Positions 1 through 64,000 are shown, counted from the stretch's first letter. The stretch: 64,000 bases of DNA from Gemmatimonas groenlandica (GCF_013004105.1 NZ_CP053085.1:2666001-2730000); one strand, 5' to 3'. Notes: generated by a model not told the origin, from the letters alone. Translations and numbers: made by a program.

Positions 1-1
1 G

Positions 2-481
2 CTCGATCAGCCGACCGATCATGCGCATGATGACGTGCCGTCGCATACGGCCGAGTATCCAGTCGATGCGGCGTTGCATGCGATGCTCGACACGGTCGAG
101 ACGGAGATTGCGCCGCTCGCTGCATCGATCGCGGTGATCACGCCGGAGCGCGTGTTCGTGCCCGAGCCCGTGGTCGTGCAGGTGGTCGTGCCCGTAGCCG
201 AGTTCGTAGCCGAATTCGAAGTCGACGTCGAGGTGATCACGCCGGTGTCGGACGAGCCAGCGATCGCTGCGTCAACCGACACGTCGGACACGTCGGACAC
301 GTCCGACGCCGAAAGCGCCGACGCCGCGGGCGACGCGACCCGTCGCAAGCGGCGGCGTGGTCGTCGTGGTGGCCGTCGACTCAGAGCCGCGGAACAGCGC
401 CGCCAGTCCGAGGCGGACGGATCACCCATGCCGCCCGATGGCGGTGACGACGCCGACGATGGCGATGACAACGAGGAGTAA
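2..481 (+). CDS. C-terminal part of an unidentified protein with acidic and Arg-rich tail (5' truncated)
   Basis: The reading frame is open from the window edge to a TAA at 479-481, so only the C-terminal 159 residues are seen. There is a low-complexity Val/Glu/Pro stretch, a short tandem of DTS triplets (about 278-306), a strongly basic patch (RRKRRRGRRGGRRLR) and an acidic end (DDADDGDDNEE). No catalytic motif is visible in this part. The stop lies within the ribosome binding site of metG, so the two genes are probably co-transcribed. In several phyla PSP1/RicT-family proteins carry similar basic tails and lie near metG. That makes RicT a reasonable guess, but the diagnostic domain would lie outside the window. 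Confidence 0.55.
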   Translation, partial: LDQPTDHAHDDVPSHTAEYPVDAALHAMLDTVETEIAPLAASIAVITPERVFVPEPVVVQVVVPVAEFVAEFEVDVEVITPVSDEPAIAASTDTSDTSDTSDAESADAAGDATRRKRRRGRRGGRRLRAAEQRRQSEADGSPMPPDGGDDADDGDDNEE

Positions 482-488
482 GCCGGAC

Positions 489-2042
489 GTGCCGCGATTC
501 TATCTGACCACCGCCATCGATTACGCGAATGGCGATCCGCACCTTGGCCACGCTCTGGAGAAGATCGGCGCCGATGTCATCGCGCGCTATCGTCGCCAGT
601 GCGGTGACGACGTGCATCTGTTGATCGGCATGGATGAGCACGGGCAGAAGGTGCAGCAGACCGCGGCGAAGGATGGCGTCGCGCCGCAAGCCTTTACCGA
701 TGAAATCGCGGCGCGCTTTCAGGCGATCTGGTCCAAGCTTGGCATTTCGTACGATCAGTTCATCCGCACCACGGAGTCCCATCACAAGACCGGTGTGCAG
801 GCGCTCATCCGCATGATCGCCGAACGCAATCCGGATGACTTCTACGAGCGCTCGTACACCGGCATGTACTGCGTCGGGTGTGAAGCGTTCAAGCAGGACG
901 CGGATATCGTCGAAGGAAAGTGCGTCCTGCATCCCACGCGAACGCTCGAGGAAGTGGAAGAACGCAACTGGTTCTTCCGCCTCTCGAAGTATCAGGGCTT
1001 CCTGCAGAACCTACTGGCGACGAATCCGTCGTTCATCGAGCCCGAGAGCCGTCGTAACGAGATCCTCGGATTGCTGGCGCAGGGCCTCGACGACATCTCG
1101 GCCTCACGTGCCCGCCTCGACTGGGCCGTGCCGTTCCCGCTCGTGCTCTCGAACGGTGAAACACAGGGCACGTATGTGTGGTTCGACGCCTTGCCGAACT
1201 ACCTCACGGGCACCGGCTTCCCGGATGCCGGCTACGAAGCGCGCTGGCCCGCCGACCTGCACATCATCGGCAAGGACATCACGCGCTTTCACGTCGTGAT
1301 CTGGCCGGCCATGCTCGAGGCGGCGGGACTGCCGTTACCGAAGCAGGTGTGGGCGCACGGGTTCGTACAGTTGGGCGGCGAACGCTTCTCCAAGAGTGCG
1401 GGCGTGAAGCTCGATCTCGGCGAAGCGATCGACCGCTACGGGGCCGATGCGTTCCGCTATGTGCTGCTGCGCGAAGTGCCCTTCGACAGCGACGGCAACT
1501 TCTCCTGGGAGCGCTTCGAAGAGCGCTACACGAGCGATCTCGCCAATGCGTTCGGCAATCTGGCCAGCCGCGCCATCGCGATGGTCGAGAAGTACTTCGA
1601 CGGCGTCGTACCCGCTGCGGCGCGCCCCGACGCGGAGCTGGACGACGACGCCGACGTCGCCGCCTACCACGCCGGAATGAACGGCTCGCGCGGCTGGCTG
1701 CTGCACGAGGGACTGGCGGCCGTCTCGCGGATGACGGCGCGCGCGAATGAGTACACCGCCGCGACCACGCCTTGGGCCGTTGCCAAAGAGGCGGCGCGTA
1801 CGGCGGAACTCGAGCAGATCCTCGCCTCGCTCATTCGTCGAATTGCACGGCAGACCGTGCTGCTCGCGCCGTTCATGCCCACGAAAGTCGAAGCCGTGTG
1901 GACGCAGCTCGGGGCTCCGGGGACGGTCGCCGCTCAGCGGATTGACGCGCTGGCCGAGCTCGAACCGGCCGGCTGGCGGGTGCAAAAGGGAGAAGGCGTC
2001 TTCCCGCGCCCCGCACCGCCAACGGCTCCGCCGGCCAAGTAG
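489..2042 (+). CDS. metG: Methionyl-tRNA synthetase, short form
   Basis: Class I aminoacyl-tRNA synthetase that charges tRNA-Met in the cytoplasm. The HIGH-like motif PHLGH is at residues 17-21. A zinc knuckle follows (C128, C131, C145, H148), and the KMSKS-type loop FSKSA is at 300-304. An anticodon-binding helical domain fills the C-terminal third. At 517 residues it lacks the C-terminal EMAP/dimerisation domain of longer forms. The open frame extends upstream to 357, but GTG at 489 is chosen. It has AGGAG at 474-478 with 10-nt spacing and gives the usual start (PRFYLTTAIDYANG). The ATGs at 459 and 465 would lie inside the preceding gene without a good ribosome binding site. Confidence 0.97.
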   Translation: MPRFYLTTAIDYANGDPHLGHALEKIGADVIARYRRQCGDDVHLLIGMDEHGQKVQQTAAKDGVAPQAFTDEIAARFQAIWSKLGISYDQFIRTTESHHKTGVQALIRMIAERNPDDFYERSYTGMYCVGCEAFKQDADIVEGKCVLHPTRTLEEVEERNWFFRLSKYQGFLQNLLATNPSFIEPESRRNEILGLLAQGLDDISASRARLDWAVPFPLVLSNGETQGTYVWFDALPNYLTGTGFPDAGYEARWPADLHIIGKDITRFHVVIWPAMLEAAGLPLPKQVWAHGFVQLGGERFSKSAGVKLDLGEAIDRYGADAFRYVLLREVPFDSDGNFSWERFEERYTSDLANAFGNLASRAIAMVEKYFDGVVPAAARPDAELDDDADVAAYHAGMNGSRGWLLHEGLAAVSRMTARANEYTAATTPWAVAKEAARTAELEQILASLIRRIARQTVLLAPFMPTKVEAVWTQLGAPGTVAAQRIDALAELEPAGWRVQKGEGVFPRPAPPTAPPAK

Positions 2043-2132
2043 ACCGTCACACCAGCGGCGTTTTAGTTATCGCCTCGCGTCGGGTCGTCACAGGAATCGA
2101 GACTTCTCGTTCGGTGTTCGAAATGCCACCAT

Positions 2133-2161
2133 TTGTGAAATTACTTTCATGATGGATTAAT
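2133..2161 (+). promoter_or_regulatory. Candidate promoter of the minor-pilin operon
   Basis: An AT-rich island in otherwise GC-rich DNA has TTGTGA (2133-2138), a 17-nt spacer and ATTAAT (2156-2161). Each hexamer matches the sigma-70 consensus at 4 of 6 positions. It lies 44 nt upstream of the first pilin start. This is a visual call only. Confidence 0.3.
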
Positions 2162-2204
2162 CGTACTTCATCTGGCGTACCGATCCTAAGCCAGAGGAAG
2201 TGCC

Positions 2205-4082
2205 ATGACGACCCATCGATTCTCGCAGCCGCGGCTGCCAGCGCTCCGCCCTCGTCGAGGCTTTGCCCTCGAGGTGGTGCTGCTCATACTCGTGATGTTC
2301 TCCATCATCGTCCTGGCCGGGTTGTCGGCAGTGACGACGATCGCTCGCACCTCGAACGCCGACTATCGGGGTGCCCGCGCCTCGTACGCGGCTGAGGGCG
2401 GCGCCGACGACATCATGTCGCAACTCGACGCGGCGATGCAGGACGGCATCATCAACGGCGAGGATATCGCGTCGATCACGAAGCCGGAGATCACCGGCTT
2501 TCGCATGACGCAGAGCACGTCGACGACAGGCACTCCTGAGTCGAGGACCATTACGGCCGGTCCGTTCGCCGGGCTGTACTCCCTGAACCAGCCGATCGAC
2601 ATCACCGTCACGGCTCGCGACACGTCCGGCAACAAGGCCACTGCCGTGTTGTCGGTGAATGCCCAGACGATTCCGCTCTTTCAGTTCGGCGTGTTCTACG
2701 AGGACGACCTCGAGATCCTGCCGGGCGCACCGATGACCTTTGCGGGTTGGGTGCACACCAACGGCAACCTGTATCTCTCGTCGGCGAGTGCCACGTTCCA
2801 GAGCAATCTCACGACACCCGACAGCGTGTTCTGGAATCGGAAGAACGCGAACGATCGACTCAGTGGCGTGCGAATCAACAATGCCGCGGGTACCGCCGTG
2901 CAGCTCGACTTCGACTCGCGCAGTCTGTCCGAGCCGGCATTCAAGACCCGCAGTGAAGTACGCTTCAACGGGCGCCTGATGTCGAAGGCGCATGGTGTAC
3001 GCCCGCTGAAGCTACCGCTGCCGGCGAACGTAGCCCCCGTCACGCTCGTGCAACCGCGCAGTGCCGGCGACAGTCCGATGGTGCAGGATGTGAAGATGGC
3101 CTGGAAGGCCGACTGGTACATCACGGTGAACGCGGCGGTGTTCGACATCGCCAATGCCGCCACGATGAATGCCTCACTGTGCACGACGTACATGACCCAC
3201 GAGCGCAGCGGCGGTCTGCAGGTTCCCGATGCCGCGTCGTGCGCCAAGATCTTCAAGCTGCGGCGCAACGCGTTCTACGAAGGACGCGAGGACCTGCGTC
3301 CCGACCTACTTGACATCAACATGGACTCGCTGCGCATCTGGAGCGACGCTTCGAAGGCGGCGCGCGCACCGCGCATCATCTACGTGAACTTCGTCAACGT
3401 CGGTGGCAACACCAACAAGGACTACGTCGCCGTCCGGCTTCGTCAGGGGGCGCAGCTCCCGAAGCCCGGCGTCGCCGCCGACACCGGTGGATTGTCGATG
3501 GTGACCGAGCGCCCGATGTATGTGCTGGGCGACTACAACACCATCATCTGGCGCCCCGCGGCCATCATGAGTGACGCGATCACGTTCCTCTCGAATCCGC
3601 CGAATCCGGCCATGACGTTGACGGCATCGCCGACGGCGAGCGGTTGCGGCCAGAGCGGACAGACGGGATGGTGCGATACCCTGCAAACCAACTACGCCAA
3701 GCGCGTGGCGCGTCCGGCCACGGTGAACGCGGCCTTGTTGGTGGGACATTCGCCCACTACGTGCGACTACGCGCGCGCCGGATGCACGTTGCCAGCGTAT
3801 GGTGGTGGCCTCGAGAACTTGCCACGGTTCCTCGAGAACTGGAGTGGCGTCACCTTCCGCTACACCGGCTCACTCGTCTCGCTTTATCAGAGTCGCTTCG
3901 CCTTCGGACTCTGGGGCAACTCTACCAATCCCGGTAGTTCGGGAGCGCCCAGCGGTGGGTACTACGATGCGCCGACCCGTGCGTGGAGCTTCGACGTGAA
4001 CTTCCGCTTCCCTGAACGATTGCCGCCCGGCACACCGTCCGTCGGCACCGTGTTGCAAACCGCGTTCCGGCCACTGTACTGA
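2205..4082 (+). CDS. PilX-like minor pilin / pilus assembly protein
   Basis: The N-terminus has a type III (prepilin-like) signal: basic residues, then RRG followed by FALEVVLLILVMFSIIVLAGL, a single hydrophobic helix typical of PilX N-terminal domains. The following helical stretch (NADYRGARASYAAEGGADD) is the usual PilX alpha-helical neck. The remaining ~500 residues are a large extracytoplasmic region with no motif I recognise. At 625 residues it is much longer than proteobacterial PilX (about 170-200). SD-like AGAGGAAG precedes the ATG. It is the first of four genes with 1-4 nt overlaps, and its TGA shares one base with the next ATG. Expected role: a minor pilin at the tip or priming complex of a type IV pilus or related type II secretion pseudopilus. 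Confidence 0.75.
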   Translation: MTTHRFSQPRLPALRPRRGFALEVVLLILVMFSIIVLAGLSAVTTIARTSNADYRGARASYAAEGGADDIMSQLDAAMQDGIINGEDIASITKPEITGFRMTQSTSTTGTPESRTITAGPFAGLYSLNQPIDITVTARDTSGNKATAVLSVNAQTIPLFQFGVFYEDDLEILPGAPMTFAGWVHTNGNLYLSSASATFQSNLTTPDSVFWNRKNANDRLSGVRINNAAGTAVQLDFDSRSLSEPAFKTRSEVRFNGRLMSKAHGVRPLKLPLPANVAPVTLVQPRSAGDSPMVQDVKMAWKADWYITVNAAVFDIANAATMNASLCTTYMTHERSGGLQVPDAASCAKIFKLRRNAFYEGREDLRPDLLDINMDSLRIWSDASKAARAPRIIYVNFVNVGGNTNKDYVAVRLRQGAQLPKPGVAADTGGLSMVTERPMYVLGDYNTIIWRPAAIMSDAITFLSNPPNPAMTLTASPTASGCGQSGQTGWCDTLQTNYAKRVARPATVNAALLVGHSPTTCDYARAGCTLPAYGGGLENLPRFLENWSGVTFRYTGSLVSLYQSRFAFGLWGNSTNPGSSGAPSGGYYDAPTRAWSFDVNFRFPERLPPGTPSVGTVLQTAFRPLY

Positions 4083-4660
4083 TGTCAATCCGCACAGACG
4101 CACGGCGTGAACGGCGCGGCTTCACGATCATCGAGCTGCTCGCGGTCGTGATGATCGTGGGCATCATGATGGCCGTGATGCTGCCCAAGTTCCGCATCTC
4201 CGAGAAGACCGAAGTTCAGCTGGCCGGCATTCAGCTGGCGCAGGACATCGATATCGCTCGTACCCGCGCCCTGTCTACGCGCGAGCAGGTGCGCGTCGCG
4301 TTCAACGGCACGACGCGAAAGTACGGTGGGTATCTCGACGACGACGGCGACGGCACCATTTCCGAAAGCGCCGCCGAGTGGCAGGCGCTGCGCGGCTTCG
4401 GCATCCGCGAACTCCCCATTCGCGTGTCGTTCAGCCGGGGCTCGGCGGGCCGGATTCCCGATGATGCCACCACCGGCGGCATCGGACTGACCAATGCACG
4501 GATCGAATTCGACTCCCGTGGACTCACCATGCCGATGGGTGCACGCGGCGTGGTGTATCTGGCCAACGACAACGACCCGTACGCGGTCGTGGCGGTGCAG
4601 ATCACGCCGTCCGGGAACGTGCGTTTCTGGACCTATCACCAGGATGGAGGTTGGCAATGA
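4082..4660 (+). CDS. GspH/FimT family pseudopilin
   Basis: A classic prepilin leader: RRERRG followed by FTIIELLAVVMIVGIMMAVML, with Glu at position 5 of the mature protein. The region after the helix (AGIQLAQDIDIARTRALSTREQVRVAF) matches the conserved GspH/FimT segment. Its 192 residues are normal for the family. Start and stop overlap the neighbouring genes (TGATG upstream, ATGA downstream), which indicates translational coupling. It would be processed by a PilD-type prepilin peptidase and inserted into the inner membrane before assembly. No peptidase or assembly ATPase is encoded in the window. Confidence 0.87.
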   Translation: MSIRTDARRERRGFTIIELLAVVMIVGIMMAVMLPKFRISEKTEVQLAGIQLAQDIDIARTRALSTREQVRVAFNGTTRKYGGYLDDDGDGTISESAAEWQALRGFGIRELPIRVSFSRGSAGRIPDDATTGGIGLTNARIEFDSRGLTMPMGARGVVYLANDNDPYAVVAVQITPSGNVRFWTYHQDGGWQ

Positions 4661-5061
4661 CACCGACGCGAAAGGTACGGCGCGGCTTCACGCTCGTCTC
4701 GATGATCGTCGCCATCATCCTCTTGGCGGTCGGCCTGTCTTCATTGGCGAGCGCGAACGCAAGCACCATCAAGTTGCAGACGTTGGCCCAGAACCGGACC
4801 AACGCGATTGCCATCGGTCGGGCGTATCTCGAACAGGTGCGCACACGTGACCCGTGGCTCGTGGAAACGGAGTCGGCGGTTCGTTTGGGCGCCGAAGGGA
4901 CACCGGAGGCCGATGGTCCGTATGTGCGCACCATGACCGTCACGGTGACGCGCCAGAATCTGGTGAAGATCGACGTGAAGGTGGACTACCCGCGCGCGCA
5001 AACTCCTGTGTTGCTCACCACGTTGCTGTTCCGCGGCAACGGACTCTCCGGAGCGCAATAA
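4657..5061 (+). CDS. PilV-like minor pilin lacking Glu5
   Basis: A 134-residue prepilin-like protein. The leader ends RRG and the mature part begins FTLVSMIVAIILLAVGLSSLA. The start is the ATG at 4657, which has AGGATGGAGG at 4641-4650. The in-frame TTG at 4651 is less likely. Mature position 5, normally Glu in pilins, is Ser. The following AQNRTNAIAIGRAYLEQVRTRD stretch resembles the PilV neck. It overlaps the gene before by 4 nt and the one after by 1 nt. Family assignment rests on the leader and operon position. Confidence 0.75.
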   Translation: MTPTRKVRRGFTLVSMIVAIILLAVGLSSLASANASTIKLQTLAQNRTNAIAIGRAYLEQVRTRDPWLVETESAVRLGAEGTPEADGPYVRTMTVTVTRQNLVKIDVKVDYPRAQTPVLLTTLLFRGNGLSGAQ

Positions 5062-5993
5062 TGCGAACATTACCACGCGCCCGTCGCGGCTTCACCTTGG
5101 CCGAAGTGCTGATCTCCATGACCATAGGTATGGTCGTGATCGCGTCAGCCACAGCGTTCTCGCTTAGTAGCTGGCAGACGCGTCGATCCTGGACCGTGCG
5201 CGAAAACGTCGATCGTGGCGCACGATTCGTCGGTCTCTCCATCGCCCGCGACGTGCAGGAAGCGGGCATCTCGATGGTCGGAACCGCCGTGTTCTCGGCC
5301 CTGGGCTCCGTCGGCGACACGGTATCGGTGCTGTCGGTGCCGTTCGATCCGCAGGAAGCACCCGTGTACCCGATCTTCGATGACGGCGACACGCTGCCGA
5401 ACTACCCGCCGGGCGGCACCTGCGGCGTCAGCTGCATCGACTTCAAGAAGGTGAACGGCGCGTACACGCTCAAAGCGGGTGATCTCGTCCGACTGCAGGT
5501 AGGCACGACGCGGCGCCTGTTGCTGCTCACGAGTGTGGCGAATCAATCCGCCAACGTGTTCCGCATTCAATTCCTGCCGGCCACGCGACTCGTCAATCGT
5601 GAGGCGGGGCTCGACAATCTGTTGCTGGCCCGATCGGGCACGACCATTCAACGACTGAACGCCGTGATGTACTGGCGAGTGCCGTCCACGAAGCAACTGA
5701 TGCGCGCCGAACGGCTCACGTCCACCGGTGCACCTGACGGCGACGTCGTGGCGACCGGCGTGCAGGTGTTTCAGAGTCGGCTCGTGTTCATGTCAGGCGC
5801 CGAGCATCCCACCTATGACGGGCTCGATGCCGACACCACCAATGACGGAAACGACGTGATCGGCGTGCGCATCCGCGCGAAAATTCGCAGTGACCGCAGC
5901 GATCCTGCCGTGAACAAGGGAAAGCCGGTGGATCGGTGGTACGAGTGGCGCGTCGCCCCGCGCAATCTGCTCTACGAGAAGAACCGGATGTAA
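5061..5993 (+). CDS. PilW-like minor pilin
   Basis: A 310-residue protein starting at the ATG at 5061, which overlaps the preceding TAA by one base. The leader RARRG is followed by FTLAEVLISMTIGMVVIASATAF, with Glu in the normal mature position. The neck (NVDRGARFVGLSIARDVQEAGI) is the PilW signature-like segment seen in proteins that place an N-methylated helix before a beta-rich C-terminal domain. It is the last gene of the pilin operon. Only 16 nt separate its stop from the convergent lemA stop, and no hairpin terminator is obvious between them. Confidence 0.8.
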   Translation: MRTLPRARRGFTLAEVLISMTIGMVVIASATAFSLSSWQTRRSWTVRENVDRGARFVGLSIARDVQEAGISMVGTAVFSALGSVGDTVSVLSVPFDPQEAPVYPIFDDGDTLPNYPPGGTCGVSCIDFKKVNGAYTLKAGDLVRLQVGTTRRLLLLTSVANQSANVFRIQFLPATRLVNREAGLDNLLLARSGTTIQRLNAVMYWRVPSTKQLMRAERLTSTGAPDGDVVATGVQVFQSRLVFMSGAEHPTYDGLDADTTNDGNDVIGVRIRAKIRSDRSDPAVNKGKPVDRWYEWRVAPRNLLYEKNRM

Positions 5994-6009
5994 CGGGGCG
6001 ACCGTGCGT

Positions 6010-6669
6010 TTACTTCTTGAAATCGACCGTCGGCGCCGCCCGCGAGGCGGCGTCGGTAACTTCGAAGTACGTGCGCGGCTTGGAACCGGTCACCTTGGCG
6101 GTGAGAACCGCGGGAAACTTACGGATGTACTCGTTGTACAGCCGCACAGCGCCGTTGTAGTCGGTGCGTGATACAGCGATACGGTTCTCGGTGCCGGTGA
6201 GCTCATCCTGCAAGCGAAGGAAGTTCTCGTTCGACTTGAGCTCGGGGTACGCTTCGACCGTTACCGCGAGACGTCCGAGCGAGGTCGTGAGCTGCTGATT
6301 GGCGTTGGCCAATTCGGTCGGATCGGAACCGCCCGGCTTCTGCAACGCACCGACGAGACCGGCCCGCGCCTGCGTGACCGCCGTTAGCACTTCGCTTTCC
6401 TGCGCCGCGAATCCCTTGACGGTGTTCACGAGATTCGGAATCAGGTCGGCGCGTCGCTGCAGCTGCGCATCGATGTTCTGCTTGGCCTGCGCGGCCTGTT
6501 CGTCGTACGACTGGATCGTATTGTAGCCGCACGCGTTCATACCGAGCGGGAGCACGAGAGCGACCGCGAGCACGCGCGCGCGTGAAGCCGCACGCGACGC
6601 GAGGCGAGACCAGGAGAATGGACTGGACGGACGTCCCGAAAGTTGCGTGGTGACCATGGGGCTCCTCAT
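6010..6669 (-). CDS. lemA: LemA family protein
   Basis: Membrane- or lipid-anchored helical-bundle protein. The N-terminal hydrophobic stretch ends near NACGYNTIQ, a possible lipobox. The hallmark LemA core follows (YNTIQSYDEQ...QLQRRADLIPNLVNTVKGFAAQE), then conserved ENFLRLQDELTGTENRIAVSR and YN.YIRKFPA segments. Two starts are possible. The ATG at 6669 overlaps the preceding stop (ATGA). The ATG at 6657 has AGGAG four bases upstream and may be the real one. The family is of uncertain biochemical role and is commonly linked to TPM-domain proteins, as here. Confidence 0.92.
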   Translation of the reverse strand: MRSPMVTTQLSGRPSSPFSWSRLASRAASRARVLAVALVLPLGMNACGYNTIQSYDEQAAQAKQNIDAQLQRRADLIPNLVNTVKGFAAQESEVLTAVTQARAGLVGALQKPGGSDPTELANANQQLTTSLGRLAVTVEAYPELKSNENFLRLQDELTGTENRIAVSRTDYNGAVRLYNEYIRKFPAVLTAKVTGSKPRTYFEVTDAASRAAPTVDFKK

Positions 6670-7433
6670 GATTGGACTGGGGAATTGACTGCAGGTGCCG
6701 CCGTGGGCGGCGTGAATTGATCGAGATATTCGACAAGCACATCCATGCCGCGTACATACCCCGCCAGCACGGATTCCGCTTCGCCGTTGGCGAACGACGT
6801 ACCGCGCACGAGCGCCGAGACCGACATGAACGGCGCGGCGTCAAAGCCGCACCGCGCGGCCGCATCCTGAATCACCCGCGTCGCGTCGCGCTCGGGCTTC
6901 ACGCCGTGCAAGCGCAGGACGGCGCGAAAGATCACGAGCAGCGCACTGAAGCTGGAGCGAAGCAGATCGGTTTGCCGCGCCGCATCGGTTCCGGCCACCA
7001 TCACGCCGCGACGAAGGCGGAGCAACTTGCCCATCGCCTCCTGCTCCGTTTGCAATCGCAGATAGTGGGGATCCACCGCGAGGTCGCTCAGCGACACGGT
7101 GCCATGCAACAGCCGGTGGCGTTCGAGAATGTCGGCGTACTCCATCGGGAAGATGTCCGCCGAGCGCAGCCACTCCTGTTCGGTGAGCACAAGGACCGGC
7201 GGATTGCCGGCCTCCTGCCACGCGCGCATCGTCTGTCCCAGACTGCGCATCTGGGGCACATCGATCGACGAGACGATGACGAGGACATTGAAGTCGGAGT
7301 GCCCGACCACCTGCTCGCCGCTGGCCGCCGAACCGTACAGAACGGCAGCCCGCAGCGCGTCACCGTGGACCTGACGGAGCTGCTGGACGAGATCATCGAG
7401 AGACATCGAAGCACGGGCCATGGATCTGTTCAC
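6666..7433 (-). CDS. Nucleotidyltransferase-fold protein with an altered catalytic motif
   Basis: A 255-residue protein. The N-terminus has the pol-beta/MNT signature LYGSAASGEQVVGHSDFN (residues 32-49): G34-S35 binds the nucleotide phosphates, but the usual D-x-D metal pair reads D47-F-N49. The remainder is helical with a PFM.....ALVRGTSF segment and no motif I recognise. It sits between a TPM-domain gene and lemA, overlapping both by 4 nt (GTGA and ATGA), so all three are co-translated. The substrate is unknown. It could be an inactive relative or an enzyme that tolerates Asn at that site. The GTG at 7433 is favoured by coupling; ATGs at 7421 and 7406 are alternatives. Confidence 0.75.
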   Translation of the reverse strand: MNRSMARASMSLDDLVQQLRQVHGDALRAAVLYGSAASGEQVVGHSDFNVLVIVSSIDVPQMRSLGQTMRAWQEAGNPPVLVLTEQEWLRSADIFPMEYADILERHRLLHGTVSLSDLAVDPHYLRLQTEQEAMGKLLRLRRGVMVAGTDAARQTDLLRSSFSALLVIFRAVLRLHGVKPERDATRVIQDAAARCGFDAAPFMSVSALVRGTSFANGEAESVLAGYVRGMDVLVEYLDQFTPPTAAPAVNSPVQS

Positions 7434-8341
7434 CAGTTGGAGCCGCCACCACCACCACTGAATCCGCCGCCACCGCCGAATCCGCCGAACCCACCGCCAC
7501 CACCACCACCGCCAAAACCGCCGCTGAATCCACCGCCGCCGCTATGCCACCCTCCCGACGAGGGACCGGGAATCGGAATGGGAATGCAGCCCACGCAGCC
7601 TCGCCGGCGGCGTCCGCCGGAGGAGCTGAGCAGAGAGAAGAGAATCACCAGCGCCAGCACAATCATGAACGGTGGAATGCCCCGCGACTGCTGCGGTCGC
7701 CGGCGTTGCTGCGGCGGCGGCACTCCATCCAGCGCGACGCCGAAGTTGGCGGCGTAGCGCCCCGCGACGTCGGTCGCGATGCGCTCCAGCGCGCCGGAGT
7801 AGTCCTGCGCGCGAAAGAGCGGTGTTTGCTCACGACAGATGTCACCCGACGTGGCGTCGGTGATGAACCCTTCGGCGCCCTGCCCCGCCTCGATGCGGCA
7901 GTAGCCCCGGCCGTCATCGGACGTTTCCTTGGGAACCAGCAGGATGATCACACCGACGTTGCGCGCTTGATCGCCGATCGCCGCGCTGGAGCCGACCTTC
8001 CATTCACGGCCCAGCCGTAAGGCCACTTCTTCGACTGGGCGACCGTTCAACGACGGCAACGTGACGACGACCATGTCGCCACGGGTGGCCGCGTTGACGC
8101 GCGTGGCGAGATCGTCGATACGGGCCGCCGCGTCGGGCGCGAGCACCTTCGCGAAGTCGTTGACATAGCCCACGGGCGCTGGCAACGGCTGACCGGCGGC
8201 CGCCACGTGACTCCACGCCAGTGTTGGCGACCCAGCGACGGCCACGATTGCCGCAAGGATCCAGATCATCGCAAACGCCGCGCGCTGAATCGGGCGGGCG
8301 TGGTGACGACGGTTATCGGATTGAACCAAGAGGATGTGCAC
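7430..8341 (-). CDS. TPM-domain (YgcG-type) membrane protein
   Basis: 303 residues. A signal/anchor segment (FAMIWILAAIVAVAG) comes first. The TPM domain (about residues 55-200) has the characteristic YVNDFAKVLAPDAAARIDDLA opening. A second membrane segment (MIVLALVILFSLLSS) and an extreme Gly/Ser/Phe-rich tail ending GGSNW follow. TPM domains are found in photosystem II repair factors and bacterial YgcG; membrane-linked acid phosphatase activity has been proposed. It is the first gene of a coupled trio with the nucleotidyltransferase-like gene and lemA. The Gly-rich tail is repetitive at DNA level (7440-7540) and may be length-variable. Confidence 0.87.
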   Translation of the reverse strand: MHILLVQSDNRRHHARPIQRAAFAMIWILAAIVAVAGSPTLAWSHVAAAGQPLPAPVGYVNDFAKVLAPDAAARIDDLATRVNAATRGDMVVVTLPSLNGRPVEEVALRLGREWKVGSSAAIGDQARNVGVIILLVPKETSDDGRGYCRIEAGQGAEGFITDATSGDICREQTPLFRAQDYSGALERIATDVAGRYAANFGVALDGVPPPQQRRRPQQSRGIPPFMIVLALVILFSLLSSSGGRRRRGCVGCIPIPIPGPSSGGWHSGGGGFSGGFGGGGGGGGFGGFGGGGGFSGGGGGSNW

Positions 8342-8494
8342 GAAGTGAAAGATACAGTCCCTACGGTCGCCGCAGGGATTCGGTGTCAGGCCGTCGCCCG
8401 AGTTACCGCTATAGCATGAGCAGTGCCGACGTCTCTCAATCCGTTAGATTCAGGCGTGTCGCACCGCATCGCTCTTCTCCCGATCCTGAATTTC

Positions 8495-9256
8495 ATGTCC
8501 CGATCCCGCTCCGCGTTCCGCCAGTCTGCGCTCCTGCTCTGCGTGGTCGCGCTCACGGCATGCGGCACGGCCGATCCGGCGAAGACCGCGAACGCGGCTG
8601 CCGAGCCGGGCCGTACGGCGGAAGTGGCGGCATCGCCGTTGCTGCAGACGACCGCGATCTCTGGTCCGGGCGCAGCGGGCGACACGCTCGCCGACTCGAT
8701 CACGATTCAACGGGCCGATCGTGGCCGCTTGATGGGCCGGGAAGATGCGATGTGGGTGGTGATGATCAGCGACTTTCAGTGCCCGTACTGCAAGCAGTGG
8801 CACGACTCGTCGATGGCCAACCTCAAGCGCGACTACATCGACGCCGGCAAGATCCGCTTGGCGTATCTGCATCTGCCACTTTCGATTCACCGACACGCGA
8901 AGGCCCAGGCCGAAGCGTCGATGTGCGCCGCCGTGCAGGCGAAGTTCTGGGAGTACGCCGACGTGCTCTTCCGTGAGCAGCGGGCGTTTCAACCGATCGA
9001 CAATCCGTCGGCCAAACTCGACGACATCGGCCGTGAGCTGAAGCTCGACATGCCGAGCTTCACGCGCTGCCGGAAGTCCGACGCGATTCGCATGCTGGTG
9101 GAGAACGACGAGCGGCAGGCGACGCAGGCACGCGTCCAGTCCACACCGTCGTTCCTGATCGGCGAGTTTCTGGTGCAAGGCGCGTTGCCGTACAAGGATT
9201 TCCGCCGGGCCATCGACACGGCGCTGGTGGTGGCGAAGTCGAGGAGGACGCGCTGA
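8495..9256 (+). CDS. DsbA-like thioredoxin-fold lipoprotein
   Basis: 253 residues from the ATG at 8495. The longer open frame from 8423 is rejected because the lipoprotein signal begins here. The lipobox is VALTAC with C23 as anchor. The thioredoxin-fold domain has active site C96-P-Y-C99 within ISDFQCPYCKQWH and a cis-Pro loop near STPSFLIG, which places it in the DsbA/thioredoxin_4 group. It is probably a periplasmic thiol oxidoreductase tethered to a membrane. It is divergent from the TPM operon and its TGA overlaps the proposed waaA start. Confidence 0.88.
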   Translation: MSRSRSAFRQSALLLCVVALTACGTADPAKTANAAAEPGRTAEVAASPLLQTTAISGPGAAGDTLADSITIQRADRGRLMGREDAMWVVMISDFQCPYCKQWHDSSMANLKRDYIDAGKIRLAYLHLPLSIHRHAKAQAEASMCAAVQAKFWEYADVLFREQRAFQPIDNPSAKLDDIGRELKLDMPSFTRCRKSDAIRMLVENDERQATQARVQSTPSFLIGEFLVQGALPYKDFRRAIDTALVVAKSRRTR

Positions 9257-10557
9257 ACCCGCTGGTCCGCTCCGTGTACGGAGCGGGCGTGCTCGCCGCC
9301 CGGCTCGCTACCCAGCTGGCCCCGGCGAGCGGGTCGAAGCTCTGGCGTTCGCTGGCGGCCCGTCGTGGATTATTGGAGCGGATCACGGCCGCCAGTCGCG
9401 CCGTCCGTACGCCGAGCCGACCGCTGGTCTGGATGCACGCGCCGTCGGTTGGTGAAGGTCTGCAGGCGCGTCCCGTGGCGCACCGACTCCGCGCGCTCCA
9501 TCCCGAACTGCAGCTGGCGTACACCTTCTTCTCGCCCAGCGCCGAGACGTTTTCCGCTTCCGTGGGTGCCGACATCACCGACTATCTGCCCTTCGACGGA
9601 CGTCGCGAAGCCGACGCGATGCTCGATGCGCTGCAGCCTTCGGTGTTGGCGTTCGTGAAGCTCGACGTGTGGCCGACTCTCGTGGAGCGTGCGACGGCAC
9701 GGGGCATCCCCGTGGCGCTCCTCAGTGCCACTCTGGCGCCCCGATCGGGCCGATCCGGGGCCATGTCACGTCTGCTGCTCCACGAGGCGTACAGCGCCCT
9801 CGAGGGCGTCGGCGCGATTGATCAGGCCAATGCCGACCGGCTGGTCGCACTCGGCGTGCGCCCCGACGTGCTCGAGGTGACCGGTGATACGCGCTTCGAT
9901 CAGGTGTGGGATCGGGCGCAGCGCGTCGACGAGCGACAGCCGATGCTGCGAGCGCTGGCGGGTACCCGACCCACACTGGTGGCGGGGTCCACCTGGCCGG
10001 CCGACGAAGCGGTATTGCTCGAGGCGTTCGCACGTGCGCGCCGGGCGGAGAGCTCGCTGCGACTGATCATTGCCCCGCACGAACCCACCGCGACGCATCT
10101 CGGGCCGATCGTGGCATGGGCGCTCGCAGCGGGCGTATCGTGTGCCACGCTGTCGCTGGCGGAGTCGGATCGGGCCGCGTCACAGAGCGACGTGATCCTC
10201 GTCGACCGTGTCGGCGTCCTCGGCGATCTGTATTCGCTCGCTGACGTGGCGTTCGTCGGCGGCGGCTTTCACGCGGCCGGGCTACACTCGGTGATCGAAC
10301 CGGCGGCGTTCGGCGCACCGGTGCTCTTCGGCCCCGGCCATGACATGAGTCGCGAGGCGGGACTGCTGATTAGCGCCGGCGGGGCGCGGGTGGTGCGCGA
10401 TGCGGGCGAGTGCGAGGCGGCACTGCGGACCTTCACGGCGAATTCCGTGGCACGTGAAACGGCCGGCGCTGCGGCGCGAGACCTCGTGCAGAGCGAGCTT
10501 GGGGCAACGGAGCGGTCGGTGCGTCTGGTGCAACGGTTGTTGCGGGCGCGACTCTGA
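9253..10557 (+). CDS. waaA: 3-deoxy-D-manno-octulosonic acid transferase
   Basis: Adds Kdo to lipid A precursors at the cytoplasmic face of the inner membrane, so the host makes LPS. Recognisable segments: WMHAPSVGEGLQARPV (acceptor-side motif), AYTFFSPSAE, DYLPFDGR, KLDVWPTLVERA, GDTRFDQV, VAGSTWPADE, GDLYSLADVAFVGGGFH and the nucleotide-sugar loop GLHSVIEPAAFGAPVLFGP. The conventional start is GTG at 9274, but no Shine-Dalgarno precedes it. A CTG at 9253 lies 5 nt after AGGAGG (9242-9247) and restores a short N-terminal anchor helix (NPLVRSVYGAGVLAARLA). I give the CTG start; the two differ by 7 residues. Confidence 0.92.
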   Translation: MNPLVRSVYGAGVLAARLATQLAPASGSKLWRSLAARRGLLERITAASRAVRTPSRPLVWMHAPSVGEGLQARPVAHRLRALHPELQLAYTFFSPSAETFSASVGADITDYLPFDGRREADAMLDALQPSVLAFVKLDVWPTLVERATARGIPVALLSATLAPRSGRSGAMSRLLLHEAYSALEGVGAIDQANADRLVALGVRPDVLEVTGDTRFDQVWDRAQRVDERQPMLRALAGTRPTLVAGSTWPADEAVLLEAFARARRAESSLRLIIAPHEPTATHLGPIVAWALAAGVSCATLSLAESDRAASQSDVILVDRVGVLGDLYSLADVAFVGGGFHAAGLHSVIEPAAFGAPVLFGPGHDMSREAGLLISAGGARVVRDAGECEAALRTFTANSVARETAGAAARDLVQSELGATERSVRLVQRLLRARL

Positions 10558-10600
10558 TCGAGTGATTGCTGACGATCCGGAGAAGACCACGGAGATCGTT

Positions 10601-10731
10601 GGTTCACGCGAAGGGCGCGAAGGGCCGCGAAGAGGCGCGAAGAACTGCAACCGCTCTTCAGTTTTGCATTTTCATTTTTTGTTTTGCTTTTCTTCGCGAA
10701 CCTTCGCGCCCTTCGCGGGCTTCGCGTGAAT
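10601..10731. repeat. Long inverted-repeat element, GCGAAG iteron family, copy 1
   Basis: The left arm (about 10602-10643) and right arm (about 10690-10731) are reverse complements with few differences. Each arm carries four copies of GCGAAG (left: 10608, 10617, 10627, 10637) or its complement CTTCGC (right: 10692, 10702, 10711, 10720), spaced 9-10 nt. The ~46-nt centre is T-rich. It sits between the convergent stops of waaA and the carboxypeptidase-like gene. A second copy is at 63207-63317. Confidence 0.85.
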
Positions 10732-10785
10732 CAGCGAACCGTCAGACACACTGAGTCCGTCCGAATGCACTCCGCCAAACGACGC

Positions 10786-11556
10786 TCAGTACTTGTCCCC
10801 CTTGGCGCGCGTATAAATCACAATCGCGCCCCAGGGCGTGCGGTCGCCGAACTGCACCGCCGATTCGGTTTTTCCGAGCAGCGCGAAGAAATAGACATCG
10901 CGCGGATTGATGTTCGGGTAGCTGCCGCTGAGCGGGATGCCGTCGAGCACGATCGTGAGGCAGCGATTGTAGCGCGTGGAGCGGATACAATCATCCCGAC
11001 GGCTTGGCACCACGAATCCCGGGTAGCCGGTCGAGCGCAGCAGGTCTTCGAACGAGTTCGAACGCTCGCGCAGTTTCTCCACTTCGACCGGTGGGAACAC
11101 GCGCCAGCCGCGCCGACGCGCTTCCGTGAGACGCAATTCGTTGAACGACGGCGAGGATTTCACGCGCACCGTGTCGGTGCGAATGCCCGTTTCGACGACG
11201 TTGAAGTTCACCTCGAGCGTGTCAGTGACACCGATGGTGATTTCTTCGGAGAGCGTCGGCTCCATCCCGATGCGCGTGATCGAGATCGCGAACGGCTTGC
11301 CGCCGGCGTTGACGCGGAACTGAAAGCGACCTTTGTCATCGGTGACGGCGCTGCCGATGGACCGGCCGTCGCGGAGTAAGGCCATGACGCGCGCTTGATC
11401 GAGCGGTCGGTCATCCCCAACGAGTTTGGCTGATCCGCGCAGCACCTGGGCCTGCGCACTGACCGGGAGCCAGAACATGGCCCAAAGCACAGCGACCGCG
11501 AACGGGACTTTCGTCTCGTTCGCGGTCGCGGTTGGCTTCGTGCCGTGCGTACGCAC
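10786..11556 (-). CDS. Secreted carboxypeptidase-regulatory-like protein with a TonB plug-like segment and no barrel
   Basis: 256 residues with a signal peptide (VPFAVAVLWAMFWLPVSAQA). The beta-sandwich (RGSAKLVGDDRPLDQARVMALLRDG...TDDKGRFQFRVNAGG) resembles the CarboxypepD-regulatory domain found at the N-terminus of SusC proteins. A plug-like tail follows (FEDLLRSTGYPGFVVPS...CLTIVLDGIPLSG...GKTESAVQFGD...WGAIVIYTRA). The outer-membrane barrel that normally follows is absent, and the protein ends in a natural stop. It is the last gene of the SusC/SusD operon, 11 nt after the DUF4397 gene. Function is unknown. The start is probably GTG. Confidence 0.8.
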   Translation of the reverse strand: MRTHGTKPTATANETKVPFAVAVLWAMFWLPVSAQAQVLRGSAKLVGDDRPLDQARVMALLRDGRSIGSAVTDDKGRFQFRVNAGGKPFAISITRIGMEPTLSEEITIGVTDTLEVNFNVVETGIRTDTVRVKSSPSFNELRLTEARRRGWRVFPPVEVEKLRERSNSFEDLLRSTGYPGFVVPSRRDDCIRSTRYNRCLTIVLDGIPLSGSYPNINPRDVYFFALLGKTESAVQFGDRTPWGAIVIYTRAKGDKY

Positions 11557-11567
11557 AACCGTATTGC

Positions 11568-12407
11568 TTACGGGTTGGGCGTCGTGCGCGGCGGCTGCTT
11601 GTCGACGAAGTACACCACGCCAGGCGTCGTGAACCGCGTGCCGGCCGAGTTCGCCGGCGTGGCCGGGAATGCGACGGCCGTGATGATCGAGCCGGCGATC
11701 GTGGCGCCACCGAGCGGATCGACCGACGCACTACCAGCGGTACCGGCCGGAGCCGCCGCGCTGATGACGGCCGTGGTGGAGCCGGTCGCGGTGACACGGG
11801 CCGCGAAGGCTCCCGTGGCGCGCGTGAGATACGCCGACACCGTATTCAACGCGACGTTCGCGAGCAGCGGCGTGCCGGTGATGGCATCCGTGGTCGTCGG
11901 CGTCGCGTAGATGTCGACGTTTCCAACATCGAGTCCGGCGTGAATGGCCCGGAACGCGATACCGGCCGGCGTGGCTGGGAGGGCGTCGACGATGTTCACG
12001 ATACGCTGCTTCGGCGTGGAGCCGGCGCGGGCGTAGCCGAGGTGCAGCAGCGTGTAGTACTTGCCGGCTTCGAACGTGATGGTGGTATCCACCAGGATGT
12101 TCGTGTTGCCGGCGGCTGACACGTCGGCGCTGTACGTAAACACGCGGAACTTGCGCGCGCCCGCCGCGGTGGGCTGGTAGTTACCCTGGCCGAGGCCACG
12201 GAACTGCACGTTGGCCCATGAGATCGGCGAGTACTCGACCTGGTCGATGAAGCGGACCGTGGTGCCGAGCGTATCGGGGACGGCGTTGATATAGCGAACG
12301 TACGCCAGGGGCGGGATGTTCGGTGTCGTGGGCCCATCGCTGGGCTCACTGCAGCCGACCATCGCCGACACTGCTACGCCAAGAATTGCAAATCGGGAGA
12401 GCCGCAT
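11568..12407 (-). CDS. DUF4397 domain lipoprotein
   Basis: 279 residues with a lipoprotein signal whose lipobox is SAMVGC (C19). Repeated beta-domains begin AYVRYINAVPDTLGTTVRFIDQV and IAFRAIHAGLDVGNVDIYATP. Both match the start of DUF4397 repeats (RxxHAsPdapnVDvy). This points to a surface or periplasmic beta-sandwich protein of unknown ligand. It lies 69 nt downstream of the 166-residue lipoprotein and 11 nt upstream of the next gene, in the SusC/SusD operon. Confidence 0.85.
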   Translation of the reverse strand: MRLSRFAILGVAVSAMVGCSEPSDGPTTPNIPPLAYVRYINAVPDTLGTTVRFIDQVEYSPISWANVQFRGLGQGNYQPTAAGARKFRVFTYSADVSAAGNTNILVDTTITFEAGKYYTLLHLGYARAGSTPKQRIVNIVDALPATPAGIAFRAIHAGLDVGNVDIYATPTTTDAITGTPLLANVALNTVSAYLTRATGAFAARVTATGSTTAVISAAAPAGTAGSASVDPLGGATIAGSIITAVAFPATPANSAGTRFTTPGVVYFVDKQPPRTTPNP

Positions 12408-12476
12408 GAGGCAAGGACTCCGAGAGGAAGCGAAATAGGAACGTTGAGCGAGACGATCGCGCGAGGGCGCGGCCGC

Positions 12477-12977
12477 TCAGGACTGTTGCGGGCCGTCGCC
12501 GGGACGATCGGTGGCGGCATCTCCGAAGAGATCCAACCCACTCTTGAGCGTCCCGAGAATAGCCAAAACAATGACACCAACCAGCAGGAGCGTCTTCACC
12601 TTTGAGACTTTGCGGGCACGATAGCCGAGGATGGCATCCTCGGGAATCGACACTCGCTCGCCGGTCCAGGTGGCCGTGTTTCCGCGCAGATCGGTCACGC
12701 GATACACATCGAGCACCAGCGACCCGTCTTGCCGGCTGACGACCTTGCCGTCGATCCGGTCGACACTCGCGCCGACCCGATCACCCAACATCACGCGACC
12801 GCGATCATTGATCACGACCCCGATCTGCTGGGCAGGCGCGGGTGGCGTGGACTGGACCGGGAGGTAGGAGAAACAGCCGATCTGCAGTGCCAGCGCCAGA
12901 GCGCACAGGCCGCTCACGGACCGCTGCGCGATCGTCTCCGATCGGGAGCGCACGCGAACCGCCTGTGAGTCGGACAT
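12477..12977 (-). CDS. Putative lipoprotein with a C-terminal membrane segment
   Basis: 166 residues. The start at 12977 is chosen because it overlaps the SusD stop by one base (TGATG) and gives a lipoprotein signal (LCALALALQIGC). The longer frame that runs upstream through susD is a shadow. A beta-rich middle (VVINDRGRVMLGDRVGASVDRIDGKVVSRQDGSLVLDVYRV...) is followed by a hydrophobic helix (TLLLVGVIVLAILGTL) near the C-terminus. I do not recognise a named family. Its position, coupled to SusD, suggests a role with the outer-membrane receptor complex or in reading its state. Confidence 0.7.
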   Translation of the reverse strand: MSDSQAVRVRSRSETIAQRSVSGLCALALALQIGCFSYLPVQSTPPAPAQQIGVVINDRGRVMLGDRVGASVDRIDGKVVSRQDGSLVLDVYRVTDLRGNTATWTGERVSIPEDAILGYRARKVSKVKTLLLVGVIVLAILGTLKSGLDLFGDAATDRPGDGPQQS

Positions 12978-14617
12978 CAGAACCCGTACGTCCCGCGCGC
13001 GGCGCGAACCGTGCCGTTGTAGTATGGCTTTTGACGAGACTGCATTTCCTGGTACGGCACCGGCCACTCGACCGGCGTGCCCTCGACCAGGTCGCCCCAG
13101 CCGCGGTTGTCTGTCATCCAGATGAAGTAGCCCGTGTAGGCCGTCTCCATGCGCTTCTCGTACTTCATGGCTTCGAGCAGGCTGCCGCACGCCGTGCTGG
13201 TGAAGTTCGGCGCGACCGGCACACGCGGCACGCACGTGGCGAGGTTCGTCGAATACGGCGCCGTGGCGCTCGCCACGCTGCCGATCGCATCCAGACCGTT
13301 TTTCGCGCGCGTCACGTTGACGAGAGCGATGGCGGCCGGGAGGTTGTTGGTGCGGATGTAGCCTTCGGCCGCCAGCATGTCCATTTCGGTCTTGGACATT
13401 TCGGTGTACGGGCCCGACACGGAGTTGAGCCACTGCGCGCCGTAGCGGCGGTGGTCATACTGCGAGTCACCCGGGCCGGTGAGCGGCACGTCTTCGCCCG
13501 TGGGGCGGTTACGGAAGTACACACCGGCCGGGAGGGCTACCGTCGGTCCGACGGCCTGCTGCGCCGCGCGCGTGGCGCCAACCGGCCACCGCTTATCGGG
13601 CGAGACCACCGTGAACGCGCGCCGCGCGCCGACGGGCGTGGCGAGCCACGCATCGTACGAGCCAGACACGTCCGCCATGCCGTAGTAGAAGTACGGCACG
13701 GCATGCCAGCCACCGGTCACGTACATCTGGTTGAAGTCATACGCCGCGGACCAACCCGTCGTGCCGCCCAACGTCACCGCGAAATCGGCAGTGATGCCGT
13801 TGGTGGCATCGGCGATCACGGCCGTCCAATCGACCGCTGCGCGAGCGGTCGGCGTGCGGGCAACACCGGCTCGGATGCGGGCCTTGTACGAGCGCGAGAG
13901 CCGCACGAAGTCGTCGCGCGTGACCGCGACGCCGCTAATCCAGGTAGTCGGCAGCGGGAAGCCGTTCGCGCCATTCGTGGCCGCCGCCGAGTTGGCAATG
14001 GCGATCGCCGAGTCGAGCATCTGCAGGGCGGCCGTCGCCACTTGCCCAGCACCGGAGAGATCAGGCACTTGGTCGCTGGGCGTCGCCGGCGTGACGATCG
14101 CAGCCGAGTCATAGGCCAGCGCCAAATTACCGAGCGCCTGACCGAGGATGTAGAAGCCGAAGGCCTTGGCGCGAGCATCCTGCGCCGGGCTGCCTATCGT
14201 CTGGCTGGTGGTGGCCAAGCGATTGACGGCGGCTACGGCGTTCGACGCCGTACGTGCGACACGCTCGAACTGATTGAAGTTCGCGAGGTTGCCGGTCTGG
14301 TTGTCGTTACCCAGCTCGTTGGAGATGACCGAGCGCGGAATCTGCGAGCGGGCGGCCATACCGAAGTTGGCCACCGACGCGATGTTCTCGCCGGCGAGGA
14401 TTCTCGCTTGGGTGTTCACCGATTCAGTGGCACGCTGGGTGTTGAACAGCTGCACACCGAGGCCGGCCACGACACCTTCCACGCCCGCAGGTGTGGCGTA
14501 GGCGCGTGCAACGTCTGGGTTGTTCAGATTGGGGACGTTCAGTGAGTCGCCGCTGCAGGCCATGAGCCCCAGCAGTACCCCACTGCCCGCGATGTACTGT
14601 GAAACGTGCTTACGCAT
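12977..14617 (-). CDS. RagB/SusD family outer-membrane lipoprotein
   Basis: 546 residues with lipobox GLMAC (C21). The helical SusD core is seen in DSLNVPNLNNPDVARAYATP (typical SusD start), QLFNTQRATES, NAVAAVNRLA, AFGFYILGQALGNLALAYDSAAIVTP, and the C-terminal EAMKYEKRMETAYTGYFIWMTDNRGWGDLVEGTP, where KRxE/RGWGDLVxGT is the family's conserved closing segment. SusD proteins form the lid of a SusC TonB-dependent transporter and bind its nutrient. The partner lies immediately upstream (69-nt gap holding a hairpin). The substrate cannot be told from the sequence; no glycosidase or sulfatase is linked. Confidence 0.92.
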   Translation of the reverse strand: MRKHVSQYIAGSGVLLGLMACSGDSLNVPNLNNPDVARAYATPAGVEGVVAGLGVQLFNTQRATESVNTQARILAGENIASVANFGMAARSQIPRSVISNELGNDNQTGNLANFNQFERVARTASNAVAAVNRLATTSQTIGSPAQDARAKAFGFYILGQALGNLALAYDSAAIVTPATPSDQVPDLSGAGQVATAALQMLDSAIAIANSAAATNGANGFPLPTTWISGVAVTRDDFVRLSRSYKARIRAGVARTPTARAAVDWTAVIADATNGITADFAVTLGGTTGWSAAYDFNQMYVTGGWHAVPYFYYGMADVSGSYDAWLATPVGARRAFTVVSPDKRWPVGATRAAQQAVGPTVALPAGVYFRNRPTGEDVPLTGPGDSQYDHRRYGAQWLNSVSGPYTEMSKTEMDMLAAEGYIRTNNLPAAIALVNVTRAKNGLDAIGSVASATAPYSTNLATCVPRVPVAPNFTSTACGSLLEAMKYEKRMETAYTGYFIWMTDNRGWGDLVEGTPVEWPVPYQEMQSRQKPYYNGTVRAARGTYGF

Positions 14618-14643
14618 CGAATCTCCTCAAGAGGCTGTCCACA

Positions 14644-14671
14644 GGCGCGAGGGCAGTCAAACCCTCGCGCC
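14644..14671 (-). terminator. Hairpin between susC-like and susD-like genes
   Basis: A perfect 10-bp GC stem (14644-14653 with 14662-14671) and an 8-nt loop, 16 nt downstream of the SusC stop on the minus strand. No U-tract follows. It is more likely an RNA-stabilising or partial-termination element that sets the SusC:SusD ratio than a full terminator. Confidence 0.45.
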
Positions 14672-14686
14672 GCGTGAACTCCGGGG

Positions 14687-17600
14687 TCAGAAGCTGGTGC
14701 TGAGCGAGAACGTGAACTGGCGCAGGTTCGGGAAGGTGAAGCCGTCGGCGGCGTTCAACACGCCGGATCCGAGCGCACCACCGCCCAGGCCCACTTCAGG
14801 ATCGAAGCCCTTGTACTTGGTCCACGTGATCAGGTTGCGACCGATGAGGGCGAGGTTCCAGTTGCCGATGCCGCCGATCGAGCCGATGCGGTAGCCGACC
14901 GAGAGTTCACGGAGCTTCACGAAGCCCGCGTCTTCCACGGTGTTGTTGTTCGGCGCCAGCACGTCGTACAGACCACCGATGCCACCCGTGGAAACGGCGC
15001 GGAAGTAGTAGCCGATCGGCTTCGCATCCGCGACCGAGCGTCCCTGCTGGTCGGCGTCGGCATGCATGAAGTCGCCGTACGACCACTGACGACCGACGTT
15101 CCACACATCCTTGCCCACCGTGGCGTCGAGCAGGCCGTAGGCCGTGATGCGCTTGTACCGGAAGTTCTGGGCAACCGACCAGCGGAAGCTCGGGAGCGCC
15201 TGACCAACGGGGAGCACCGGCACGGCGCCGGTGGCGTCACGCTCGAGGATCGGGAAGCCCCAGTTCAACGGGTCAGCGGTGGTGCCACCAGCCCACGGCG
15301 CCTGGGCAGCCGGGAGGCGGGTCATCCACAGGTTCTTCGTGATGCCGTCAGCCAGCGTGTTGCCCTGTCCGACGTACACGATGAAGCCGTCCGAGTTGCG
15401 CTGGAAATCAAGTCCCGAGCCGCAGCGGCTCTGGAAGTTCGCGGGGAGCTGACCGCAGTCCTTCACGAACTTGCGGCCGTAGATCTGACCGAGCGAACCG
15501 CCCTTGACGATCTTGAACATCGTCTCGGAACCCTGCTGACCGGCGGCCGATACGAAGTACTCGGGAATGTCGAGCTGCGTGATCACCGACGTCGTACGGT
15601 CGTAGTTGAAGCGGGCCGAGTAGTCGACGTTGCGCGTGGCCACGATCGGGACGTTGAGCGAGACTTCGAACGTATTGTTCGTGAGCTGACCCGCGTTCGT
15701 CCACTGGCTGGCGAAGCCGGCCGCAGCGGGCGGGGGAGGCTGCAGCAGCTGGTCGTCGATCACGTTGTGCGACTTCGTGACCGTGACGCCGTACTTGCTG
15801 AACAGCTCAAGGTCCATGCCGTATTCCTGCTCGGTGGACACTTCCGGCTTGAGATTCTTGTTGCCGAGCTGGTTCGGGTTGAGCGCACCACCCGCGCCGA
15901 TCGTGAACGTCTCGTACTGCGCCGTGAAGTTCGGGCGGTTACCTGCCTGACCGATCGAGTAGCGGAACTTGAGGTCGGAAATCTGGTCAAAATTGAACCA
16001 GGGCTCGTCAGACAAACGCCAGGCGGCCGAGGCACGACCATAAGTCTGCCAGCGGTTGGCCGCACCGAACAGCGACGCGGCGTCGCGGCGGACGAGGGCG
16101 CCGATGATGTAGCGGCCCTTGTAGTCGAGGTCGAGGTTCGTGAAGAAACCGAGCTGACGCACGATTTCAGACGACCCCGTGGTGTAGAAGTTCGTGATCG
16201 CCGCATCGGGATCGGCGAGGCCCGGCACCGCCAGGTTCGTACCGCCGGTACCCTGCGAGCGCGAGTTCTGCGTCTCGTACAGGTAGCGGAGGGTGAGGCG
16301 CGAGGTGAGGCTCTCGTCGAACCAGTTCTTACGCGCCGACACGTTACCCGAAGCGTTCAGCGAGTACGCGCGACCGGCACTCCGGTCGATGTCGCCGAGA
16401 TTGGTCGCACTCAGCGCCGACGTCCGGTAGCCGCGGTCACGCTGCTGTTCCTGGAAGTTGCTGCGAGAGTCATAGCCGAAGTTGAACTCGCCGTCGAGCC
16501 ACGAAAGCGGCGTCCACCGCGCCGTGGCGTTACCCACGAAGCGGTCGATGCGATTCAGCGGCACGAAGTTCTGCGCGTTGTACGCCGGGTTCAGATTCTG
16601 CGCGCCCTGATTCTGCGCCACCGTACGGATGTACAAACGGCCCTTCGCATCGGTCGCGAACAGCTGGGCGTTGGCCGGCTGACGCGTGAGGCCAAACCAG
16701 CCGGCGCCGTTGTTGTAGTCGTTGGCGCTGGAGTAGCTGGAGCGCACCGAGAAGTTGACGTTCCCGCCCAACTGTTGGTCGACATTGAGGCGCATCGAGT
16801 TACGCGTGTAACCCGGCAGCAGCTTCACGGAGCCTTCCTGGCGCAGCTGATTCACCGAGGCGAAGAAGTTCGTGCGGCCGACCCTACCCGTCGCGTCAAG
16901 CGTCGAGTTAATGACCTGGCCGTTCGTGACGAACTGCGCGATCGGGTTGTACGACTTCGGAAACTGATTGACCTGGAACAGCGCGCGCGAGTTGATCGCA
17001 CCGGGATTCTGCGCGATGCCACCGTCGTTCGAGAAGCGCAACGGCGGCAGTGCGAAGTCACCGCCGTCATTATTGATGCGGTACGCTTCCTGATAGATGT
17101 CGACCGTGCGCGAGCAATCAGCCGCTCCGGCCACCGTCACGCAGAAGCGAGAGGCGTTCTCGTCCATCAGCATGAAGTGCGTCGTCGGGTACTGATACTC
17201 GTTCTCGATGTCCGACACGCCGTATTCCACGTTGGCGCGGAACTTCACGCCTTCGCTCTGGTTCTTGCCCGAGCGCGTGGTGATCTGAATGACGCCGTTA
17301 CCGGCGCGTGAGCCGTACAGCGACGAGGCAGCCGCACCCTTCACGACTTCGATGTTCTCGATGTCCTGCGGGTTGATGTCCTGCAGGCCACCCTGCGAGA
17401 CGACACCGTCGATGATGTACAGCGGATCCTGACCACGGCCCGTCGCGTTGATCGACTGGGGGCCACGGAGAATGATCGCGGGCGCCGTGCCCGGTCGGCC
17501 GGAGGCCGACACGATGTTGGCACCGGCCACCTTACCCTGCAGCTGCGACAGCGGGTTGGAGCCCGGAACGGGCATGTCCTTGTCGCTGACCTGCGCCACC

Positions 17601-18007
17601 GAGAACGCGAGCTTCTTTTGCTCCGTACCCGCGGTCACGCCGGTGGTGACGACTTCCTGGAGGCGGTTGATGTCCTTGGCCAGGGAGAAGTCGAACGTCT
17701 GATTGCCGGCCCGCAGCGTGATCGGCTTGGCGTCGGCCTTGTAGCCGATCGCACGGGCGCGCAACTGCAACGCCTGCCCGCGCACGCGATCCGCCGGGAT
17801 CGACATGGTGAAACGACCCGCCGCGTTGGTACCCACCGAGATGGCGAGTTCAACGATATAGACGTTGGCGTTTTCTAGGGGATCACCGAACTCGCTCTTC
17901 ACGGTTCCAGTGATAACGGCCGGACCCTGTGCCTGCGCCACAACGGGCATCAGCAACAGGGCAACGGCGATGGGGACCTGCGACAGCCACCGCATAAATC
18001 TCGACAT
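14687..18007 (-). CDS. SusC/RagA family TonB-linked outer-membrane receptor
   Basis: 1106 residues. Start at the ATG at 18007, preceded by GAGGGCTGAGC; the ATG 18 nt upstream lacks this. After a signal peptide comes a CarboxypepD-like domain (VITGTVKSEFGDPLENANVYIVE). A plug follows (EVVTTGVTAGTEQKKLAFSV, RPGTAPAIILRGPQSINATG, DPLYIIDGVVSQGG, DINPQDIENIEVVKGAAASS, YGSRAGNGVIQITTRSGK), then a 22-strand-type barrel ending in F. It is the energised half of a SusCD uptake complex that imports a nutrient through TonB/ExbB/ExbD (not in window). It heads a probable five-gene operon: SusC, SusD, lipoprotein, DUF4397, plug-like protein. Confidence 0.95.
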   Translation of the reverse strand: MSRFMRWLSQVPIAVALLLMPVVAQAQGPAVITGTVKSEFGDPLENANVYIVELAISVGTNAAGRFTMSIPADRVRGQALQLRARAIGYKADAKPITLRAGNQTFDFSLAKDINRLQEVVTTGVTAGTEQKKLAFSVAQVSDKDMPVPGSNPLSQLQGKVAGANIVSASGRPGTAPAIILRGPQSINATGRGQDPLYIIDGVVSQGGLQDINPQDIENIEVVKGAAASSLYGSRAGNGVIQITTRSGKNQSEGVKFRANVEYGVSDIENEYQYPTTHFMLMDENASRFCVTVAGAADCSRTVDIYQEAYRINNDGGDFALPPLRFSNDGGIAQNPGAINSRALFQVNQFPKSYNPIAQFVTNGQVINSTLDATGRVGRTNFFASVNQLRQEGSVKLLPGYTRNSMRLNVDQQLGGNVNFSVRSSYSSANDYNNGAGWFGLTRQPANAQLFATDAKGRLYIRTVAQNQGAQNLNPAYNAQNFVPLNRIDRFVGNATARWTPLSWLDGEFNFGYDSRSNFQEQQRDRGYRTSALSATNLGDIDRSAGRAYSLNASGNVSARKNWFDESLTSRLTLRYLYETQNSRSQGTGGTNLAVPGLADPDAAITNFYTTGSSEIVRQLGFFTNLDLDYKGRYIIGALVRRDAASLFGAANRWQTYGRASAAWRLSDEPWFNFDQISDLKFRYSIGQAGNRPNFTAQYETFTIGAGGALNPNQLGNKNLKPEVSTEQEYGMDLELFSKYGVTVTKSHNVIDDQLLQPPPPAAAGFASQWTNAGQLTNNTFEVSLNVPIVATRNVDYSARFNYDRTTSVITQLDIPEYFVSAAGQQGSETMFKIVKGGSLGQIYGRKFVKDCGQLPANFQSRCGSGLDFQRNSDGFIVYVGQGNTLADGITKNLWMTRLPAAQAPWAGGTTADPLNWGFPILERDATGAVPVLPVGQALPSFRWSVAQNFRYKRITAYGLLDATVGKDVWNVGRQWSYGDFMHADADQQGRSVADAKPIGYYFRAVSTGGIGGLYDVLAPNNNTVEDAGFVKLRELSVGYRIGSIGGIGNWNLALIGRNLITWTKYKGFDPEVGLGGGALGSGVLNAADGFTFPNLRQFTFSLSTSF

Positions 18008-18342
18008 GCTCAGCCCTCGGCGCATCTGAAGCCGGAAACGGGGGAGAGGAATCTCACCAACGGGAGTGGAGATCCCGCTGGCCTACAAACCCGGCCAGAC
18101 TCCTCCGCAGAGGACGAACAGCCAGGGTGCTGCACCGGTCGCGCGAGCGGGTCGCGTGCGCGCCGGGGAACATCAATCGAAAACCCAGGATACGACCCGC
18201 TGCAGCGCTGTAAAGCGCGCATCTGGATCGAGCACCAAGGCAGATGTCGAGGGACGAGGGTCGAGCGGTAGGACGGGGACGAAACGCCCGGAAACAGGAC
18301 TATCCCCCGCCCGTTCCGCTTGTCCCCGCAATTAGAACCGCA

Positions 18343-18371
18343 ATAGTACCGTTCGCGTCACATGTCGGCAA
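18343..18371 (-). promoter_or_regulatory. Candidate promoter for the SusC/SusD operon
   Basis: On the minus strand: TTGCCG (18371-18366), a 17-nt spacer and TACTAT (18348-18343). Each hexamer matches 4 of 6 sigma-70 consensus bases. A start site near 18337 would give a leader of about 330 nt before the ATG at 18007. Confidence 0.35.
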
Positions 18372-18418
18372 TGCCATATCACGGTTCACGGGACAGGACG
18401 AAAGATCTGTGACAAAAC

Positions 18419-18452
18419 GAGCGCCCGATCGAGAAAAATCGATCGGGCGCTC
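18419..18452 (-). terminator. Rho-independent terminator of the outer-membrane protein gene
   Basis: A perfect 14-bp stem (18419-18432 with 18439-18452) and a 6-nt loop. It is followed on the minus strand by CGTTTTGTC. It lies 85 nt past the stop of the minus-strand gene at 18538. Confidence 0.8.
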
Positions 18453-18537
18453 GCTGGTTTCGGTCATGGAAGTCGTCAGGCCTTAGCCAGCGCTGCCCAT
18501 GACGTCAATTGATCATCGATATTTTCCCGCTACTGGA

Positions 18538-19206
18538 TCAGCGGCGCGCCAACGGGGCCGGCATCCAGTTGAAGCCGATGGCGAAGGTGTCCTGAGAACC
18601 GGCGAGTTCTGAACCGGTAAACGCGGCCGCGGCGCGCACGGCAAATTGCGAGTTCACCTGGAAGTTCACGCCCAGATCGAAGTTCAGACTGACTTCCGAC
18701 TGACTGCCGCCGTTGCGACCGCCGCTGCTGGCGATGTCGACCGACGCCCGCGGATGCACGTACGGCGTGATGGCCATGCCCTGCTCGAGATCGAACGTGT
18801 GTCCGATGCTGACGCCGACCGGAATGCGGACCAGCGTGTACCCACCCCCGAAGGCGGCTCCGGCACCTGCCGTGAAGAGCAGATCGAGCGGCTGGTCGCC
18901 GCGAGCCCGCGCGATCTCCTGGCCGATCCCGCCGCCGACGAACAACGCCAGGTTGTCACTGCCCTTCCGATCGGTCAGACCGGCATCGAGTTGCCAATGC
19001 CGACGCGGCTGCCACCCTTCGCGCCACTGGAACAGCGCCGTCGTGCCGGCTCCGCTCGACACGGCCGCGGTGTAATCCCGCGTCGATGCGGTCGGCAGCT
19101 GCATGGAGGGATAGTTGGACGCCTGCGCGTCAGCGCGTTCAGTCACGGTGAAGGCGGCCACGAAGGCGCCGAGCGTGAAGGCAACGGTCGTACGCAAGGT
19201 CATCAT
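18538..19206 (-). CDS. Probable outer-membrane beta-barrel protein
   Basis: 222 residues with a signal peptide (TTVAFTLGAFVAAFTVTERADA). Repeating beta-strand-like segments alternate polar and hydrophobic residues with Gly turns (LALFVGGGIGQEI, DLLFTAGAGAAFGGGYTLVRIPVGVSIGHTF, ITPYVHPRASVDIA, VSLNFDLGVNFQVNSQFAVRAAAAF, DTFAIGFNWMP). This fits an 8-10-strand barrel of the OmpW/OprB-like size class, but I cannot assign a named family. It is transcribed alone, divergent from the GWxTD gene, and ends at a strong hairpin terminator. Confidence 0.75.
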   Translation of the reverse strand: MMTLRTTVAFTLGAFVAAFTVTERADAQASNYPSMQLPTASTRDYTAAVSSGAGTTALFQWREGWQPRRHWQLDAGLTDRKGSDNLALFVGGGIGQEIARARGDQPLDLLFTAGAGAAFGGGYTLVRIPVGVSIGHTFDLEQGMAITPYVHPRASVDIASSGGRNGGSQSEVSLNFDLGVNFQVNSQFAVRAAAAFTGSELAGSQDTFAIGFNWMPAPLARR

Positions 19207-19377
19207 CGATCAGGCTCCGGGGTACAGGAAAGTCAGAAAAGGAATCGGCGGAAATCAACGCCTTCCCACCGTGGTTCGCCACAGCAAGCCGGGACGAACG
19301 TGTGTCGTGCAGTTCACTACGCGTGTGACGGCCCACAGATTCTTTCCGGTGAATCCGATCTGGCAGTCTACTCCGTG

Positions 19378-21687
19378 ATGCGTCTCGCGCCTTCTACCTC
19401 GCAGGCTCGGCTTTGGTCCACGCGCTTGCCACGTTGCCTGTGCGTTGCGGTGGTCGCGCTCACACTGCACCCGCTGGCCACGCTAAGCGCGCAGACACGC
19501 CCGACGGCGCCCTCGGCGGAAATCGACTCGTTGATTCAGCGCGGTCTCTCCCTCGTCGCCAAGGGCGACACCGCCGAGGCGCTGGAAGTGCTCGAGCAAG
19601 CCACCGACCGTGCGCCCCGGAATCTCGAGGCGCTGTATCAGCGCGGGCGGCTGCTCACCCGCACGACCTCGCTGGGCTTCAACAACACGCCGCGGCAGGT
19701 CCTCGCCTGGCGGCTGCTCAACCGTGGTTCTGATCTCGCCCCACGCGAAGCGCGCTTTTTGCTCGAGCTCGCCCGTCTGCGGCTCCGCACGCCTCTGCTA
19801 CGCGCCGATGCCGAACGATTGCTCGGCAAGGCGGTCACCGTTGCCGTCGCGGCCGCTGACACGGCCATGATCGCCGAATCGGCGAGTGAGTTCGGTCGTT
19901 TGTTTGAGCGACGCTACCGGACCACGCGAAAGCGTCACGTCTATATCGCGAACATCTTCTTCGATCCGTATGCCGCCCGGAACCGCCTGCACTATGTGCG
20001 CGAGTTTCTCGAGCATCAGATTCGCCCCATCGAAAACGCCGGTGCCGCCGATCGCGCCGAAGCGGATCGGCTCTACCGGTTGGCGCTCTCGGTCGATCCC
20101 GAGCATGTCGCGAGCGCGGTCGGGTTGCTCGGCCTACTGTACGACGAGCAGCGTTACCCCGAGATGCGCGCGGTTGCCGCACCGTTTCTCACGCGCGGTT
20201 ATGATGTGCGGCATCCGAACCCGATTCCCGGCGAGGCTGACGTCGCGTCGGTGGCATCGATCGCATTTGCTGATGGTCTCGCCGCCGCCCGTCTCGCCGC
20301 GCCCGCCGACGCGCAGCGCGCCTTTGCCGTGGGGCTCGCCCGGCTCTCGCCGCGCGAACGTCGCGACCTGCTCGATATTTCCCGATTGCTCACGCGGGGC
20401 GACAGTGTGCGGGTGGCCGGCCTCACGGACACCGCCCGTGACGCCACCATCCGCTCGTTCTGGGAGACGGCCGATCCGCTGATCAGCACGCCGGAAAACG
20501 AAGCGCAGGTCGAGTACTACGCACGCGTCGCCATCAGCATGCTGCGCTACGACGATGCGGAGCAAGGCGTGCGTGGTTGGCGCACCGATCGCGGTACGAT
20601 CGTGATCCGCTACGGCGAGCCACCCGTCGAAGTGTTGTTGCCGCCAGCGAATGACATTTCGGCGAGAGACGTGACCGGTCGCATCGTCACGGTCTTTTCC
20701 TATCCGGCACTCGAACTCGAGTTCGTGTTTTCAGGGCCACCGGCCATGAACTCGGCCGGTTTCGCCGGCGACTTCCGCGACGTCGCCGATCAGCGTCGCA
20801 ACGATGAGCCGTTCCGACTCGACGACGTGGCGGCCAGAACGCGCGTCGATTCGATGAGTGTGCAAGTGGCGCGCTTCCGTGGGCGCAGCGCTAACGAGTA
20901 CCAGGTGCTCACCGCGGCAGCCGCGCGCCCGGCGCGATTCTACGATGGCGTGGAGATCGACCGTGGCCAGCTGTCGATCCGGTCGTTCCGCGGATCACCG
21001 GATCGCCTGCGATTAGTCGACTCCCAGCAGGTCACGGTGACGCTTCCGACGTCGCGTCCGGTGGAGTATCTCCGGCTCGATACGCTTCCGGTCGGCGATC
21101 ACCGCGTGCGTATCGAAGTGGTGGACCCGGGCGTGCAGTCGGCCGCGGCGCGGGCCAGTGTTGCCGTCTCGCTGCCGCCAATGCGCGACACGACGTTGAT
21201 GCTGAGCGACATCCTGCTCGGCACGCGCGCTCCCGACGGCATGGGCCGCACGCTGCGGTCACTGGCCGACGCTGGCGTGCGCCCATTGTTCGGGACACGC
21301 ATCGCACCGCGAGATACCTTCTCGCTCTATGTCGAGGCGTATGGTCTCCGCCCCGACGCGCGCGGAGACGTACAGGTGGAGATCACGCTGGCCGTGACGC
21401 TCCTGGAGATCAGTCGATCGGGTCCGACCATCGAGCGATGGCTGGGAAACATCGCCGATGTCGTCGGTCTTACTCCCGAGGGCGACAAGCAACTCGGCAT
21501 GCGCTTCAGCAGAACGGAACGCCTCGATGGACGCGATCGAGTGCCGCTGTTGACGTCCATCGGCATGGGTACGGCACCGAGTGGTCGCTATCGGCTCGAC
21601 GTGCTCATGCGCGAGATCGGCAGCGACCGTCGCACGCAGGTGTCGCGTGAATTCACCATCGGCTCCATTGGAGAATCCGGGAAATGA
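19378..21687 (+). CDS. GWxTD domain protein with N-terminal TPR-like region
   Basis: 769 residues from the ATG at 19378. The open frame continues upstream only as a shadow of the divergent gene. Signal peptide: VALTLHPLATLSAQ. A TPR-like helical region (IDSLIQRGLSLVAKGDTAEALEVLEQATDRAPRNLEALYQRGRLL, and later LALSVDPEHVASAVGLLGLL) precedes the G400-W-R-T-D404 motif in GWRTDRGTIVIRYGEPP, the hallmark of GWxTD domain proteins. Beta-rich C-terminal half. The family is known mainly from Acidobacteria, Gemmatimonadota and Bacteroidetes-like lineages and has no established function. It overlaps the next gene by 4 nt. Confidence 0.9.
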   Translation: MRLAPSTSQARLWSTRLPRCLCVAVVALTLHPLATLSAQTRPTAPSAEIDSLIQRGLSLVAKGDTAEALEVLEQATDRAPRNLEALYQRGRLLTRTTSLGFNNTPRQVLAWRLLNRGSDLAPREARFLLELARLRLRTPLLRADAERLLGKAVTVAVAAADTAMIAESASEFGRLFERRYRTTRKRHVYIANIFFDPYAARNRLHYVREFLEHQIRPIENAGAADRAEADRLYRLALSVDPEHVASAVGLLGLLYDEQRYPEMRAVAAPFLTRGYDVRHPNPIPGEADVASVASIAFADGLAAARLAAPADAQRAFAVGLARLSPRERRDLLDISRLLTRGDSVRVAGLTDTARDATIRSFWETADPLISTPENEAQVEYYARVAISMLRYDDAEQGVRGWRTDRGTIVIRYGEPPVEVLLPPANDISARDVTGRIVTVFSYPALELEFVFSGPPAMNSAGFAGDFRDVADQRRNDEPFRLDDVAARTRVDSMSVQVARFRGRSANEYQVLTAAAARPARFYDGVEIDRGQLSIRSFRGSPDRLRLVDSQQVTVTLPTSRPVEYLRLDTLPVGDHRVRIEVVDPGVQSAAARASVAVSLPPMRDTTLMLSDILLGTRAPDGMGRTLRSLADAGVRPLFGTRIAPRDTFSLYVEAYGLRPDARGDVQVEITLAVTLLEISRSGPTIERWLGNIADVVGLTPEGDKQLGMRFSRTERLDGRDRVPLLTSIGMGTAPSGRYRLDVLMREIGSDRRTQVSREFTIGSIGESGK

Positions 21688-22901
21688 TGCATTCGAACGG
21701 ACGCGGCGTGTCGCGTACGCTCTCGCTATCGGTCGCCTTCTCGCTACTGGCAGCAGCGGCGTCCCCCGCGGTCGCGCAGCGCGCGGCCGACGACGCCGGG
21801 GGCTCTCCCGTGCGTCGACTGCGATACACCGTGGTCGGTGGCCTGGTCGGCGTGGCCATGGCGGCGGGCTACGCCAGTGTGGTCGACAAGGCGGTGCCGC
21901 CATCGTGCGATCCATGGGGCTGTGCGATGCCGTTTCTGAGTTTGAGCGGCGCGATCACGGGCTTATTTCTGGCGCGCGAGATCGATGCGCAGCGCCGGGC
22001 AGAGCGTCCACGGGTCGGTATTCGGGATCGCGTGGGACTCGAGTTCGCCGTGCTGCCGGCCATGCCGAATGGCATGTCGCTGCGCGATTCGCTGATCGCG
22101 ATCGTTTCCGACAGCGGTGTCTCGCTGTTCGCCGCCGAAGCGAAGCCGCGTGCGCTGCGTCGGCGCGGCGTTGGATTGCGCGGTCTGCGCGACGTGGCGC
22201 TGTTGCCGGGCAACGAACGACTGCTGCTCAGCAGCGACGTGGCGCTGTACGGTACGAACAGTCGGGCGGGTACCGCCTCGCGCCTCCTGGACGGTGCGAT
22301 CACGGCCATCGCCGTTGGCGGCGACGGGTGGCTGGCGGCGCGCGGTGCCGTGATCACCATCGAGCGACCGCGCGGCGACGCGGCGGTACGCGATTCGATC
22401 GATGTCGGTACGCCGGCGATCAGCGCCGCATACGACGAAAGCTCCGCGTCTTGGTGGGTGGGCACGGACTCGGGCCTCCTTCGACTGGAAGTGAACCCCG
22501 ACGCCGGAAGGGGCCTGCGCATCGCCGAGCGTATCAACACCGGTGGTGGCGTCCGCGCGATCGCGACGTCCCGCGAGTGGATTGCGGTGGCCCTTGGCGA
22601 GGCCGGCGTGACCGCGTGGCGCCGTGTGGGCGCTGGCGGCGGTATCATCACGCCGGTGCGGCTACAGAGCGAGCCCCGATTCGCCTACGACCTCGCGTTC
22701 TTCAACGGCACACTGCTGGTGGCCGGCGGCACCGACGGCTTGGTACGCATCGGCCTCGACCCGACACCCACGGTACTTGGCGTCTCGCGCGACCTGCCCT
22801 TCGCCACGTTGGTGAAGGTTGATGCGAAGAACGGCGTCTGGGTTGGCGATCGCGGCCGCGGAACGCTGAATCGGGTCACGTATCCGGACACGCCGCGGTA
22901 A
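21684..22901 (+). CDS. Secreted/anchored protein with propeller-like C-terminal region
   Basis: 405 residues. A signal peptide (LSLSVAFSLLAAAASPAVA), then a hydrophobic pair (YTVVGGLVGVAMAAGYASVV and MPFLSLSGAITGLFLA), then a beta-rich region with repeating blade-like units of about 45 residues (DSLIAIVSDSGVSLFAAE, LRDVALLPGNERLLLSSDVALYG, AITAIAVGGDGWLAARG, ASWWVGTDSGLLRLEVN, VRAIATSREWIAVALGEAGVTAWR, AYDLAFFNGTLLVAGGTDGLVRIGL, VDAKNGVWVGDRG). That spacing fits a beta-propeller. Start overlaps the GWxTD stop (ATGATG), so the two are co-translated and may act together. No enzymatic motif seen. Confidence 0.7.
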   Translation: MMHSNGRGVSRTLSLSVAFSLLAAAASPAVAQRAADDAGGSPVRRLRYTVVGGLVGVAMAAGYASVVDKAVPPSCDPWGCAMPFLSLSGAITGLFLAREIDAQRRAERPRVGIRDRVGLEFAVLPAMPNGMSLRDSLIAIVSDSGVSLFAAEAKPRALRRRGVGLRGLRDVALLPGNERLLLSSDVALYGTNSRAGTASRLLDGAITAIAVGGDGWLAARGAVITIERPRGDAAVRDSIDVGTPAISAAYDESSASWWVGTDSGLLRLEVNPDAGRGLRIAERINTGGGVRAIATSREWIAVALGEAGVTAWRRVGAGGGIITPVRLQSEPRFAYDLAFFNGTLLVAGGTDGLVRIGLDPTPTVLGVSRDLPFATLVKVDAKNGVWVGDRGRGTLNRVTYPDTPR

Positions 22902-23151
22902 GGCCATTTCGTCAGTCCGCTCAAGAACAGCATTCACCGCGAATTTGCACGAATCATCGCGGATAGAAACCATAGAGCATCATTGCTATTGAGGCTTCTC
23001 ACCGACGTGTCACCACACGACGGACGATCCGTGCCGTGTTCGCGTTGATCCGCGGTGAGGCAGTTTGTTTGGCCAATCGCGGAACAGCCTTGACCGCGAA
23101 TTTGCACGAATCAACGCGGATGAACCGAATCAAGATCGAAGCTCGAAAACG
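22902..23151. repeat. Inverted/direct repeat cluster, CCGCGAATTT family
   Basis: Two direct copies of the 20-mer ACCGCGAATTTGCACGAATC lie at 22936-22955 and 23093-23112. Each is followed by a near-identical (A/T)CGCGGAT. Between them (about 23037-23062) is an inverted relative whose complement reads TCACCGCGGATCAACGCGAA. The stretch lies between convergent genes and contains no gene I can support. A related element lies upstream of atpA. Confidence 0.75.
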
Positions 23152-23188
23152 CAAAGCGCGCCCGGCGATGATCGCCGGGCGCGCTTTG
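23152..23188 (-). terminator. Terminator of the TonB receptor/PorV operon
   Basis: A perfect 16-18 bp stem (23152-23169 with 23171-23188; effective loop about 5 nt). It is followed on the minus strand by GCGTTTTCG and begins 18 nt after the stop of the last operon gene. Confidence 0.85.
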
Positions 23189-23205
23189 TCTGAACGATTA
23201 CTTGA

Positions 23206-24321
23206 TCAGCGACCGCGAATCGACGGCGGCAGCGTGGCTTCGAGGATCGTCGCAGAACCCATGCGACCTTCGATGCCAGCCTTCGGCTGCAAATTCACGC
23301 GCACGAATCCGTAGTTCTTCCACGCCGGCGAACCGGTCGCGTCGGGGATCGTGTCGGCCGAGAGGCGCGACGCCATCGCGAAGATCACGCGCGGGCTGTC
23401 GAACACGACGCTCGGCGCCGGGTTGGTCTTGTCGGCTTCGTACAGCGAGATCGCACGATCGGGATACGGCGCGGTGCGACGTCCGAGATACGTGGTGTCG
23501 TTGAATCGGCCGGTGGTGTCGAGCTTCACGCCGTACGCGTTGTAGTAGTAACCAACGGGCGGACGGAAGTAGTTCGAATCGTTCAGAATCATGATGTTGC
23601 CACGCACTTCCACGCGACCACGCGGAACGATGGTCATCGCGCCGTTCGTGGCGACCACGAACTCCTGATTCGCACCCGGGTTGCCCGGCTGCGCAGGAAT
23701 GCCGCGGCCGAACGTACCGAAGCGCAGGCTGGACACACGACTCGCATTGGCCTGGCTGCGGCGGGCCCACAACGGACGCACTTCACCCGGCGCGGCACCA
23801 GCCGCACCCGGTTCGATGCTGATCAGCACCGTGTTCAGCGAATCCGTCGCTACGAGTGCCGGAGCCGACACGCGGGACACAGCCACACGAAGCGCGATGT
23901 TCGAGCCGCCCGCCCTGAAGCTCGCCCCCGTGGTCGTGAAGGTCGTGTTCGTGAACACCGGATCGCCCGCCGCGTTGAGCGACGAGTCACGACGGGTGGC
24001 CACGATGTTGAGCGCCGTTGCCGGCGCGAACTTGGTGGCCGAGTCGTTGGCGAACCACACCGTGTAGCTGCCCGTGGTCAGGGTATCGAGACCGGCGAGC
24101 GTGATGATCACCGAGTCAGTGGCCGGCGTGGCGGATGCCACGATGGCCACGGGATAGGTGACTGTGCCACGCGGCAGGTTCGTGGAGGTACGGAGGAAAT
24201 TCGTACCGAAGCCAAGAGCACCAACGGGTTCGGTCGTGATCGACCGTTCGTCGCCGCATGCCGTGGCCGCAGCGACCGCGAGAACGCCGGCTACCAGGAG
24301 GAAAGGACGCATGATGCGCAT
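23206..24321 (-). CDS. Lipoprotein of unknown function, last gene of the PorV operon
   Basis: 371 residues with lipobox AAATAC (C22). Beta-rich. It begins with repeats resembling a Gemmatimonadota-type anchored beta-sandwich (TVTYPVAIVASATPATDSVIITLAGLDTLTTGSYTVWFAND) and ends with a metal- or ligand-like YYNAYGVKLDTTGRFNDTTYLG segment that I cannot assign. Three nt separate its start from the stop of the barrel-protein gene. ATG 24312 is an alternative start. Given the context, it may be a surface lipoprotein that works with the secreted 1464-residue protein. Confidence 0.7.
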   Translation of the reverse strand: MRIMRPFLLVAGVLAVAAATACGDERSITTEPVGALGFGTNFLRTSTNLPRGTVTYPVAIVASATPATDSVIITLAGLDTLTTGSYTVWFANDSATKFAPATALNIVATRRDSSLNAAGDPVFTNTTFTTTGASFRAGGSNIALRVAVSRVSAPALVATDSLNTVLISIEPGAAGAAPGEVRPLWARRSQANASRVSSLRFGTFGRGIPAQPGNPGANQEFVVATNGAMTIVPRGRVEVRGNIMILNDSNYFRPPVGYYYNAYGVKLDTTGRFNDTTYLGRRTAPYPDRAISLYEADKTNPAPSVVFDSPRVIFAMASRLSADTIPDATGSPAWKNYGFVRVNLQPKAGIEGRMGSATILEATLPPSIRGR

Positions 24322-24324
24322 CGG

Positions 24325-25032
24325 TTAGTTACCCCCGCCAATGCCGCCGGGGATGTACCGGAAGCCCAGCGTGAACATGGTGTTCAACGCAGTCTTCTTC
24401 GCCGCAGGAGGCGTCGGGAAGTCTTCCGGGAACGGTTGAATGAGTTCGGTGCGGTCGCGCGCCGGATTCAGGAAATTCCGGTCGTAGCCCTGATACTGCA
24501 CGGCGCGCACGTCGAACTGCAGGCCGGAGCGCTCGCTGAGCTTGATCCAGATGCCGCCGCCACCGGTGTAGGACACGTCGTTATTGCGCGTCTCCTTGCC
24601 GTTGACCTGGGCATCGAGAATCATGACATACGTGCCGACGCCGCCCATCACGAACGGCGACACCTTCTTGCCCGGATAACGCAGCGTAGCGGCGAGCCCG
24701 AGGTTGACGGTGTTCACCGGCTGGCCGACGTATTGGTAGCGAATCGAATCACCACCAGCCACCGCGGCCTGACCGAAACGCAGACGCGTGAGGAAATCCT
24801 TCTTGGTGGTGTTGCCGCGCGACACGTCGACGGTCGTACCGATGCCCAGATACTTGGACAGCGCGTACTCCGCGTCGAGGCCGATCAGTGCTGCCGGATC
24901 GAGACTGGCGGCGCGCTCTGCCTGCAGCGTGCCGACCCGCGTGGTGACCGTAAACTGCTTCGGCGCGATCTGCGCGCCGACGCTCGCTGCGGTCAGCGCG
25001 AGTGCAGCGAGAATACCTGCAGCGCGGTTCAT
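24325..25032 (-). CDS. Small outer-membrane beta-barrel protein
   Basis: 235 residues with a signal peptide (AAGILAALALTAASVGAQ). OmpA-barrel-like alternating strands: FTVTTRVGTLQAERAASLDPAALIGLDAEYALSKYLGIGTTVDVSRG, VNTVNLGLAATLRYPGKKVSPFVMGGVGTYVM, YTGGGGIWIKLSERSGLQFDVRAVQYQGYD, LNTMFTLGFRYIPGG. This is the size and pattern of an outer-membrane beta-barrel domain (OMP_b-brl). It overlaps the upstream PorV/PorQ-like gene by 4 nt and lies 3 nt before the lipoprotein gene. Confidence 0.8.
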   Translation of the reverse strand: MNRAAGILAALALTAASVGAQIAPKQFTVTTRVGTLQAERAASLDPAALIGLDAEYALSKYLGIGTTVDVSRGNTTKKDFLTRLRFGQAAVAGGDSIRYQYVGQPVNTVNLGLAATLRYPGKKVSPFVMGGVGTYVMILDAQVNGKETRNNDVSYTGGGGIWIKLSERSGLQFDVRAVQYQGYDRNFLNPARDRTELIQPFPEDFPTPPAAKKTALNTMFTLGFRYIPGGIGGGN

Positions 25033-26135
25033 CGACCCACCTCGAACGAGAAGATCTGAATGTTCTGGAGCGCGCCGGCCGACTCGTACGAGTAGTCGAA
25101 TCGAACGTTGCGTCCCTTCGCCGGGAGACGGAGGCCGAAACCACCGGCCAGACCGACCGGCGTGTCGGTGCCACGATCGCGATCATCGTTGTACACGCGC
25201 TTGCCGCCGCGCACGAACAGGATGTTGCGATAGCCGTACTCGAGACCGATGGCGTACTGCGTCGTGAAGTCCGTCGATTCGTTGACGGCGACTTCGGCGT
25301 TCAACGTGTTGTTGCCGCTGCCCTTGCCGAGCAGCGAATTCGCCGAGCCGAGCAGGTCGGACGCGAGCGACAGACGGAACTCGACGGGGAGTTCGACCTG
25401 CGACGTGTACAGCGACACGCGACGGTTGTCGCTGAAGGTACCGCGGTCGGCCGTGCTGATGACGCGCGTGATCAACGCGCCCGATGCGCGGGCCGTGGGA
25501 CCGACGTTCGAGATCGAGCCACCGAGCGTGAGGCCGTAGAGACCGGTGTTGAACTGGGTGCCGATGTCGCCAGCCACCCACTTCGTACCGGCATCAGGGA
25601 TGCCCTCGCTGATGTACTTGATCTGTCCACCGACCTGGAGACGGTCGGTGAGGCGCTTGGCGTAGCCGATGCCGACCACGGTCGACGTCCACTGGAAGAA
25701 GTTGCCTCCCAGTCGATCGCCAAACGGATTGAGCTCCGTGGTGCGCTTGATGTCGCCCGAACTCAGCGTATTGAAGTGCACGCCGATGTTGCCGCCCAGT
25801 GCAGGGATCGAGAGCGCGGCATATGTCTGGCCGAGCCCGAGATCGCCGTACAGGCTCTGACGTCCGGCGACCGCCGAGAATGACTCGGAGGTACCGGCGC
25901 CCGACGGATTGGAAAACCACGCCAACGGACCGCTGACCGACGCGGCTGTGGCATTGGCCATCGCGCCGCTACGTGCGCCGACGCCGATGTGGAGGAAGTT
26001 GGCGCCACGCGTACCCTGACGATTCGGGGTATCCGCTGGCGTAGGAAGTAGTCCACCGGGCCCCTGGGCGCGAACGGTCGTGCCCAGAAGCAGGGTGGCG
26101 GCGCCGAAGGCGCCGATGAGCCGGGTGATTTGCAT
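25029..26135 (-). CDS. PorV/PorQ family outer-membrane protein
   Basis: 368 residues with a signal peptide (LIGAFGAATLLLGTTVRA). The family opening FLHIGVGARSGAMANATAASVSGPLAWFSNPSGAGT, with a Gly-rich turn and the xWNPAG-like xWFSNPSGA, is diagnostic of PorV/PorQ (UPF0164, FadL-like) barrels. Later strands (GIGYAKRLTDRLQVGGQIKYISE, YAIGLEYGYRNILFVRGGKRVYNDD) follow the family pattern. In Bacteroidota, PorV shuttles type IX cargo from the translocon to the attachment complex. Ten nt downstream of a large protein with a type IX-like C-terminal domain, the same pairing is inferred here. No SprA/PorU gene is in the window. Confidence 0.87.
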   Translation of the reverse strand: MQITRLIGAFGAATLLLGTTVRAQGPGGLLPTPADTPNRQGTRGANFLHIGVGARSGAMANATAASVSGPLAWFSNPSGAGTSESFSAVAGRQSLYGDLGLGQTYAALSIPALGGNIGVHFNTLSSGDIKRTTELNPFGDRLGGNFFQWTSTVVGIGYAKRLTDRLQVGGQIKYISEGIPDAGTKWVAGDIGTQFNTGLYGLTLGGSISNVGPTARASGALITRVISTADRGTFSDNRRVSLYTSQVELPVEFRLSLASDLLGSANSLLGKGSGNNTLNAEVAVNESTDFTTQYAIGLEYGYRNILFVRGGKRVYNDDRDRGTDTPVGLAGGFGLRLPAKGRNVRFDYSYESAGALQNIQIFSFEVGR

Positions 26136-26145
26136 CGCTGCTCCC

Positions 26146-29100
26146 TTAGCGGATGATCACGAACTTGCCGCGCTGCACCTGGTCCTTTCCAGCCGTGCCG
26201 GTCGCAGTGAGCACATAGATGTAGAGACCTGACGTCATGTCAGTGCCTTCGCGCGTGCGAAGGTTGAACGGCAGGTCACCGGAGGTCGAGTTATTGCCCG
26301 CGTAGGTCAGGTCGCTCTTCGTCCACGTCAGCTCCTGGAGGAACTGGCCGGACACGGAGTACACCCGCAGCACGCCCTGTTCAGGCACGTTAGTGAAGTA
26401 GATGCGCGGAACCGCGAGTCGCGCACCGTCCACACCATCGTTGTCGGAGCGCACCAGGTACGGGTTCGGCACCACCGAGACCTTGGCCAGATCGGCCTTG
26501 GTGATTTCGGCCTTGATGCTGAACGGCGTGGCAACGAGCTGGATGCTGGAGCGCGGATCGAACGTGCGGGTGAGCTCGAACATCTGCTTCCACGTCGGTT
26601 CGACGGGCAGATAACCACCCGCCGTGGTGGCACCACGCGTATTGATCGCGAGCGGGTTGCAGCTGTTCTGGTCGACAGAGGCGGCCGGACGAACGCCCGT
26701 GCCGTTCACACCACCGGTACACGCCACCAGGAACTTGTTCAAACCGATCGAGTCAGCCAGCACTGGAATGGTGCGGAAGCCGTTCGTGCCATCAGCCTGC
26801 ACCACCACAACGCGCGTAGTGCCCTGCAACACCGTGCTGTCCTTCTCGACTTTCTGCAGCACGATCAGCGTGTCACCCGGCATCCAGAGCGAATCGGGGA
26901 CTGACACGCGCACCGTGTCGTTGCCCGATCCAAGGAGACGCGTGTTGCCGACGCCACCCTGCGCAAACGTTTGGCGGGCGAGCATGGCGAACTTGACCTG
27001 CTCTTCACGACCACCGACGGGGTCGGTGAACTTCATCGTGAACGGCACGCGGACGCGAACCAGCGGCCGAGCCGTCGTCGCACCGACGAGCGCAGCAACC
27101 GCGGCCGACGTCTCGGTGGTCGTCGTGGCCTTCGAGGCGACATCGACCAGCGCCGCCGTGACCGCCGACTGCAGATTGGCGACCGGGTCGAGCGAGAACG
27201 CCTTCGCGCCCCACGGATCGGTGAGCCACGTGAGCTCGTAGCGTCCGCCCTTGATCCGCTTGTTGCCGACCAAGGCGCCCGTGGTCGCCGTCGTGAAGTT
27301 ACCCTGCACCTGCGGTACGAACTGACGGGCGTTGCCGGAGAGCGAATCGCCGTCCTTGCGGATTACGAAGTTGCGATCACGCGAGGCGTTGCCGGACAGG
27401 CGCTCGGTACGGAAGCCGTTGGCCGTGTTCGACGAGTCGTCCGGCTGGGCCGTGAAGCCCGGGTACAGCGGCGAGCCAACCTGGTCACGGACCTGGTTGC
27501 CACCGTTGGTGCCGTACGGATCGTTGATCGCGAAGATCGGCTTGTTGTCACCCGTCACCCAGACGTAGCCGGGGTAGCCGGCGGGCGAGGAGATCGTGTC
27601 GAGGAAGACGCGCGATGCGCCGGTGAATCCGCGGGCGGTGCCGCCGAGCAGCGCGGTGCCCAAACGAACCGGGATGTCACCACTCGTCGTGAACGACTGT
27701 TCCTTCGCCACGAAATTCGTGGTGGCAGGAGCGGTGGGCGACGTGGTCGCACTCGGCAGAACCCAACGGGCACTGATGGTCGAAGAGACCGCCCGCGTGA
27801 CCGTGTCCTGCACCTTTCGGATGATGAACTGATTGCCGAACACCAGGCGCGACGTACCGGTCACGCTGTTCGAAACGGCCTGCACGAGCACCGGCTGCGT
27901 GGAGTTACCCACGACCGTGGACGTATCGACGCGAGCGAACTGGCGGCCGGCGGCGTTCGTGATCGGTGCGTACACCGTGAGCGAGGCCGGACCCGACGTG
28001 GCGAACGCCGAGTTGATCGTGTCACGCGGGAAGCCGAAGGCATCCTGCGCATTCGTGATGTACAGGCCACGACCCGGGAGCGAGTCGATGACCCGGAAGT
28101 AGTCGTCGGAGAAGCCGCGAGTACGGGTCACGAAGACATAGTTGTACGTACGGCCGGCCTGCAGATTTTCGGCATAGTTCGCCGTCTGCGGCACGCCCTT
28201 CACGTAGTTCACGGTCGCGACCGGACGCCAGTTGAAGGCCTGAAGGCCGGCATCGATGGTGCGCGTAGGCGCCGACGTACAGGTCGCCGCGTTACCCGTG
28301 GTGTTCGTAAAGGTCGTTCCACCATCACACGACTTGAACAGGTAGACCGACGCGAGGTTGTCATTCGCGCGGGCCCTGAGCGAGTCGAGCAGCGTGGGGT
28401 TCAGTCGCAGGATGCGTCGGGTCGCGACGTCGCCGGCGGCCGAGTCGGCGCGCAGCTTGTTCACCAAGCCGAGCATGTACGGGTCAGCCGGATTGATATT
28501 CGGATAGCGGATGACGATCTGCGAACCGATGGAGGTCGCCGCGCCCGCCGTGAGCGAGTCGAGCAGCTCAGCCGAGTTGATCGTGTACGAGAGACCCGCC
28601 TTCACTTCCGGATACGCGATGGGCTGCGGGCCGGCGTAGTTGGTGAGGTACGCTTCGGTCAGGCCTTCGATCGCCTTCCGCGTCGTGGTGGAGTCGGCGT
28701 TCCAGGAGAACGCCCACAGGAACTGCGTGGTGTCGCCCGACTTCAGCTTGAACGGACCGGCCGTAATCGTGCCGAGGATGTTGCCATACTCGTTGCGATA
28801 GCCGCCGACGATGGTGTCGGAGTACACGACGTGGCAACCGAGCGAACCGCAGCCCGGCACCGAAATCGTGTCCTGCACGCCGTCGTTGTTGTAGTCCCAC
28901 TTGCCGTACGGCTGGCCGTTGATCGGGTTGATCGTCCCGCCCGGCACGAACTTCGGAAACTTCACACCCGCCGGCGTGGACGGCAGTGAGCCACTCCACT
29001 CTTCCGGCGTGACCATGCCGGTGAAGTTGTTGATCGTGAAGTCCGACGGGTTACGCCCGTCGAGAAAGTCGTCTTCCTTTGATGCCACGTAGCCGAAACC

Positions 29101-30540
29101 AGCGCGCGTGGAGCGCGTCATGGCCTGACTCGCGCGACCGACCGAGCCGGCGTGCGAGTGGTTGAACGTGATCGTGTCGTCGGCGAACGGGCTGCTCGGG
29201 TTGTAGTACGGGTCAGCCGGATTGCGCGTGAAACGCTTGTTGCGCACATCGCCCAACGGCGACTTGAGCCACGTCATCGTCCAGACGCCAGCCGTGAAGG
29301 CGTCGGTGCTCTGACAGCCGCCCAGCGTGGAGTTGAGGTAGCGCTTGGGGTACGACGTGCTGCAGTTACCGCTCGTGTTGCCCTTCGTGGCCAGCACCGT
29401 GTTGGTGTTGTAGTCGAAGTACATCGACGCATACTGACCACCGACCGCGAACAGGAAGCCCGGCGTCGTGCCGAAGTACAGCGAGTCATAGTCGACACCC
29501 GTACCGTACACGGCGGCCGACTTGTTGACCATCTGCACCTGGTAGTACTGCGTGTTGCGCGTGGCCGGCGAGGCGAACTGATAGCTGTCTACGCGCAGCT
29601 CGAGACCGAGCGGGTAGCCACCATCAAGCGGCGTGCCTGAACCACCCGGCACGATGCCGCCGTAGCGGAGCTTCTGCTCGCGCGAGTAATCGGAGATGAA
29701 GCCGTACACGCTCTGCGTGCCGAGGAACTGCGTGGCATCGAGGCGCTCGCGACCGATGCGCCAGTCGTCCCACCGGAACGTGCTCTTGTTCGCGTTGAAC
29801 GTGTTGAGCCACACCGAGTCCTGCACGACCAACTTGCCCTTGAAGCCTTCAGAGCCCCACGTATCAGGGCAGTCCTTCTGCGCCAGGAGCGAGAAACCCG
29901 TCGTGGAGTACACGTTGGCGTCGGAGCGGCAGGACGATCCGTCCTGCGCCGTGACGCCGGCAAAGCTCTTGCCGAACTGTGCGTCGGCGGCACCCCACTT
30001 TCTGCTTGAGGAAACGAGCGTTTCCCAGGTGATTGTCGTGTAGCCCAACGACCCGGTCATGTTGTTGATCTGCGGGGCGACGGTGCGGAGCTTCCGGAAC
30101 TCCGTGGGCGGTGCTGCCACCACGAATCCCATCTGGAAGAACACACTGAAGCCGCCAAGCGTCGGACTCACGGCGCGCCCGGTTTGCACGACTTCGCCCT
30201 GATTCTGCGAAACGGGTCCACCTTGATTGGCGACCGCCACGCGCCACGTGCCATTCATGCGCAGCGTACCGAACGCGACATCTTCGGCCGCGAAGAGGTC
30301 GAAACCCCTCGTGGCAGGAATAGGGATCTGACGGATCGTACCGTCGGGCAACATCTCTTCGAGATAGTTGACCTTGGGCTGCGAGACGCGTTGCGCCTCC
30401 GCCACGCCGGACACGATGGTCGACAAACCGGCCAGCACCGCAAGGGTACCCAGGGCGCGCGAGACTCCGCGCACCCCGAGGCCCTGGGGCTGTCGGTGGG
30501 AATTATTGGTAGTGAAACCCATGAGGTTTACGCCGTCCAT
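26146..30540 (-). CDS. Very large secreted protein with type IX-like C-terminal sorting domain
   Basis: 1464 residues. An N-terminal signal (LGTLAVLAGLSTIVSGVAEA) is followed by a long beta-rich body with no enzyme motif I recognise. The last ~120 residues are a sorting-type domain: VVPNPYLV, RIYFTNVPEQGVLRVYSVSG, then a SGLYIYVL strand and final GKFVIIR. The VxPNPxxx...I.IYxxxG...SGxYxYxL...K.v.ik pattern is the type A C-terminal domain of type IX cargo. It starts 2 nt after the TonB receptor stop and ends 10 nt before the PorV-like gene. The ATG at 30540 is used; 30522 is an alternative. Confidence 0.85.
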   Translation of the reverse strand: MDGVNLMGFTTNNSHRQPQGLGVRGVSRALGTLAVLAGLSTIVSGVAEAQRVSQPKVNYLEEMLPDGTIRQIPIPATRGFDLFAAEDVAFGTLRMNGTWRVAVANQGGPVSQNQGEVVQTGRAVSPTLGGFSVFFQMGFVVAAPPTEFRKLRTVAPQINNMTGSLGYTTITWETLVSSSRKWGAADAQFGKSFAGVTAQDGSSCRSDANVYSTTGFSLLAQKDCPDTWGSEGFKGKLVVQDSVWLNTFNANKSTFRWDDWRIGRERLDATQFLGTQSVYGFISDYSREQKLRYGGIVPGGSGTPLDGGYPLGLELRVDSYQFASPATRNTQYYQVQMVNKSAAVYGTGVDYDSLYFGTTPGFLFAVGGQYASMYFDYNTNTVLATKGNTSGNCSTSYPKRYLNSTLGGCQSTDAFTAGVWTMTWLKSPLGDVRNKRFTRNPADPYYNPSSPFADDTITFNHSHAGSVGRASQAMTRSTRAGFGYVASKEDDFLDGRNPSDFTINNFTGMVTPEEWSGSLPSTPAGVKFPKFVPGGTINPINGQPYGKWDYNNDGVQDTISVPGCGSLGCHVVYSDTIVGGYRNEYGNILGTITAGPFKLKSGDTTQFLWAFSWNADSTTTRKAIEGLTEAYLTNYAGPQPIAYPEVKAGLSYTINSAELLDSLTAGAATSIGSQIVIRYPNINPADPYMLGLVNKLRADSAAGDVATRRILRLNPTLLDSLRARANDNLASVYLFKSCDGGTTFTNTTGNAATCTSAPTRTIDAGLQAFNWRPVATVNYVKGVPQTANYAENLQAGRTYNYVFVTRTRGFSDDYFRVIDSLPGRGLYITNAQDAFGFPRDTINSAFATSGPASLTVYAPITNAAGRQFARVDTSTVVGNSTQPVLVQAVSNSVTGTSRLVFGNQFIIRKVQDTVTRAVSSTISARWVLPSATTSPTAPATTNFVAKEQSFTTSGDIPVRLGTALLGGTARGFTGASRVFLDTISSPAGYPGYVWVTGDNKPIFAINDPYGTNGGNQVRDQVGSPLYPGFTAQPDDSSNTANGFRTERLSGNASRDRNFVIRKDGDSLSGNARQFVPQVQGNFTTATTGALVGNKRIKGGRYELTWLTDPWGAKAFSLDPVANLQSAVTAALVDVASKATTTTETSAAVAALVGATTARPLVRVRVPFTMKFTDPVGGREEQVKFAMLARQTFAQGGVGNTRLLGSGNDTVRVSVPDSLWMPGDTLIVLQKVEKDSTVLQGTTRVVVVQADGTNGFRTIPVLADSIGLNKFLVACTGGVNGTGVRPAASVDQNSCNPLAINTRGATTAGGYLPVEPTWKQMFELTRTFDPRSSIQLVATPFSIKAEITKADLAKVSVVPNPYLVRSDNDGVDGARLAVPRIYFTNVPEQGVLRVYSVSGQFLQELTWTKSDLTYAGNNSTSGDLPFNLRTREGTDMTSGLYIYVLTATGTAGKDQVQRGKFVIIR

Positions 30541-30542
30541 GC

Positions 30543-33500
30543 TCAGAAGTTGACCGACAGGCCGGTGGAGATGCTGCGACGCGCCCCGATGAACTCGGGC
30601 TGGTCGAATGCGGTCGAGGTGTTGTCGCCGGCGTTGCCGATACGACGGTTCGCGAAGTCACGCAGACCGGCGTCGCAGGTGCCCGTGTTGTTGAAGACCT
30701 GCACGCAGTTCTTGCGATCGAACAAGTTGTTCACGCGCACGAAGCCCGAGTAACGCAGGTTGCCGATGCGGAACGCCTTGTCGAGCAACAGCGCCACGTC
30801 CTGCGTGGACGGCTGACGCGCCGAGTTCACTTCGCCCTGATTGTTCGTGCCGATCGTGCCGGCTGCACTGCCTCGGAGCGGCGTGTACGGGATGCCCGAG
30901 CGCAGGCTGTAGGTGACGGAGCCGCTGAAGTTCTTGAGCAGCTTGCCGGCGTTGAACGGCAGGTTCGGCGCATCATTGCCCACGCGATACTGCAGCGAGG
31001 CATTGAAATTCTGCGGCTGATCGATGTCCGTGAGCGTTTCGACATTCTGCGCACGCAGCGCTTCGTCGGTACGCGACACTTCGTTGGCACGATCGGGCGG
31101 ACGCGCGTTGGTCGTGGAGCGCGAGAGGCCGTAGTTGATGTCGTAGCCCCAGCGATCGGCCAGCCGCCGCGTGAAGCGGATGTCGACGCCGCGCGATGAG
31201 AGGAAGTCGCCGTTCACGATGATGTTGTACGTCGGGAACGCGCCGGCATACGTACTGCCGATGTCCTGATTGGCGCGGCTGCTGCGGATACCGGTGAGGC
31301 CGGTTTCCGAGCGGCTGAACACCGCCACCTGCACGGAGTAACCCTTGCCGATTTCGCCGGAGTAGCCGACTTCGAACTGCTTGGCCTGCTCGAGGCGAAG
31401 GCTCGGGTTACCGACGAACGACGGATTGTCGGGCTGCAGGTTCGGCGTGCATTCAGACGTGCCCGGCTTCACCTGATTGGCGGCGCAATAGTTGTCGCCC
31501 GCACCAGCCGTCGTGCCGATACCGGTGTTGCGGTACGTGTTGCCATACAACGGGACCATGGTGTAGCGGCCACCATTGAAGAACACCTGCGACTTCTCGG
31601 TGAGCGGAAACGATACGCCAACGCGCGGGCTGAACGCCGTGCGGGCGGGCGACTCGCGGAAGTCGTCGAGCTGGGCAATCGCCGTGGCCGTGTCGAGCAG
31701 GCGGGCGCGCTGCGTCTTGGGATCGATCGGTGAGGCCGCACAACCGGCGAGACCGTAGGGCTGACCGGCGGAGTTCAACATCTGCTTGCCAGCAACCGAG
31801 GCGCCGTTACACACCTCACGCGCCGTGGTGCCGTTCGACGGATCGAACGGATTGGCCAGCGCCTGACCGCGGGCGCGGTTGTAATCGAAGCGACCACCAA
31901 GCTTGATCGTGATGAAATCGTACTCGATCACGCTCTGGATGTATGCCGCCGCTTCGATCGGCTTGCCGCGATACACCTGGTACACGTTGTTCTTGAGACC
32001 CGACGTCGTGCTGGCGTCCTGCTGAACATCGCTGTACGCGAAGTCATGATTCACGAACTGGGCGCCGATCTGGATGTTGTTGTGATCGGTGACCTGAGAC
32101 TGCAGGTCAGCCTTGATCGTACGCGTGGTGTACTTCTCACCGCCGTAGATGCCCGACGCGATGCCCGAGTACGGCACGCGGTCGCAACCGGTGAACGTAC
32201 CGCAGATCGACAGGAACGACTGGTCGAAGTTGCCGTAGGCGAACGGACCCGGGATACACGTGCCGAGGAAGATGGCGCAGGTGGTGCGCTCGAAATCCGT
32301 CTGCGCAACTCGCACCGTGAGGTTGGAGCGGCCGAAGCGCTGTTCGAGCGAGCCAATGAGCAGCTTGCCCTGGTCGCGCACCGACGGCTGGATCAGGTCG
32401 CGCGACGCGCGATTGTCGCCGCCCGTGAGGGCGAAAAGCGAGTCGGTGCGGTTGTTCACGAGAGACAGCGGGTCGCCACGGTAGGCGAAGAAGTAACGGC
32501 GATCGTAGCCACGCGACTGTCGCTCGGAGCCGACGGCGGTGAATTTGATGGTCGTATTGTCGAACGGCAGGAACGTGAGCTTGCCGACGACCGAGGAGTT
32601 CTGGCGCCCACCGAACGCCTGATAGCCCGGTATGAGGTCCTTGGTGGAAACACCAAGGATATCGCCCAGAACGAGCGGCGCGTTGGCCGTGTACACGTCC
32701 TTGTCGAACTCCAATACACTCTGGGCCTGGCTTTCCACCTGGCCCGATACCGAGTAGCGCAGCTTGCTCTTCGTGCCCGGGACCGGACCCGAGAGATATC
32801 CGCGAAGCAGGTTCTGTGCGCGCAGCTTATCGTAGTCGGTGCCGAAGATGCTGCCGGGGAGCGTCGAGTTCTGAAAGTCGATCGCGCCGGACACTTCGGA
32901 GCCGCCTTCGCGCACCGCCTGGTTGATGATGCCGGCCAGCGCGTTGCCGTACTGGGGTTCCATGCCGCCGCGCTGGAAGTCGACCTGCTGCACGGCCAAC
33001 GCACTCATACTGAGCGCGTCGTTACCGAAGAGCGGGTTGTTGATGGGGATACCGTCGATCATCGACAGCGTCGCGCCACCGCGGCTACCACGCACGCGCA
33101 GCGCCGGCGTGGTGCTGCGCTGTTCTTCCGCGAGCGACACGACCGAGGTGTTCTGCGGGACTTCCGTGAAGCCCTGCTGCAGCGCCAGCACACCGGCGAT
33201 ACTGGTCACCGGGAGTGACGTTATCTGATCCGCTGAGATCGTCGTGCGGGAACCGACCTGGCCGCGCTCGACGAGCGGGGCGACGTCGGCCTGCACCGTC
33301 ACAGCCGCCAGCGTCTGATTCGATGCCCGCAGCTTGAAGTTCTGCTCGCGTGAAATGTCGATCGCGATGCTGACGTTCGTGGCGGTCACGCTCTGGAAGC
33401 CGAGGCGACGGGCCTGAACCGAGTAGGATCCGGGAGGAACCTGAATGATGAAATAGCGGCCGCTGGCGTTCGTACTTGAACCCAGCGTCGTCCCTTGAAT

Positions 33501-33659
33501 GACCACCGCAACGCCCTCGACGGGCTTGCCTGTTTCCGCGTCGGTCACAACACCGGTCAACTTACCGGTCTGTGCCTGGGCGGCGGTGATCGGCGCGGCA
33601 AGTGCCACCGCGCCTAGGACCGTCGCGATAAACCACATACGACGTCCGAAAGCCCTCAT
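30543..33659 (-). CDS. TonB-dependent receptor with CarboxypepD-like N-terminal domain
   Basis: 1038 residues from the ATG at 33659, preceded by GGAGGAGCAG; the frame upstream of it lacks a credible start. Signal peptide (FIATVLGAVALAAPITAAQA). Then a CarboxypepD-regulatory-like domain (KLTGVVTDAETGKPVEGVAVVIQGT...YSVQARRLGFQSV), a plug with ITSLPVTSIAGVLALQQGF, LRVRGSRGGATLSMIDGIPINNP and VQQVDFQRGGMEPQYGNALAGIINQ, and a large barrel ending FIGARRSISTGLSVNF. No SusD partner is adjacent, unlike the other two receptors in this window; the linked product is instead a giant secreted protein. First gene of a five-gene operon. Confidence 0.92.
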   Translation of the reverse strand: MRAFGRRMWFIATVLGAVALAAPITAAQAQTGKLTGVVTDAETGKPVEGVAVVIQGTTLGSSTNASGRYFIIQVPPGSYSVQARRLGFQSVTATNVSIAIDISREQNFKLRASNQTLAAVTVQADVAPLVERGQVGSRTTISADQITSLPVTSIAGVLALQQGFTEVPQNTSVVSLAEEQRSTTPALRVRGSRGGATLSMIDGIPINNPLFGNDALSMSALAVQQVDFQRGGMEPQYGNALAGIINQAVREGGSEVSGAIDFQNSTLPGSIFGTDYDKLRAQNLLRGYLSGPVPGTKSKLRYSVSGQVESQAQSVLEFDKDVYTANAPLVLGDILGVSTKDLIPGYQAFGGRQNSSVVGKLTFLPFDNTTIKFTAVGSERQSRGYDRRYFFAYRGDPLSLVNNRTDSLFALTGGDNRASRDLIQPSVRDQGKLLIGSLEQRFGRSNLTVRVAQTDFERTTCAIFLGTCIPGPFAYGNFDQSFLSICGTFTGCDRVPYSGIASGIYGGEKYTTRTIKADLQSQVTDHNNIQIGAQFVNHDFAYSDVQQDASTTSGLKNNVYQVYRGKPIEAAAYIQSVIEYDFITIKLGGRFDYNRARGQALANPFDPSNGTTAREVCNGASVAGKQMLNSAGQPYGLAGCAASPIDPKTQRARLLDTATAIAQLDDFRESPARTAFSPRVGVSFPLTEKSQVFFNGGRYTMVPLYGNTYRNTGIGTTAGAGDNYCAANQVKPGTSECTPNLQPDNPSFVGNPSLRLEQAKQFEVGYSGEIGKGYSVQVAVFSRSETGLTGIRSSRANQDIGSTYAGAFPTYNIIVNGDFLSSRGVDIRFTRRLADRWGYDINYGLSRSTTNARPPDRANEVSRTDEALRAQNVETLTDIDQPQNFNASLQYRVGNDAPNLPFNAGKLLKNFSGSVTYSLRSGIPYTPLRGSAAGTIGTNNQGEVNSARQPSTQDVALLLDKAFRIGNLRYSGFVRVNNLFDRKNCVQVFNNTGTCDAGLRDFANRRIGNAGDNTSTAFDQPEFIGARRSISTGLSVNF

Positions 33660-34217
33660 CTGCTCCTCCGGGAGGCTAGTACTGCGAGACAACGTTTCGA
33701 CCGGTGGGACCGCGCCGAGAACGTCTGCAACGTCATGAAGTGACCCGGGCAACCTTGGGGACGGCTGGGGGTACCGACATGACACTGGAAAACGCCGGCG
33801 CAGGGGCGCGTCGGCGGGAAAACACGTGGGCAGGGTACAACAGTGGTGGCACAGCACAGACTTCTGCTCATCACTGAGGGGATGACTGTGACGTAACCGT
33901 GGCGGCAAGCTAGCGGTCTGCACGGGACTGTCAATCACCATCGAGTGGAACAGTGACCGCCGCGAAGCCGCCACCACGCCTTTGGACGACGCCATCCGTC
34001 CCCGAGGTCGGCACCACTGTTCGGACACCCGCCGTTGTGCTGAAGAACAGCGCTGGGATGCGCCACGTCACCACGGCAATTTGCCCCGTTTCGCTGGGAC
34101 AGAACTGGGGCGAGACGTGCGCTGGCGAACCCTAAGCGCAAATCCCACGGTCCGCACCGGCCGGTCTCGTAGCGAAGAAGACGGCCCCATCGTGCGGAAC
34201 TATTCCCGACAACGCAA
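33660..34217. other. Gene-free stretch upstream of the TonB receptor operon
   Basis: About 560 nt with no ORF I can support. It holds a candidate promoter (33907-33934) giving a leader of about 240 nt, and the receptor's Shine-Dalgarno. A GCCACCACTG string on the minus strand recalls part of a cobalamin riboswitch, but the rest of that consensus is missing. Confidence 0.5.
33907..33934 (-). promoter_or_regulatory. Candidate promoter of the TonB receptor/PorV operon
   Basis: On the minus strand, a perfect TTGACA (33934-33929), a 16-nt spacer and TAGCTT (33912-33907). The -35 is ideal, the -10 weak (3 of 6). The expected start site is near 33900, about 240 nt before the ATG. Confidence 0.4.
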
Positions 34218-34245
34218 CGAGGCCGCCTGAAATCAGGCGGCCTCG
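34218..34245 (-). terminator. Hairpin terminator of the LytTR regulator gene
   Basis: A perfect 13-bp GC-rich stem (34218-34230 with 34233-34245) with AA between the arms, 35 nt past the gene's stop. It is followed on the minus strand by TTGCGTTGT, a weak U-tract. Confidence 0.65.
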
Positions 34246-34279
34246 TGCATTGGAAATATTTTGGGACGAACAGCGCCGG

Positions 34280-35323
34280 TTAACGCACCCGTGACCGGTA
34301 GGTCCGTGACAGGCGCAGCGTCGAGCCGTTGCCAAGCATGAGGAGACCATCGCCGCCGGGCAACGGCGACATTTCGCGGACGCGATCCATGTTGACGACG
34401 ATGCGTCGGTGGATGCGCACGAACTGCCGCGGATCGAGCGCCGACTCGATGGCCGTGATGGTGCCGCGCGTGCGGTACTTCTCACCGGCCGCGTGAACGA
34501 GGATGTAGTTGCCGTCGGCCTCGAACCAATCGACATCGGACAGCGGGACAAATCGCGTGCGTCGCCCCTCACGTACCAGCACACGGAGCGGGCGGGCATC
34601 GCCGTGGCCCGACGACGCGCGCCCGCCGTCGTCCTGCGTGAGATCGAGCACCGGTTCTTCGGCCTCGTCGCGCGTGAAGCGGGCCAACGAATGCTCGGTG
34701 TTCCGCGCCGCCCGCCACGGTGTGGACGGGATCAACGTGCCGGTGGATTGACCGCTGGCACGTTTGCGCCGGCGCGCATCGGCGCTCTCCTCCTGCTCGA
34801 TCGTTGCCGCCGGTGCGTGACCGTTGCCATTGCCGTTGCCATTGGCATGGCCGTTACTGCTGGCGCGCGTGAACAATGCTCCGAGCTCGAGATTGCCCGA
34901 CGCGTTCGCCTCGCCGATCAGTCGCTGCAACTCGTCGGCGGTACGCAGTAAGGCCACCTGCAGCACCTGCTGACGCGCGCGGGTAATCGCGTCACTGAGA
35001 CGATCCGCCACGACCGGCACCGGCACGAAGTCGGTCGCCTGCAACTCGAACGCGTGCACGGCGTCTTCCTCACGCGACGAGGCGAAGACGATCGCCGTCG
35101 GACGCTCGGATGGCGACAGTGACTGCACGAACGCAAAGCCGGACATGTCGGCCAGCTCCGCACTCACCAGCGCGATATCGGGAACGGGAGAGAGCGCGGC
35201 ACGCGCCGACGTGGAGTCGGCGTGATACCCGAGTACCGACACATCGAGCGAGGCCGGTAGGTGGGCCAGCTGTTCGGGCAAAGTCGCCGGAACCTGGCCG
35301 AGAACTACGACACGGAGAGCCAT
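34280..35323 (-). CDS. LytTR DNA-binding regulator with a degenerate receiver domain
   Basis: 347 residues from the ATG at 35323; the open frame runs on to 35428 but begins in sequence with no receiver fold. N-terminal receiver-like domain (ALRVVVLGQVP...IALVSAELADMSG...TAIVFASS...TDFVPVPVVADRLSDAITRA). The phosphoacceptor Asp position reads Ser (LVSAEL), the conserved Lys is Val, and the acidic pair of strand 1 is absent. A linker with NGHANGNGNGNGH repeats leads to a C-terminal LytTR domain (RTRFVPLSDVDWFEADGNYILVHAAGEKYRTRGT...FVRIHRRIVVNMDRVREM), with the family's FxEADGNYxxxH and FxRxHRxxVVN motifs. It is unlikely to be switched by phosphorylation. No kinase is adjacent. Confidence 0.85.
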   Translation of the reverse strand: MALRVVVLGQVPATLPEQLAHLPASLDVSVLGYHADSTSARAALSPVPDIALVSAELADMSGFAFVQSLSPSERPTAIVFASSREEDAVHAFELQATDFVPVPVVADRLSDAITRARQQVLQVALLRTADELQRLIGEANASGNLELGALFTRASSNGHANGNGNGNGHAPAATIEQEESADARRRKRASGQSTGTLIPSTPWRAARNTEHSLARFTRDEAEEPVLDLTQDDGGRASSGHGDARPLRVLVREGRRTRFVPLSDVDWFEADGNYILVHAAGEKYRTRGTITAIESALDPRQFVRIHRRIVVNMDRVREMSPLPGGDGLLMLGNGSTLRLSRTYRSRVR

Positions 35324-35498
35324 GAGTGTTGGTGAAAACGCGAGCAGACATGCTGCGATCACGACCGCGGCGTCGCGAGCTGCCAGACGACAGTGCACAC
35401 CGGGGGCGCCACAGAGCATACGGACCACGGCGTCCGGACGTTGCGTCTAAATGGCGGAAACATCAGAAATTGCCGCTTGAGGGGTCGCCACAAGCAAA

Positions 35499-35534
35499 AC
35501 ACGCGGAACATGGTCTAACCCATGTCCCGCGTGT
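35499..35534 (-). terminator. Terminator of the atp operon
   Basis: A 15-bp stem with one mismatch (35499-35513 with 35520-35534) and a 6-nt loop, 22 nt past the atpC stop. It is followed on the minus strand by TTTTGCTTG. Confidence 0.75.
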
Positions 35535-35556
35535 GAGGTCCTTCTGCGTCGACGGC

Positions 35557-35826
35557 TTACGCCGCAGTGATCGCCGTCGCGTGCTCCGTCACGACGCGAA
35601 CCTGATCGTCGATGATCTGGAGAAAGCCGCCCTCGATGCCGAAGCGCTTCTCGCCGTCAGCGGTGTCGAGCCGCAGCGTGCCCTTGCCAAGCAGCGTCAT
35701 CAGCGGCGCGTGCATCGGCAGGATTCCCATCTCGCCGTCGAACGTCGGCGCGATGACGCCCCGCGCGCTGCCCTCGAAGAGCACGCGCTCGGGGGAAATC
35801 ACCGACACCTTCAGTGAATCGCTCAT
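35557..35826 (-). CDS. atpC: ATP synthase F1 epsilon subunit, lacking the C-terminal helices
   Basis: 89 residues covering only the N-terminal beta-sandwich (KVSVISPERVLFEGSARGVIAPTFDGEMGILPMHAPLMTLLGKGTLRL...GIEGGFLQIIDDQVRVVTEHA). The usual subunit has about 130-140 residues and a C-terminal two-helix domain that can insert into the catalytic ring and inhibit ATP hydrolysis; here the protein stops before it. It still can link gamma to the c-ring. Four nt separate it from atpD. The gene ends at a good terminator. Confidence 0.93.
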   Translation of the reverse strand: MSDSLKVSVISPERVLFEGSARGVIAPTFDGEMGILPMHAPLMTLLGKGTLRLDTADGEKRFGIEGGFLQIIDDQVRVVTEHATAITAA

Positions 35827-35830
35827 GCTA

Positions 35831-37267
<1,437 letters not shown>

Positions 37268-37286
37268 CTATATGGAGATAGGGAAA

Positions 37287-38156
37287 TCAGCCCTGCAGTG
37301 CCGATGCGCCGCCGACGATTTCGGCGATTTCCTGCGTGATCTGCGCCTGCCGCGCGGAGTTGTACGTGCGCTTGAGCAGTTGCAGCATCTCGGTCGCGTT
37401 GTCGGTGGCGTTCTTCATCGCCGTCCGACGCGCGCCCTGCTCACCCGCGGCGGTTTCGACGAGCGCCCGGTACACGGTGTTGCGCACATAGAGCGGCAAC
37501 AGCGCTTCGAGGATTTCGTCGGCCGACGGAGCGAGAATGAAATCGCGCGACAACCCGGCACCCGCCGTGGTCGGTGCCACGACCGGCAACACCTGTTCGG
37601 TGGCCGGCGGCGTGGACAGCGCGGACTTGTACTTGGCATACGTCACGTGCACCGCATCGAGATCGCCCGACGCGAAGCGCGTCATGAGCGTGTCGATGAG
37701 CGACGAGGCATCGGCCGACGTCGGCTTGTCGCTGATGTCGGCGCGCTGCGACGCGAGATCGCGTCCCAGATACTTGAAGAAGCCGATACCCTTGCGACCC
37801 ACCACGTGCAGCTCGACGCTGATGCCCTTCCCTTCCAGCTCCGCGAGACGCGCGCGGGCCTCACGCAACAGGTTGGTGTTGAACGCGCCGCACAGGCCGC
37901 GATTCGCCGTGAGCACGACCAGCGCCACTTTCTTGATCTGCGCCGGTCGGCGAAGCAGCGGGAAGCGCTCCGCCAATTCCGGCGTGTACACGTGCGACAG
38001 CACCTCGCCGAGCGCCAGCGCGTACGGACGCGCTGACGACACGCGATCCGCCGCGCGCTTCATCTTGGAGGTGGCGACCATTTCCATCGTGCGCGTGATC
38101 TTGCGCGTGTTCTCGACGGACTTGATGCGCCCCTTGAGTTCGCGGCCTTTGGCCAT
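37287..38156 (-). CDS. atpG: ATP synthase F1 gamma subunit
   Basis: 289 residues. It begins KGRELKGRIKSVENTRKITRTMEMVATSKMKRA, the N-terminal half of the rotor coiled coil. The conserved LTANRGLCGAFNTNLLREA follows, and the C-terminal helix ends SARQAQITQEIAEIVGGASAL. It forms the central stalk that turns inside the alpha3-beta3 hexamer. One base separates its start from the atpA stop. Confidence 0.97.
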   Translation of the reverse strand: MAKGRELKGRIKSVENTRKITRTMEMVATSKMKRAADRVSSARPYALALGEVLSHVYTPELAERFPLLRRPAQIKKVALVVLTANRGLCGAFNTNLLREARARLAELEGKGISVELHVVGRKGIGFFKYLGRDLASQRADISDKPTSADASSLIDTLMTRFASGDLDAVHVTYAKYKSALSTPPATEQVLPVVAPTTAGAGLSRDFILAPSADEILEALLPLYVRNTVYRALVETAAGEQGARRTAMKNATDNATEMLQLLKRTYNSARQAQITQEIAEIVGGASALQG

Positions 38157-38157
38157 G

Positions 38158-39723
<1,566 letters not shown>

Positions 39724-39764
39724 GAGGCAGGGGCTTTATATGCGTGGTAACGATTCGGAGACAG

Positions 39765-39784
39765 CTTGTGAAAATTATCACAAG
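39765..39784. promoter_or_regulatory. Perfect CRP/FNR-type palindrome upstream of atpA
   Basis: CTTGTGAAAATTATCACAAG is a perfect palindrome with 7-nt arms, and its core TGTGA-N6-TCACA is the consensus of CRP-family sites. Its centre is 51 nt upstream of the atpA start. It overlaps a possible minus-strand -10 (GATAAT, 39779-39774), so it could act as operator or activator site. Assignment to a CRP/FNR protein is inference. Confidence 0.6.
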
Positions 39785-39854
39785 GGGTGAGTCGGTGCAA
39801 CCCGGGCTTTGCGCCGCTGGTTTGGGGGGCGCCTTCGGCATTCGAAAACAACAA

Positions 39855-40080
39855 AAGCAACAGCTCTACCGCGAATTTTCGCGAACAACACGCGGATGGT
39901 ATCGTCAGCGACGACGATCGGCCCGTCGACGCCAGGCTTTTCTGTTTTCTTGTTCAACAACAAGAAACGCAACGACTTGCAATGGCCCACGGGGCAGTCG
40001 GCACGGTCGGGACGATCCGCGCGGTGTCAGCGAAAATTCGCGGTTATGCCGTTTGTTGCGGTTGCTGTTGCGGTTCGTTG
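39855..40080. repeat. Long imperfect inverted repeat, CCGCGAATTT family
   Basis: The left arm (about 39869-39906) contains ACCGCGAATTTTCGCG and ACGCGGAT. The right arm (about 40013-40050) reads back as ACCGCGAATTTTCGCT and CGCGCGGAT. The flanks also pair loosely (CAACAGC-type runs, left near 39850-39866 and right near 40056-40080). The centre holds a small hairpin (CTTGTT-CAAC-AACAAG, 39950-39965). It is related to the 22902-23151 repeats. Confidence 0.7.
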
Positions 40081-40101
40081 AGCTCCGCGGCTTCGACCGA
40101 A

Positions 40102-40917
40102 CTAGCTGGCCGCCGGGTCTCCGAACGCGGCCTGGCCGAAGCGCTCCAGGAGGTCGACGGCCCGGAGGCGGGACAGACTGGAGGCGCGGGCGCCGACGAG
40201 GCGTTGGGTGGTGCTGGACAGGTGGGATGAGCTCGCGAAGCCCAGGACCTGCGCCACGTCGCGCACGTCGAAACCGGCGTTCTTGGACAGCTCGGCGGCG
40301 GCCAACACCCGCACGAGGTCGATGACGCGCTTGAGCGTGGGCGCCTGTCCCACGGCAAAGCTGCGCGAGAGGTGCTCGCGCGACACGCTCAGTTCCTTGG
40401 CCAGCTGATCGGTACGTACAGGACGGCCGGCGCGACGGACGACGCTTTGCCAGACAGCAATCTGCAGCGGGGTTTCGAGATGCAGCATGGCCGGCGGCTG
40501 GGAGAGCGCGCGCTCGAAGCGGCTGGAGAAGGCGCGACGGAGCACGAGTTCGCGGGCCACGCTGTCGTCTACCCCTTCGACGAGCACGTCGGTCACGCCG
40601 GCGTCGGCTGCCCGTGCCACCAACGGGGCATCGGCCGGCAGTAGCGTCGTGATCAGCACGAACGGGAGACTGGGAAACTCTTCGGCGCGAGCGATCAGGC
40701 GCTGCGCGTCGTCGCCGGCGCCGGCGTCGATGATCACGACATCGACGAGTTCCTTGATGAGGTACTCCTCCACGTCCACCGCGCTCTTCGCGGCGTGGAC
40801 ATGCGCGCGGCGTCGCGGGAAGGCGGCACGCACCAGCGCGCGCGCCCGCTCGCGTTTGAGGAGCGCCACCACGCACATCGACGGTGCCGAGTTCTCGGCG
40901 CCAGTGCGCGCGGGCAT
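40102..40917 (-). CDS. AraC-type transcriptional regulator with receiver-like N-terminal domain
   Basis: 271 residues. N-terminal alpha/beta region resembling a response-regulator receiver (DVVIIDAGAGDDAQRLI...SLPFVLITTLL...AGVTDVLVEGVDD). An Asp at the phosphoacceptor strand is present, but the conserved Lys is replaced. The C-terminal HTH_18-like region (TDQLAKELSVSREHLSRSFAV...LVRVLAAAELSKNAGFDVRDVAQVLGFASSSHLSSTTQRLVG) matches the two AraC helix-turn-helix motifs and the GFxSxSxLSR-like signature. It overlaps the Nudix gene stop by one base, so it is probably co-transcribed with it. Confidence 0.85.
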   Translation of the reverse strand: MPARTGAENSAPSMCVVALLKRERARALVRAAFPRRRAHVHAAKSAVDVEEYLIKELVDVVIIDAGAGDDAQRLIARAEEFPSLPFVLITTLLPADAPLVARAADAGVTDVLVEGVDDSVARELVLRRAFSSRFERALSQPPAMLHLETPLQIAVWQSVVRRAGRPVRTDQLAKELSVSREHLSRSFAVGQAPTLKRVIDLVRVLAAAELSKNAGFDVRDVAQVLGFASSSHLSSTTQRLVGARASSLSRLRAVDLLERFGQAAFGDPAAS

Positions 40918-41441
40918 CAGCGCGGCGGCTCGGTGTGCACGCCGGCGCGCGGCGTGGGGGCCTGCGCCGGATCACCGGCCGGATCGTCACCACGCACCAT
41001 GGCATGGGCGCGCATCAAGACGTCACGCGCGTTGGCGTAGGACACCAGCTTCGTGGCCTCGTCGAAGGTGGCCCACCGACAGGCCGTGATGCCTTCGGCG
41101 CGCTGCGGAGTGGTGCCAGACGCGTCGCTGCGCATGAGGTAGAAATGACAGACCTTGTGCACGAGCCGACCGCGAAACCGGAAGAACCAGTCGATCGTGT
41201 CGATCGCGCCGTCGAGCGCGACGTCATCCAACCCCGTTTCTTCGCGCACTTCACGCAACGCCGCCGCATCGGGCGGCTCATCGATCTCGAGATGTCCTTT
41301 CGGGAATCCCCAGTTCTGATAGCTGTCACGAATCAGCAGGAACATCGGTTCGCCGTCCTGCACGCGATACACGACTCCTCCAGCCGACGTCTCGAGCTTG
41401 GCACGCCCGGAGCGTTTCTGCGGATCCCGCGACGTCGTCAC
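40917..41441 (-). CDS. Nudix hydrolase
   Basis: About 174 residues from a GTG at 41441. The open frame extends to 41585, but that part is a shadow of the ABC ATPase gene. The Nudix box is clear: G-H-L-E-x5-AALREVREETGLD (GHLEIDEPPDAAALREVREETGLD region, E-REVREETG). A preceding AGGVVYRVQDGE is the usual family start. It hydrolyses a nucleoside diphosphate linked to another moiety; the substrate is not evident. WGFPKGHLE recalls diadenosine polyphosphate/(d)NTP-type members. Lies between an AraC-type gene and an MlaF-like gene. Confidence 0.85.
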   Translation of the reverse strand: MTTSRDPQKRSGRAKLETSAGGVVYRVQDGEPMFLLIRDSYQNWGFPKGHLEIDEPPDAAALREVREETGLDDVALDGAIDTIDWFFRFRGRLVHKVCHFYLMRSDASGTTPQRAEGITACRWATFDEATKLVSYANARDVLMRAHAMVRGDDPAGDPAQAPTPRAGVHTEPPR

Positions 41442-41478
41442 GGTGATGCTACCGACGGATGCCGCGCGCGGACACGAC

Positions 41479-42252
41479 TCAGCTCGCCGTGGCCGCGACG
41501 CCGATGAGCGCCGACGTGCCTTCGAGCGTGGCGCGTCCCTCGATGAACTGCCGCACGAGCGGATCGGTACTGTGCTGGATTTCATCGACGGTACCGACGG
41601 CGCGCAGCTGGCCTTCGTACAGCATGGCGATGCGCGTGCCTACGGTGTAGGCGCTGCGCATATCGTGCGTGATGACGATGCCCGTCACCCCCAACTGTTC
41701 GCGCATGCGCACCATCAGCGCATCGATGGTGGCCGACGTGACCGGATCGAGACCGGTGGTGGGTTCGTCGTACAGGATGTACTTGGGGCGGAGCGCGATG
41801 GCGCGGGCGATACCGACGCGCTTACGCATGCCGCCGGAAAGCTCAGCCGGCATACGGCTCTTCACGTCGGGCAGGTCGACGAGCGAAAGCGCTTCGTCGA
41901 CACGCGCGGTGATCTCCGACTCACTGAGTTCGCCCTGCTTGCGCAGCCCCATGGCGACATTTTCGCCGATCGTCATGGAATCGAAGAGCGCGGCGAACTG
42001 AAACACGTAGCCGATCCGTCCACGCAACGCGTAGAGGTCCTTCCGCGAGAGTTGATCGACACGGAGTCCATCGACCCAGACTTCGCCTTCGTCGGGCTCG
42101 AGAAGGCCGACAATGTGCTTGATCGCCACCGACTTGCCGGTTCCGGAATAGCCGATGATCACCATAGTCTCGCCTTCGTTGACCTGAAGGGAGAAGCCAC
42201 GGAGCACCTGCTTGGGCCCGAAAGCCTTGTGGACGTTCTTGAACTCGATCAT
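41479..42252 (-). CDS. mlaF: ABC transporter ATPase, MlaF-like
   Basis: 257 residues. Walker A GYSGTGKS at 34-41, Q-loop QFAALFDSMTIGENV, signature LSGGMRKRVGIARA, Walker B YILYDEPTTGLDP, H-loop VITHD. The GGMRKR signature and FAALFDSMT Q-loop are typical of MlaF, the cytoplasmic ATPase of the Mla system that traffics phospholipids between membranes. Its permease and MCE partners (MlaE, MlaD) are not in the window, so it is an orphan here. A gap of 37 nt separates it from the Nudix gene. Confidence 0.9.
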   Translation of the reverse strand: MIEFKNVHKAFGPKQVLRGFSLQVNEGETMVIIGYSGTGKSVAIKHIVGLLEPDEGEVWVDGLRVDQLSRKDLYALRGRIGYVFQFAALFDSMTIGENVAMGLRKQGELSESEITARVDEALSLVDLPDVKSRMPAELSGGMRKRVGIARAIALRPKYILYDEPTTGLDPVTSATIDALMVRMREQLGVTGIVITHDMRSAYTVGTRIAMLYEGQLRAVGTVDEIQHSTDPLVRQFIEGRATLEGTSALIGVAATAS

Positions 42253-42316
42253 GAGATCACAAATGTACCGCCAAAGTTCGGCGAAGGTAGGCGTGAATTC
42301 GCGGACGGAACGCAGA

Positions 42317-42343
42317 AGGGGCGCCCGACCGTCGGACGCCCCT
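42317..42343 (-). terminator. Hairpin downstream of the sigma factor gene
   Basis: A GC-rich stem of about 11 bp with one mismatch (42317-42327 with 42332-42343), 45 nt past the sigma gene stop. The minus-strand downstream bases (TTCTGCGTTCC) are a weak U-tract, so termination may be partial before the ABC gene. Confidence 0.45.
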
Positions 42344-42387
42344 CGTTGTGCATACCCCGCTGCTGTCGCTTTGCTTCGTGACGCGTG

Positions 42388-43275
42388 CTAGGCGGCGAAG
42401 CTGGACAGGGCGCGACCCACATCGCCTTCGCGGAGACGCTTGAGGGCCCGGTCGCGCAGCTGACGGACACGCTCACGGGTGACCCCGAGCATGCTGCCGA
42501 TCTCTTCGAGCGTGTGCTCACGGCCGCCTTCGAGGCCGAAGTAGAGTCGGAGCACCTTGGCATCGCGCGGCGGCAAGGTGGAAAGCGCCTGCTCGATTTC
42601 GTCGGTGAGGAAGCGGTTCATCGCTTCTTCTTCGGTGTCCGGCATTTCATCGGCGACGAACCGCTCGATGAGCGAACGATCGCCATCGGGATCCATCGGG
42701 GCATCGAGACGCACATCGCCCGTATTAAGGGCGGCGAGCGACTGCACCACGTCGACCGACAGGCCGGTGACCTGCGCGAGTTCTTCCGGCGACGGCTCAC
42801 GGCGGAGCTTCTGCCGGAGGATTTCCGATGCCTTGATGATGCGCGACAGATCGGCGGTGCGATTGAGCGGCACCCGCACCGTACGGCCCTGTCGCGCAAG
42901 CGACGACAGAATGGCCTGACGAATCCACCACACGGCGTACGAGATGAACTTCACGCCCTGATCAGGATCGAACTTCCGCGCAGCCGTGAGCAGACCAACG
43001 TTGCCTTCACCGATCAAGTCGATGAGCGGCAAGCCACGATTCTGATATTTCTTGGCGACGGAGATGACGAAGCGGAGGTTGCGCTTCACGAGCTCCTGCA
43101 GCGCGTCCTGGTCGCCGGTCCGGATCTTCTTCGCGAGTTCGATCTCTTCGGCCGCTTTCAGGAGCGGATACGTGCTGACTTCGTAGAGATACTGGTCGAG
43201 GATATCGCGCTCGGGTTCACTGGGCGCGATGCCCGCGGGTGCCGCACGACGGCGCTTCCGCTTGACTTCAGTCAT
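42388..43275 (-). CDS. RNA polymerase sigma-70 family factor, principal type (RpoD/SigA-like)
   Basis: 295 residues. Region 1.2 (DILDQYLYEVSTYPLLKAAEEIELAKKI). Region 2 with NLRFVISVAKKYQNRGLPLIDLIGEGNVGLL and FISYAVWWIRQAIL, the principal-sigma -10 binding helix. Region 3 with ADLSRIIKASEILRQKL and region 4 with LPPRDAKVLRLYFGL and TLEEIGSMLGVTRERVRQLRDRALKRLR. It lacks the long N-terminal region 1.1, which fits a short primary or group 2 sigma factor. A weak hairpin separates it from the ABC gene. Confidence 0.93.
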   Translation of the reverse strand: MTEVKRKRRRAAPAGIAPSEPERDILDQYLYEVSTYPLLKAAEEIELAKKIRTGDQDALQELVKRNLRFVISVAKKYQNRGLPLIDLIGEGNVGLLTAARKFDPDQGVKFISYAVWWIRQAILSSLARQGRTVRVPLNRTADLSRIIKASEILRQKLRREPSPEELAQVTGLSVDVVQSLAALNTGDVRLDAPMDPDGDRSLIERFVADEMPDTEEEAMNRFLTDEIEQALSTLPPRDAKVLRLYFGLEGGREHTLEEIGSMLGVTRERVRQLRDRALKRLREGDVGRALSSFAA

Positions 43276-43569
43276 GGCGTTCTATGAGACCTTGGGATGA
43301 GACATCACCCCTGAAGGAGGAAACGAAATGGAAACGGCTAGCCAACAAACGGCGCCGGTGCCCCACGAGATCCCAACCTGCAGCGACTGGGCAATTACGG
43401 GGGTAGCCATGCAAGATACGCCGACGGGAGTCTTTCGCCAGTCTAATTCTGCGGAACTCTGCTTGACGCCGGACATACACCTCACTAGACTGCGCGTTCC
43501 TGATGCCCTCGCCGGCACGGTGCTGCTGGGACGGGGTACGGCACGGCGGATGTACAGGGAGCCAGTACC
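43276..43569. other. Divergent spacer between sigma factor gene and tRNA cluster
   Basis: 294 nt holding a strong promoter for the tRNA genes (43463-43491). A plus-strand AAGGAGG at 43314-43320 precedes an 83-codon frame (43328-43579), but that frame runs through the promoter into tRNA-Ala and is not annotated as a gene. Confidence 0.5.
43463..43491 (+). promoter_or_regulatory. Promoter of the tRNA cluster
   Basis: TTGACG (43463-43468), a 17-nt spacer and TAGACT (43486-43491), followed by a GC-rich discriminator (GCGCG) of the kind seen at stable-RNA promoters under stringent control. The start near 43498 leaves a leader of about 72 nt before tRNA-Ala. Confidence 0.65.
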
Positions 43570-43642
<73 letters not shown>

Positions 43643-43684
43643 CTCCGGTTGGTGAAGGTTTGCTGCACGCGTTCTGATCCGTCT

Positions 43685-43757
43685 GCGGGAATAGCTCAGT
43701 TGGTAGAGCACAACCTTGCCAAGGTTGGGGTCGCGGGTTCGAGTCCCGTTTCCCGCT
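43685..43757 (+). tRNA. tRNA-Gly (anticodon GCC)
   Basis: The acceptor GCGGGAA pairs perfectly with TTCCCGC. D arm TAGCTCAGTTGGTAGA, anticodon loop TTGCCAA, T loop TTCGAGT, discriminator T. CCA is not encoded. Confidence 0.96.
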
Positions 43758-43776
43758 TGTAGTACAACGGTGTCTT

Positions 43777-43850
43777 GGGTCGTTAGCTCAGTTGGTTAGA
43801 GCGCCACGTTGACATCGTGGAGGTCACAAGTTCGAGTCTTGTACGACCCA
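43777..43850 (+). tRNA. tRNA-Val (anticodon GAC)
   Basis: Acceptor GGGTCGT with ACGACCC. D arm TAGCTCAGTTGGTTAGA, anticodon loop TTGACAT, T arm ACAAG-TTCGAGT-CTTGT, discriminator A. CCA is not encoded. Confidence 0.96.
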
Positions 43851-43875
43851 TATGCTGGTCTGCTGGTGTTGGACA

Positions 43876-43947
43876 AACCTGGTGAATGCTCGTCAGTAGC
43901 GAGAGCGTGCACGATTCACTAGGTTCCGGGACTCTCTGCGAAGAGAG
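43876..43947 (+). ncRNA. Possible structured RNA spacer between tRNA-Val and tRNA-Arg
   Basis: A 12-bp stem (43876-43887 with 43914-43925, one G-U) encloses a small CTCG/CGAG hairpin. It is followed by CTCTCT-GCGA-AGAGAG (43932-43947), a GNRA-capped hairpin. The fold lies inside the tRNA transcript and does not match a tRNA. It could be a processing element or a separate RNA. Evidence is secondary structure by eye only. Confidence 0.35.
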
Positions 43948-43979
43948 GCTGTGCGTTGATCGTGGTGCATCGGAGTTCT

Positions 43980-44053
43980 GCGCCTATAGCTCAATTGGAT
44001 AGAGCATCTGACTACGGATCAGAAGGTTGGAGGTTCGAGTCCTTCTAGGCGCG
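43980..44053 (+). tRNA. tRNA-Arg (anticodon ACG)
   Basis: Acceptor GCGCCTA with TAGGCGC. D arm TAGCTCAATTGGATAGA, anticodon loop CTACGGA. ACG implies an A34-to-inosine change by TadA. T loop TTCGAGT, discriminator G. CCA is not encoded. Confidence 0.96.
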
Positions 44054-44089
44054 TAGTGGTTTGGATGCAGGTAGCACCATGAGATCGCA

Positions 44090-44163
44090 CGGGGCGTAGC
44101 TTAGCCCGGTAGAGCGCCTGCTTCGGGAGCAGGAGGTCGCAGGTTCAAATCCTGTCGCCCCGA
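44090..44163 (+). tRNA. tRNA-Pro (anticodon CGG)
   Basis: Acceptor CGGGGCG with CGCCCCG. D arm TAGCTTAGCCCGGTAGA, anticodon loop TTCGGGA, T loop TTCAAAT, discriminator A. Last gene of the cluster, 24 nt before the terminator stem. CCA is not encoded. Confidence 0.96.
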
Positions 44164-44186
44164 CTGTATAAACTGTATAAATAGAG

Positions 44187-44221
44187 ACCCCGCAACGACT
44201 TCGGTCGCTGCGGGGTTCTTT
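44187..44221 (+). terminator. Terminator of the tRNA cluster
   Basis: The stem ACCCCGCA-A-CGAC with GTCG-C-TGCGGGGT (44187-44199 with 44204-44216) carries a TTCG tetraloop and is followed by TCTTTGTGT. The convergent gene ending at 44242 may use it from the other side. Confidence 0.85.
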
Positions 44222-44241
44222 GTGTCAGCCGCCCTGCCCGC

Positions 44242-44685
44242 TCACCCCTGCGTCCACTTGGTGATCAGTCGCTGCCACGGGATCACCGCAGCCACCAGCG
44301 CCAGCGTGAGCAGCGTGCCGACCAGCGCCCGCTTCGCCTTGGTGGCCGAGTCCGCGGCCTTCTTGACCCGCACGCTCGACACCGTCGCCGCGATGACGGC
44401 GAGCACCATCAGGGTAGGATGCTCGACCACGAGTCGGCGCAGGGCGGGATCTTTCATCGTCGTGCTCATCGACGCGCGCGCCGCGGCCACCGCCGGACTG
44501 ACGAACCACAGCCCTAGGCCCGCCAGCAACTGCAGGTGCACCAGCAGCGTCAGCTTCCGCACCAGACCGGTATCGGCCTCCGACCACGTGGCACTTCGGC
44601 TTCCCGCCCGCGACAGCACGAGCACGCCGACGATGAGAACGGCCCACGCCAGCAGGTTATGCGCACCAAGCAAGATCCCGTACAT
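44242..44685 (-). CDS. Small integral membrane protein, four-helix
   Basis: 147 residues with four hydrophobic helices (LLAWAVLIVGVLVLSRA; LTLLVHLQLLAGLGLWFVSPAVAA; LMVLAVIAATVSSVRV; ALVGTLLTLALVAAVIPW). No heme-ligand histidine pair or transporter signature is clear. It resembles the small four-helix membrane proteins often labelled hypothetical. It is divergent from the TspO-like gene, with about 120 nt between their starts. Confidence 0.65.
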   Translation of the reverse strand: MYGILLGAHNLLAWAVLIVGVLVLSRAGSRSATWSEADTGLVRKLTLLVHLQLLAGLGLWFVSPAVAAARASMSTTMKDPALRRLVVEHPTLMVLAVIAATVSSVRVKKAADSATKAKRALVGTLLTLALVAAVIPWQRLITKWTQG

Positions 44686-44803
44686 CCGATCGCCCTCCGA
44701 AGAATGAGACGCACCCGACGCGTCGTATCGCTGTCTCCCAGGTGGGGAATGTTATCCTGCGTACACCCGCTGCGCTGATCCTTCCTCACGACTCCACGCC
44801 TCG

Positions 44804-45580
44804 ATGCCGCTAACGCTGTCACGCCAGAAGGCCGGCAACGTGCTCGCGCTCGTGACGGTGATTGCCCTCAACGGGCTCGCCGCCACGGGTGCGATGAGCG
44901 GCGATTCGATCGGCGTGATCGCCAACCGGTACCGCTCGCTCTTCCTGCCCGCCGACTACGTGTTCGGGATCTGGAGCGTGATCTATCTCGGGCTTATCGC
45001 CTCGGTGGTCTATCAGGCGCTCCCGACGGCCAGCGCGGAGCGTGCCGTGCGGCGACTCGGCATCTGGTGGGCGGTGACCGGCGCGCTCAACGTGGCGTGG
45101 ATTTCGCTCTTCTCATTCGGCCAGTTCGCGCTCGCGCTGCCGGTCATGGTGATTTTTCTCGTCACGCTGGTCGTGATCGGAGAACGGGTGCGCACGGGAA
45201 GCGCACCGTCACTCGCCGAGCAGATATTCCTGGTCTGGCCGCAGGATATCTACCTCGCGTGGATCTCGGTGGCGTTGATCGCGAACAGTTTTCAGTTCGC
45301 GCAGGCCGTGCAGTGGGGCGGCTTCGGTATCGCGGAATCGACGTGGGCGGTCGCGATGATGTTCGTGGCGACGCTGCTCGGTACCGTCATGGCGTGGGGG
45401 CGCGGCAACTGGCTCTTTCCACTGGTCGTCGCCTGGGCATTACGCGGCATCGGCGCGCGGTATCCGGAGGTCGCGGCAATCGCCGACACCACGCGTTGGC
45501 TGGTGCCAGCCGGTGTGGTCGTGGGGATGATCGCCTGGGCGGCGGGGCGGCGGCGCGGCGACAGCCTTACTTCGCGGTAA
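44804..45580 (+). CDS. TspO/MBR-like tryptophan-rich membrane protein
   Basis: 258 residues with about seven hydrophobic segments. The FGIWSVIYLGLIASVVYQ segment matches the F.iW..iYll..yr motif of TspO-type proteins. NVAWISLFSFGQFALALPVMVIFLVTLVVI and LAWISVALIANSFQFAQAVQWGG follow the fold pattern. TspO proteins bind porphyrins and cholesterol-like ligands, but this one is longer than the usual 160 residues and the match is partial. It is convergent with the next gene: the 3' ends overlap by 14 nt. Confidence 0.6.
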   Translation: MPLTLSRQKAGNVLALVTVIALNGLAATGAMSGDSIGVIANRYRSLFLPADYVFGIWSVIYLGLIASVVYQALPTASAERAVRRLGIWWAVTGALNVAWISLFSFGQFALALPVMVIFLVTLVVIGERVRTGSAPSLAEQIFLVWPQDIYLAWISVALIANSFQFAQAVQWGGFGIAESTWAVAMMFVATLLGTVMAWGRGNWLFPLVVAWALRGIGARYPEVAAIADTTRWLVPAGVVVGMIAWAAGRRRGDSLTSR

Positions 45581-45980
45581 CCTTGGCTAGCGCGGCTTCG
45601 AAGGCGAGGCGCGCGGTGTCGTCGCCACTCACACGTTGTGTCGCGCGCGCATACGTGACGTCGGTGAATCCGTGCGATTTGAGCAGCGCGTCGCGCTCCA
45701 ACCGGTACTTCTCGCGCAGTCCGGCCAATTCCTCCGGCTTCTTGTTCTTCGGTTCGGCGTAGGCGGCATCGGCGCGCTCACGGAGTGCCGTCTGGGCGAG
45801 GTAGGCTCGTGCAAACGCCATCATAGCCTCGATGCTGTCCGCCGGCATCTGTTCCGCTGCGGGAACGCCCGTCGGTCGCTTCGGTGCGTCCTGTGCGGAC
45901 AGTGGAACGGCGCCGGCCGCCAGCAGGGCGAAAGCCAGCCCGACAGTCGCGAGCAGAGGTCGAACAGCGCGCAGCGGCAT
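45567..45980 (-). CDS. Secreted protein, possibly DUF4168-like
   Basis: 137 residues from the ATG at 45980, preceded by AGGAG 4 nt upstream. The frame upstream of it is a shadow. Signal peptide (LLATVGLAFALLAAGAVPLSAQ). The helical body (IEAMMAFARAYLAQTALRERADAAYAEPKNKKPEELAGLREKYRLERDALLKSHGFTDVTYARATQRVSGDDTARLAFEAAL) resembles the periplasmic DUF4168 pattern: a helical pair, then a GLs.eeYn.i...-like segment and a final helix. Convergent with the TspO-like gene. Confidence 0.6.
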   Translation of the reverse strand: MPLRAVRPLLATVGLAFALLAAGAVPLSAQDAPKRPTGVPAAEQMPADSIEAMMAFARAYLAQTALRERADAAYAEPKNKKPEELAGLREKYRLERDALLKSHGFTDVTYARATQRVSGDDTARLAFEAALAKVTAK

Positions 45981-46168
45981 GAATCTCCTGGAAGCCGGGC
46001 GGTACAGAGGGCGGTACGACGAGTTGCGCTCAAGCTCCCGCTCCGGGGACGGTCCGTCAATCGGCGCGGTCAAATTCTTGCTGCAATGCCATCTCGGACC
46101 GCATCTTTTACAGGCTGGTCCCTCCCCTCCGCAGTCCCTGCCGTTCCCTTCCCGCATTGAGGTCAGGC

Positions 46169-48715
46169 ATGAAAGCGATCTCCGCATTGGCGGTTACGCT
46201 CTCATTCGCCGTTGCCCTTCCCGGCCACAGCGACCCGCGACCCCCGTCGCCTGCGCACGTACCCGCACCACCGGCCGCGCGTGCCGTGGGCCATCCGGTG
46301 CTGCCGCGGCCTGCGACCGCGGCGTCGCGTGAGGCCGCGCGTTCCAGGGCGTTACGCATGGCCCCCGCCGAACTGAATGCGGTGGTGAAGCAGTACTGCC
46401 AGAAGTGCCACAACCCCACGATGCGTCGCGGCAATCTGTCGCTGGCCGATTTCGATGTGGGCGCGCCCGATGTACAGGCGGACGTGGCCGAGAAGGTGGT
46501 CGCCAAACTGCGCACCGGCATGATGCCGCCCGTGGGCTCGGCGCGCCCAAGTGCCGACACCCTGAGCGCGCTGGTCGTCTCGCTCGAACGTCAACTCGAT
46601 GCGAGCGCGTATGCGCATCCGAATCCCGGACGCCGCACCTTTCAGCGACTCAATCGCGCCGAGTACCGCGCGGCGGTCGCCGACTTGCTGCATCTCGACG
46701 TGGACGCCGCGTCGTATCTGCCGCCCGACACCAAGAGCGACAACTTCGACAACATCGCCGACGTGCAGGCGCTTTCACCGACGCTGCTCAGTGCGTATCT
46801 GCGTGCGGCCAGTGACCTGAGCCGGCTGGCGGTCGGCAATGCGTCGGCGAGCGCGGCGTCGCACACGTACACGATGCCGAAGATGGCGTCGCAGACAGAG
46901 CACGTGGACGGCACGCCGTTCGGCACGCGCGGTGGCATGGCGGTGCTCCACACGTTTCCGGCTGACGGTGAGTACCGCTTCGATGTGAACTTCTTCCACG
47001 AGACCACCGGCGCCTTTGCCGGCGGTCTCGCCCGCGGCGAGCAGATGGAGATTTCGGTGGACGGCGAGCGCGTCGCGCTGCTGTCGATTGATCGCTTCAT
47101 GCATGCGTCGGATCCGAACGGTGTGGCGATGGGTAGCGATCGCGTGCGCATCACGGCGGGTCCGCATCGCATTGCGGCGGCGTTCGTGCCGCCGGGTTTT
47201 CAGGGAGTGGCGCAGGACTTGATCAGCCCACTCAAGTGGTCGCTGAACAGCACGTCGAATGCGGTGGCGTACGGCTTCTCGCTGTTGCCGCATTTGCGCG
47301 AGCTCACGGTGAACGGCCCGTACGCGGTGACGGGCGTGTCCGACACGCCGCTCCGCAAGAATATCTTCAGCTGCCGTCCGGCCAACGTGAGCGCCGAGCG
47401 GCCGTGCGCGCAGTCCATCGTGAATCGGTTGGGGGCGATGGCATATCGTCGTCCGCTCACCGACGACGATCGGGCTGGACTGATGTCGTTGTACGATGGT
47501 GGTCGCAAGAATGGCGGCTTCGAAGCGGGCGTGCGTACGGCGCTGGAAGGCATTCTGGCGAGCCCCGACTTCGTCTTCCGCTTCGAGCAGGCGCCGCGCG
47601 ATGTCGCGGCCGGTGCGAACTATGCGTTGCGCGACATCGACCTCGCGTCTCGCTTGTCGTTCTTCCTCTGGTCGGCACCACCCGATCGGGCGTTGGTATC
47701 GGCGGCCACGCGCGGCGCGCTCTCCACGCCGGTCGGCCTCGAACGGGAAGTACGCCGCCTGCTGGCCGATCCGCGCGCGTCGTCGCTGTCCACGCGCTTT
47801 GCGGCGCAGTGGCTACGGCTGCCCGATCTCGACATCGTGCAGCCCGACGTGCGGCAGTATCCCGACTTCGACGAGCAGCTGCGCGACGCGATGCGCAAGG
47901 AGACAGAGCTGTTCTTCGACGATCTCGTGCGTCGCGACCGGCCCTTGCTCGACCTCTATCGTGCCGACTACACGTTCGTGAATGAGCGGTTGGCCCAGCA
48001 CTACGACATGCCGAATGTGATCGGTCCGTCGTTCCGTCGCGTAAAGTATCCCGACGCCGGCCGACGCGGACTGTTATCGCACGCGAGCATTCTCACGCTG
48101 ACCTCGCACGCCGGGCGCACGTCCGCGGTGGAACGCGGCAAGTGGGTGATGGAAGTGCTGCTCAACTCGCCGCCACCACCGCCGCCGCCCGGCGTACCCG
48201 ACCTCGAAGCGACGCCCGGTGCCACCGACGGCCGCCTGCTCACCGTGCGCGAGCGCATGGAGCAACATCGCAAGAGCCCGGCGTGCAGCAGCTGCCACAA
48301 GATGATGGATCCGATCGGCCTCGCGATGGAGCAGTACGATGTGACGGGCCGCCTGCGGGTCCGTGACAACGGCATGCCAATCGATTCGCGCGGTGATTTG
48401 TGGGATGGCAGCACCGCACGCAACGTGGCGGAACTGCAGGCCGCGCTGTTGCGCCGGGAAGACGCGCTGCTGCGCACCTTTACGCGCAACCTCATGGCGT
48501 ATGCGATCGGACGTCGCATCGAGGCGTACGACATGCCGACCGTGCGCGCGATCGTGCGCGACGCGGCGAAGCAGGATCACCGGATGTCGGCGTACATCCT
48601 TGGCGTGGTACGTAGCCCCGCCTTCCGTATGCAGCGCGCCGACGCGCCCGCCCCGAAAGCCACCGACGCGTCGCCCGGCCAACAGCCGGGTGCGTCCTTC
48701 AACCTGTTCCGGTAG
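46169..48715 (+). CDS. DUF1592/DUF1588-type secreted cytochrome-like protein
   Basis: 848 residues from the ATG at 46169. Signal peptide, then a c-type heme motif (YCQKCHN, near residue 75). The domain order is that of planctomycete-type DUF1587 (FQRLNRAEYRAAVADLLHLDV), DUF1595 (AYRRPLTDDDRAGLM), DUF1592 (LASRLSFFLWSAPPD...FAAQWLRL...LLSHASILTLTSHAGRTSAVERGKWV), DUF1588 (CSSCHKMMDPIGLAMEQYD, second CxxCH, residue ~705) and DUF1585 (FTRNLMAYAIGRRIE). Such proteins are exported and thought to work in redox or degradation with a DUF1552 partner; the function is not established. The stop lies 11 nt before the DUF1552 gene. Confidence 0.93.
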   Translation: MKAISALAVTLSFAVALPGHSDPRPPSPAHVPAPPAARAVGHPVLPRPATAASREAARSRALRMAPAELNAVVKQYCQKCHNPTMRRGNLSLADFDVGAPDVQADVAEKVVAKLRTGMMPPVGSARPSADTLSALVVSLERQLDASAYAHPNPGRRTFQRLNRAEYRAAVADLLHLDVDAASYLPPDTKSDNFDNIADVQALSPTLLSAYLRAASDLSRLAVGNASASAASHTYTMPKMASQTEHVDGTPFGTRGGMAVLHTFPADGEYRFDVNFFHETTGAFAGGLARGEQMEISVDGERVALLSIDRFMHASDPNGVAMGSDRVRITAGPHRIAAAFVPPGFQGVAQDLISPLKWSLNSTSNAVAYGFSLLPHLRELTVNGPYAVTGVSDTPLRKNIFSCRPANVSAERPCAQSIVNRLGAMAYRRPLTDDDRAGLMSLYDGGRKNGGFEAGVRTALEGILASPDFVFRFEQAPRDVAAGANYALRDIDLASRLSFFLWSAPPDRALVSAATRGALSTPVGLEREVRRLLADPRASSLSTRFAAQWLRLPDLDIVQPDVRQYPDFDEQLRDAMRKETELFFDDLVRRDRPLLDLYRADYTFVNERLAQHYDMPNVIGPSFRRVKYPDAGRRGLLSHASILTLTSHAGRTSAVERGKWVMEVLLNSPPPPPPPGVPDLEATPGATDGRLLTVRERMEQHRKSPACSSCHKMMDPIGLAMEQYDVTGRLRVRDNGMPIDSRGDLWDGSTARNVAELQAALLRREDALLRTFTRNLMAYAIGRRIEAYDMPTVRAIVRDAAKQDHRMSAYILGVVRSPAFRMQRADAPAPKATDASPGQQPGASFNLFR

Positions 48716-48726
48716 AGAGTTCGACT

Positions 48727-50103
48727 ATGGCCTTCATCTCCCGCAAGGCATTGCCGCGTCGCACGTTCTTGAAAGGACTCGGCACGATGGTCGCGCTCCC
48801 GTATCTGGACGCGATGATTCCGACCACGGCGTTCGCGTCGAGTGCACCGGCCAATCCGGCGCGACTGCTGTGCCTCGAAATGGTGCACGGCGCGGCCGGC
48901 TGCAGCCCGTTCGGACTCACCGAGCACCTCTGGGCGCCGCCGACCACCGGACGCGCCTTCGACCTGAGCGCGACGTCGTTGTCGCCGCTGGAGCCGTGGC
49001 GCAAGTATCTCACGATCGTGAGCAACACCGACGTGCGCATGGCGGAAGCGTACAAGTCGGAGGAGATCGGCGGTGATCACTTCCGATCGAGCGCGGTGTT
49101 TCTCACGCAGGCCCATCCCACGCAAACCGAAGGCTCGGACATCTTTGCGGGCACGTCGCTCGACCAGATGTACGCGCAACGCTTCGGACAGGCCACGCCG
49201 ATTCCATCGATGCAGCTGTGCATCGAACCGTTGGATCGTGCCGGCGGCTGCGCGTACGGTTACTCGTGCATGTACACCGACTCGATCAGCTGGAGTTCGC
49301 CCACCGAACCGCTGCCGATGATTCGCGACCCGCGCGTGGCGTTCGAGCAGCTGTTCGGCACCGGTGGTACGGCCGCCGAACGCGCCGATCGCACGCGCAG
49401 TACCGGCAGCGTGCTCGATTGGATCACAGGGCGTGTGGCGCAGCTCAACAAGCAACTCGGCGCGACCGATCGTCGTCGCATGGAGCAGTATCTCGACAAC
49501 ATCCGTGAGATCGAGCGGCGCATTCAGCAAGTGGAGGCGCGCAACAGTTCGGGCGAAGCGCGCGAACTGGCCGGCGCTCCGGCGGGCGTACCGGATTCAT
49601 TCGGCGACCATGTGAAGATCATGTTCGACCTGCAGGTGCTGGCGTTGCAGAGCGACATGACGCGCGTGTTCTCCTTCAAGATGGGCCGCGACGCGTCGGC
49701 GCGTGTGTATCCCGACAGCGGGGTCGCGACCGGCTTTCATCCGTCGTCGCACCACGGCAACAATCCGGCACGCGTTCGCGAGTTCGCCGAGATCAACCGG
49801 TACCATGTGAGCTTGCTGCCGTATCTGCTCGACAAGCTCAAGACGACGATGGACGGCGATTCGCCGCTCCTCGACAAGACCACCATCGTGTATGGCTCGC
49901 CGATGTCGGACAGCAACACGCACAACCACCGTCGCTGCCCGCTCATTTTGCTGGGTGGCGGACATGGTCTGGCGTCGGGCAATCAGCACCTCAAGGCGCC
50001 GGACGGCACCCCCATGGCGAATGCGATGCTGAGCCTGATGCACAAGCTGGGTATGGACGATCTCAATACGTTCGGCGACAGCACGGGCGAGTTCACCTTC
50101 TGA
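48727..50103 (+). CDS. DUF1552 domain protein, Tat-type signal
   Basis: 458 residues. The N-terminus carries a twin-arginine-like signal (R11-R12-T-F-L-K in KALPRRTFLKGLGTMVALPYLDAM). The DUF1552 core follows: GDHFRSSAVFLTQAHP, SLDQMYAQRFG, MQLCIEPLDRAGGCAYGYSCMYTDSISWSSPTEPLPM, RAFEQLFG-like VAFEQLFGTGG, VLDWITGRVAQLNKQLGATDRRRMEQYLDNIREIERRIQ and PLILLGGGHGL. The family lies almost always next to a DUF1592 protein and is predicted exported; no catalytic activity is known. 27 nt to the ankyrin gene. Confidence 0.94.
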   Translation: MAFISRKALPRRTFLKGLGTMVALPYLDAMIPTTAFASSAPANPARLLCLEMVHGAAGCSPFGLTEHLWAPPTTGRAFDLSATSLSPLEPWRKYLTIVSNTDVRMAEAYKSEEIGGDHFRSSAVFLTQAHPTQTEGSDIFAGTSLDQMYAQRFGQATPIPSMQLCIEPLDRAGGCAYGYSCMYTDSISWSSPTEPLPMIRDPRVAFEQLFGTGGTAAERADRTRSTGSVLDWITGRVAQLNKQLGATDRRRMEQYLDNIREIERRIQQVEARNSSGEARELAGAPAGVPDSFGDHVKIMFDLQVLALQSDMTRVFSFKMGRDASARVYPDSGVATGFHPSSHHGNNPARVREFAEINRYHVSLLPYLLDKLKTTMDGDSPLLDKTTIVYGSPMSDSNTHNHRRCPLILLGGGHGLASGNQHLKAPDGTPMANAMLSLMHKLGMDDLNTFGDSTGEFTF

Positions 50104-50130
50104 TGCGGATCTGACGCGAGGAGAGAGCAG

Positions 50131-51966
50131 ATGACTGGTGGACTGTGGTGGAAGTGGGTCGCAATCGGTGCGATGACCTCGGCGGTACCGAGCCTGTCGG
50201 TCACACCGGCGGCGCCGGTGGCTGATGCCGCGATGCGCGGTGATGCGTCGGCGGTGCGGGCGCTGGTGGCCACGGGTGCCGACGTGAACGCGGCGCAGGG
50301 CGACGGGATGACGGCACTGCATTGGGCCGCCGAGCGCGGCGACTCGTCGCTGGCCGCGGTGCTGTTGCGAGCCAAAGCGCGCACGACCACGACGACGCGA
50401 GTGGGCGGCTTTCTGCCGTTGCACGTGGCGAGTCAGCGCGGCAACACGGGCGTGATCCGTGCGCTGCTGGCTGCCGGCGCCGATGCGCGCGCAACGACCG
50501 CCGACGGCACGACGGCGTTGCATCTCGCCGCGATGGCAGGCGTGCCGAGCGCGATCTCGGTATTGGTTGCAGCGGGAGTCGACGCCAATGTGAAGGAACC
50601 TATGTGGGGCCAGACGCCGCTCATGGTCGCGGCGGCGCGCGGTCGTGCGGACGCGGTGCGCGCCCTGCTCAAGGCCGGCGCCGATGCGTCGATCACGGCA
50701 AAGACGTTGGACATCATGGCGAGCGCCGCCCAGGATCGGCAGGCGAAGTCGAAGCGTGATGCGGTGCTGGCGAAGCTGCGCGAAGAACAGGGGCAAACGA
50801 AGAATCCGAACTGGTTGCCCAACCCGCAGCAGGTGCAGGCCGCGGTGAAGGCATCGCGTGATGTGGAGGTGCAGTCGGCCTCAGCGGCCGCGCTCGACGG
50901 AGCGGCGGCTGCGGCTGCGGCCGAAGAGGCACGATTGGCGGCGCAGGGTGGGCGTGGGCTGGATGACGACAATCCGGCCTACAACGAGCTTCTGGGGCCT
51001 CAGGGCGGGCACACCGCTCTGCTGCTGGCCGTCCGTGAAGGTCAGATTGCTGCCATCGACGCGCTGCTCGATGGCGGCGCGTCGATCAATCAGGTCAGTG
51101 CTGGTGACCAAACAAGCCCGATGCTGATGGCGGCGATCAATGGGCACTACGACATCGTGCTGCGACTGCTCGGCCGCGGAGGCAATCCCAATCTGGCCAG
51201 CGACGCCGGGGCGGCCCCGCTCTTCGCGGTGCTGAACAAGGAGTGGGCGCCGAGCACGCGCACGCCGCAGCCGGCGTTCCAACTACAGCAGCACGCCACG
51301 TATCTCGAAGTGGTCGACTCCCTGTTGAAGGCGAAGGCCGATCCGAACGCACGCTTGGTGAAGTCGCTGTGGTACACCACCTACAATCGCGACAATCTCG
51401 GCGTCGACTTTTCCGGCGCGACACCGTTCTTCCGCGCGGCCTACGCTACCGACGTCGCGGCCATGAAGCTACTTCTGGCGGCTGGTGCCGATCCCACCAT
51501 TGCCACGATCAAACCGAAGCCGCGGGCTCGGCGCGGTGCCGTCGCCGTGGCGACGGCGGATCCGTCGGGGTTGGCGCCGATCGCGGAAGGCGGCGTTGGC
51601 GTGCTGGCGATCCACGCGGCGTCTGGCGTGGGCTACGGTCAGGGCTTCGCCGCCAACGACCATCGACACGTGCCCGATGGCTGGCTGCCGGCGATGAAGT
51701 ATCTGGTGGAGGTGCTCGGCTTCGACGTGAACGCGCGCGACTACAGCGGCTACACGCCGTTACACCACGCGGCGGCGCGGGGCGACAATGCGATGATCGA
51801 GTATCTGGTGTCGAAGGGCGCCGACGTGAAGGCGGTAGCGCGCACGGGGCAGACCACCGCCGACATGGCCAACGGGCCGGTGCAGCGCGTGTCGCCCTTC
51901 CTCGACACGGTGGCGCTGTTGGAGAAGCTGGGCTCGAAGAACAACCACAAGTGCATTTCGTGCTGA
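50131..51966 (+). CDS. Ankyrin-repeat protein, exported
   Basis: 611 residues. A hydrophobic N-terminus (WKWVAIGAMTSAVPSL) may be a signal. Ankyrin repeats run through residues 30-200 (DASAVRALVATGADVNAAQGDGMTALHWAAERG; VGGFLPLHVASQRG; DGTTALHLAAMAG; GQTPLMVAAARGRADAVRALLKAGADAS), resume at about 290-350, and end with LGFDVNARDYSGYTPLHHAAARGDNAMIEYLVSKGADV. The last residues, HKCISC, hold a CxxC. In Acidobacteria- and Gemmatimonadota-like genomes such proteins often accompany DUF1592/DUF1552 genes. It probably assembles the complex. Confidence 0.93.
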   Translation: MTGGLWWKWVAIGAMTSAVPSLSVTPAAPVADAAMRGDASAVRALVATGADVNAAQGDGMTALHWAAERGDSSLAAVLLRAKARTTTTTRVGGFLPLHVASQRGNTGVIRALLAAGADARATTADGTTALHLAAMAGVPSAISVLVAAGVDANVKEPMWGQTPLMVAAARGRADAVRALLKAGADASITAKTLDIMASAAQDRQAKSKRDAVLAKLREEQGQTKNPNWLPNPQQVQAAVKASRDVEVQSASAAALDGAAAAAAAEEARLAAQGGRGLDDDNPAYNELLGPQGGHTALLLAVREGQIAAIDALLDGGASINQVSAGDQTSPMLMAAINGHYDIVLRLLGRGGNPNLASDAGAAPLFAVLNKEWAPSTRTPQPAFQLQQHATYLEVVDSLLKAKADPNARLVKSLWYTTYNRDNLGVDFSGATPFFRAAYATDVAAMKLLLAAGADPTIATIKPKPRARRGAVAVATADPSGLAPIAEGGVGVLAIHAASGVGYGQGFAANDHRHVPDGWLPAMKYLVEVLGFDVNARDYSGYTPLHHAAARGDNAMIEYLVSKGADVKAVARTGQTTADMANGPVQRVSPFLDTVALLEKLGSKNNHKCISC

Positions 51967-52116
51967 GCCGCCGAGGCCCACAAGCACTGGAGATTTTTTA
52001 ACGCGTAAACATTTGCGCAATGCGTCCGTTTGTGGGATGTTAGCCACGCCTCGGCCCTGCATGTTCCCGCTAGCCCCCGCCGTTGGCACGACATTTCTCC
52101 CTTCCCGGAGGCCCGC

Positions 52117-54969
52117 ATGCGGCGATGGCTGCGACACGTAGGCAACATCAGGCCATGGATCGGTGCGCTCGCACTGCTCGTGGCGTCCCACCCCGCCGCT
52201 GCTCAGGATGGCACTGGCCGCATCCGAGGCAAGGTGACGAACGTCGGCAACGGCGCTCCTATTCCGGCACAAGTCGGCATTCTCGGTGAGCGCATCGGCG
52301 CCACGACGGGCGCCGACGGTTCGTACCTGATCACCGGCGTGGCCCCTGGCCAGCGCACCGTTCGCGTGCGCGCGCTGGGCTATCAACAGATCGACAAGGT
52401 GGTGTCGGTGACCGCCAACGGCATCGTCACGCTCGACGTCGCGATGACCGCCGCCCCCACGTCTCTGAACGAGATCGTCGTCACGGGCACGGCAGGCTCA
52501 GCGCGCAAGCGCGAAGTGGGCAACTCGATCGGACAGGTCAAGCTGGCCGACATTCCGGAAGTCCCGACGAACGTATCCAATCTGCTCTCCGGCCGTGTGG
52601 CCGGTGTGACGGTGGCCGGCGGCGTCGGTAACGCCGGTGGCGGCCAGGCGATCCGTCTGCGCGGTGCCACCAGCGTCTCGCTCACGAATCAGCCCCTCAT
52701 CTACATTGACGGCGTCCGTACGCGCAGCGAAGAGTATCCGCGCAACGGCGTCTTCACCGGCGCGACGCAGCGTGGCGCCAACTCGAACTCGAGCCCGCTC
52801 AACGACATCAATCCCGACGATATCGAGCGCATCGAAATCGTGAAGGGTGCCGCCGCCGCGACGCTGTTCGGCACTGACGCATCGGCGGGCGTGATCCAGA
52901 TCTTCACCAAGCGTGGCCAGTCCGGCGCGGCCAAGTGGAACGTCCAGTTCAACTCCGGCTTCAACAAGCTGCAGAAGTTCGGCACCGACTCGGCCCCGCT
53001 GCTGTTCATGGATCCGTTCCTGCGCAACGGCGGCCGCTACGGCACGCAGATGCAGGTGTCGGGTGGCACGGGCCCGAGTCTCAAGTACTTGTTGTCGGTA
53101 GGCGCCGACAACACGGAGGGCGTGATGCCGAACGACCTGGAGCGGAAGTATTCGGTGCGCTCCAACATCGACTTCGCGCCGGCCAAGAAGCTGGCCACCA
53201 GCTTCAATGTGTCGTACACGAACAACCTGATCAACAACACACCGGCCGGTAACAACGCCCAGGGCCTCACGCTCAACGCGTTCCGCCGCAACCGCAATTA
53301 CTTCGCGTCGGAGAATCCGGATACCATCCGTCGCGTGCTGACGCAGCAGCTGGCCAGCAACATCGATCGCCTCATCCTCGGCTTCACGAACACCTTCACG
53401 CCGATCCAGGCGGTCTCGTCGCGCTTCACCGTGGGCTTCGATCGCGCGGCCGTCGAGAATCGCAACATCCGTCCATACGGCTTTCCGAATGCGCCGCTTG
53501 GTGTGGCTCAGAACCAGCGGTGGGCGAACACCACGCTCAGCATGGATTGGGTGAACAACCTCGAGAAGCAGTTCAACGACGATTTCAAGGCGACCGTGTC
53601 ATTCGGCTCGCAGTATGTGAATTCGGCCGTCGGCGATGTGGTGGCGTACTCCGAGCGCTTCGCCGCGCCCGGCGAGGTCACGGCAGCCAGCGGTTCGCAG
53701 AAGTTGTCCGACGAGAATCGTCAGCGCGTGATCACCGGCGGTGTCTTCGCGCAGTCGCTGCTCGGATTCAAGGACCGGTACTTCGTGACCATCGCGACGC
53801 GCATCGACGGCAACAGCGCGTTCGGTAAGGACTTCGGATTCCAGACGTATCCGAAGATCTCCGGTTCGTGGGTGGTGTCCGACGAAGGATTCTGGAAGGA
53901 GAAGCTCGGCACGCTCAAGCTGCGTGCGGCCTACGGACAGGCGGGACGTGCCCCCGGCGCCTTTGATGCCGTGCAAACGTGGACGCCGGTGGGCTGGGGC
54001 GTCGATCCCGCGCTTCGCCCGCTCAACCTCGGCAACGCGAATCTCGGCCCTGAGCGCACGGCCGAAACCGAGCTCGGTTTCGATCACAGTTTGTGGGGTG
54101 GCCGCCTGACCACCGACTTCACCTACTTCAACGCCACGACCAGCGACGCCCTGTTCCGCGTGAACGCGCCGCCGTCGCAAGGCTTCCTGAATTCGGTGTT
54201 GCGCAACGTCGGTGAGCTGAACAAGCAGGGCTTCGAAATCGCCATGAACGGGACGATTCTCGATCGCGAGAACTGGGGACTGAACGCGGGCATCAACCTC
54301 AGCACGAACAAGAGCCTCGTGCAGTCGCTCGGTGGTGTACCGGCCTTCGGCATCGGCAACAACGGTTGGGTGCAGACCGGATCCGCCGCGCCCGTCGTCC
54401 AGGGTATGCTGATCCGCAATCCGAACGCGGTCGGCGAAGCGCCGGACACGATGTCGAATTACAACTTCGGCCCGAGTCAACCTACGCACATCATCGGCGG
54501 CACGCTGTCGCTGCGCACGTACAAGCGCATCACGATTTCGATGCGTACCGAGTACCAGGGCGGCGCGTACATCAACGAAGATGCGTCGTACCAGGCGCTC
54601 TCGCGCTCGGTGGAGTGGCCGACGTGCTTCGATGCCTACAAGAACATCGCCGCGGGCAAGCCAATCACGGTGCGTGAAAACCTCACCTGCAAGGCGACCA
54701 ACGTGCGCAGCACGATGTTCATCTTTCCGGCCGACTTCTTCAAGATCCGCGACGTGACCGTCGTGGTACCGCTGGGCAAGCTGATCCCGAAGGTGGCCAG
54801 CAGCTCCCTCGTCTTCTCGGCGCAGAACTTCTTCCGCCGCAACTACGGTATGCCCCTCTTCGATCCCGAGATGTCCGGCAACGACGGCTTCAACGCCAAT
54901 CCGCGGTACATCTCGGAGCAGATCCCTGCCCCGGCGATGTACCTGACTTCCTTGCGCCTGTCGTTCTGA
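52117..54969 (+). CDS. SusC/RagA family TonB-linked outer-membrane receptor
   Basis: 950 residues from the ATG at 52117, which has GGAGG 5 nt upstream. The open frame begins at 52030 but lacks this. Signal peptide (IGALALLVASHPAAAQ), CarboxypepD-like domain (IRGKVTNVGNGAPIPAQVGI), plug with EIVVTGTAGSARKREVGN, AIRLRGATSVSLTNQPLIYIDGVR, DINPDDIERIEIVKGAAAAT and LFGTDASAGVIQIFTKRGQ, then a long barrel ending MYLTSLRLSF. TonB-box partner genes are not here. It pairs with the SusD gene that starts 10 nt later. Second SusCD-type locus in the window. Confidence 0.95.
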   Translation: MRRWLRHVGNIRPWIGALALLVASHPAAAQDGTGRIRGKVTNVGNGAPIPAQVGILGERIGATTGADGSYLITGVAPGQRTVRVRALGYQQIDKVVSVTANGIVTLDVAMTAAPTSLNEIVVTGTAGSARKREVGNSIGQVKLADIPEVPTNVSNLLSGRVAGVTVAGGVGNAGGGQAIRLRGATSVSLTNQPLIYIDGVRTRSEEYPRNGVFTGATQRGANSNSSPLNDINPDDIERIEIVKGAAAATLFGTDASAGVIQIFTKRGQSGAAKWNVQFNSGFNKLQKFGTDSAPLLFMDPFLRNGGRYGTQMQVSGGTGPSLKYLLSVGADNTEGVMPNDLERKYSVRSNIDFAPAKKLATSFNVSYTNNLINNTPAGNNAQGLTLNAFRRNRNYFASENPDTIRRVLTQQLASNIDRLILGFTNTFTPIQAVSSRFTVGFDRAAVENRNIRPYGFPNAPLGVAQNQRWANTTLSMDWVNNLEKQFNDDFKATVSFGSQYVNSAVGDVVAYSERFAAPGEVTAASGSQKLSDENRQRVITGGVFAQSLLGFKDRYFVTIATRIDGNSAFGKDFGFQTYPKISGSWVVSDEGFWKEKLGTLKLRAAYGQAGRAPGAFDAVQTWTPVGWGVDPALRPLNLGNANLGPERTAETELGFDHSLWGGRLTTDFTYFNATTSDALFRVNAPPSQGFLNSVLRNVGELNKQGFEIAMNGTILDRENWGLNAGINLSTNKSLVQSLGGVPAFGIGNNGWVQTGSAAPVVQGMLIRNPNAVGEAPDTMSNYNFGPSQPTHIIGGTLSLRTYKRITISMRTEYQGGAYINEDASYQALSRSVEWPTCFDAYKNIAAGKPITVRENLTCKATNVRSTMFIFPADFFKIRDVTVVVPLGKLIPKVASSSLVFSAQNFFRRNYGMPLFDPEMSGNDGFNANPRYISEQIPAPAMYLTSLRLSF

Positions 54970-54979
54970 GGAGATGACC

Positions 54980-56257
54980 ATGACGCAAACACGTATTCCC
55001 TCGCCCCGCGCGGTCCGGGCACTGCGATGGCTCGCTCCTGCGGTGCTGCTTATCGGTACCGGCTGCGCACTCGAAGTCACAAACCCGGGCCCCATTCAGT
55101 CGGAGTTCCTGAACAGCCCCGCGGTGCTCAGCAGCCTGGTCAACGGTTCAGGCCGCGACCTGGCGGAAGCGATGAACTGGGTGGCCTATACCGGTTCAGC
55201 CGTGTCGAAGGAGCTGTTCCCTGCGGGTTCGACCGGCGCGTTCGGCATCACCGTTCGTCAGCAGGCGGGCAAGCTGGTCGACGATGACGACAACACCCAC
55301 TGGAACTTCTCGCAGCGAGCGCGCTGGACTGCGGAAAGCGCCGTGGCGCGCATCGATTCGGTGCTCGGCGCCGACGCGGCAGGCAAGAGTGCGACGCAAG
55401 CACAAGCGTTGATCTGGGCGGGGTATGCCAACCGGCACCTCGGCGAGAACTTCTGCGAGTGCGTGATCAACGGCGGAGCGCCGCAAGCCGCTAGCGTGTA
55501 CTTCGAGCGGGCCGAGGGCTACTTCACGCGCGCGATCGCGGTGGCTACGGCAGCCGCGAACGCAAACCTGACGAATGCGGCGACGGCGGCCCGGGCAGCG
55601 GTGCGATTGTCGCGCAACAACCTCACCGGCGCCGCGACGGATGCCGCCCTGATCGCGAATACGTTCGTGTACCGCATGCCGTACTATCAGACGGAAGAGG
55701 CGCAGTACAACCGCATCTTCTGGGCAGGCGCCAACACGCCGTATCGCGCGCACACGGTGTTCAACACGTTCTACGAGAACTACCGTCGCACGACTCGCGA
55801 TCCACGCGTACCGTACGACAGCAGCCTCACCGTGTTACAGGGCGACGGTGCCGTGACCTTCAACGGCGTGTCGCAACGCGTGCGCTGGTACTTCCAGACG
55901 AAGCACGCCGCGACGACGGCGAATATCAACCTCTCCACCGGCTGGGAGATGCGCCTGATCGAGGCCGAAGCCAAACTGGTCGCCGGTGATGTCACCGGAG
56001 CGCTGACGTCGATGAATCTGCGTCGCACGACACTCAGCCTGCCGTTGCTCACCGCCGCGAATTCCACGGAAGCGTGGAGCGCCCTCAAGCGCGAACGCGG
56101 CATCGAACTCTGGCTCGAAGGTCGCCGCCTCGGCGATCTCCGTCGCTGGGCGACGAACAACCGGCCGGGAACCGCCGACGATATGACGGGCCGCGATCTG
56201 TGCTTCGCGACACCGTTGTCGGAGAAGCGCTCTAATCCGAATTACACGACGCCGTAG
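54980..56257 (+). CDS. RagB/SusD family outer-membrane lipoprotein
   Basis: 425 residues from the ATG at 54980, which has AGGAG (54969-54973) at 6-nt spacing. The ATG at 54974 touches that site and is unlikely. Lipobox LLIGTGC (C29). SusD features: LEVTNPGPIQSEFLNSPAVLSSLVNG, AQALIWAGYANRHLGENFCECVINGG, ARAAVRLSRNNLTGAATDAALI, and the C-terminal ALKRERGIELWLEGRRLGDLRRW, which matches the family's RxxELxxEGxRxxDLxRW motif. It binds the substrate of the SusC receptor. Convergent with the kinase gene 58 nt away. Confidence 0.93.
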   Translation: MTQTRIPSPRAVRALRWLAPAVLLIGTGCALEVTNPGPIQSEFLNSPAVLSSLVNGSGRDLAEAMNWVAYTGSAVSKELFPAGSTGAFGITVRQQAGKLVDDDDNTHWNFSQRARWTAESAVARIDSVLGADAAGKSATQAQALIWAGYANRHLGENFCECVINGGAPQAASVYFERAEGYFTRAIAVATAAANANLTNAATAARAAVRLSRNNLTGAATDAALIANTFVYRMPYYQTEEAQYNRIFWAGANTPYRAHTVFNTFYENYRRTTRDPRVPYDSSLTVLQGDGAVTFNGVSQRVRWYFQTKHAATTANINLSTGWEMRLIEAEAKLVAGDVTGALTSMNLRRTTLSLPLLTAANSTEAWSALKRERGIELWLEGRRLGDLRRWATNNRPGTADDMTGRDLCFATPLSEKRSNPNYTTP

Positions 56258-56315
56258 TCGTTGGCGTGTCGTGTGGGCGGGGAGCTGGACGATGGGGGTG
56301 ACGCGCATGAGCAAT

Positions 56316-57836
56316 TCATTGCGCGCCGCCCCCATCCGGCGTTTGCAGGCTGAAATGCGATCGCAATAACTCTCGCATGGCACCGGCCACTTCGTCTTCC
56401 ATCGCGAAGAGATTTCCCTTCATGCCTTCCAGTCGATCGGCATACAGGGTGAACCCATCAGCGGCATTTACCAGCCGCACCGTGAGCCGAAACTTGTCGC
56501 CCTCGGTCTCCACCACACCTTCAACGAGCGTGCGCACCGGGAGACGGGTCGTATCGCCAGCGGCGATGCGCTTCTGCAACGCGTCGGCCGCCGAGCGCGA
56601 GATCACGCGCAGCCCTTTCTCCCGCGATAACGCATCGGTGATCGCATCGGCGATCGCCTGCGCGGCGAAGGCCTGCGAGGAATCGGCGCTGAGGTACACG
56701 AAAGGGAGCACCGCGACGCTGGGCGTCGTGTCGAGCGCGGTCATCGCCGGGCGTGCGGCGTTCGCGTCGTTCGTCGCGGCGGCGCCGTCACGCGAGCCGG
56801 CGATCCACGCCAGTGCCGCGACCAGCACCCCAGCCACACCGGCGAACATCGCGCGCCATCGCTTCGACGGCATGCCTATCGGTACCGCGGCCGTCGCCCC
56901 AGTGAGCGCACGAATCGCTTGACTTCCCGAACCATCGTCAGGAATCGGCGTGAACGAGCCGCTGATGACCTGCGGATCGTCGAGTACTTGCGCCAATGTC
57001 GCCGCACTGGCGGGTCGATGAAGCGGGTCCTTGGCCAGACACTGCATGATCAGCGAGGCCAGCGCCGCCGGTATGTCCGGGCGATGCCGCTGCACCGGCA
57101 CTGGCTCCTCGGCGATGTGGGCCGCCATCACCTGCTGTGGCGACCGGCCGCCAAACGGCGGCGCACCGACCAGCATCTCATACGCCATCACACCCACGGC
57201 GTAGATATCCACGGGGTACGACGCGTCGGGGTCGGCGGCCACCTGCTCGGGCGCCATATACGCCGGCGTTCCGAGTGAAACACCCGCTGTCGTAAATGGG
57301 TCGGTAGCGACGTCGTCGGCGTCATCGTCGCGATCACCGTGTCGCGCTTCGGCAAAGGCCTTCGACACACCGAAGTCCGCCACCACCGCTGCGCCGTTTG
57401 CCAGCAACACGTTATCCGGCTTGATGTCGCGATGCACCACGCCACGCGCATGGGCGACGGTGAGTGCGCGCGAGACGTCGCGCAGAATGCGCACCGTGTC
57501 GACCACGCCAAGCGATCCGCGCTGCAACCGCGTGCGCAGCGACTCGCCTTCCACGAATGGCATCAGGAAGTACGGCAGCCCGTCGATCTCGCCCGTGTCG
57601 AGCACCGGCACAATCAGCGGGTGCTGCAGCGCCGCGGCGGTGAGAATCTCACGACGGAACCGATCCACACTCACGCCGGCCGATAGCTCGGGGCGCAGCA
57701 GTTTGATGACCACGCGCCGATCGAGCCGCCGATCGTACGCCACGTACACGCGCGACATCCCCCCGCCACCGAGTTCTCGCTCGATTGCGAAGTCGTCGCC
57801 GAGTTGGCGCTGGATCTGGTCTTGAAGGGCGGTCAT
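56316..57836 (-). CDS. Membrane Ser/Thr protein kinase with TolB-like C-terminal sensor
   Basis: 506 residues. Kinase domain about 15-290: Gly loop GGGGMSRV (23-30), K45 in VVIKLL, H135-R-D-I-K-P-D-N catalytic loop, D154-F-G, activation segment GVSLGTPAYMAPEQV, and DIYAVGVMAYEML. A single membrane helix (MFAGVAGVLVAALAWIAG) lies near residue 335. The extracytoplasmic domain begins SVAVLPFVYLSADSSQAFAAQAIADAITDALS, typical of the TolB-like/FlgO-type domain found after such kinases in this phylum. It would sense an envelope signal and phosphorylate cytoplasmic targets. No phosphatase is adjacent. Confidence 0.95.
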   Translation of the reverse strand: MTALQDQIQRQLGDDFAIERELGGGGMSRVYVAYDRRLDRRVVIKLLRPELSAGVSVDRFRREILTAAALQHPLIVPVLDTGEIDGLPYFLMPFVEGESLRTRLQRGSLGVVDTVRILRDVSRALTVAHARGVVHRDIKPDNVLLANGAAVVADFGVSKAFAEARHGDRDDDADDVATDPFTTAGVSLGTPAYMAPEQVAADPDASYPVDIYAVGVMAYEMLVGAPPFGGRSPQQVMAAHIAEEPVPVQRHRPDIPAALASLIMQCLAKDPLHRPASAATLAQVLDDPQVISGSFTPIPDDGSGSQAIRALTGATAAVPIGMPSKRWRAMFAGVAGVLVAALAWIAGSRDGAAATNDANAARPAMTALDTTPSVAVLPFVYLSADSSQAFAAQAIADAITDALSREKGLRVISRSAADALQKRIAAGDTTRLPVRTLVEGVVETEGDKFRLTVRLVNAADGFTLYADRLEGMKGNLFAMEDEVAGAMRELLRSHFSLQTPDGGGAQ

Positions 57837-57916
57837 GGCGTGATGGGGGACACTGGATTGGACACCCCGAACAGGCGAAAACGTTCGTATCGATCTCGAA
57901 CCGGCGTGATTTCCCG

Positions 57917-58016
57917 GAACCGATCACACAGAGACAAAGAGAAAAGGAGAACACAGAGCGACCGGCTCCGGTGTTCTCCTTTTCTCTTTTGCTCTTTGCC
58001 TCTGTGTGATCGGTTC
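57917..58016. repeat. Palindromic element, CACAGAG family
   Basis: A 100-bp imperfect palindrome. The left arm begins GAACCGATCACACAGAG and the right arm reads back the same start, GAACCGATCACACAGAG. The left arm contains CACAGAG (57927), CAAAGAG (57935), AAAAGGAG (57942) and CACAGAG (57952). The centre is a small hairpin ACCGG-CT-CCGGT (57961-57972). It sits between the kinase start and a 60-codon gene. Confidence 0.8.
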
Positions 58017-58054
58017 AGCGATCACGCAGCACCGCGAGTTCGTCGACCTACCGC

Positions 58055-58237
58055 TTACGGGCGAGCCGGACCCATGATGTTCTTCGCATACAGCGCGATG
58101 ATGATCGCGACCAGCGCGACCTGGCCAATCGGGCCGATCACGCGGATCAGACCGAAGATCGCCGAGATGAGCATCAACGGCAGCTTGATGATCGGCAGGA
58201 GCCAATCAGCGTTGGCGGGATGTGAAAAGAACGGCAT
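58055..58237 (-). CDS. Small membrane protein
   Basis: 60 residues with two hydrophobic stretches (WLLPIIKLPLMLISAIFGLIRVIG and GQVALVAIIIALYAKNIMG) and a short charged start. No strong Shine-Dalgarno is seen. The length and composition fit small membrane proteins often found in actinobacterial- and gemmatimonad-like genomes, but no named family is evident. It stands alone between a palindromic element and the propeller gene. Confidence 0.5.
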   Translation of the reverse strand: MPFFSHPANADWLLPIIKLPLMLISAIFGLIRVIGPIGQVALVAIIIALYAKNIMGPARP

Positions 58238-58291
58238 GGGTAGTCTCGCGAGGGTTCAGAACGACGACGCGTGAAGGTTAGCAGAGAGCGC

Positions 58292-59521
58292 TCAGCCCCG
58301 GTAGCGCTGGAGATACTGGAGGTCGTCGTCGTCCACGCGAATCGTGTAGACGGTACCGCCGGCGCCGAACCCGATCACGCGGGTCTGCTTGGGCAACACC
58401 ACCTTGCCGGTCAGTTTTCCAGCCGCCGAGAAAACGTCGTACGTCGGAATGGGATCCGACGCCGTTCGGTTACGGGCAATCCAGATCTCCCCGGCCGGCG
58501 TGGCGAAGATCCCGTTCGCGTTGAAGGGCGGCTTGGTTGACGGCCATTCGGCTGGCTCCTCGAACGGTGGTGGCGCTGTGCTGGCGCGCGTCTGCGAACC
58601 TCCGGGGCCACCTTCCGACCGTGAGATGGACATCCCACCGGCATTCTTCGACTGATCGCGGTATTCCTGCTTTTCGGCGCTTCCCACTTTCACCGCCGAG
58701 AATGCCACGGCAGCGCTGCGGGTCACGGCGCGCGTGGGTGAGACGAGATCGAGGTGATAGTCGCCGACCCGGGCGATCACGAGCGTCCCGTTGGGCAGCA
58801 CCGTCCAGGCGTCGCGTGCCGGGTACGGGGTGCGTCCGCCGATCCGCACTTCCATGCGCTGGTTGCCGCCGCTTCCGCTCGACTTCACGGAGGCGTTGTT
58901 CTTGGGCAGGTGAACCCAGGCCAAGGTGTCCACGGCTTTGCTGGCGCGATCGTAGCGCACGATCGGCGCGGTGTCAGCCGTCACCGGGCCATTGGGACCC
59001 ATCGAGATCCCGCCCCCCTCGAAGTAAAGTCGCCCGCGGGCGTCGGAGGCTCGTGGCATGCCGAACCCCAGTCCGCCGATCCGCATGACCTGTCCGCCGC
59101 CCTCCGGGCGCTGGCCCTGTTGCGGGCGCGGCGCCGACGACGGCTCGTCGCCCACGCGGAACGACACGCCGGGCTTTCCGTCGGGGTGCACCATGAGATA
59201 GCGCTGGTTCAGCGGATCGAAGATCACGCTGCTATCGCCAGGCAGCGCAAAGAGCTGGGTGGGCAGGCCGTACTCGCCGGGACCCGAGCCCTCGCGGCCG
59301 ACTTTCGTCGCACTGTTGGCCGTGAGATTGACCAGCTGCACGAGCTTGTCGCGGCTGTCGACGACGAGCAGCCGTCCGTCCTTCAGCTCGCGCACCGCAG
59401 CGATCTGCGAGAACGGCTCGGCGTATTCGGCGAGCGGTTTGGACAGCGTACGAGTTGGCTGCTGCGCGACGACGGGGAGGGCGGTCGACGCCAACAGCGC
59501 GAGAACGCAGGGAGTGCGCAT
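58292..59521 (-). CDS. Secreted six-bladed beta-propeller protein
   Basis: 409 residues with a signal peptide (VLALLASTALPVVA). Blade-like repeats: QIAAVRELKDGRLLVVDSRDKLVQLVNL, LPTQLFALPGDSSVIFDPLNQRYLMVHPDG, ASDARGRLYFEGG, DAWTVLPNGTLVIARVGDYHLDLVSPTG-like, NGIFATPAGEIWIARNRTA and VIGFGAGGTVYTIRVDDDDLQYLQRYR. This is the pattern of the NHL/SMP30-like 6-bladed propellers that are common in Gemmatimonadota. An embedded GREGSGPGEYGLP segment is also typical. Ligand unknown. Confidence 0.85.
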   Translation of the reverse strand: MRTPCVLALLASTALPVVAQQPTRTLSKPLAEYAEPFSQIAAVRELKDGRLLVVDSRDKLVQLVNLTANSATKVGREGSGPGEYGLPTQLFALPGDSSVIFDPLNQRYLMVHPDGKPGVSFRVGDEPSSAPRPQQGQRPEGGGQVMRIGGLGFGMPRASDARGRLYFEGGGISMGPNGPVTADTAPIVRYDRASKAVDTLAWVHLPKNNASVKSSGSGGNQRMEVRIGGRTPYPARDAWTVLPNGTLVIARVGDYHLDLVSPTRAVTRSAAVAFSAVKVGSAEKQEYRDQSKNAGGMSISRSEGGPGGSQTRASTAPPPFEEPAEWPSTKPPFNANGIFATPAGEIWIARNRTASDPIPTYDVFSAAGKLTGKVVLPKQTRVIGFGAGGTVYTIRVDDDDLQYLQRYRG

Positions 59522-59597
59522 ATGGAGAGGGGGGTGGAGGTCACGAACGATAATTCGTCACCTCACCCCCCGCCTGCGGTTGCCTGCGTGTAGCGAC

Positions 59598-60458
59598 TTA
59601 CGCGACGGTGCCCTGAATCGCGTCCTTGGCGATGACGGCGAAATCGCTGGCACCGAATCCTTCGGCGATTACGGCATCCATGCGGGCCGCGAGCGATGGC
59701 AGCACGGCCAACGGCAGGTCACCGGCGGCTTCCATCATGAGTCGAATATCCTTGCGGGCCATCGTGAGTTCGAAGCTCGCGTCGAACTTGCCGGCAGCCA
59801 TGGTACGACCGCGTCCCTGCAGAATATTGCCGGGGTTGAAGAACTCGAGGAGCTTGAGCGCGTCGGTGGGGGCGATGTCACTGCCCTTCGCGATGCTATA
59901 CACGTCGCTGAGCAGGGCGCCCATGCCGATGATGAACGCATTGCCCATCAACTTGTAGGCCGCGGCGAGGTCATTGCGCTCGCCGAAGTACTCCACGCGC
60001 GCGGCCATGCGGCCGAGGGCGTCCTTCACCGCGTCGTACAGTGCGGTGGGGCCGGCGGCGAGGATGATGCCCTGACTCTGTCGCGCGGCAGCTGGTCCGA
60101 TGAACACGGGGCAGTGCAGATAGCGCACGCCTTCGGCGTTGAGTCGCGTGGCACGTTCGGCCGTGAGCGCCGGCTGAGTAGTCGTGTGATCCACGATGAT
60201 CGCGTCAGACGAGAGCCCGGCGCGCAGTTGACCGATGACGTCTTCGACCACCGCGTCATCCTTGAGCACGAGATGCACACGACTCGCCCCGCGTACAGCA
60301 TCGGCCGGTGTGTCGGCAACGATCGCGCCGAACGACGCGAGCGCGCGGGCTTTGTCGCTGGTGCGGTTCCATACCGTCACCGTATCGCCGCGCTGGCAGG
60401 CGGCTTCCACGAAGCCGCTACCGAGCAGCCCCGTGCCGAGAAACGCGATAGTGGTCAT
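59598..60458 (-). CDS. NAD(P)-dependent beta-hydroxyacid dehydrogenase (3-hydroxyisobutyrate dehydrogenase family)
   Basis: 286 residues from the ATG at 60458; the 12-residue extension to 60494 is unlikely. Rossmann GTGLLGSG (G8, G10, G13) with NRT at 31-33, which favours NADPH. The substrate-binding HTTTQP, catalytic Lys in AAAYKLMGN (K169) and DIRLMMEAAG follow the family. The product class includes 3-hydroxyisobutyrate and tartronate-semialdehyde reductases and glyoxylate reductase-like enzymes; the substrate cannot be told. It is divergent from the cytochrome c gene (78 nt between starts). Confidence 0.9.
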   Translation of the reverse strand: MTTIAFLGTGLLGSGFVEAACQRGDTVTVWNRTSDKARALASFGAIVADTPADAVRGASRVHLVLKDDAVVEDVIGQLRAGLSSDAIIVDHTTTQPALTAERATRLNAEGVRYLHCPVFIGPAAARQSQGIILAAGPTALYDAVKDALGRMAARVEYFGERNDLAAAYKLMGNAFIIGMGALLSDVYSIAKGSDIAPTDALKLLEFFNPGNILQGRGRTMAAGKFDASFELTMARKDIRLMMEAAGDLPLAVLPSLAARMDAVIAEGFGASDFAVIAKDAIQGTVA

Positions 60459-60536
60459 TGGTGAAAGATAGCCGATTGCGAACGTGTGCCGCACTTTAGC
60501 CTTCCTCCCCGCCCTCCACTTCAGCCCGTCCCGCTC

Positions 60537-60959
60537 ATGCGTCGTTTCGTCGCTCTCCTTGTGCTGTCCACGCTCGCGGTCGCTTGCAAGTCATCCGGCG
60601 GCGGCAACGCCAACCTCAGTCCGAAGGCCGACGCGAAGGTCGCGAAGCCGGCGGCCGTCACGCCCGCCGCCGTGGCCATGGGTGACTCGATCTTCAACAA
60701 CGGCTCGTGCGCCCGCTGCCACGGTAAGGGCGGCGTTGGTGCTACCAACGCGCCGGCGCTCTCCGGGCCGACGTTCCTGCAGATGACCGCGGGTAGCTTC
60801 GACGAAATCGTCGGCATCATCGTCAGCGGCGTGCCGAAGGACAAGATCAAGGATCCGTCACACCCCAACGCGATGGGTGCGCGCGGTGGCCGCATGGCGC
60901 TCACCGACCCGCAGATCCAGGCCGTTGCCGCCTATGTCTGGACGCTCTCCCACAAGTAG
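60537..60959 (+). CDS. Cytochrome c lipoprotein, single heme
   Basis: 140 residues from the ATG at 60537; the open frame begins 17 codons earlier but the lipoprotein signal starts here. Lipobox TLAVAC (C17). Class I c-type heme motif C58-A-R-C61-H62 within NNGSCARCHGKGG. A later Met ligand is likely in GARGGRMALTDPQIQAVAAYVWTL. It carries electrons in the periplasm; the donor and acceptor are not in the window. Its 3' end overlaps the convergent radical SAM gene by 102 nt. Confidence 0.92.
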   Translation: MRRFVALLVLSTLAVACKSSGGGNANLSPKADAKVAKPAAVTPAAVAMGDSIFNNGSCARCHGKGGVGATNAPALSGPTFLQMTAGSFDEIVGIIVSGVPKDKIKDPSHPNAMGARGGRMALTDPQIQAVAAYVWTLSHK

Positions 60960-62333
60960 GTCGTTCGCCCGCTCGGTCCGCAGCGTGTCGTAGTAGGACT
61001 CGCGAATACCAAGTGCATTGACTTCGCACATCGAGAGCATCTGTCCGCGCACCGGTACGCGGAAGACACAGTGCGCGAGACGTTCCTGCCCCTCGGGGGT
61101 CGCGATCTGCTCCCGACTCATGAAGTGATGACTGACGATGGTGAGCGGGGTGAGTCGACGCCGGCCGGAGGCCAGGCCGACCGCCCCGCGCAACGCATTC
61201 CCGCCGCCGATGTGCTGCAGCCATCGGTGCGCGAACCGTGGTACGGCTCGCAGCATGAAGCCGGGGGCGTGTCGCACGAGACCCACCGCGCGGGCGAGCG
61301 CTTGGTTCCGCCCGTCAAGGCGGAACGAGATACCACCAAAGCGCGCCAGAAATCCGTCAACGACCGCAACATCCGTCGCATTTGATGCGTCGCGGATCGA
61401 GCGAAACCGATGACGCCCGTCAGGATCGTGCAACACTGCCCCGTTGACCATGCGATTGCATGCCTCGTGACCGAACCAGACGCCCATCTCACTCATCCGC
61501 CGCGCGCCACCGTCAACGTGCAAGCCACGGGCGACTTCTTCCCACACCGACTCGGCGTCGACACCGCCACCGAAACCATCTTCGGTCCGACCGACCTGTG
61601 CGATCGGTTGAAAACTGATCAATCGGAATGCATCGCTGTGCTTCGTGAGCCAGCGCATGACATCGCCCACGCCATTCAGATTCTCGCGTGTCACGGTCAT
61701 CGTGGTCGCGGCGCGCAGGGGCAGCCCAGTGGTGCGTTGCGCGGTCCGAATCATGTCGGCGAACTCTTCGCGTAACGGGTTGAGCTGCCATTCCGAGGTG
61801 GCGCGCCGCCACTGGTCGCCGACACGGCCGCGCTGCGAGGTGTCGACGTGAATCGACACCTCGATGAGCCCGCCCCGCACCATCAATTCCTCGAGCAACC
61901 CCGGGCGCCGACGGAAGCTGTCTCCGTGCGTCATCAGCATGGGGATGAGACCGAGCGACTGCGCGTACCTGAGCAGCTCGACGATCTCGTCGACCGGACG
62001 CAGCGTGACTTCACCGTCAGTGAGCTGCAGGTTGCCGGCATGGCCGAGCACGGGGCGCAACGCGCGCATTTGCGCCTTGATTTCGTCCAGGCTCGCCGCC
62101 GGTATCGTGTTGGCCCCGGCGTTCAGATAGCAGCCGCGGCAGGCGAAGTCGCAGCGTGGCATCGCACCGATGGTAGCACCGCACCCGTTGCCCTGTTTGC
62201 CGAACATCTGCTGCGGCACGCGCATCGATGGTGCCAGTGAGGTCCAGTTGGCGGCCAGCATCTCCTTCGCTTCCTCGCGAACGGGCGCGCGCATGATTTG
62301 CACGTACTCCGACCAACCCGACTGGGTACTCAT
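60858..62333 (-). CDS. Radical SAM protein
   Basis: 491 residues. The [4Fe-4S] motif is C61-x3-C65-x2-C68 (PRCDFACRGCYLN). The TIM-barrel pattern follows, with LQLTDGEVTLRPVDEIVELLRYAQSLGLIPMLMTHGDS and LIEVSIHVDTSQRGR. A further Cys-rich C-terminal segment is HCVFRVP...MLSMCEVNALG. The LTDGEVTLRP segment recalls the tetraether-lipid-synthase and biosynthetic radical SAM groups, but the identity is open. It overlaps the DUF547 stop by 4 nt, so the two are co-translated, and overlaps the convergent cytochrome gene at the 3' end. Confidence 0.9.
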   Translation of the reverse strand: MSTQSGWSEYVQIMRAPVREEAKEMLAANWTSLAPSMRVPQQMFGKQGNGCGATIGAMPRCDFACRGCYLNAGANTIPAASLDEIKAQMRALRPVLGHAGNLQLTDGEVTLRPVDEIVELLRYAQSLGLIPMLMTHGDSFRRRPGLLEELMVRGGLIEVSIHVDTSQRGRVGDQWRRATSEWQLNPLREEFADMIRTAQRTTGLPLRAATTMTVTRENLNGVGDVMRWLTKHSDAFRLISFQPIAQVGRTEDGFGGGVDAESVWEEVARGLHVDGGARRMSEMGVWFGHEACNRMVNGAVLHDPDGRHRFRSIRDASNATDVAVVDGFLARFGGISFRLDGRNQALARAVGLVRHAPGFMLRAVPRFAHRWLQHIGGGNALRGAVGLASGRRRLTPLTIVSHHFMSREQIATPEGQERLAHCVFRVPVRGQMLSMCEVNALGIRESYYDTLRTERANDLLVGERPDIGGNGLDLRVGERHAATARTHRVGV

Positions 62334-63115
62334 GAGCCGCGTGGCGACGTGTATGCCCGCATGATGTTCAACGACCAGTTGTACTCAGTGACACGCACGG
62401 TGAAGCGACCGCTGTTCAGCAGATCGCGCTCCGCCCCCGCGGGGAAGTAGCGCGCAATGTACCGGCCAACGGTCGCCTGCGACCCGCCGAAGTCCTTGAT
62501 GTAGTCGCGGAATTCCACGAAGATCGGACTGAGATACGCCACGCGGGCTGACACATCGACCCGATTCTTGGTGGGCGACTGCAGCAGAAACTGACGCGCC
62601 TGATCATCGAGCTGCGCGTCGAGGGTCGCGCCCGCATACGCTTCACTTCTGAGCGGGGGGCAGCCCATGGCGGCGCAGACGAGCGCGAAGTGAATCCGCG
62701 GTTCGGCAAATCGCTTGCGGATGATGTCCTGCTCGATCTCGTCGAGGCTGTATGCCCTGCCGCCGACCACCGCGAGCTTCTCCTTCCACGGCCCGTAGGC
62801 TTTTACGACGCCGAAGCTCTTGTTGATGTTGCGGATCGATTCGCGCTCGTTGTGCGCGTTGATGAGCTGGATGGTGTACGCGTTGTAGGCGTTGATCCAC
62901 AGGGCCAGCGCGTCGGCCTTGTTGAGCGAGGCCGGATCGGTCTTCGCGAGCGAGGCGAGGTAGGCCTTGAACTCGGGTGCGCGACCGAAGGCGTCATAAT
63001 CGACGAGGCCGCCGCGCACGTGCGCCTTCAACAGGGCGTCGAACGGGGAATGCGACGGAGCGGGCTGCGGGGTCGCAAGCGAGAGGGCGGCGGCGAACAG
63101 GGCGGCGGTCAGCAT
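62330..63115 (-). CDS. DUF547 domain protein
   Basis: 261 residues with a signal peptide (LTAALFAAALSLATPQPAPS). The DUF547 core follows: HVRGGLVDYDAF, DALALWINAYNAYTIQLI, INKSFGVVKAYGPWKEKLAVVGGRAYSLDEIEQDIIRKRFAEPRIHFALVCAAMGCPPLRSEAYAG, then LSPIFVEFRDYIKDFGGS. The conserved NAYNAYT and HFALVCAAxGCPPL motifs are those of the family, which is widespread and without a proven activity. Coupled to the radical SAM gene. Its start lies 92 nt from a palindromic repeat. Confidence 0.92.
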   Translation of the reverse strand: MLTAALFAAALSLATPQPAPSHSPFDALLKAHVRGGLVDYDAFGRAPEFKAYLASLAKTDPASLNKADALALWINAYNAYTIQLINAHNERESIRNINKSFGVVKAYGPWKEKLAVVGGRAYSLDEIEQDIIRKRFAEPRIHFALVCAAMGCPPLRSEAYAGATLDAQLDDQARQFLLQSPTKNRVDVSARVAYLSPIFVEFRDYIKDFGGSQATVGRYIARYFPAGAERDLLNSGRFTVRVTEYNWSLNIMRAYTSPRGS

Positions 63116-63206
63116 GATATCAGGGATACGCCGGGCGGGCGCAGCTGGATTTGTGGCAACTACGGATGGCGAGGGCTGGCCTGGGCTGCTATTCCAAATA
63201 TCGTAT

Positions 63207-63317
63207 GTTCACGCGAAGGACGCGGAGGGCCGCGGAGGAACGCGAAGAACAGCAACGGCATTTTTCTTGTGCTGTTCTTCGCGACTCTTCGCGTCCCTTC
63301 GCGAGCTTCGCGTGAAC
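63207..63317. repeat. Long inverted-repeat element, GCGAAG iteron family, copy 2
   Basis: The left arm (63207-63250) and right arm (63273-63317) are reverse complements. The left arm has GCGAAG, GCGGAG, GCGGAG and GCGAAG at 63213, 63222, 63232 and 63242; the right arm has CTTCGC at 63277, 63287, 63297 and 63306. The left-arm spacing (9, 10, 10) is identical to copy 1 at 10601-10731. The two GCGGAG variants still pair with CUUCGC by G-U wobble in the plus-strand RNA. Confidence 0.85.
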
Positions 63318-64000
63318 CTACAGACTCGCGGCCGGCACGACGGCCCGTGTGCGCCGCACCCGCCGCCCAACCAGCAGCGCCGGCATTACAAACATTACGC
63401 CTAGCGTACCCGCGACGGTTCCCCCGGCGGTGGCGAGGGCGATGGCGCCGAACAGGCGGGTGGCGTCGGTGCCGACCGAGAGCGGAATGAGCGAGGCCAT
63501 CGCGGCGAGGGTGACGATAAGAATCATGCCTGCCCGGTCGATCGCGGCGTGCAGCACTTGGCCCGCATGCAGGCGCGCATCGAGGCCCGCCTCGCGCAAC
63601 GCCCGACGTTTCTCGAGGGCAGCGTCGGCCAGTAAGATGGCCTGATTCACGGCCAGCCCGATCACCAGGATCACTCCCACGGCGGCTTCGCGGGTGAAGG
63701 CGGTTTTCAGAAACCAGAACGCCGCCACCACACCGCCGATGGCCAGGGGGAGTGACAAGAACACCTGCGCGGCACCCCACATCGAGTCGAACACGAGGGC
63801 CACCGAGAGCACCACCAGCACCACGCCGATCGCGAATACGAGATAGAGGCCCTTCTCGCTTTCATCGCGATCGAACGGCGAGCCGTCGGTGAGATCGATG
63901 ATGCTGTAGCCGGCGGGGGCCGCCAGCGATTTTATGAACGCGGTGTGCGTACGGCGCGCCAGCTTGGCGGGACCGCGGAAATCGTACGACACCTGTCGGA
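63318..64000 (-). CDS. RND-type efflux transporter, C-terminal end (truncated by window)
   Basis: The frame is open to the window edge, so only the C-terminal ~226 residues are present. Four to five membrane helices are seen (YLVFAIGVVLVVLSVALVF; FLSLPLAIGGVVAAFWFL; AAVGVILVIGLAVNQAILLADAAL; ILIVTLAAMASLIPLSVG; TAGGTVAGTLGVMFVMPALLV). The AVGVILVIGLAVNQAILL...RRALREAGLD...A...R.GMILIVTLAAMASLIPLSVG stretch matches the conserved helix region of AcrB/CzcA-type RND pumps. The substrate is not evident from this end. A repeat element lies directly downstream. Confidence 0.87.
   Translation of the reverse strand, partial: RQVSYDFRGPAKLARRTHTAFIKSLAAPAGYSIIDLTDGSPFDRDESEKGLYLVFAIGVVLVVLSVALVFDSMWGAAQVFLSLPLAIGGVVAAFWFLKTAFTREAAVGVILVIGLAVNQAILLADAALEKRRALREAGLDARLHAGQVLHAAIDRAGMILIVTLAAMASLIPLSVGTDATRLFGAIALATAGGTVAGTLGVMFVMPALLVGRRVRRTRAVVPAASL

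Follow-up and report, generated by a model that had tools for sequence, protein, structure and literature searches.

A conserved gene set for a TonB-dependent receptor, a T9SS-type cargo and a PorV-like barrel in Gemmatimonas groenlandica: a proposed outer-membrane uptake system

Within the 64,000-nucleotide stretch of Gemmatimonas groenlandica DNA analysed here (the window), a five-gene operon encodes side by side a TonB-dependent receptor, a large putative secreted protein with a predicted C-terminal domain of the type IX secretion system (T9SS), and an outer-membrane barrel of the PorV/PorQ family. The same triad recurs across this bacterium's phylum and in the phylum of Flavobacterium. We propose, with a probability of roughly 0.6, that it is a TonB uptake system in which a dedicated PorV-like barrel holds a T9SS surface cargo by the cargo's uncleaved tail.

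Organisation of the operon

The operon extends from 33659 to 23206 as five contiguous open reading frames on the minus strand, all with ATG starts and separated by intergenic gaps of 2, 10, -4 and 3 nt, as a preliminary description of this DNA had stated. The mechanical reading frame of the first gene extends to 34028, but its start was set at the ATG at 33659 because a ribosome site, GGAGGAG, stands before that codon. The features of the region are:

34280..35428, minus strand: LytTR response-regulator-like gene, upstream of the operon (PF04397, 76 bits; synteny by position)
30543..33659, minus strand: TBDR, TonB-dependent receptor, 1038 aa (Pfam PF13620, PF13715 and PF07715)
26146..30540, minus strand: cargo, putative secreted surface protein, 1464 aa, with a body of no known family (homologues in triads of two phyla)
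26146..26538, minus strand: predicted T9SS-type C-terminal domain (CTD), last ~130 residues of the cargo, VVPNPY...SGLYIYVL...GKFVIIR (alignments, profile relatives, predicted fold)
25029..26135, minus strand: PORV, PorV/PorQ-family outer-membrane barrel, 368 aa, proposed dedicated shuttle or anchor of the cargo (NF033709)
24325..25032, minus strand: BARREL, small outer-membrane barrel, 235 aa, proposed accessory (PF13505, 46.4 bits; synteny)
23206..24321, minus strand: LIPO, putative secreted protein or lipoprotein, 371 aa, proposed accessory (position conserved in relatives)
23153..23187, minus strand: terminator-like hairpin with a 16-17 bp stem (sequence and fold)

The small barrel expected from the first reading of the sequence is borne out by its Pfam match; identification of BARREL as PorG was rejected, the NCBIfam match of 13.7 of 130 bits not being significant. 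LIPO had been called a lipoprotein, but only a weak lipobox (AAATAC) is present, and the protein matched none of the curated family or Pfam models. Its position is conserved in five genus relatives, with weak similarity in two class relatives, and BARREL occurs in near classes and is absent from the distant group and from the triads of the Flavobacterium phylum. We propose an accessory role for these two proteins in the triad's local version. A test of co-occurrence had been suggested for all five genes; co-occurrence holds for receptor, cargo and PorV, which are linked, but not for BARREL in the distant group.

The cargo and its C-terminal domain

The body of the cargo gave no match to curated family or Pfam models, and the full-length protein did not match the PorZ model. 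An FnIII-like pattern was seen in the body, in which no enzyme domain was found; the structural model of residues 48-1060 had a mean pLDDT of 47.7 and was left out of the fold search.

The CTD of the window protein, taken alone, scored 12 of 23 bits with TIGR04183, under the cut-off, and the PorU model gave the same tail 11 bits. When 20 relatives were aligned over this domain, the PorZ model matched 15 of them (best 7.6e-10), TIGR04183 matched 14 and the PorU model 13, and a profile of the alignment searched against all PDB sequences ranked PorU and PorZ first. Structure prediction folded the domain into an Ig-like sandwich of strands (pLDDT 82). Among solved structures its closest fold was that of PorZ (E 9.7e-5, Z 11.8), with PorU next (E 8.9e-4, Z 10.7), and the C-terminal domain of mirolase and translocon-bound NucA each gave a Z of 8.4. 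Although the profiles match weakly, the alignments and the predicted fold indicate a genuine T9SS-type (type A Ig-like) domain, in keeping with the original proposal of a type IX C-terminal domain. PorU and PorZ, the two such cases known, retain their C-terminal domains, bound to PorV and PorQ respectively, and it has been hypothesised that the cognate PorV-like barrel shields such a domain from cleavage (PMC10202324).

The PorV-like barrel and the receptor

PORV scored 112.9 bits against the PorV/PorQ family model NF033709 (cut-off 90), which agrees with its first description as a PorV/PorQ-like barrel, and fell below the equivalog cut-offs for PorV (28.8 of 250 bits), PorQ (32.6 of 220) and PorV2 (40.7 of 325). 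These profile scores place it in the broad PorV/PorQ family, but as neither the PorV nor the PorQ equivalog. A search by sequence found no relative of PORV among solved structures, and a second PorV-family gene lies elsewhere in this genome.

The receptor TBDR has a CarboxypepD_reg domain, a plug and a barrel (Pfam), and no SusD family match was found among the five operon proteins, so that the earlier reading of a TonB receptor without SusD stands. TBDR was rejected as a SusC protein (42.5 bits with the SusC model, cut-off 368) and as a haem receptor (TIGR01785 matches far under cut-off); the window's two other receptors are true SusC proteins, with 461 and 370 bits. Using a triad-receptor profile built solely from sequences of this bacterium's phylum, TBDR scored 1608 bits, the two SusC proteins 36 and 66, a third other receptor examined in this genome 95, and the triad receptors of the Flavobacterium phylum 308-474. 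By these scores the triad receptors are a distinct subfamily.

Conservation of the triad

Receptor and PorV genes lay within 2.5 kb of the cargo gene, on the same strand, in 53 of the 55 carriers examined. The carriers were drawn from several classes of this phylum, one genome providing 11 paralogous loci, and from the Flavobacterium phylum, with 20 loci; of the two incomplete carriers, one runs off the end of its contig and the other is odd. The triad profiles gave zero matches on 1.54 Mb of control DNA. The order TBDR-cargo-PorV and its strand are shared by genus relatives, in which the triad adjoins atpDC, by other families, orders and classes, and by all 11 paralogous triad loci of one genome of the f10 group. 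Of 394 genomes from the Flavobacterium phylum, 211 gave matches to the cargo profile, the CTD accounting for most of these, and the loci retrieved from that phylum had receptor, cargo and PorV together in every case (20/20) and in the same order in 18.

Patristic distances of the three triad genes were correlated (r 0.91-0.95), exceeding all 2000 permutations, within-group permutation included, and the correlation among the paralogues of one genome was ~0.97. Because the three gene trees are congruent and the receptors have a subfamily of their own, the triad is inherited as a unit. Judged by these comparisons it is a conserved unit that moves and duplicates together, and the module of cargo, PorV and receptor first postulated from the window gains support from two phyla. 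Among open-access papers, the only ones searchable, we found no description of the triad, apparently a widespread and undescribed gene set. One introductory sentence states that T9SSs may exist in Gemmatimonadetes (PMC11285876).

Secretion machinery in the genome

The SprA translocon is encoded in this genome (TIGR04189, 1104 bits; E 1e-26 to the solved F. johnsoniae SprA, 6h3i). It lies ~2.4 Mb from the operon, which is at odds with the 'self-contained' module of the preliminary description. No PorU sortase was found in this genome by profile search, the sole match being one of 15 bits to the tail of the cargo. The positive controls, which gave 480-1409 bits, were Flavobacterium itself, three further triad-bearing genomes from the Flavobacterium phylum and six f10 genomes, which are distant relatives. 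PorU is truly absent from this genome, and the cargo is not a PorU-processed type A cargo. When all 27 candidates in the whole genome were scored with the CTD profile, this cargo was the single carrier. TIGR04183 gave two matches here, both under the cut-off, against 25-61 in four T9SS-rich genomes; the search for other cargo domains consisted of these two profiles.

GldM was detected in none of 200 phylum genomes (Flavobacterium control 609 bits), nor in f10 genomes that possess PorU and numerous cargos. We do not take this as loss, because these well-equipped genomes are also without a match and the model may miss divergent motors. By its translocon, barrel and predicted domain, the operon has the character of a T9SS cargo system. 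The preliminary description was to be given up if the genome had no SprA or PorU homologue and the C-terminal region no sorting-domain match; SprA and the domain match are both present, and of the two homologues named PorU alone is absent.

Co-occurrence of the CTD and SprA was tallied by hand from profile searches of the 200 phylum genomes. SprA was present in 144 of them, comprising 51/51 genomes with a strong CTD match and 93/149 others (Fisher 3e-9, not corrected for shared ancestry); by genus it was found in 30/30 with such a match and 43/63 without (2e-4, likewise uncorrected for shared ancestry). That SprA is kept solely for the triad was rejected, as 93 of the 144 SprA genomes are without a strong CTD match, a situation found even in a genus relative (G019); SprA must therefore do other work. 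Cargo and SprA genes lie ~14-23 kb apart in families f2 and f3, where eight genomes were noted with both on one contig. Outside f10 a carrier genome nearly always has one strong CTD match; within f10 it has 4-18.

A reading of the cargo as an ordinary type A T9SS coat protein or adhesin, with an unrelated receptor as its neighbour and PorV as a general shuttle, is in our judgement unlikely. Many T9SS cargos are adhesins, and the FnIII-like body with no enzyme domain would suit one. Against this, the distinct receptor subfamily and the cargo share their inheritance in two phyla and in duplications within one genome, this genome is without PorU, and each copy has its PorV gene, which a general shuttle would not need.

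Genomic neighbours of the triad

Elsewhere, the recognisable genes next to triads are most often concerned with sugar use; by Pfam they include GH130 together with an ABC transporter for sugars, GH3, GH16, GH2, LacI, ROK and SSF (sodium:solute symporter). ExbB/ExbD/TonB-like genes, read from sequence alone, stand directly upstream of three triads (L055, L056 and L080). Both kinds of neighbour strengthen the idea, already advanced for the window, that the receptor may import a substrate captured by the cargo, although no glycan-use genes adjoin the window's own copy.

The sugar-use neighbourhood also bears on an alternative in which a hydrophobic nutrient would pass through the PorV-like barrel as through a FadL-type channel, with cargo and receptor serving that import and the T9SS acting merely as the assembly route. 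PorV is a homologue of FadL (PMC12578637), and PORV, the barrel of this operon, falls within the broad PorV/PorQ family but outside both equivalogs. Neighbours devoted to sugar use, however, argue against a hydrophobic nutrient, as does the pairing of a CTD with a PorV, which is known T9SS docking logic, and we regard the channel as distinctly improbable. Least probable of all is that the receptor energises export or assembly, with TonB/ExbBD pulling a receptor-PorV-cargo complex in place of the missing GldLM motor: the ExbB/ExbD/TonB-like genes just upstream of three triads and the lack of GldM matches throughout the sampled phylum genomes would fit, but GldM is equally undetected in those f10 genomes that carry PorU along with dozens of T9SS cargos, import is the default role of TonB receptors, and the Flavobacterium-phylum triads occupy sugar-use loci.

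Working model

From the gene set, the fold of the domain, the presence of SprA, the absence of PorU and the inheritance of the triad as a unit, we infer a TonB uptake system with the following steps of export, docking, retention, capture and import. The cargo and the barrels would reach the periplasm via Sec, and SprA would pass the cargo across the outer membrane, recognising its C-terminal domain. The operon's PorV-like barrel would receive the cargo from SprA and keep it via the uncleaved domain, which is presumably retained since the genome is without the PorU sortase; the barrel would hold the cargo as PorQ holds PorZ and PorV holds PorU. PorV and cargo may sit beside or over the receptor, the cargo capturing a nutrient that the receptor would import with TonB energy; this nutrient is probably a glycan or a product of glycan breakdown. 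By analogy, the triad probably works like SusCD, a T9SS cargo on its PorV taking the place of the SusD lipoprotein, yet outside SusCD membership.

We give even odds to a broader, two-part claim: that the triad represents a whole class of outer-membrane uptake systems, general and so far undescribed, which exists beside SusCD in at least two phyla and reaches ten copies or more in certain genomes, and that in the window's lineage SprA has lost its sortase and ordinary cargos, leaving the triad cargo as its sole recognisable client. If so, one gene set would join the fields of T9SS and TonB-dependent nutrient uptake, and a function would be offered for a large group of T9SS cargos without a curated family (no match above cut-off). 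A genome with one such cargo and no sortase makes the hypothesis that the barrel protects the domain (PMC10202324) testable, and a single recognisable client would provide a simple setting for the study of SprA.

Comparison with known systems

The PorZ-PorQ and PorU-PorV pairs, which have the closest fold to the cargo CTD, likewise combine a surface protein, a retained type A-like domain and a PorV/PorQ barrel, retention being the presumed state in the triad. The triad departs from them in its co-encoded TonB receptor, in a body that is unlike PorZ in sequence, in the absence of PorU here, and in the many paralogous copies that some genomes have. SusC-SusD systems share with the triad a TonB receptor with CarboxypepD_reg, a surface-exposed partner, duplication as a unit and, often, carbohydrate loci, a sugar-use neighbourhood being seen around triads elsewhere too; in contrast, the triad receptor scores far under the SusC model, there is no SusD lipoprotein, and the partner would be delivered via the T9SS.

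Cargos with type B CTDs and PorP/SprF-like barrels also have their own FadL-type barrel per operon and a domain that is probably kept (PMC9143113, PMC12618676), whereas the triad has a type A-like domain, a barrel of the PorV/PorQ family and an added TonB receptor. In the BAM complex of Bacteroidota, BamG-BamH likewise has a FadL-type barrel with a surface protein on it, placed next to another barrel that is functional (PMC12578637); there, however, the surface protein, BamH, is a lipoprotein, and the partner barrel is BamA. NF053685 gave the triad PorVs of the other phylum 25-29 bits (cut-off 250), a weak relation to BamG-BamH. While the parts represented by PorZ-PorQ, by type B domains with PorP/SprF-like barrels and by BamG-BamH are published, their combination is not, within the open-access literature searchable.

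Signals flanking the operon

The promoter first proposed for the operon is not supported: TTGACA is present 275 nt upstream of the TBDR ATG, but the correctly spaced partner hexamer, TAGCTT, has only 3/6 matches, and a sigma-70 scan found no site, the count lying below the shuffle mean of 1.4. A near-perfect terminator had also been described. The hairpin AAAGCGCGCCCGGCGAT-C-ATCGCCGGGCGCGCTTT (~23187-23153), 3' of the last gene, lies in a 70-nt stretch with a folding energy of -40.5 kcal/mol, but the T tract that follows it, TGCGTTTT, is poor. The LytTR gene upstream is kept at this position in four of five genus relatives and missing from one, and is a possible regulator of the operon.

Neighbourhood of the triad operon

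The same 64 kb holds classical SusC/SusD-type pairs as well as the triad of TonB receptor, type IX cargo and PorV-like barrel. The receptor and flanking genes concerned are:

Window 14687-17995, true SusC/RagA receptor (461 bits)
Window 52117-54969, true SusC/RagA receptor (370 bits)
Window 19249-21687, TPR-bearing GWxTD-domain protein, encoded convergently with the end of the operon

A 546-residue gene product with no family match follows the first receptor, and a SusD-family gene the second. Across the genus (L041-L045, the triad loci of five relatives) atpD/atpC is a fixed neighbour of the operon, separated from it in four of the five by a LytTR-like regulator gene; the GWxTD-domain/TPR gene likewise keeps its place beside the operon in relatives.

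Secretion genes and putative energising genes elsewhere

Two further genes lie elsewhere in the same genome (G000):

G000:C1:311893-317778 (L038), SprA
G000:C1:1462991-1463977 (L039:8991-9977), second PorV/PorQ-family gene (115.8 bits)

The latter has an Era-like GTPase gene upstream and, on its 3' side, a gene for a 307-residue secreted protein of no family. SprA was also present in 93 sampled genomes that gave no strong match to the triad cargo's C-terminal domain, among them three of the window's own genus (G019, G055 and G078).

PorU and SprA are both present in G001, G003, G007 and G009, genomes of the distant family f10, with 25-37 TIGR04183 matches in the two counted. The GldM model gave zero matches in these four genomes, whose motor would be either divergent or a different one. 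Directly 5' of the triads in loci L055, L056 and L080 are genes that read, by sequence, as ExbB, ExbD and TonB, which suggests a dedicated energising complex. The cargo frame at L057:8681-11527 lacks an adjoining receptor, and its N-terminus is unrelated; it may represent a triad in decay, or a frameshift introduced by sequencing.
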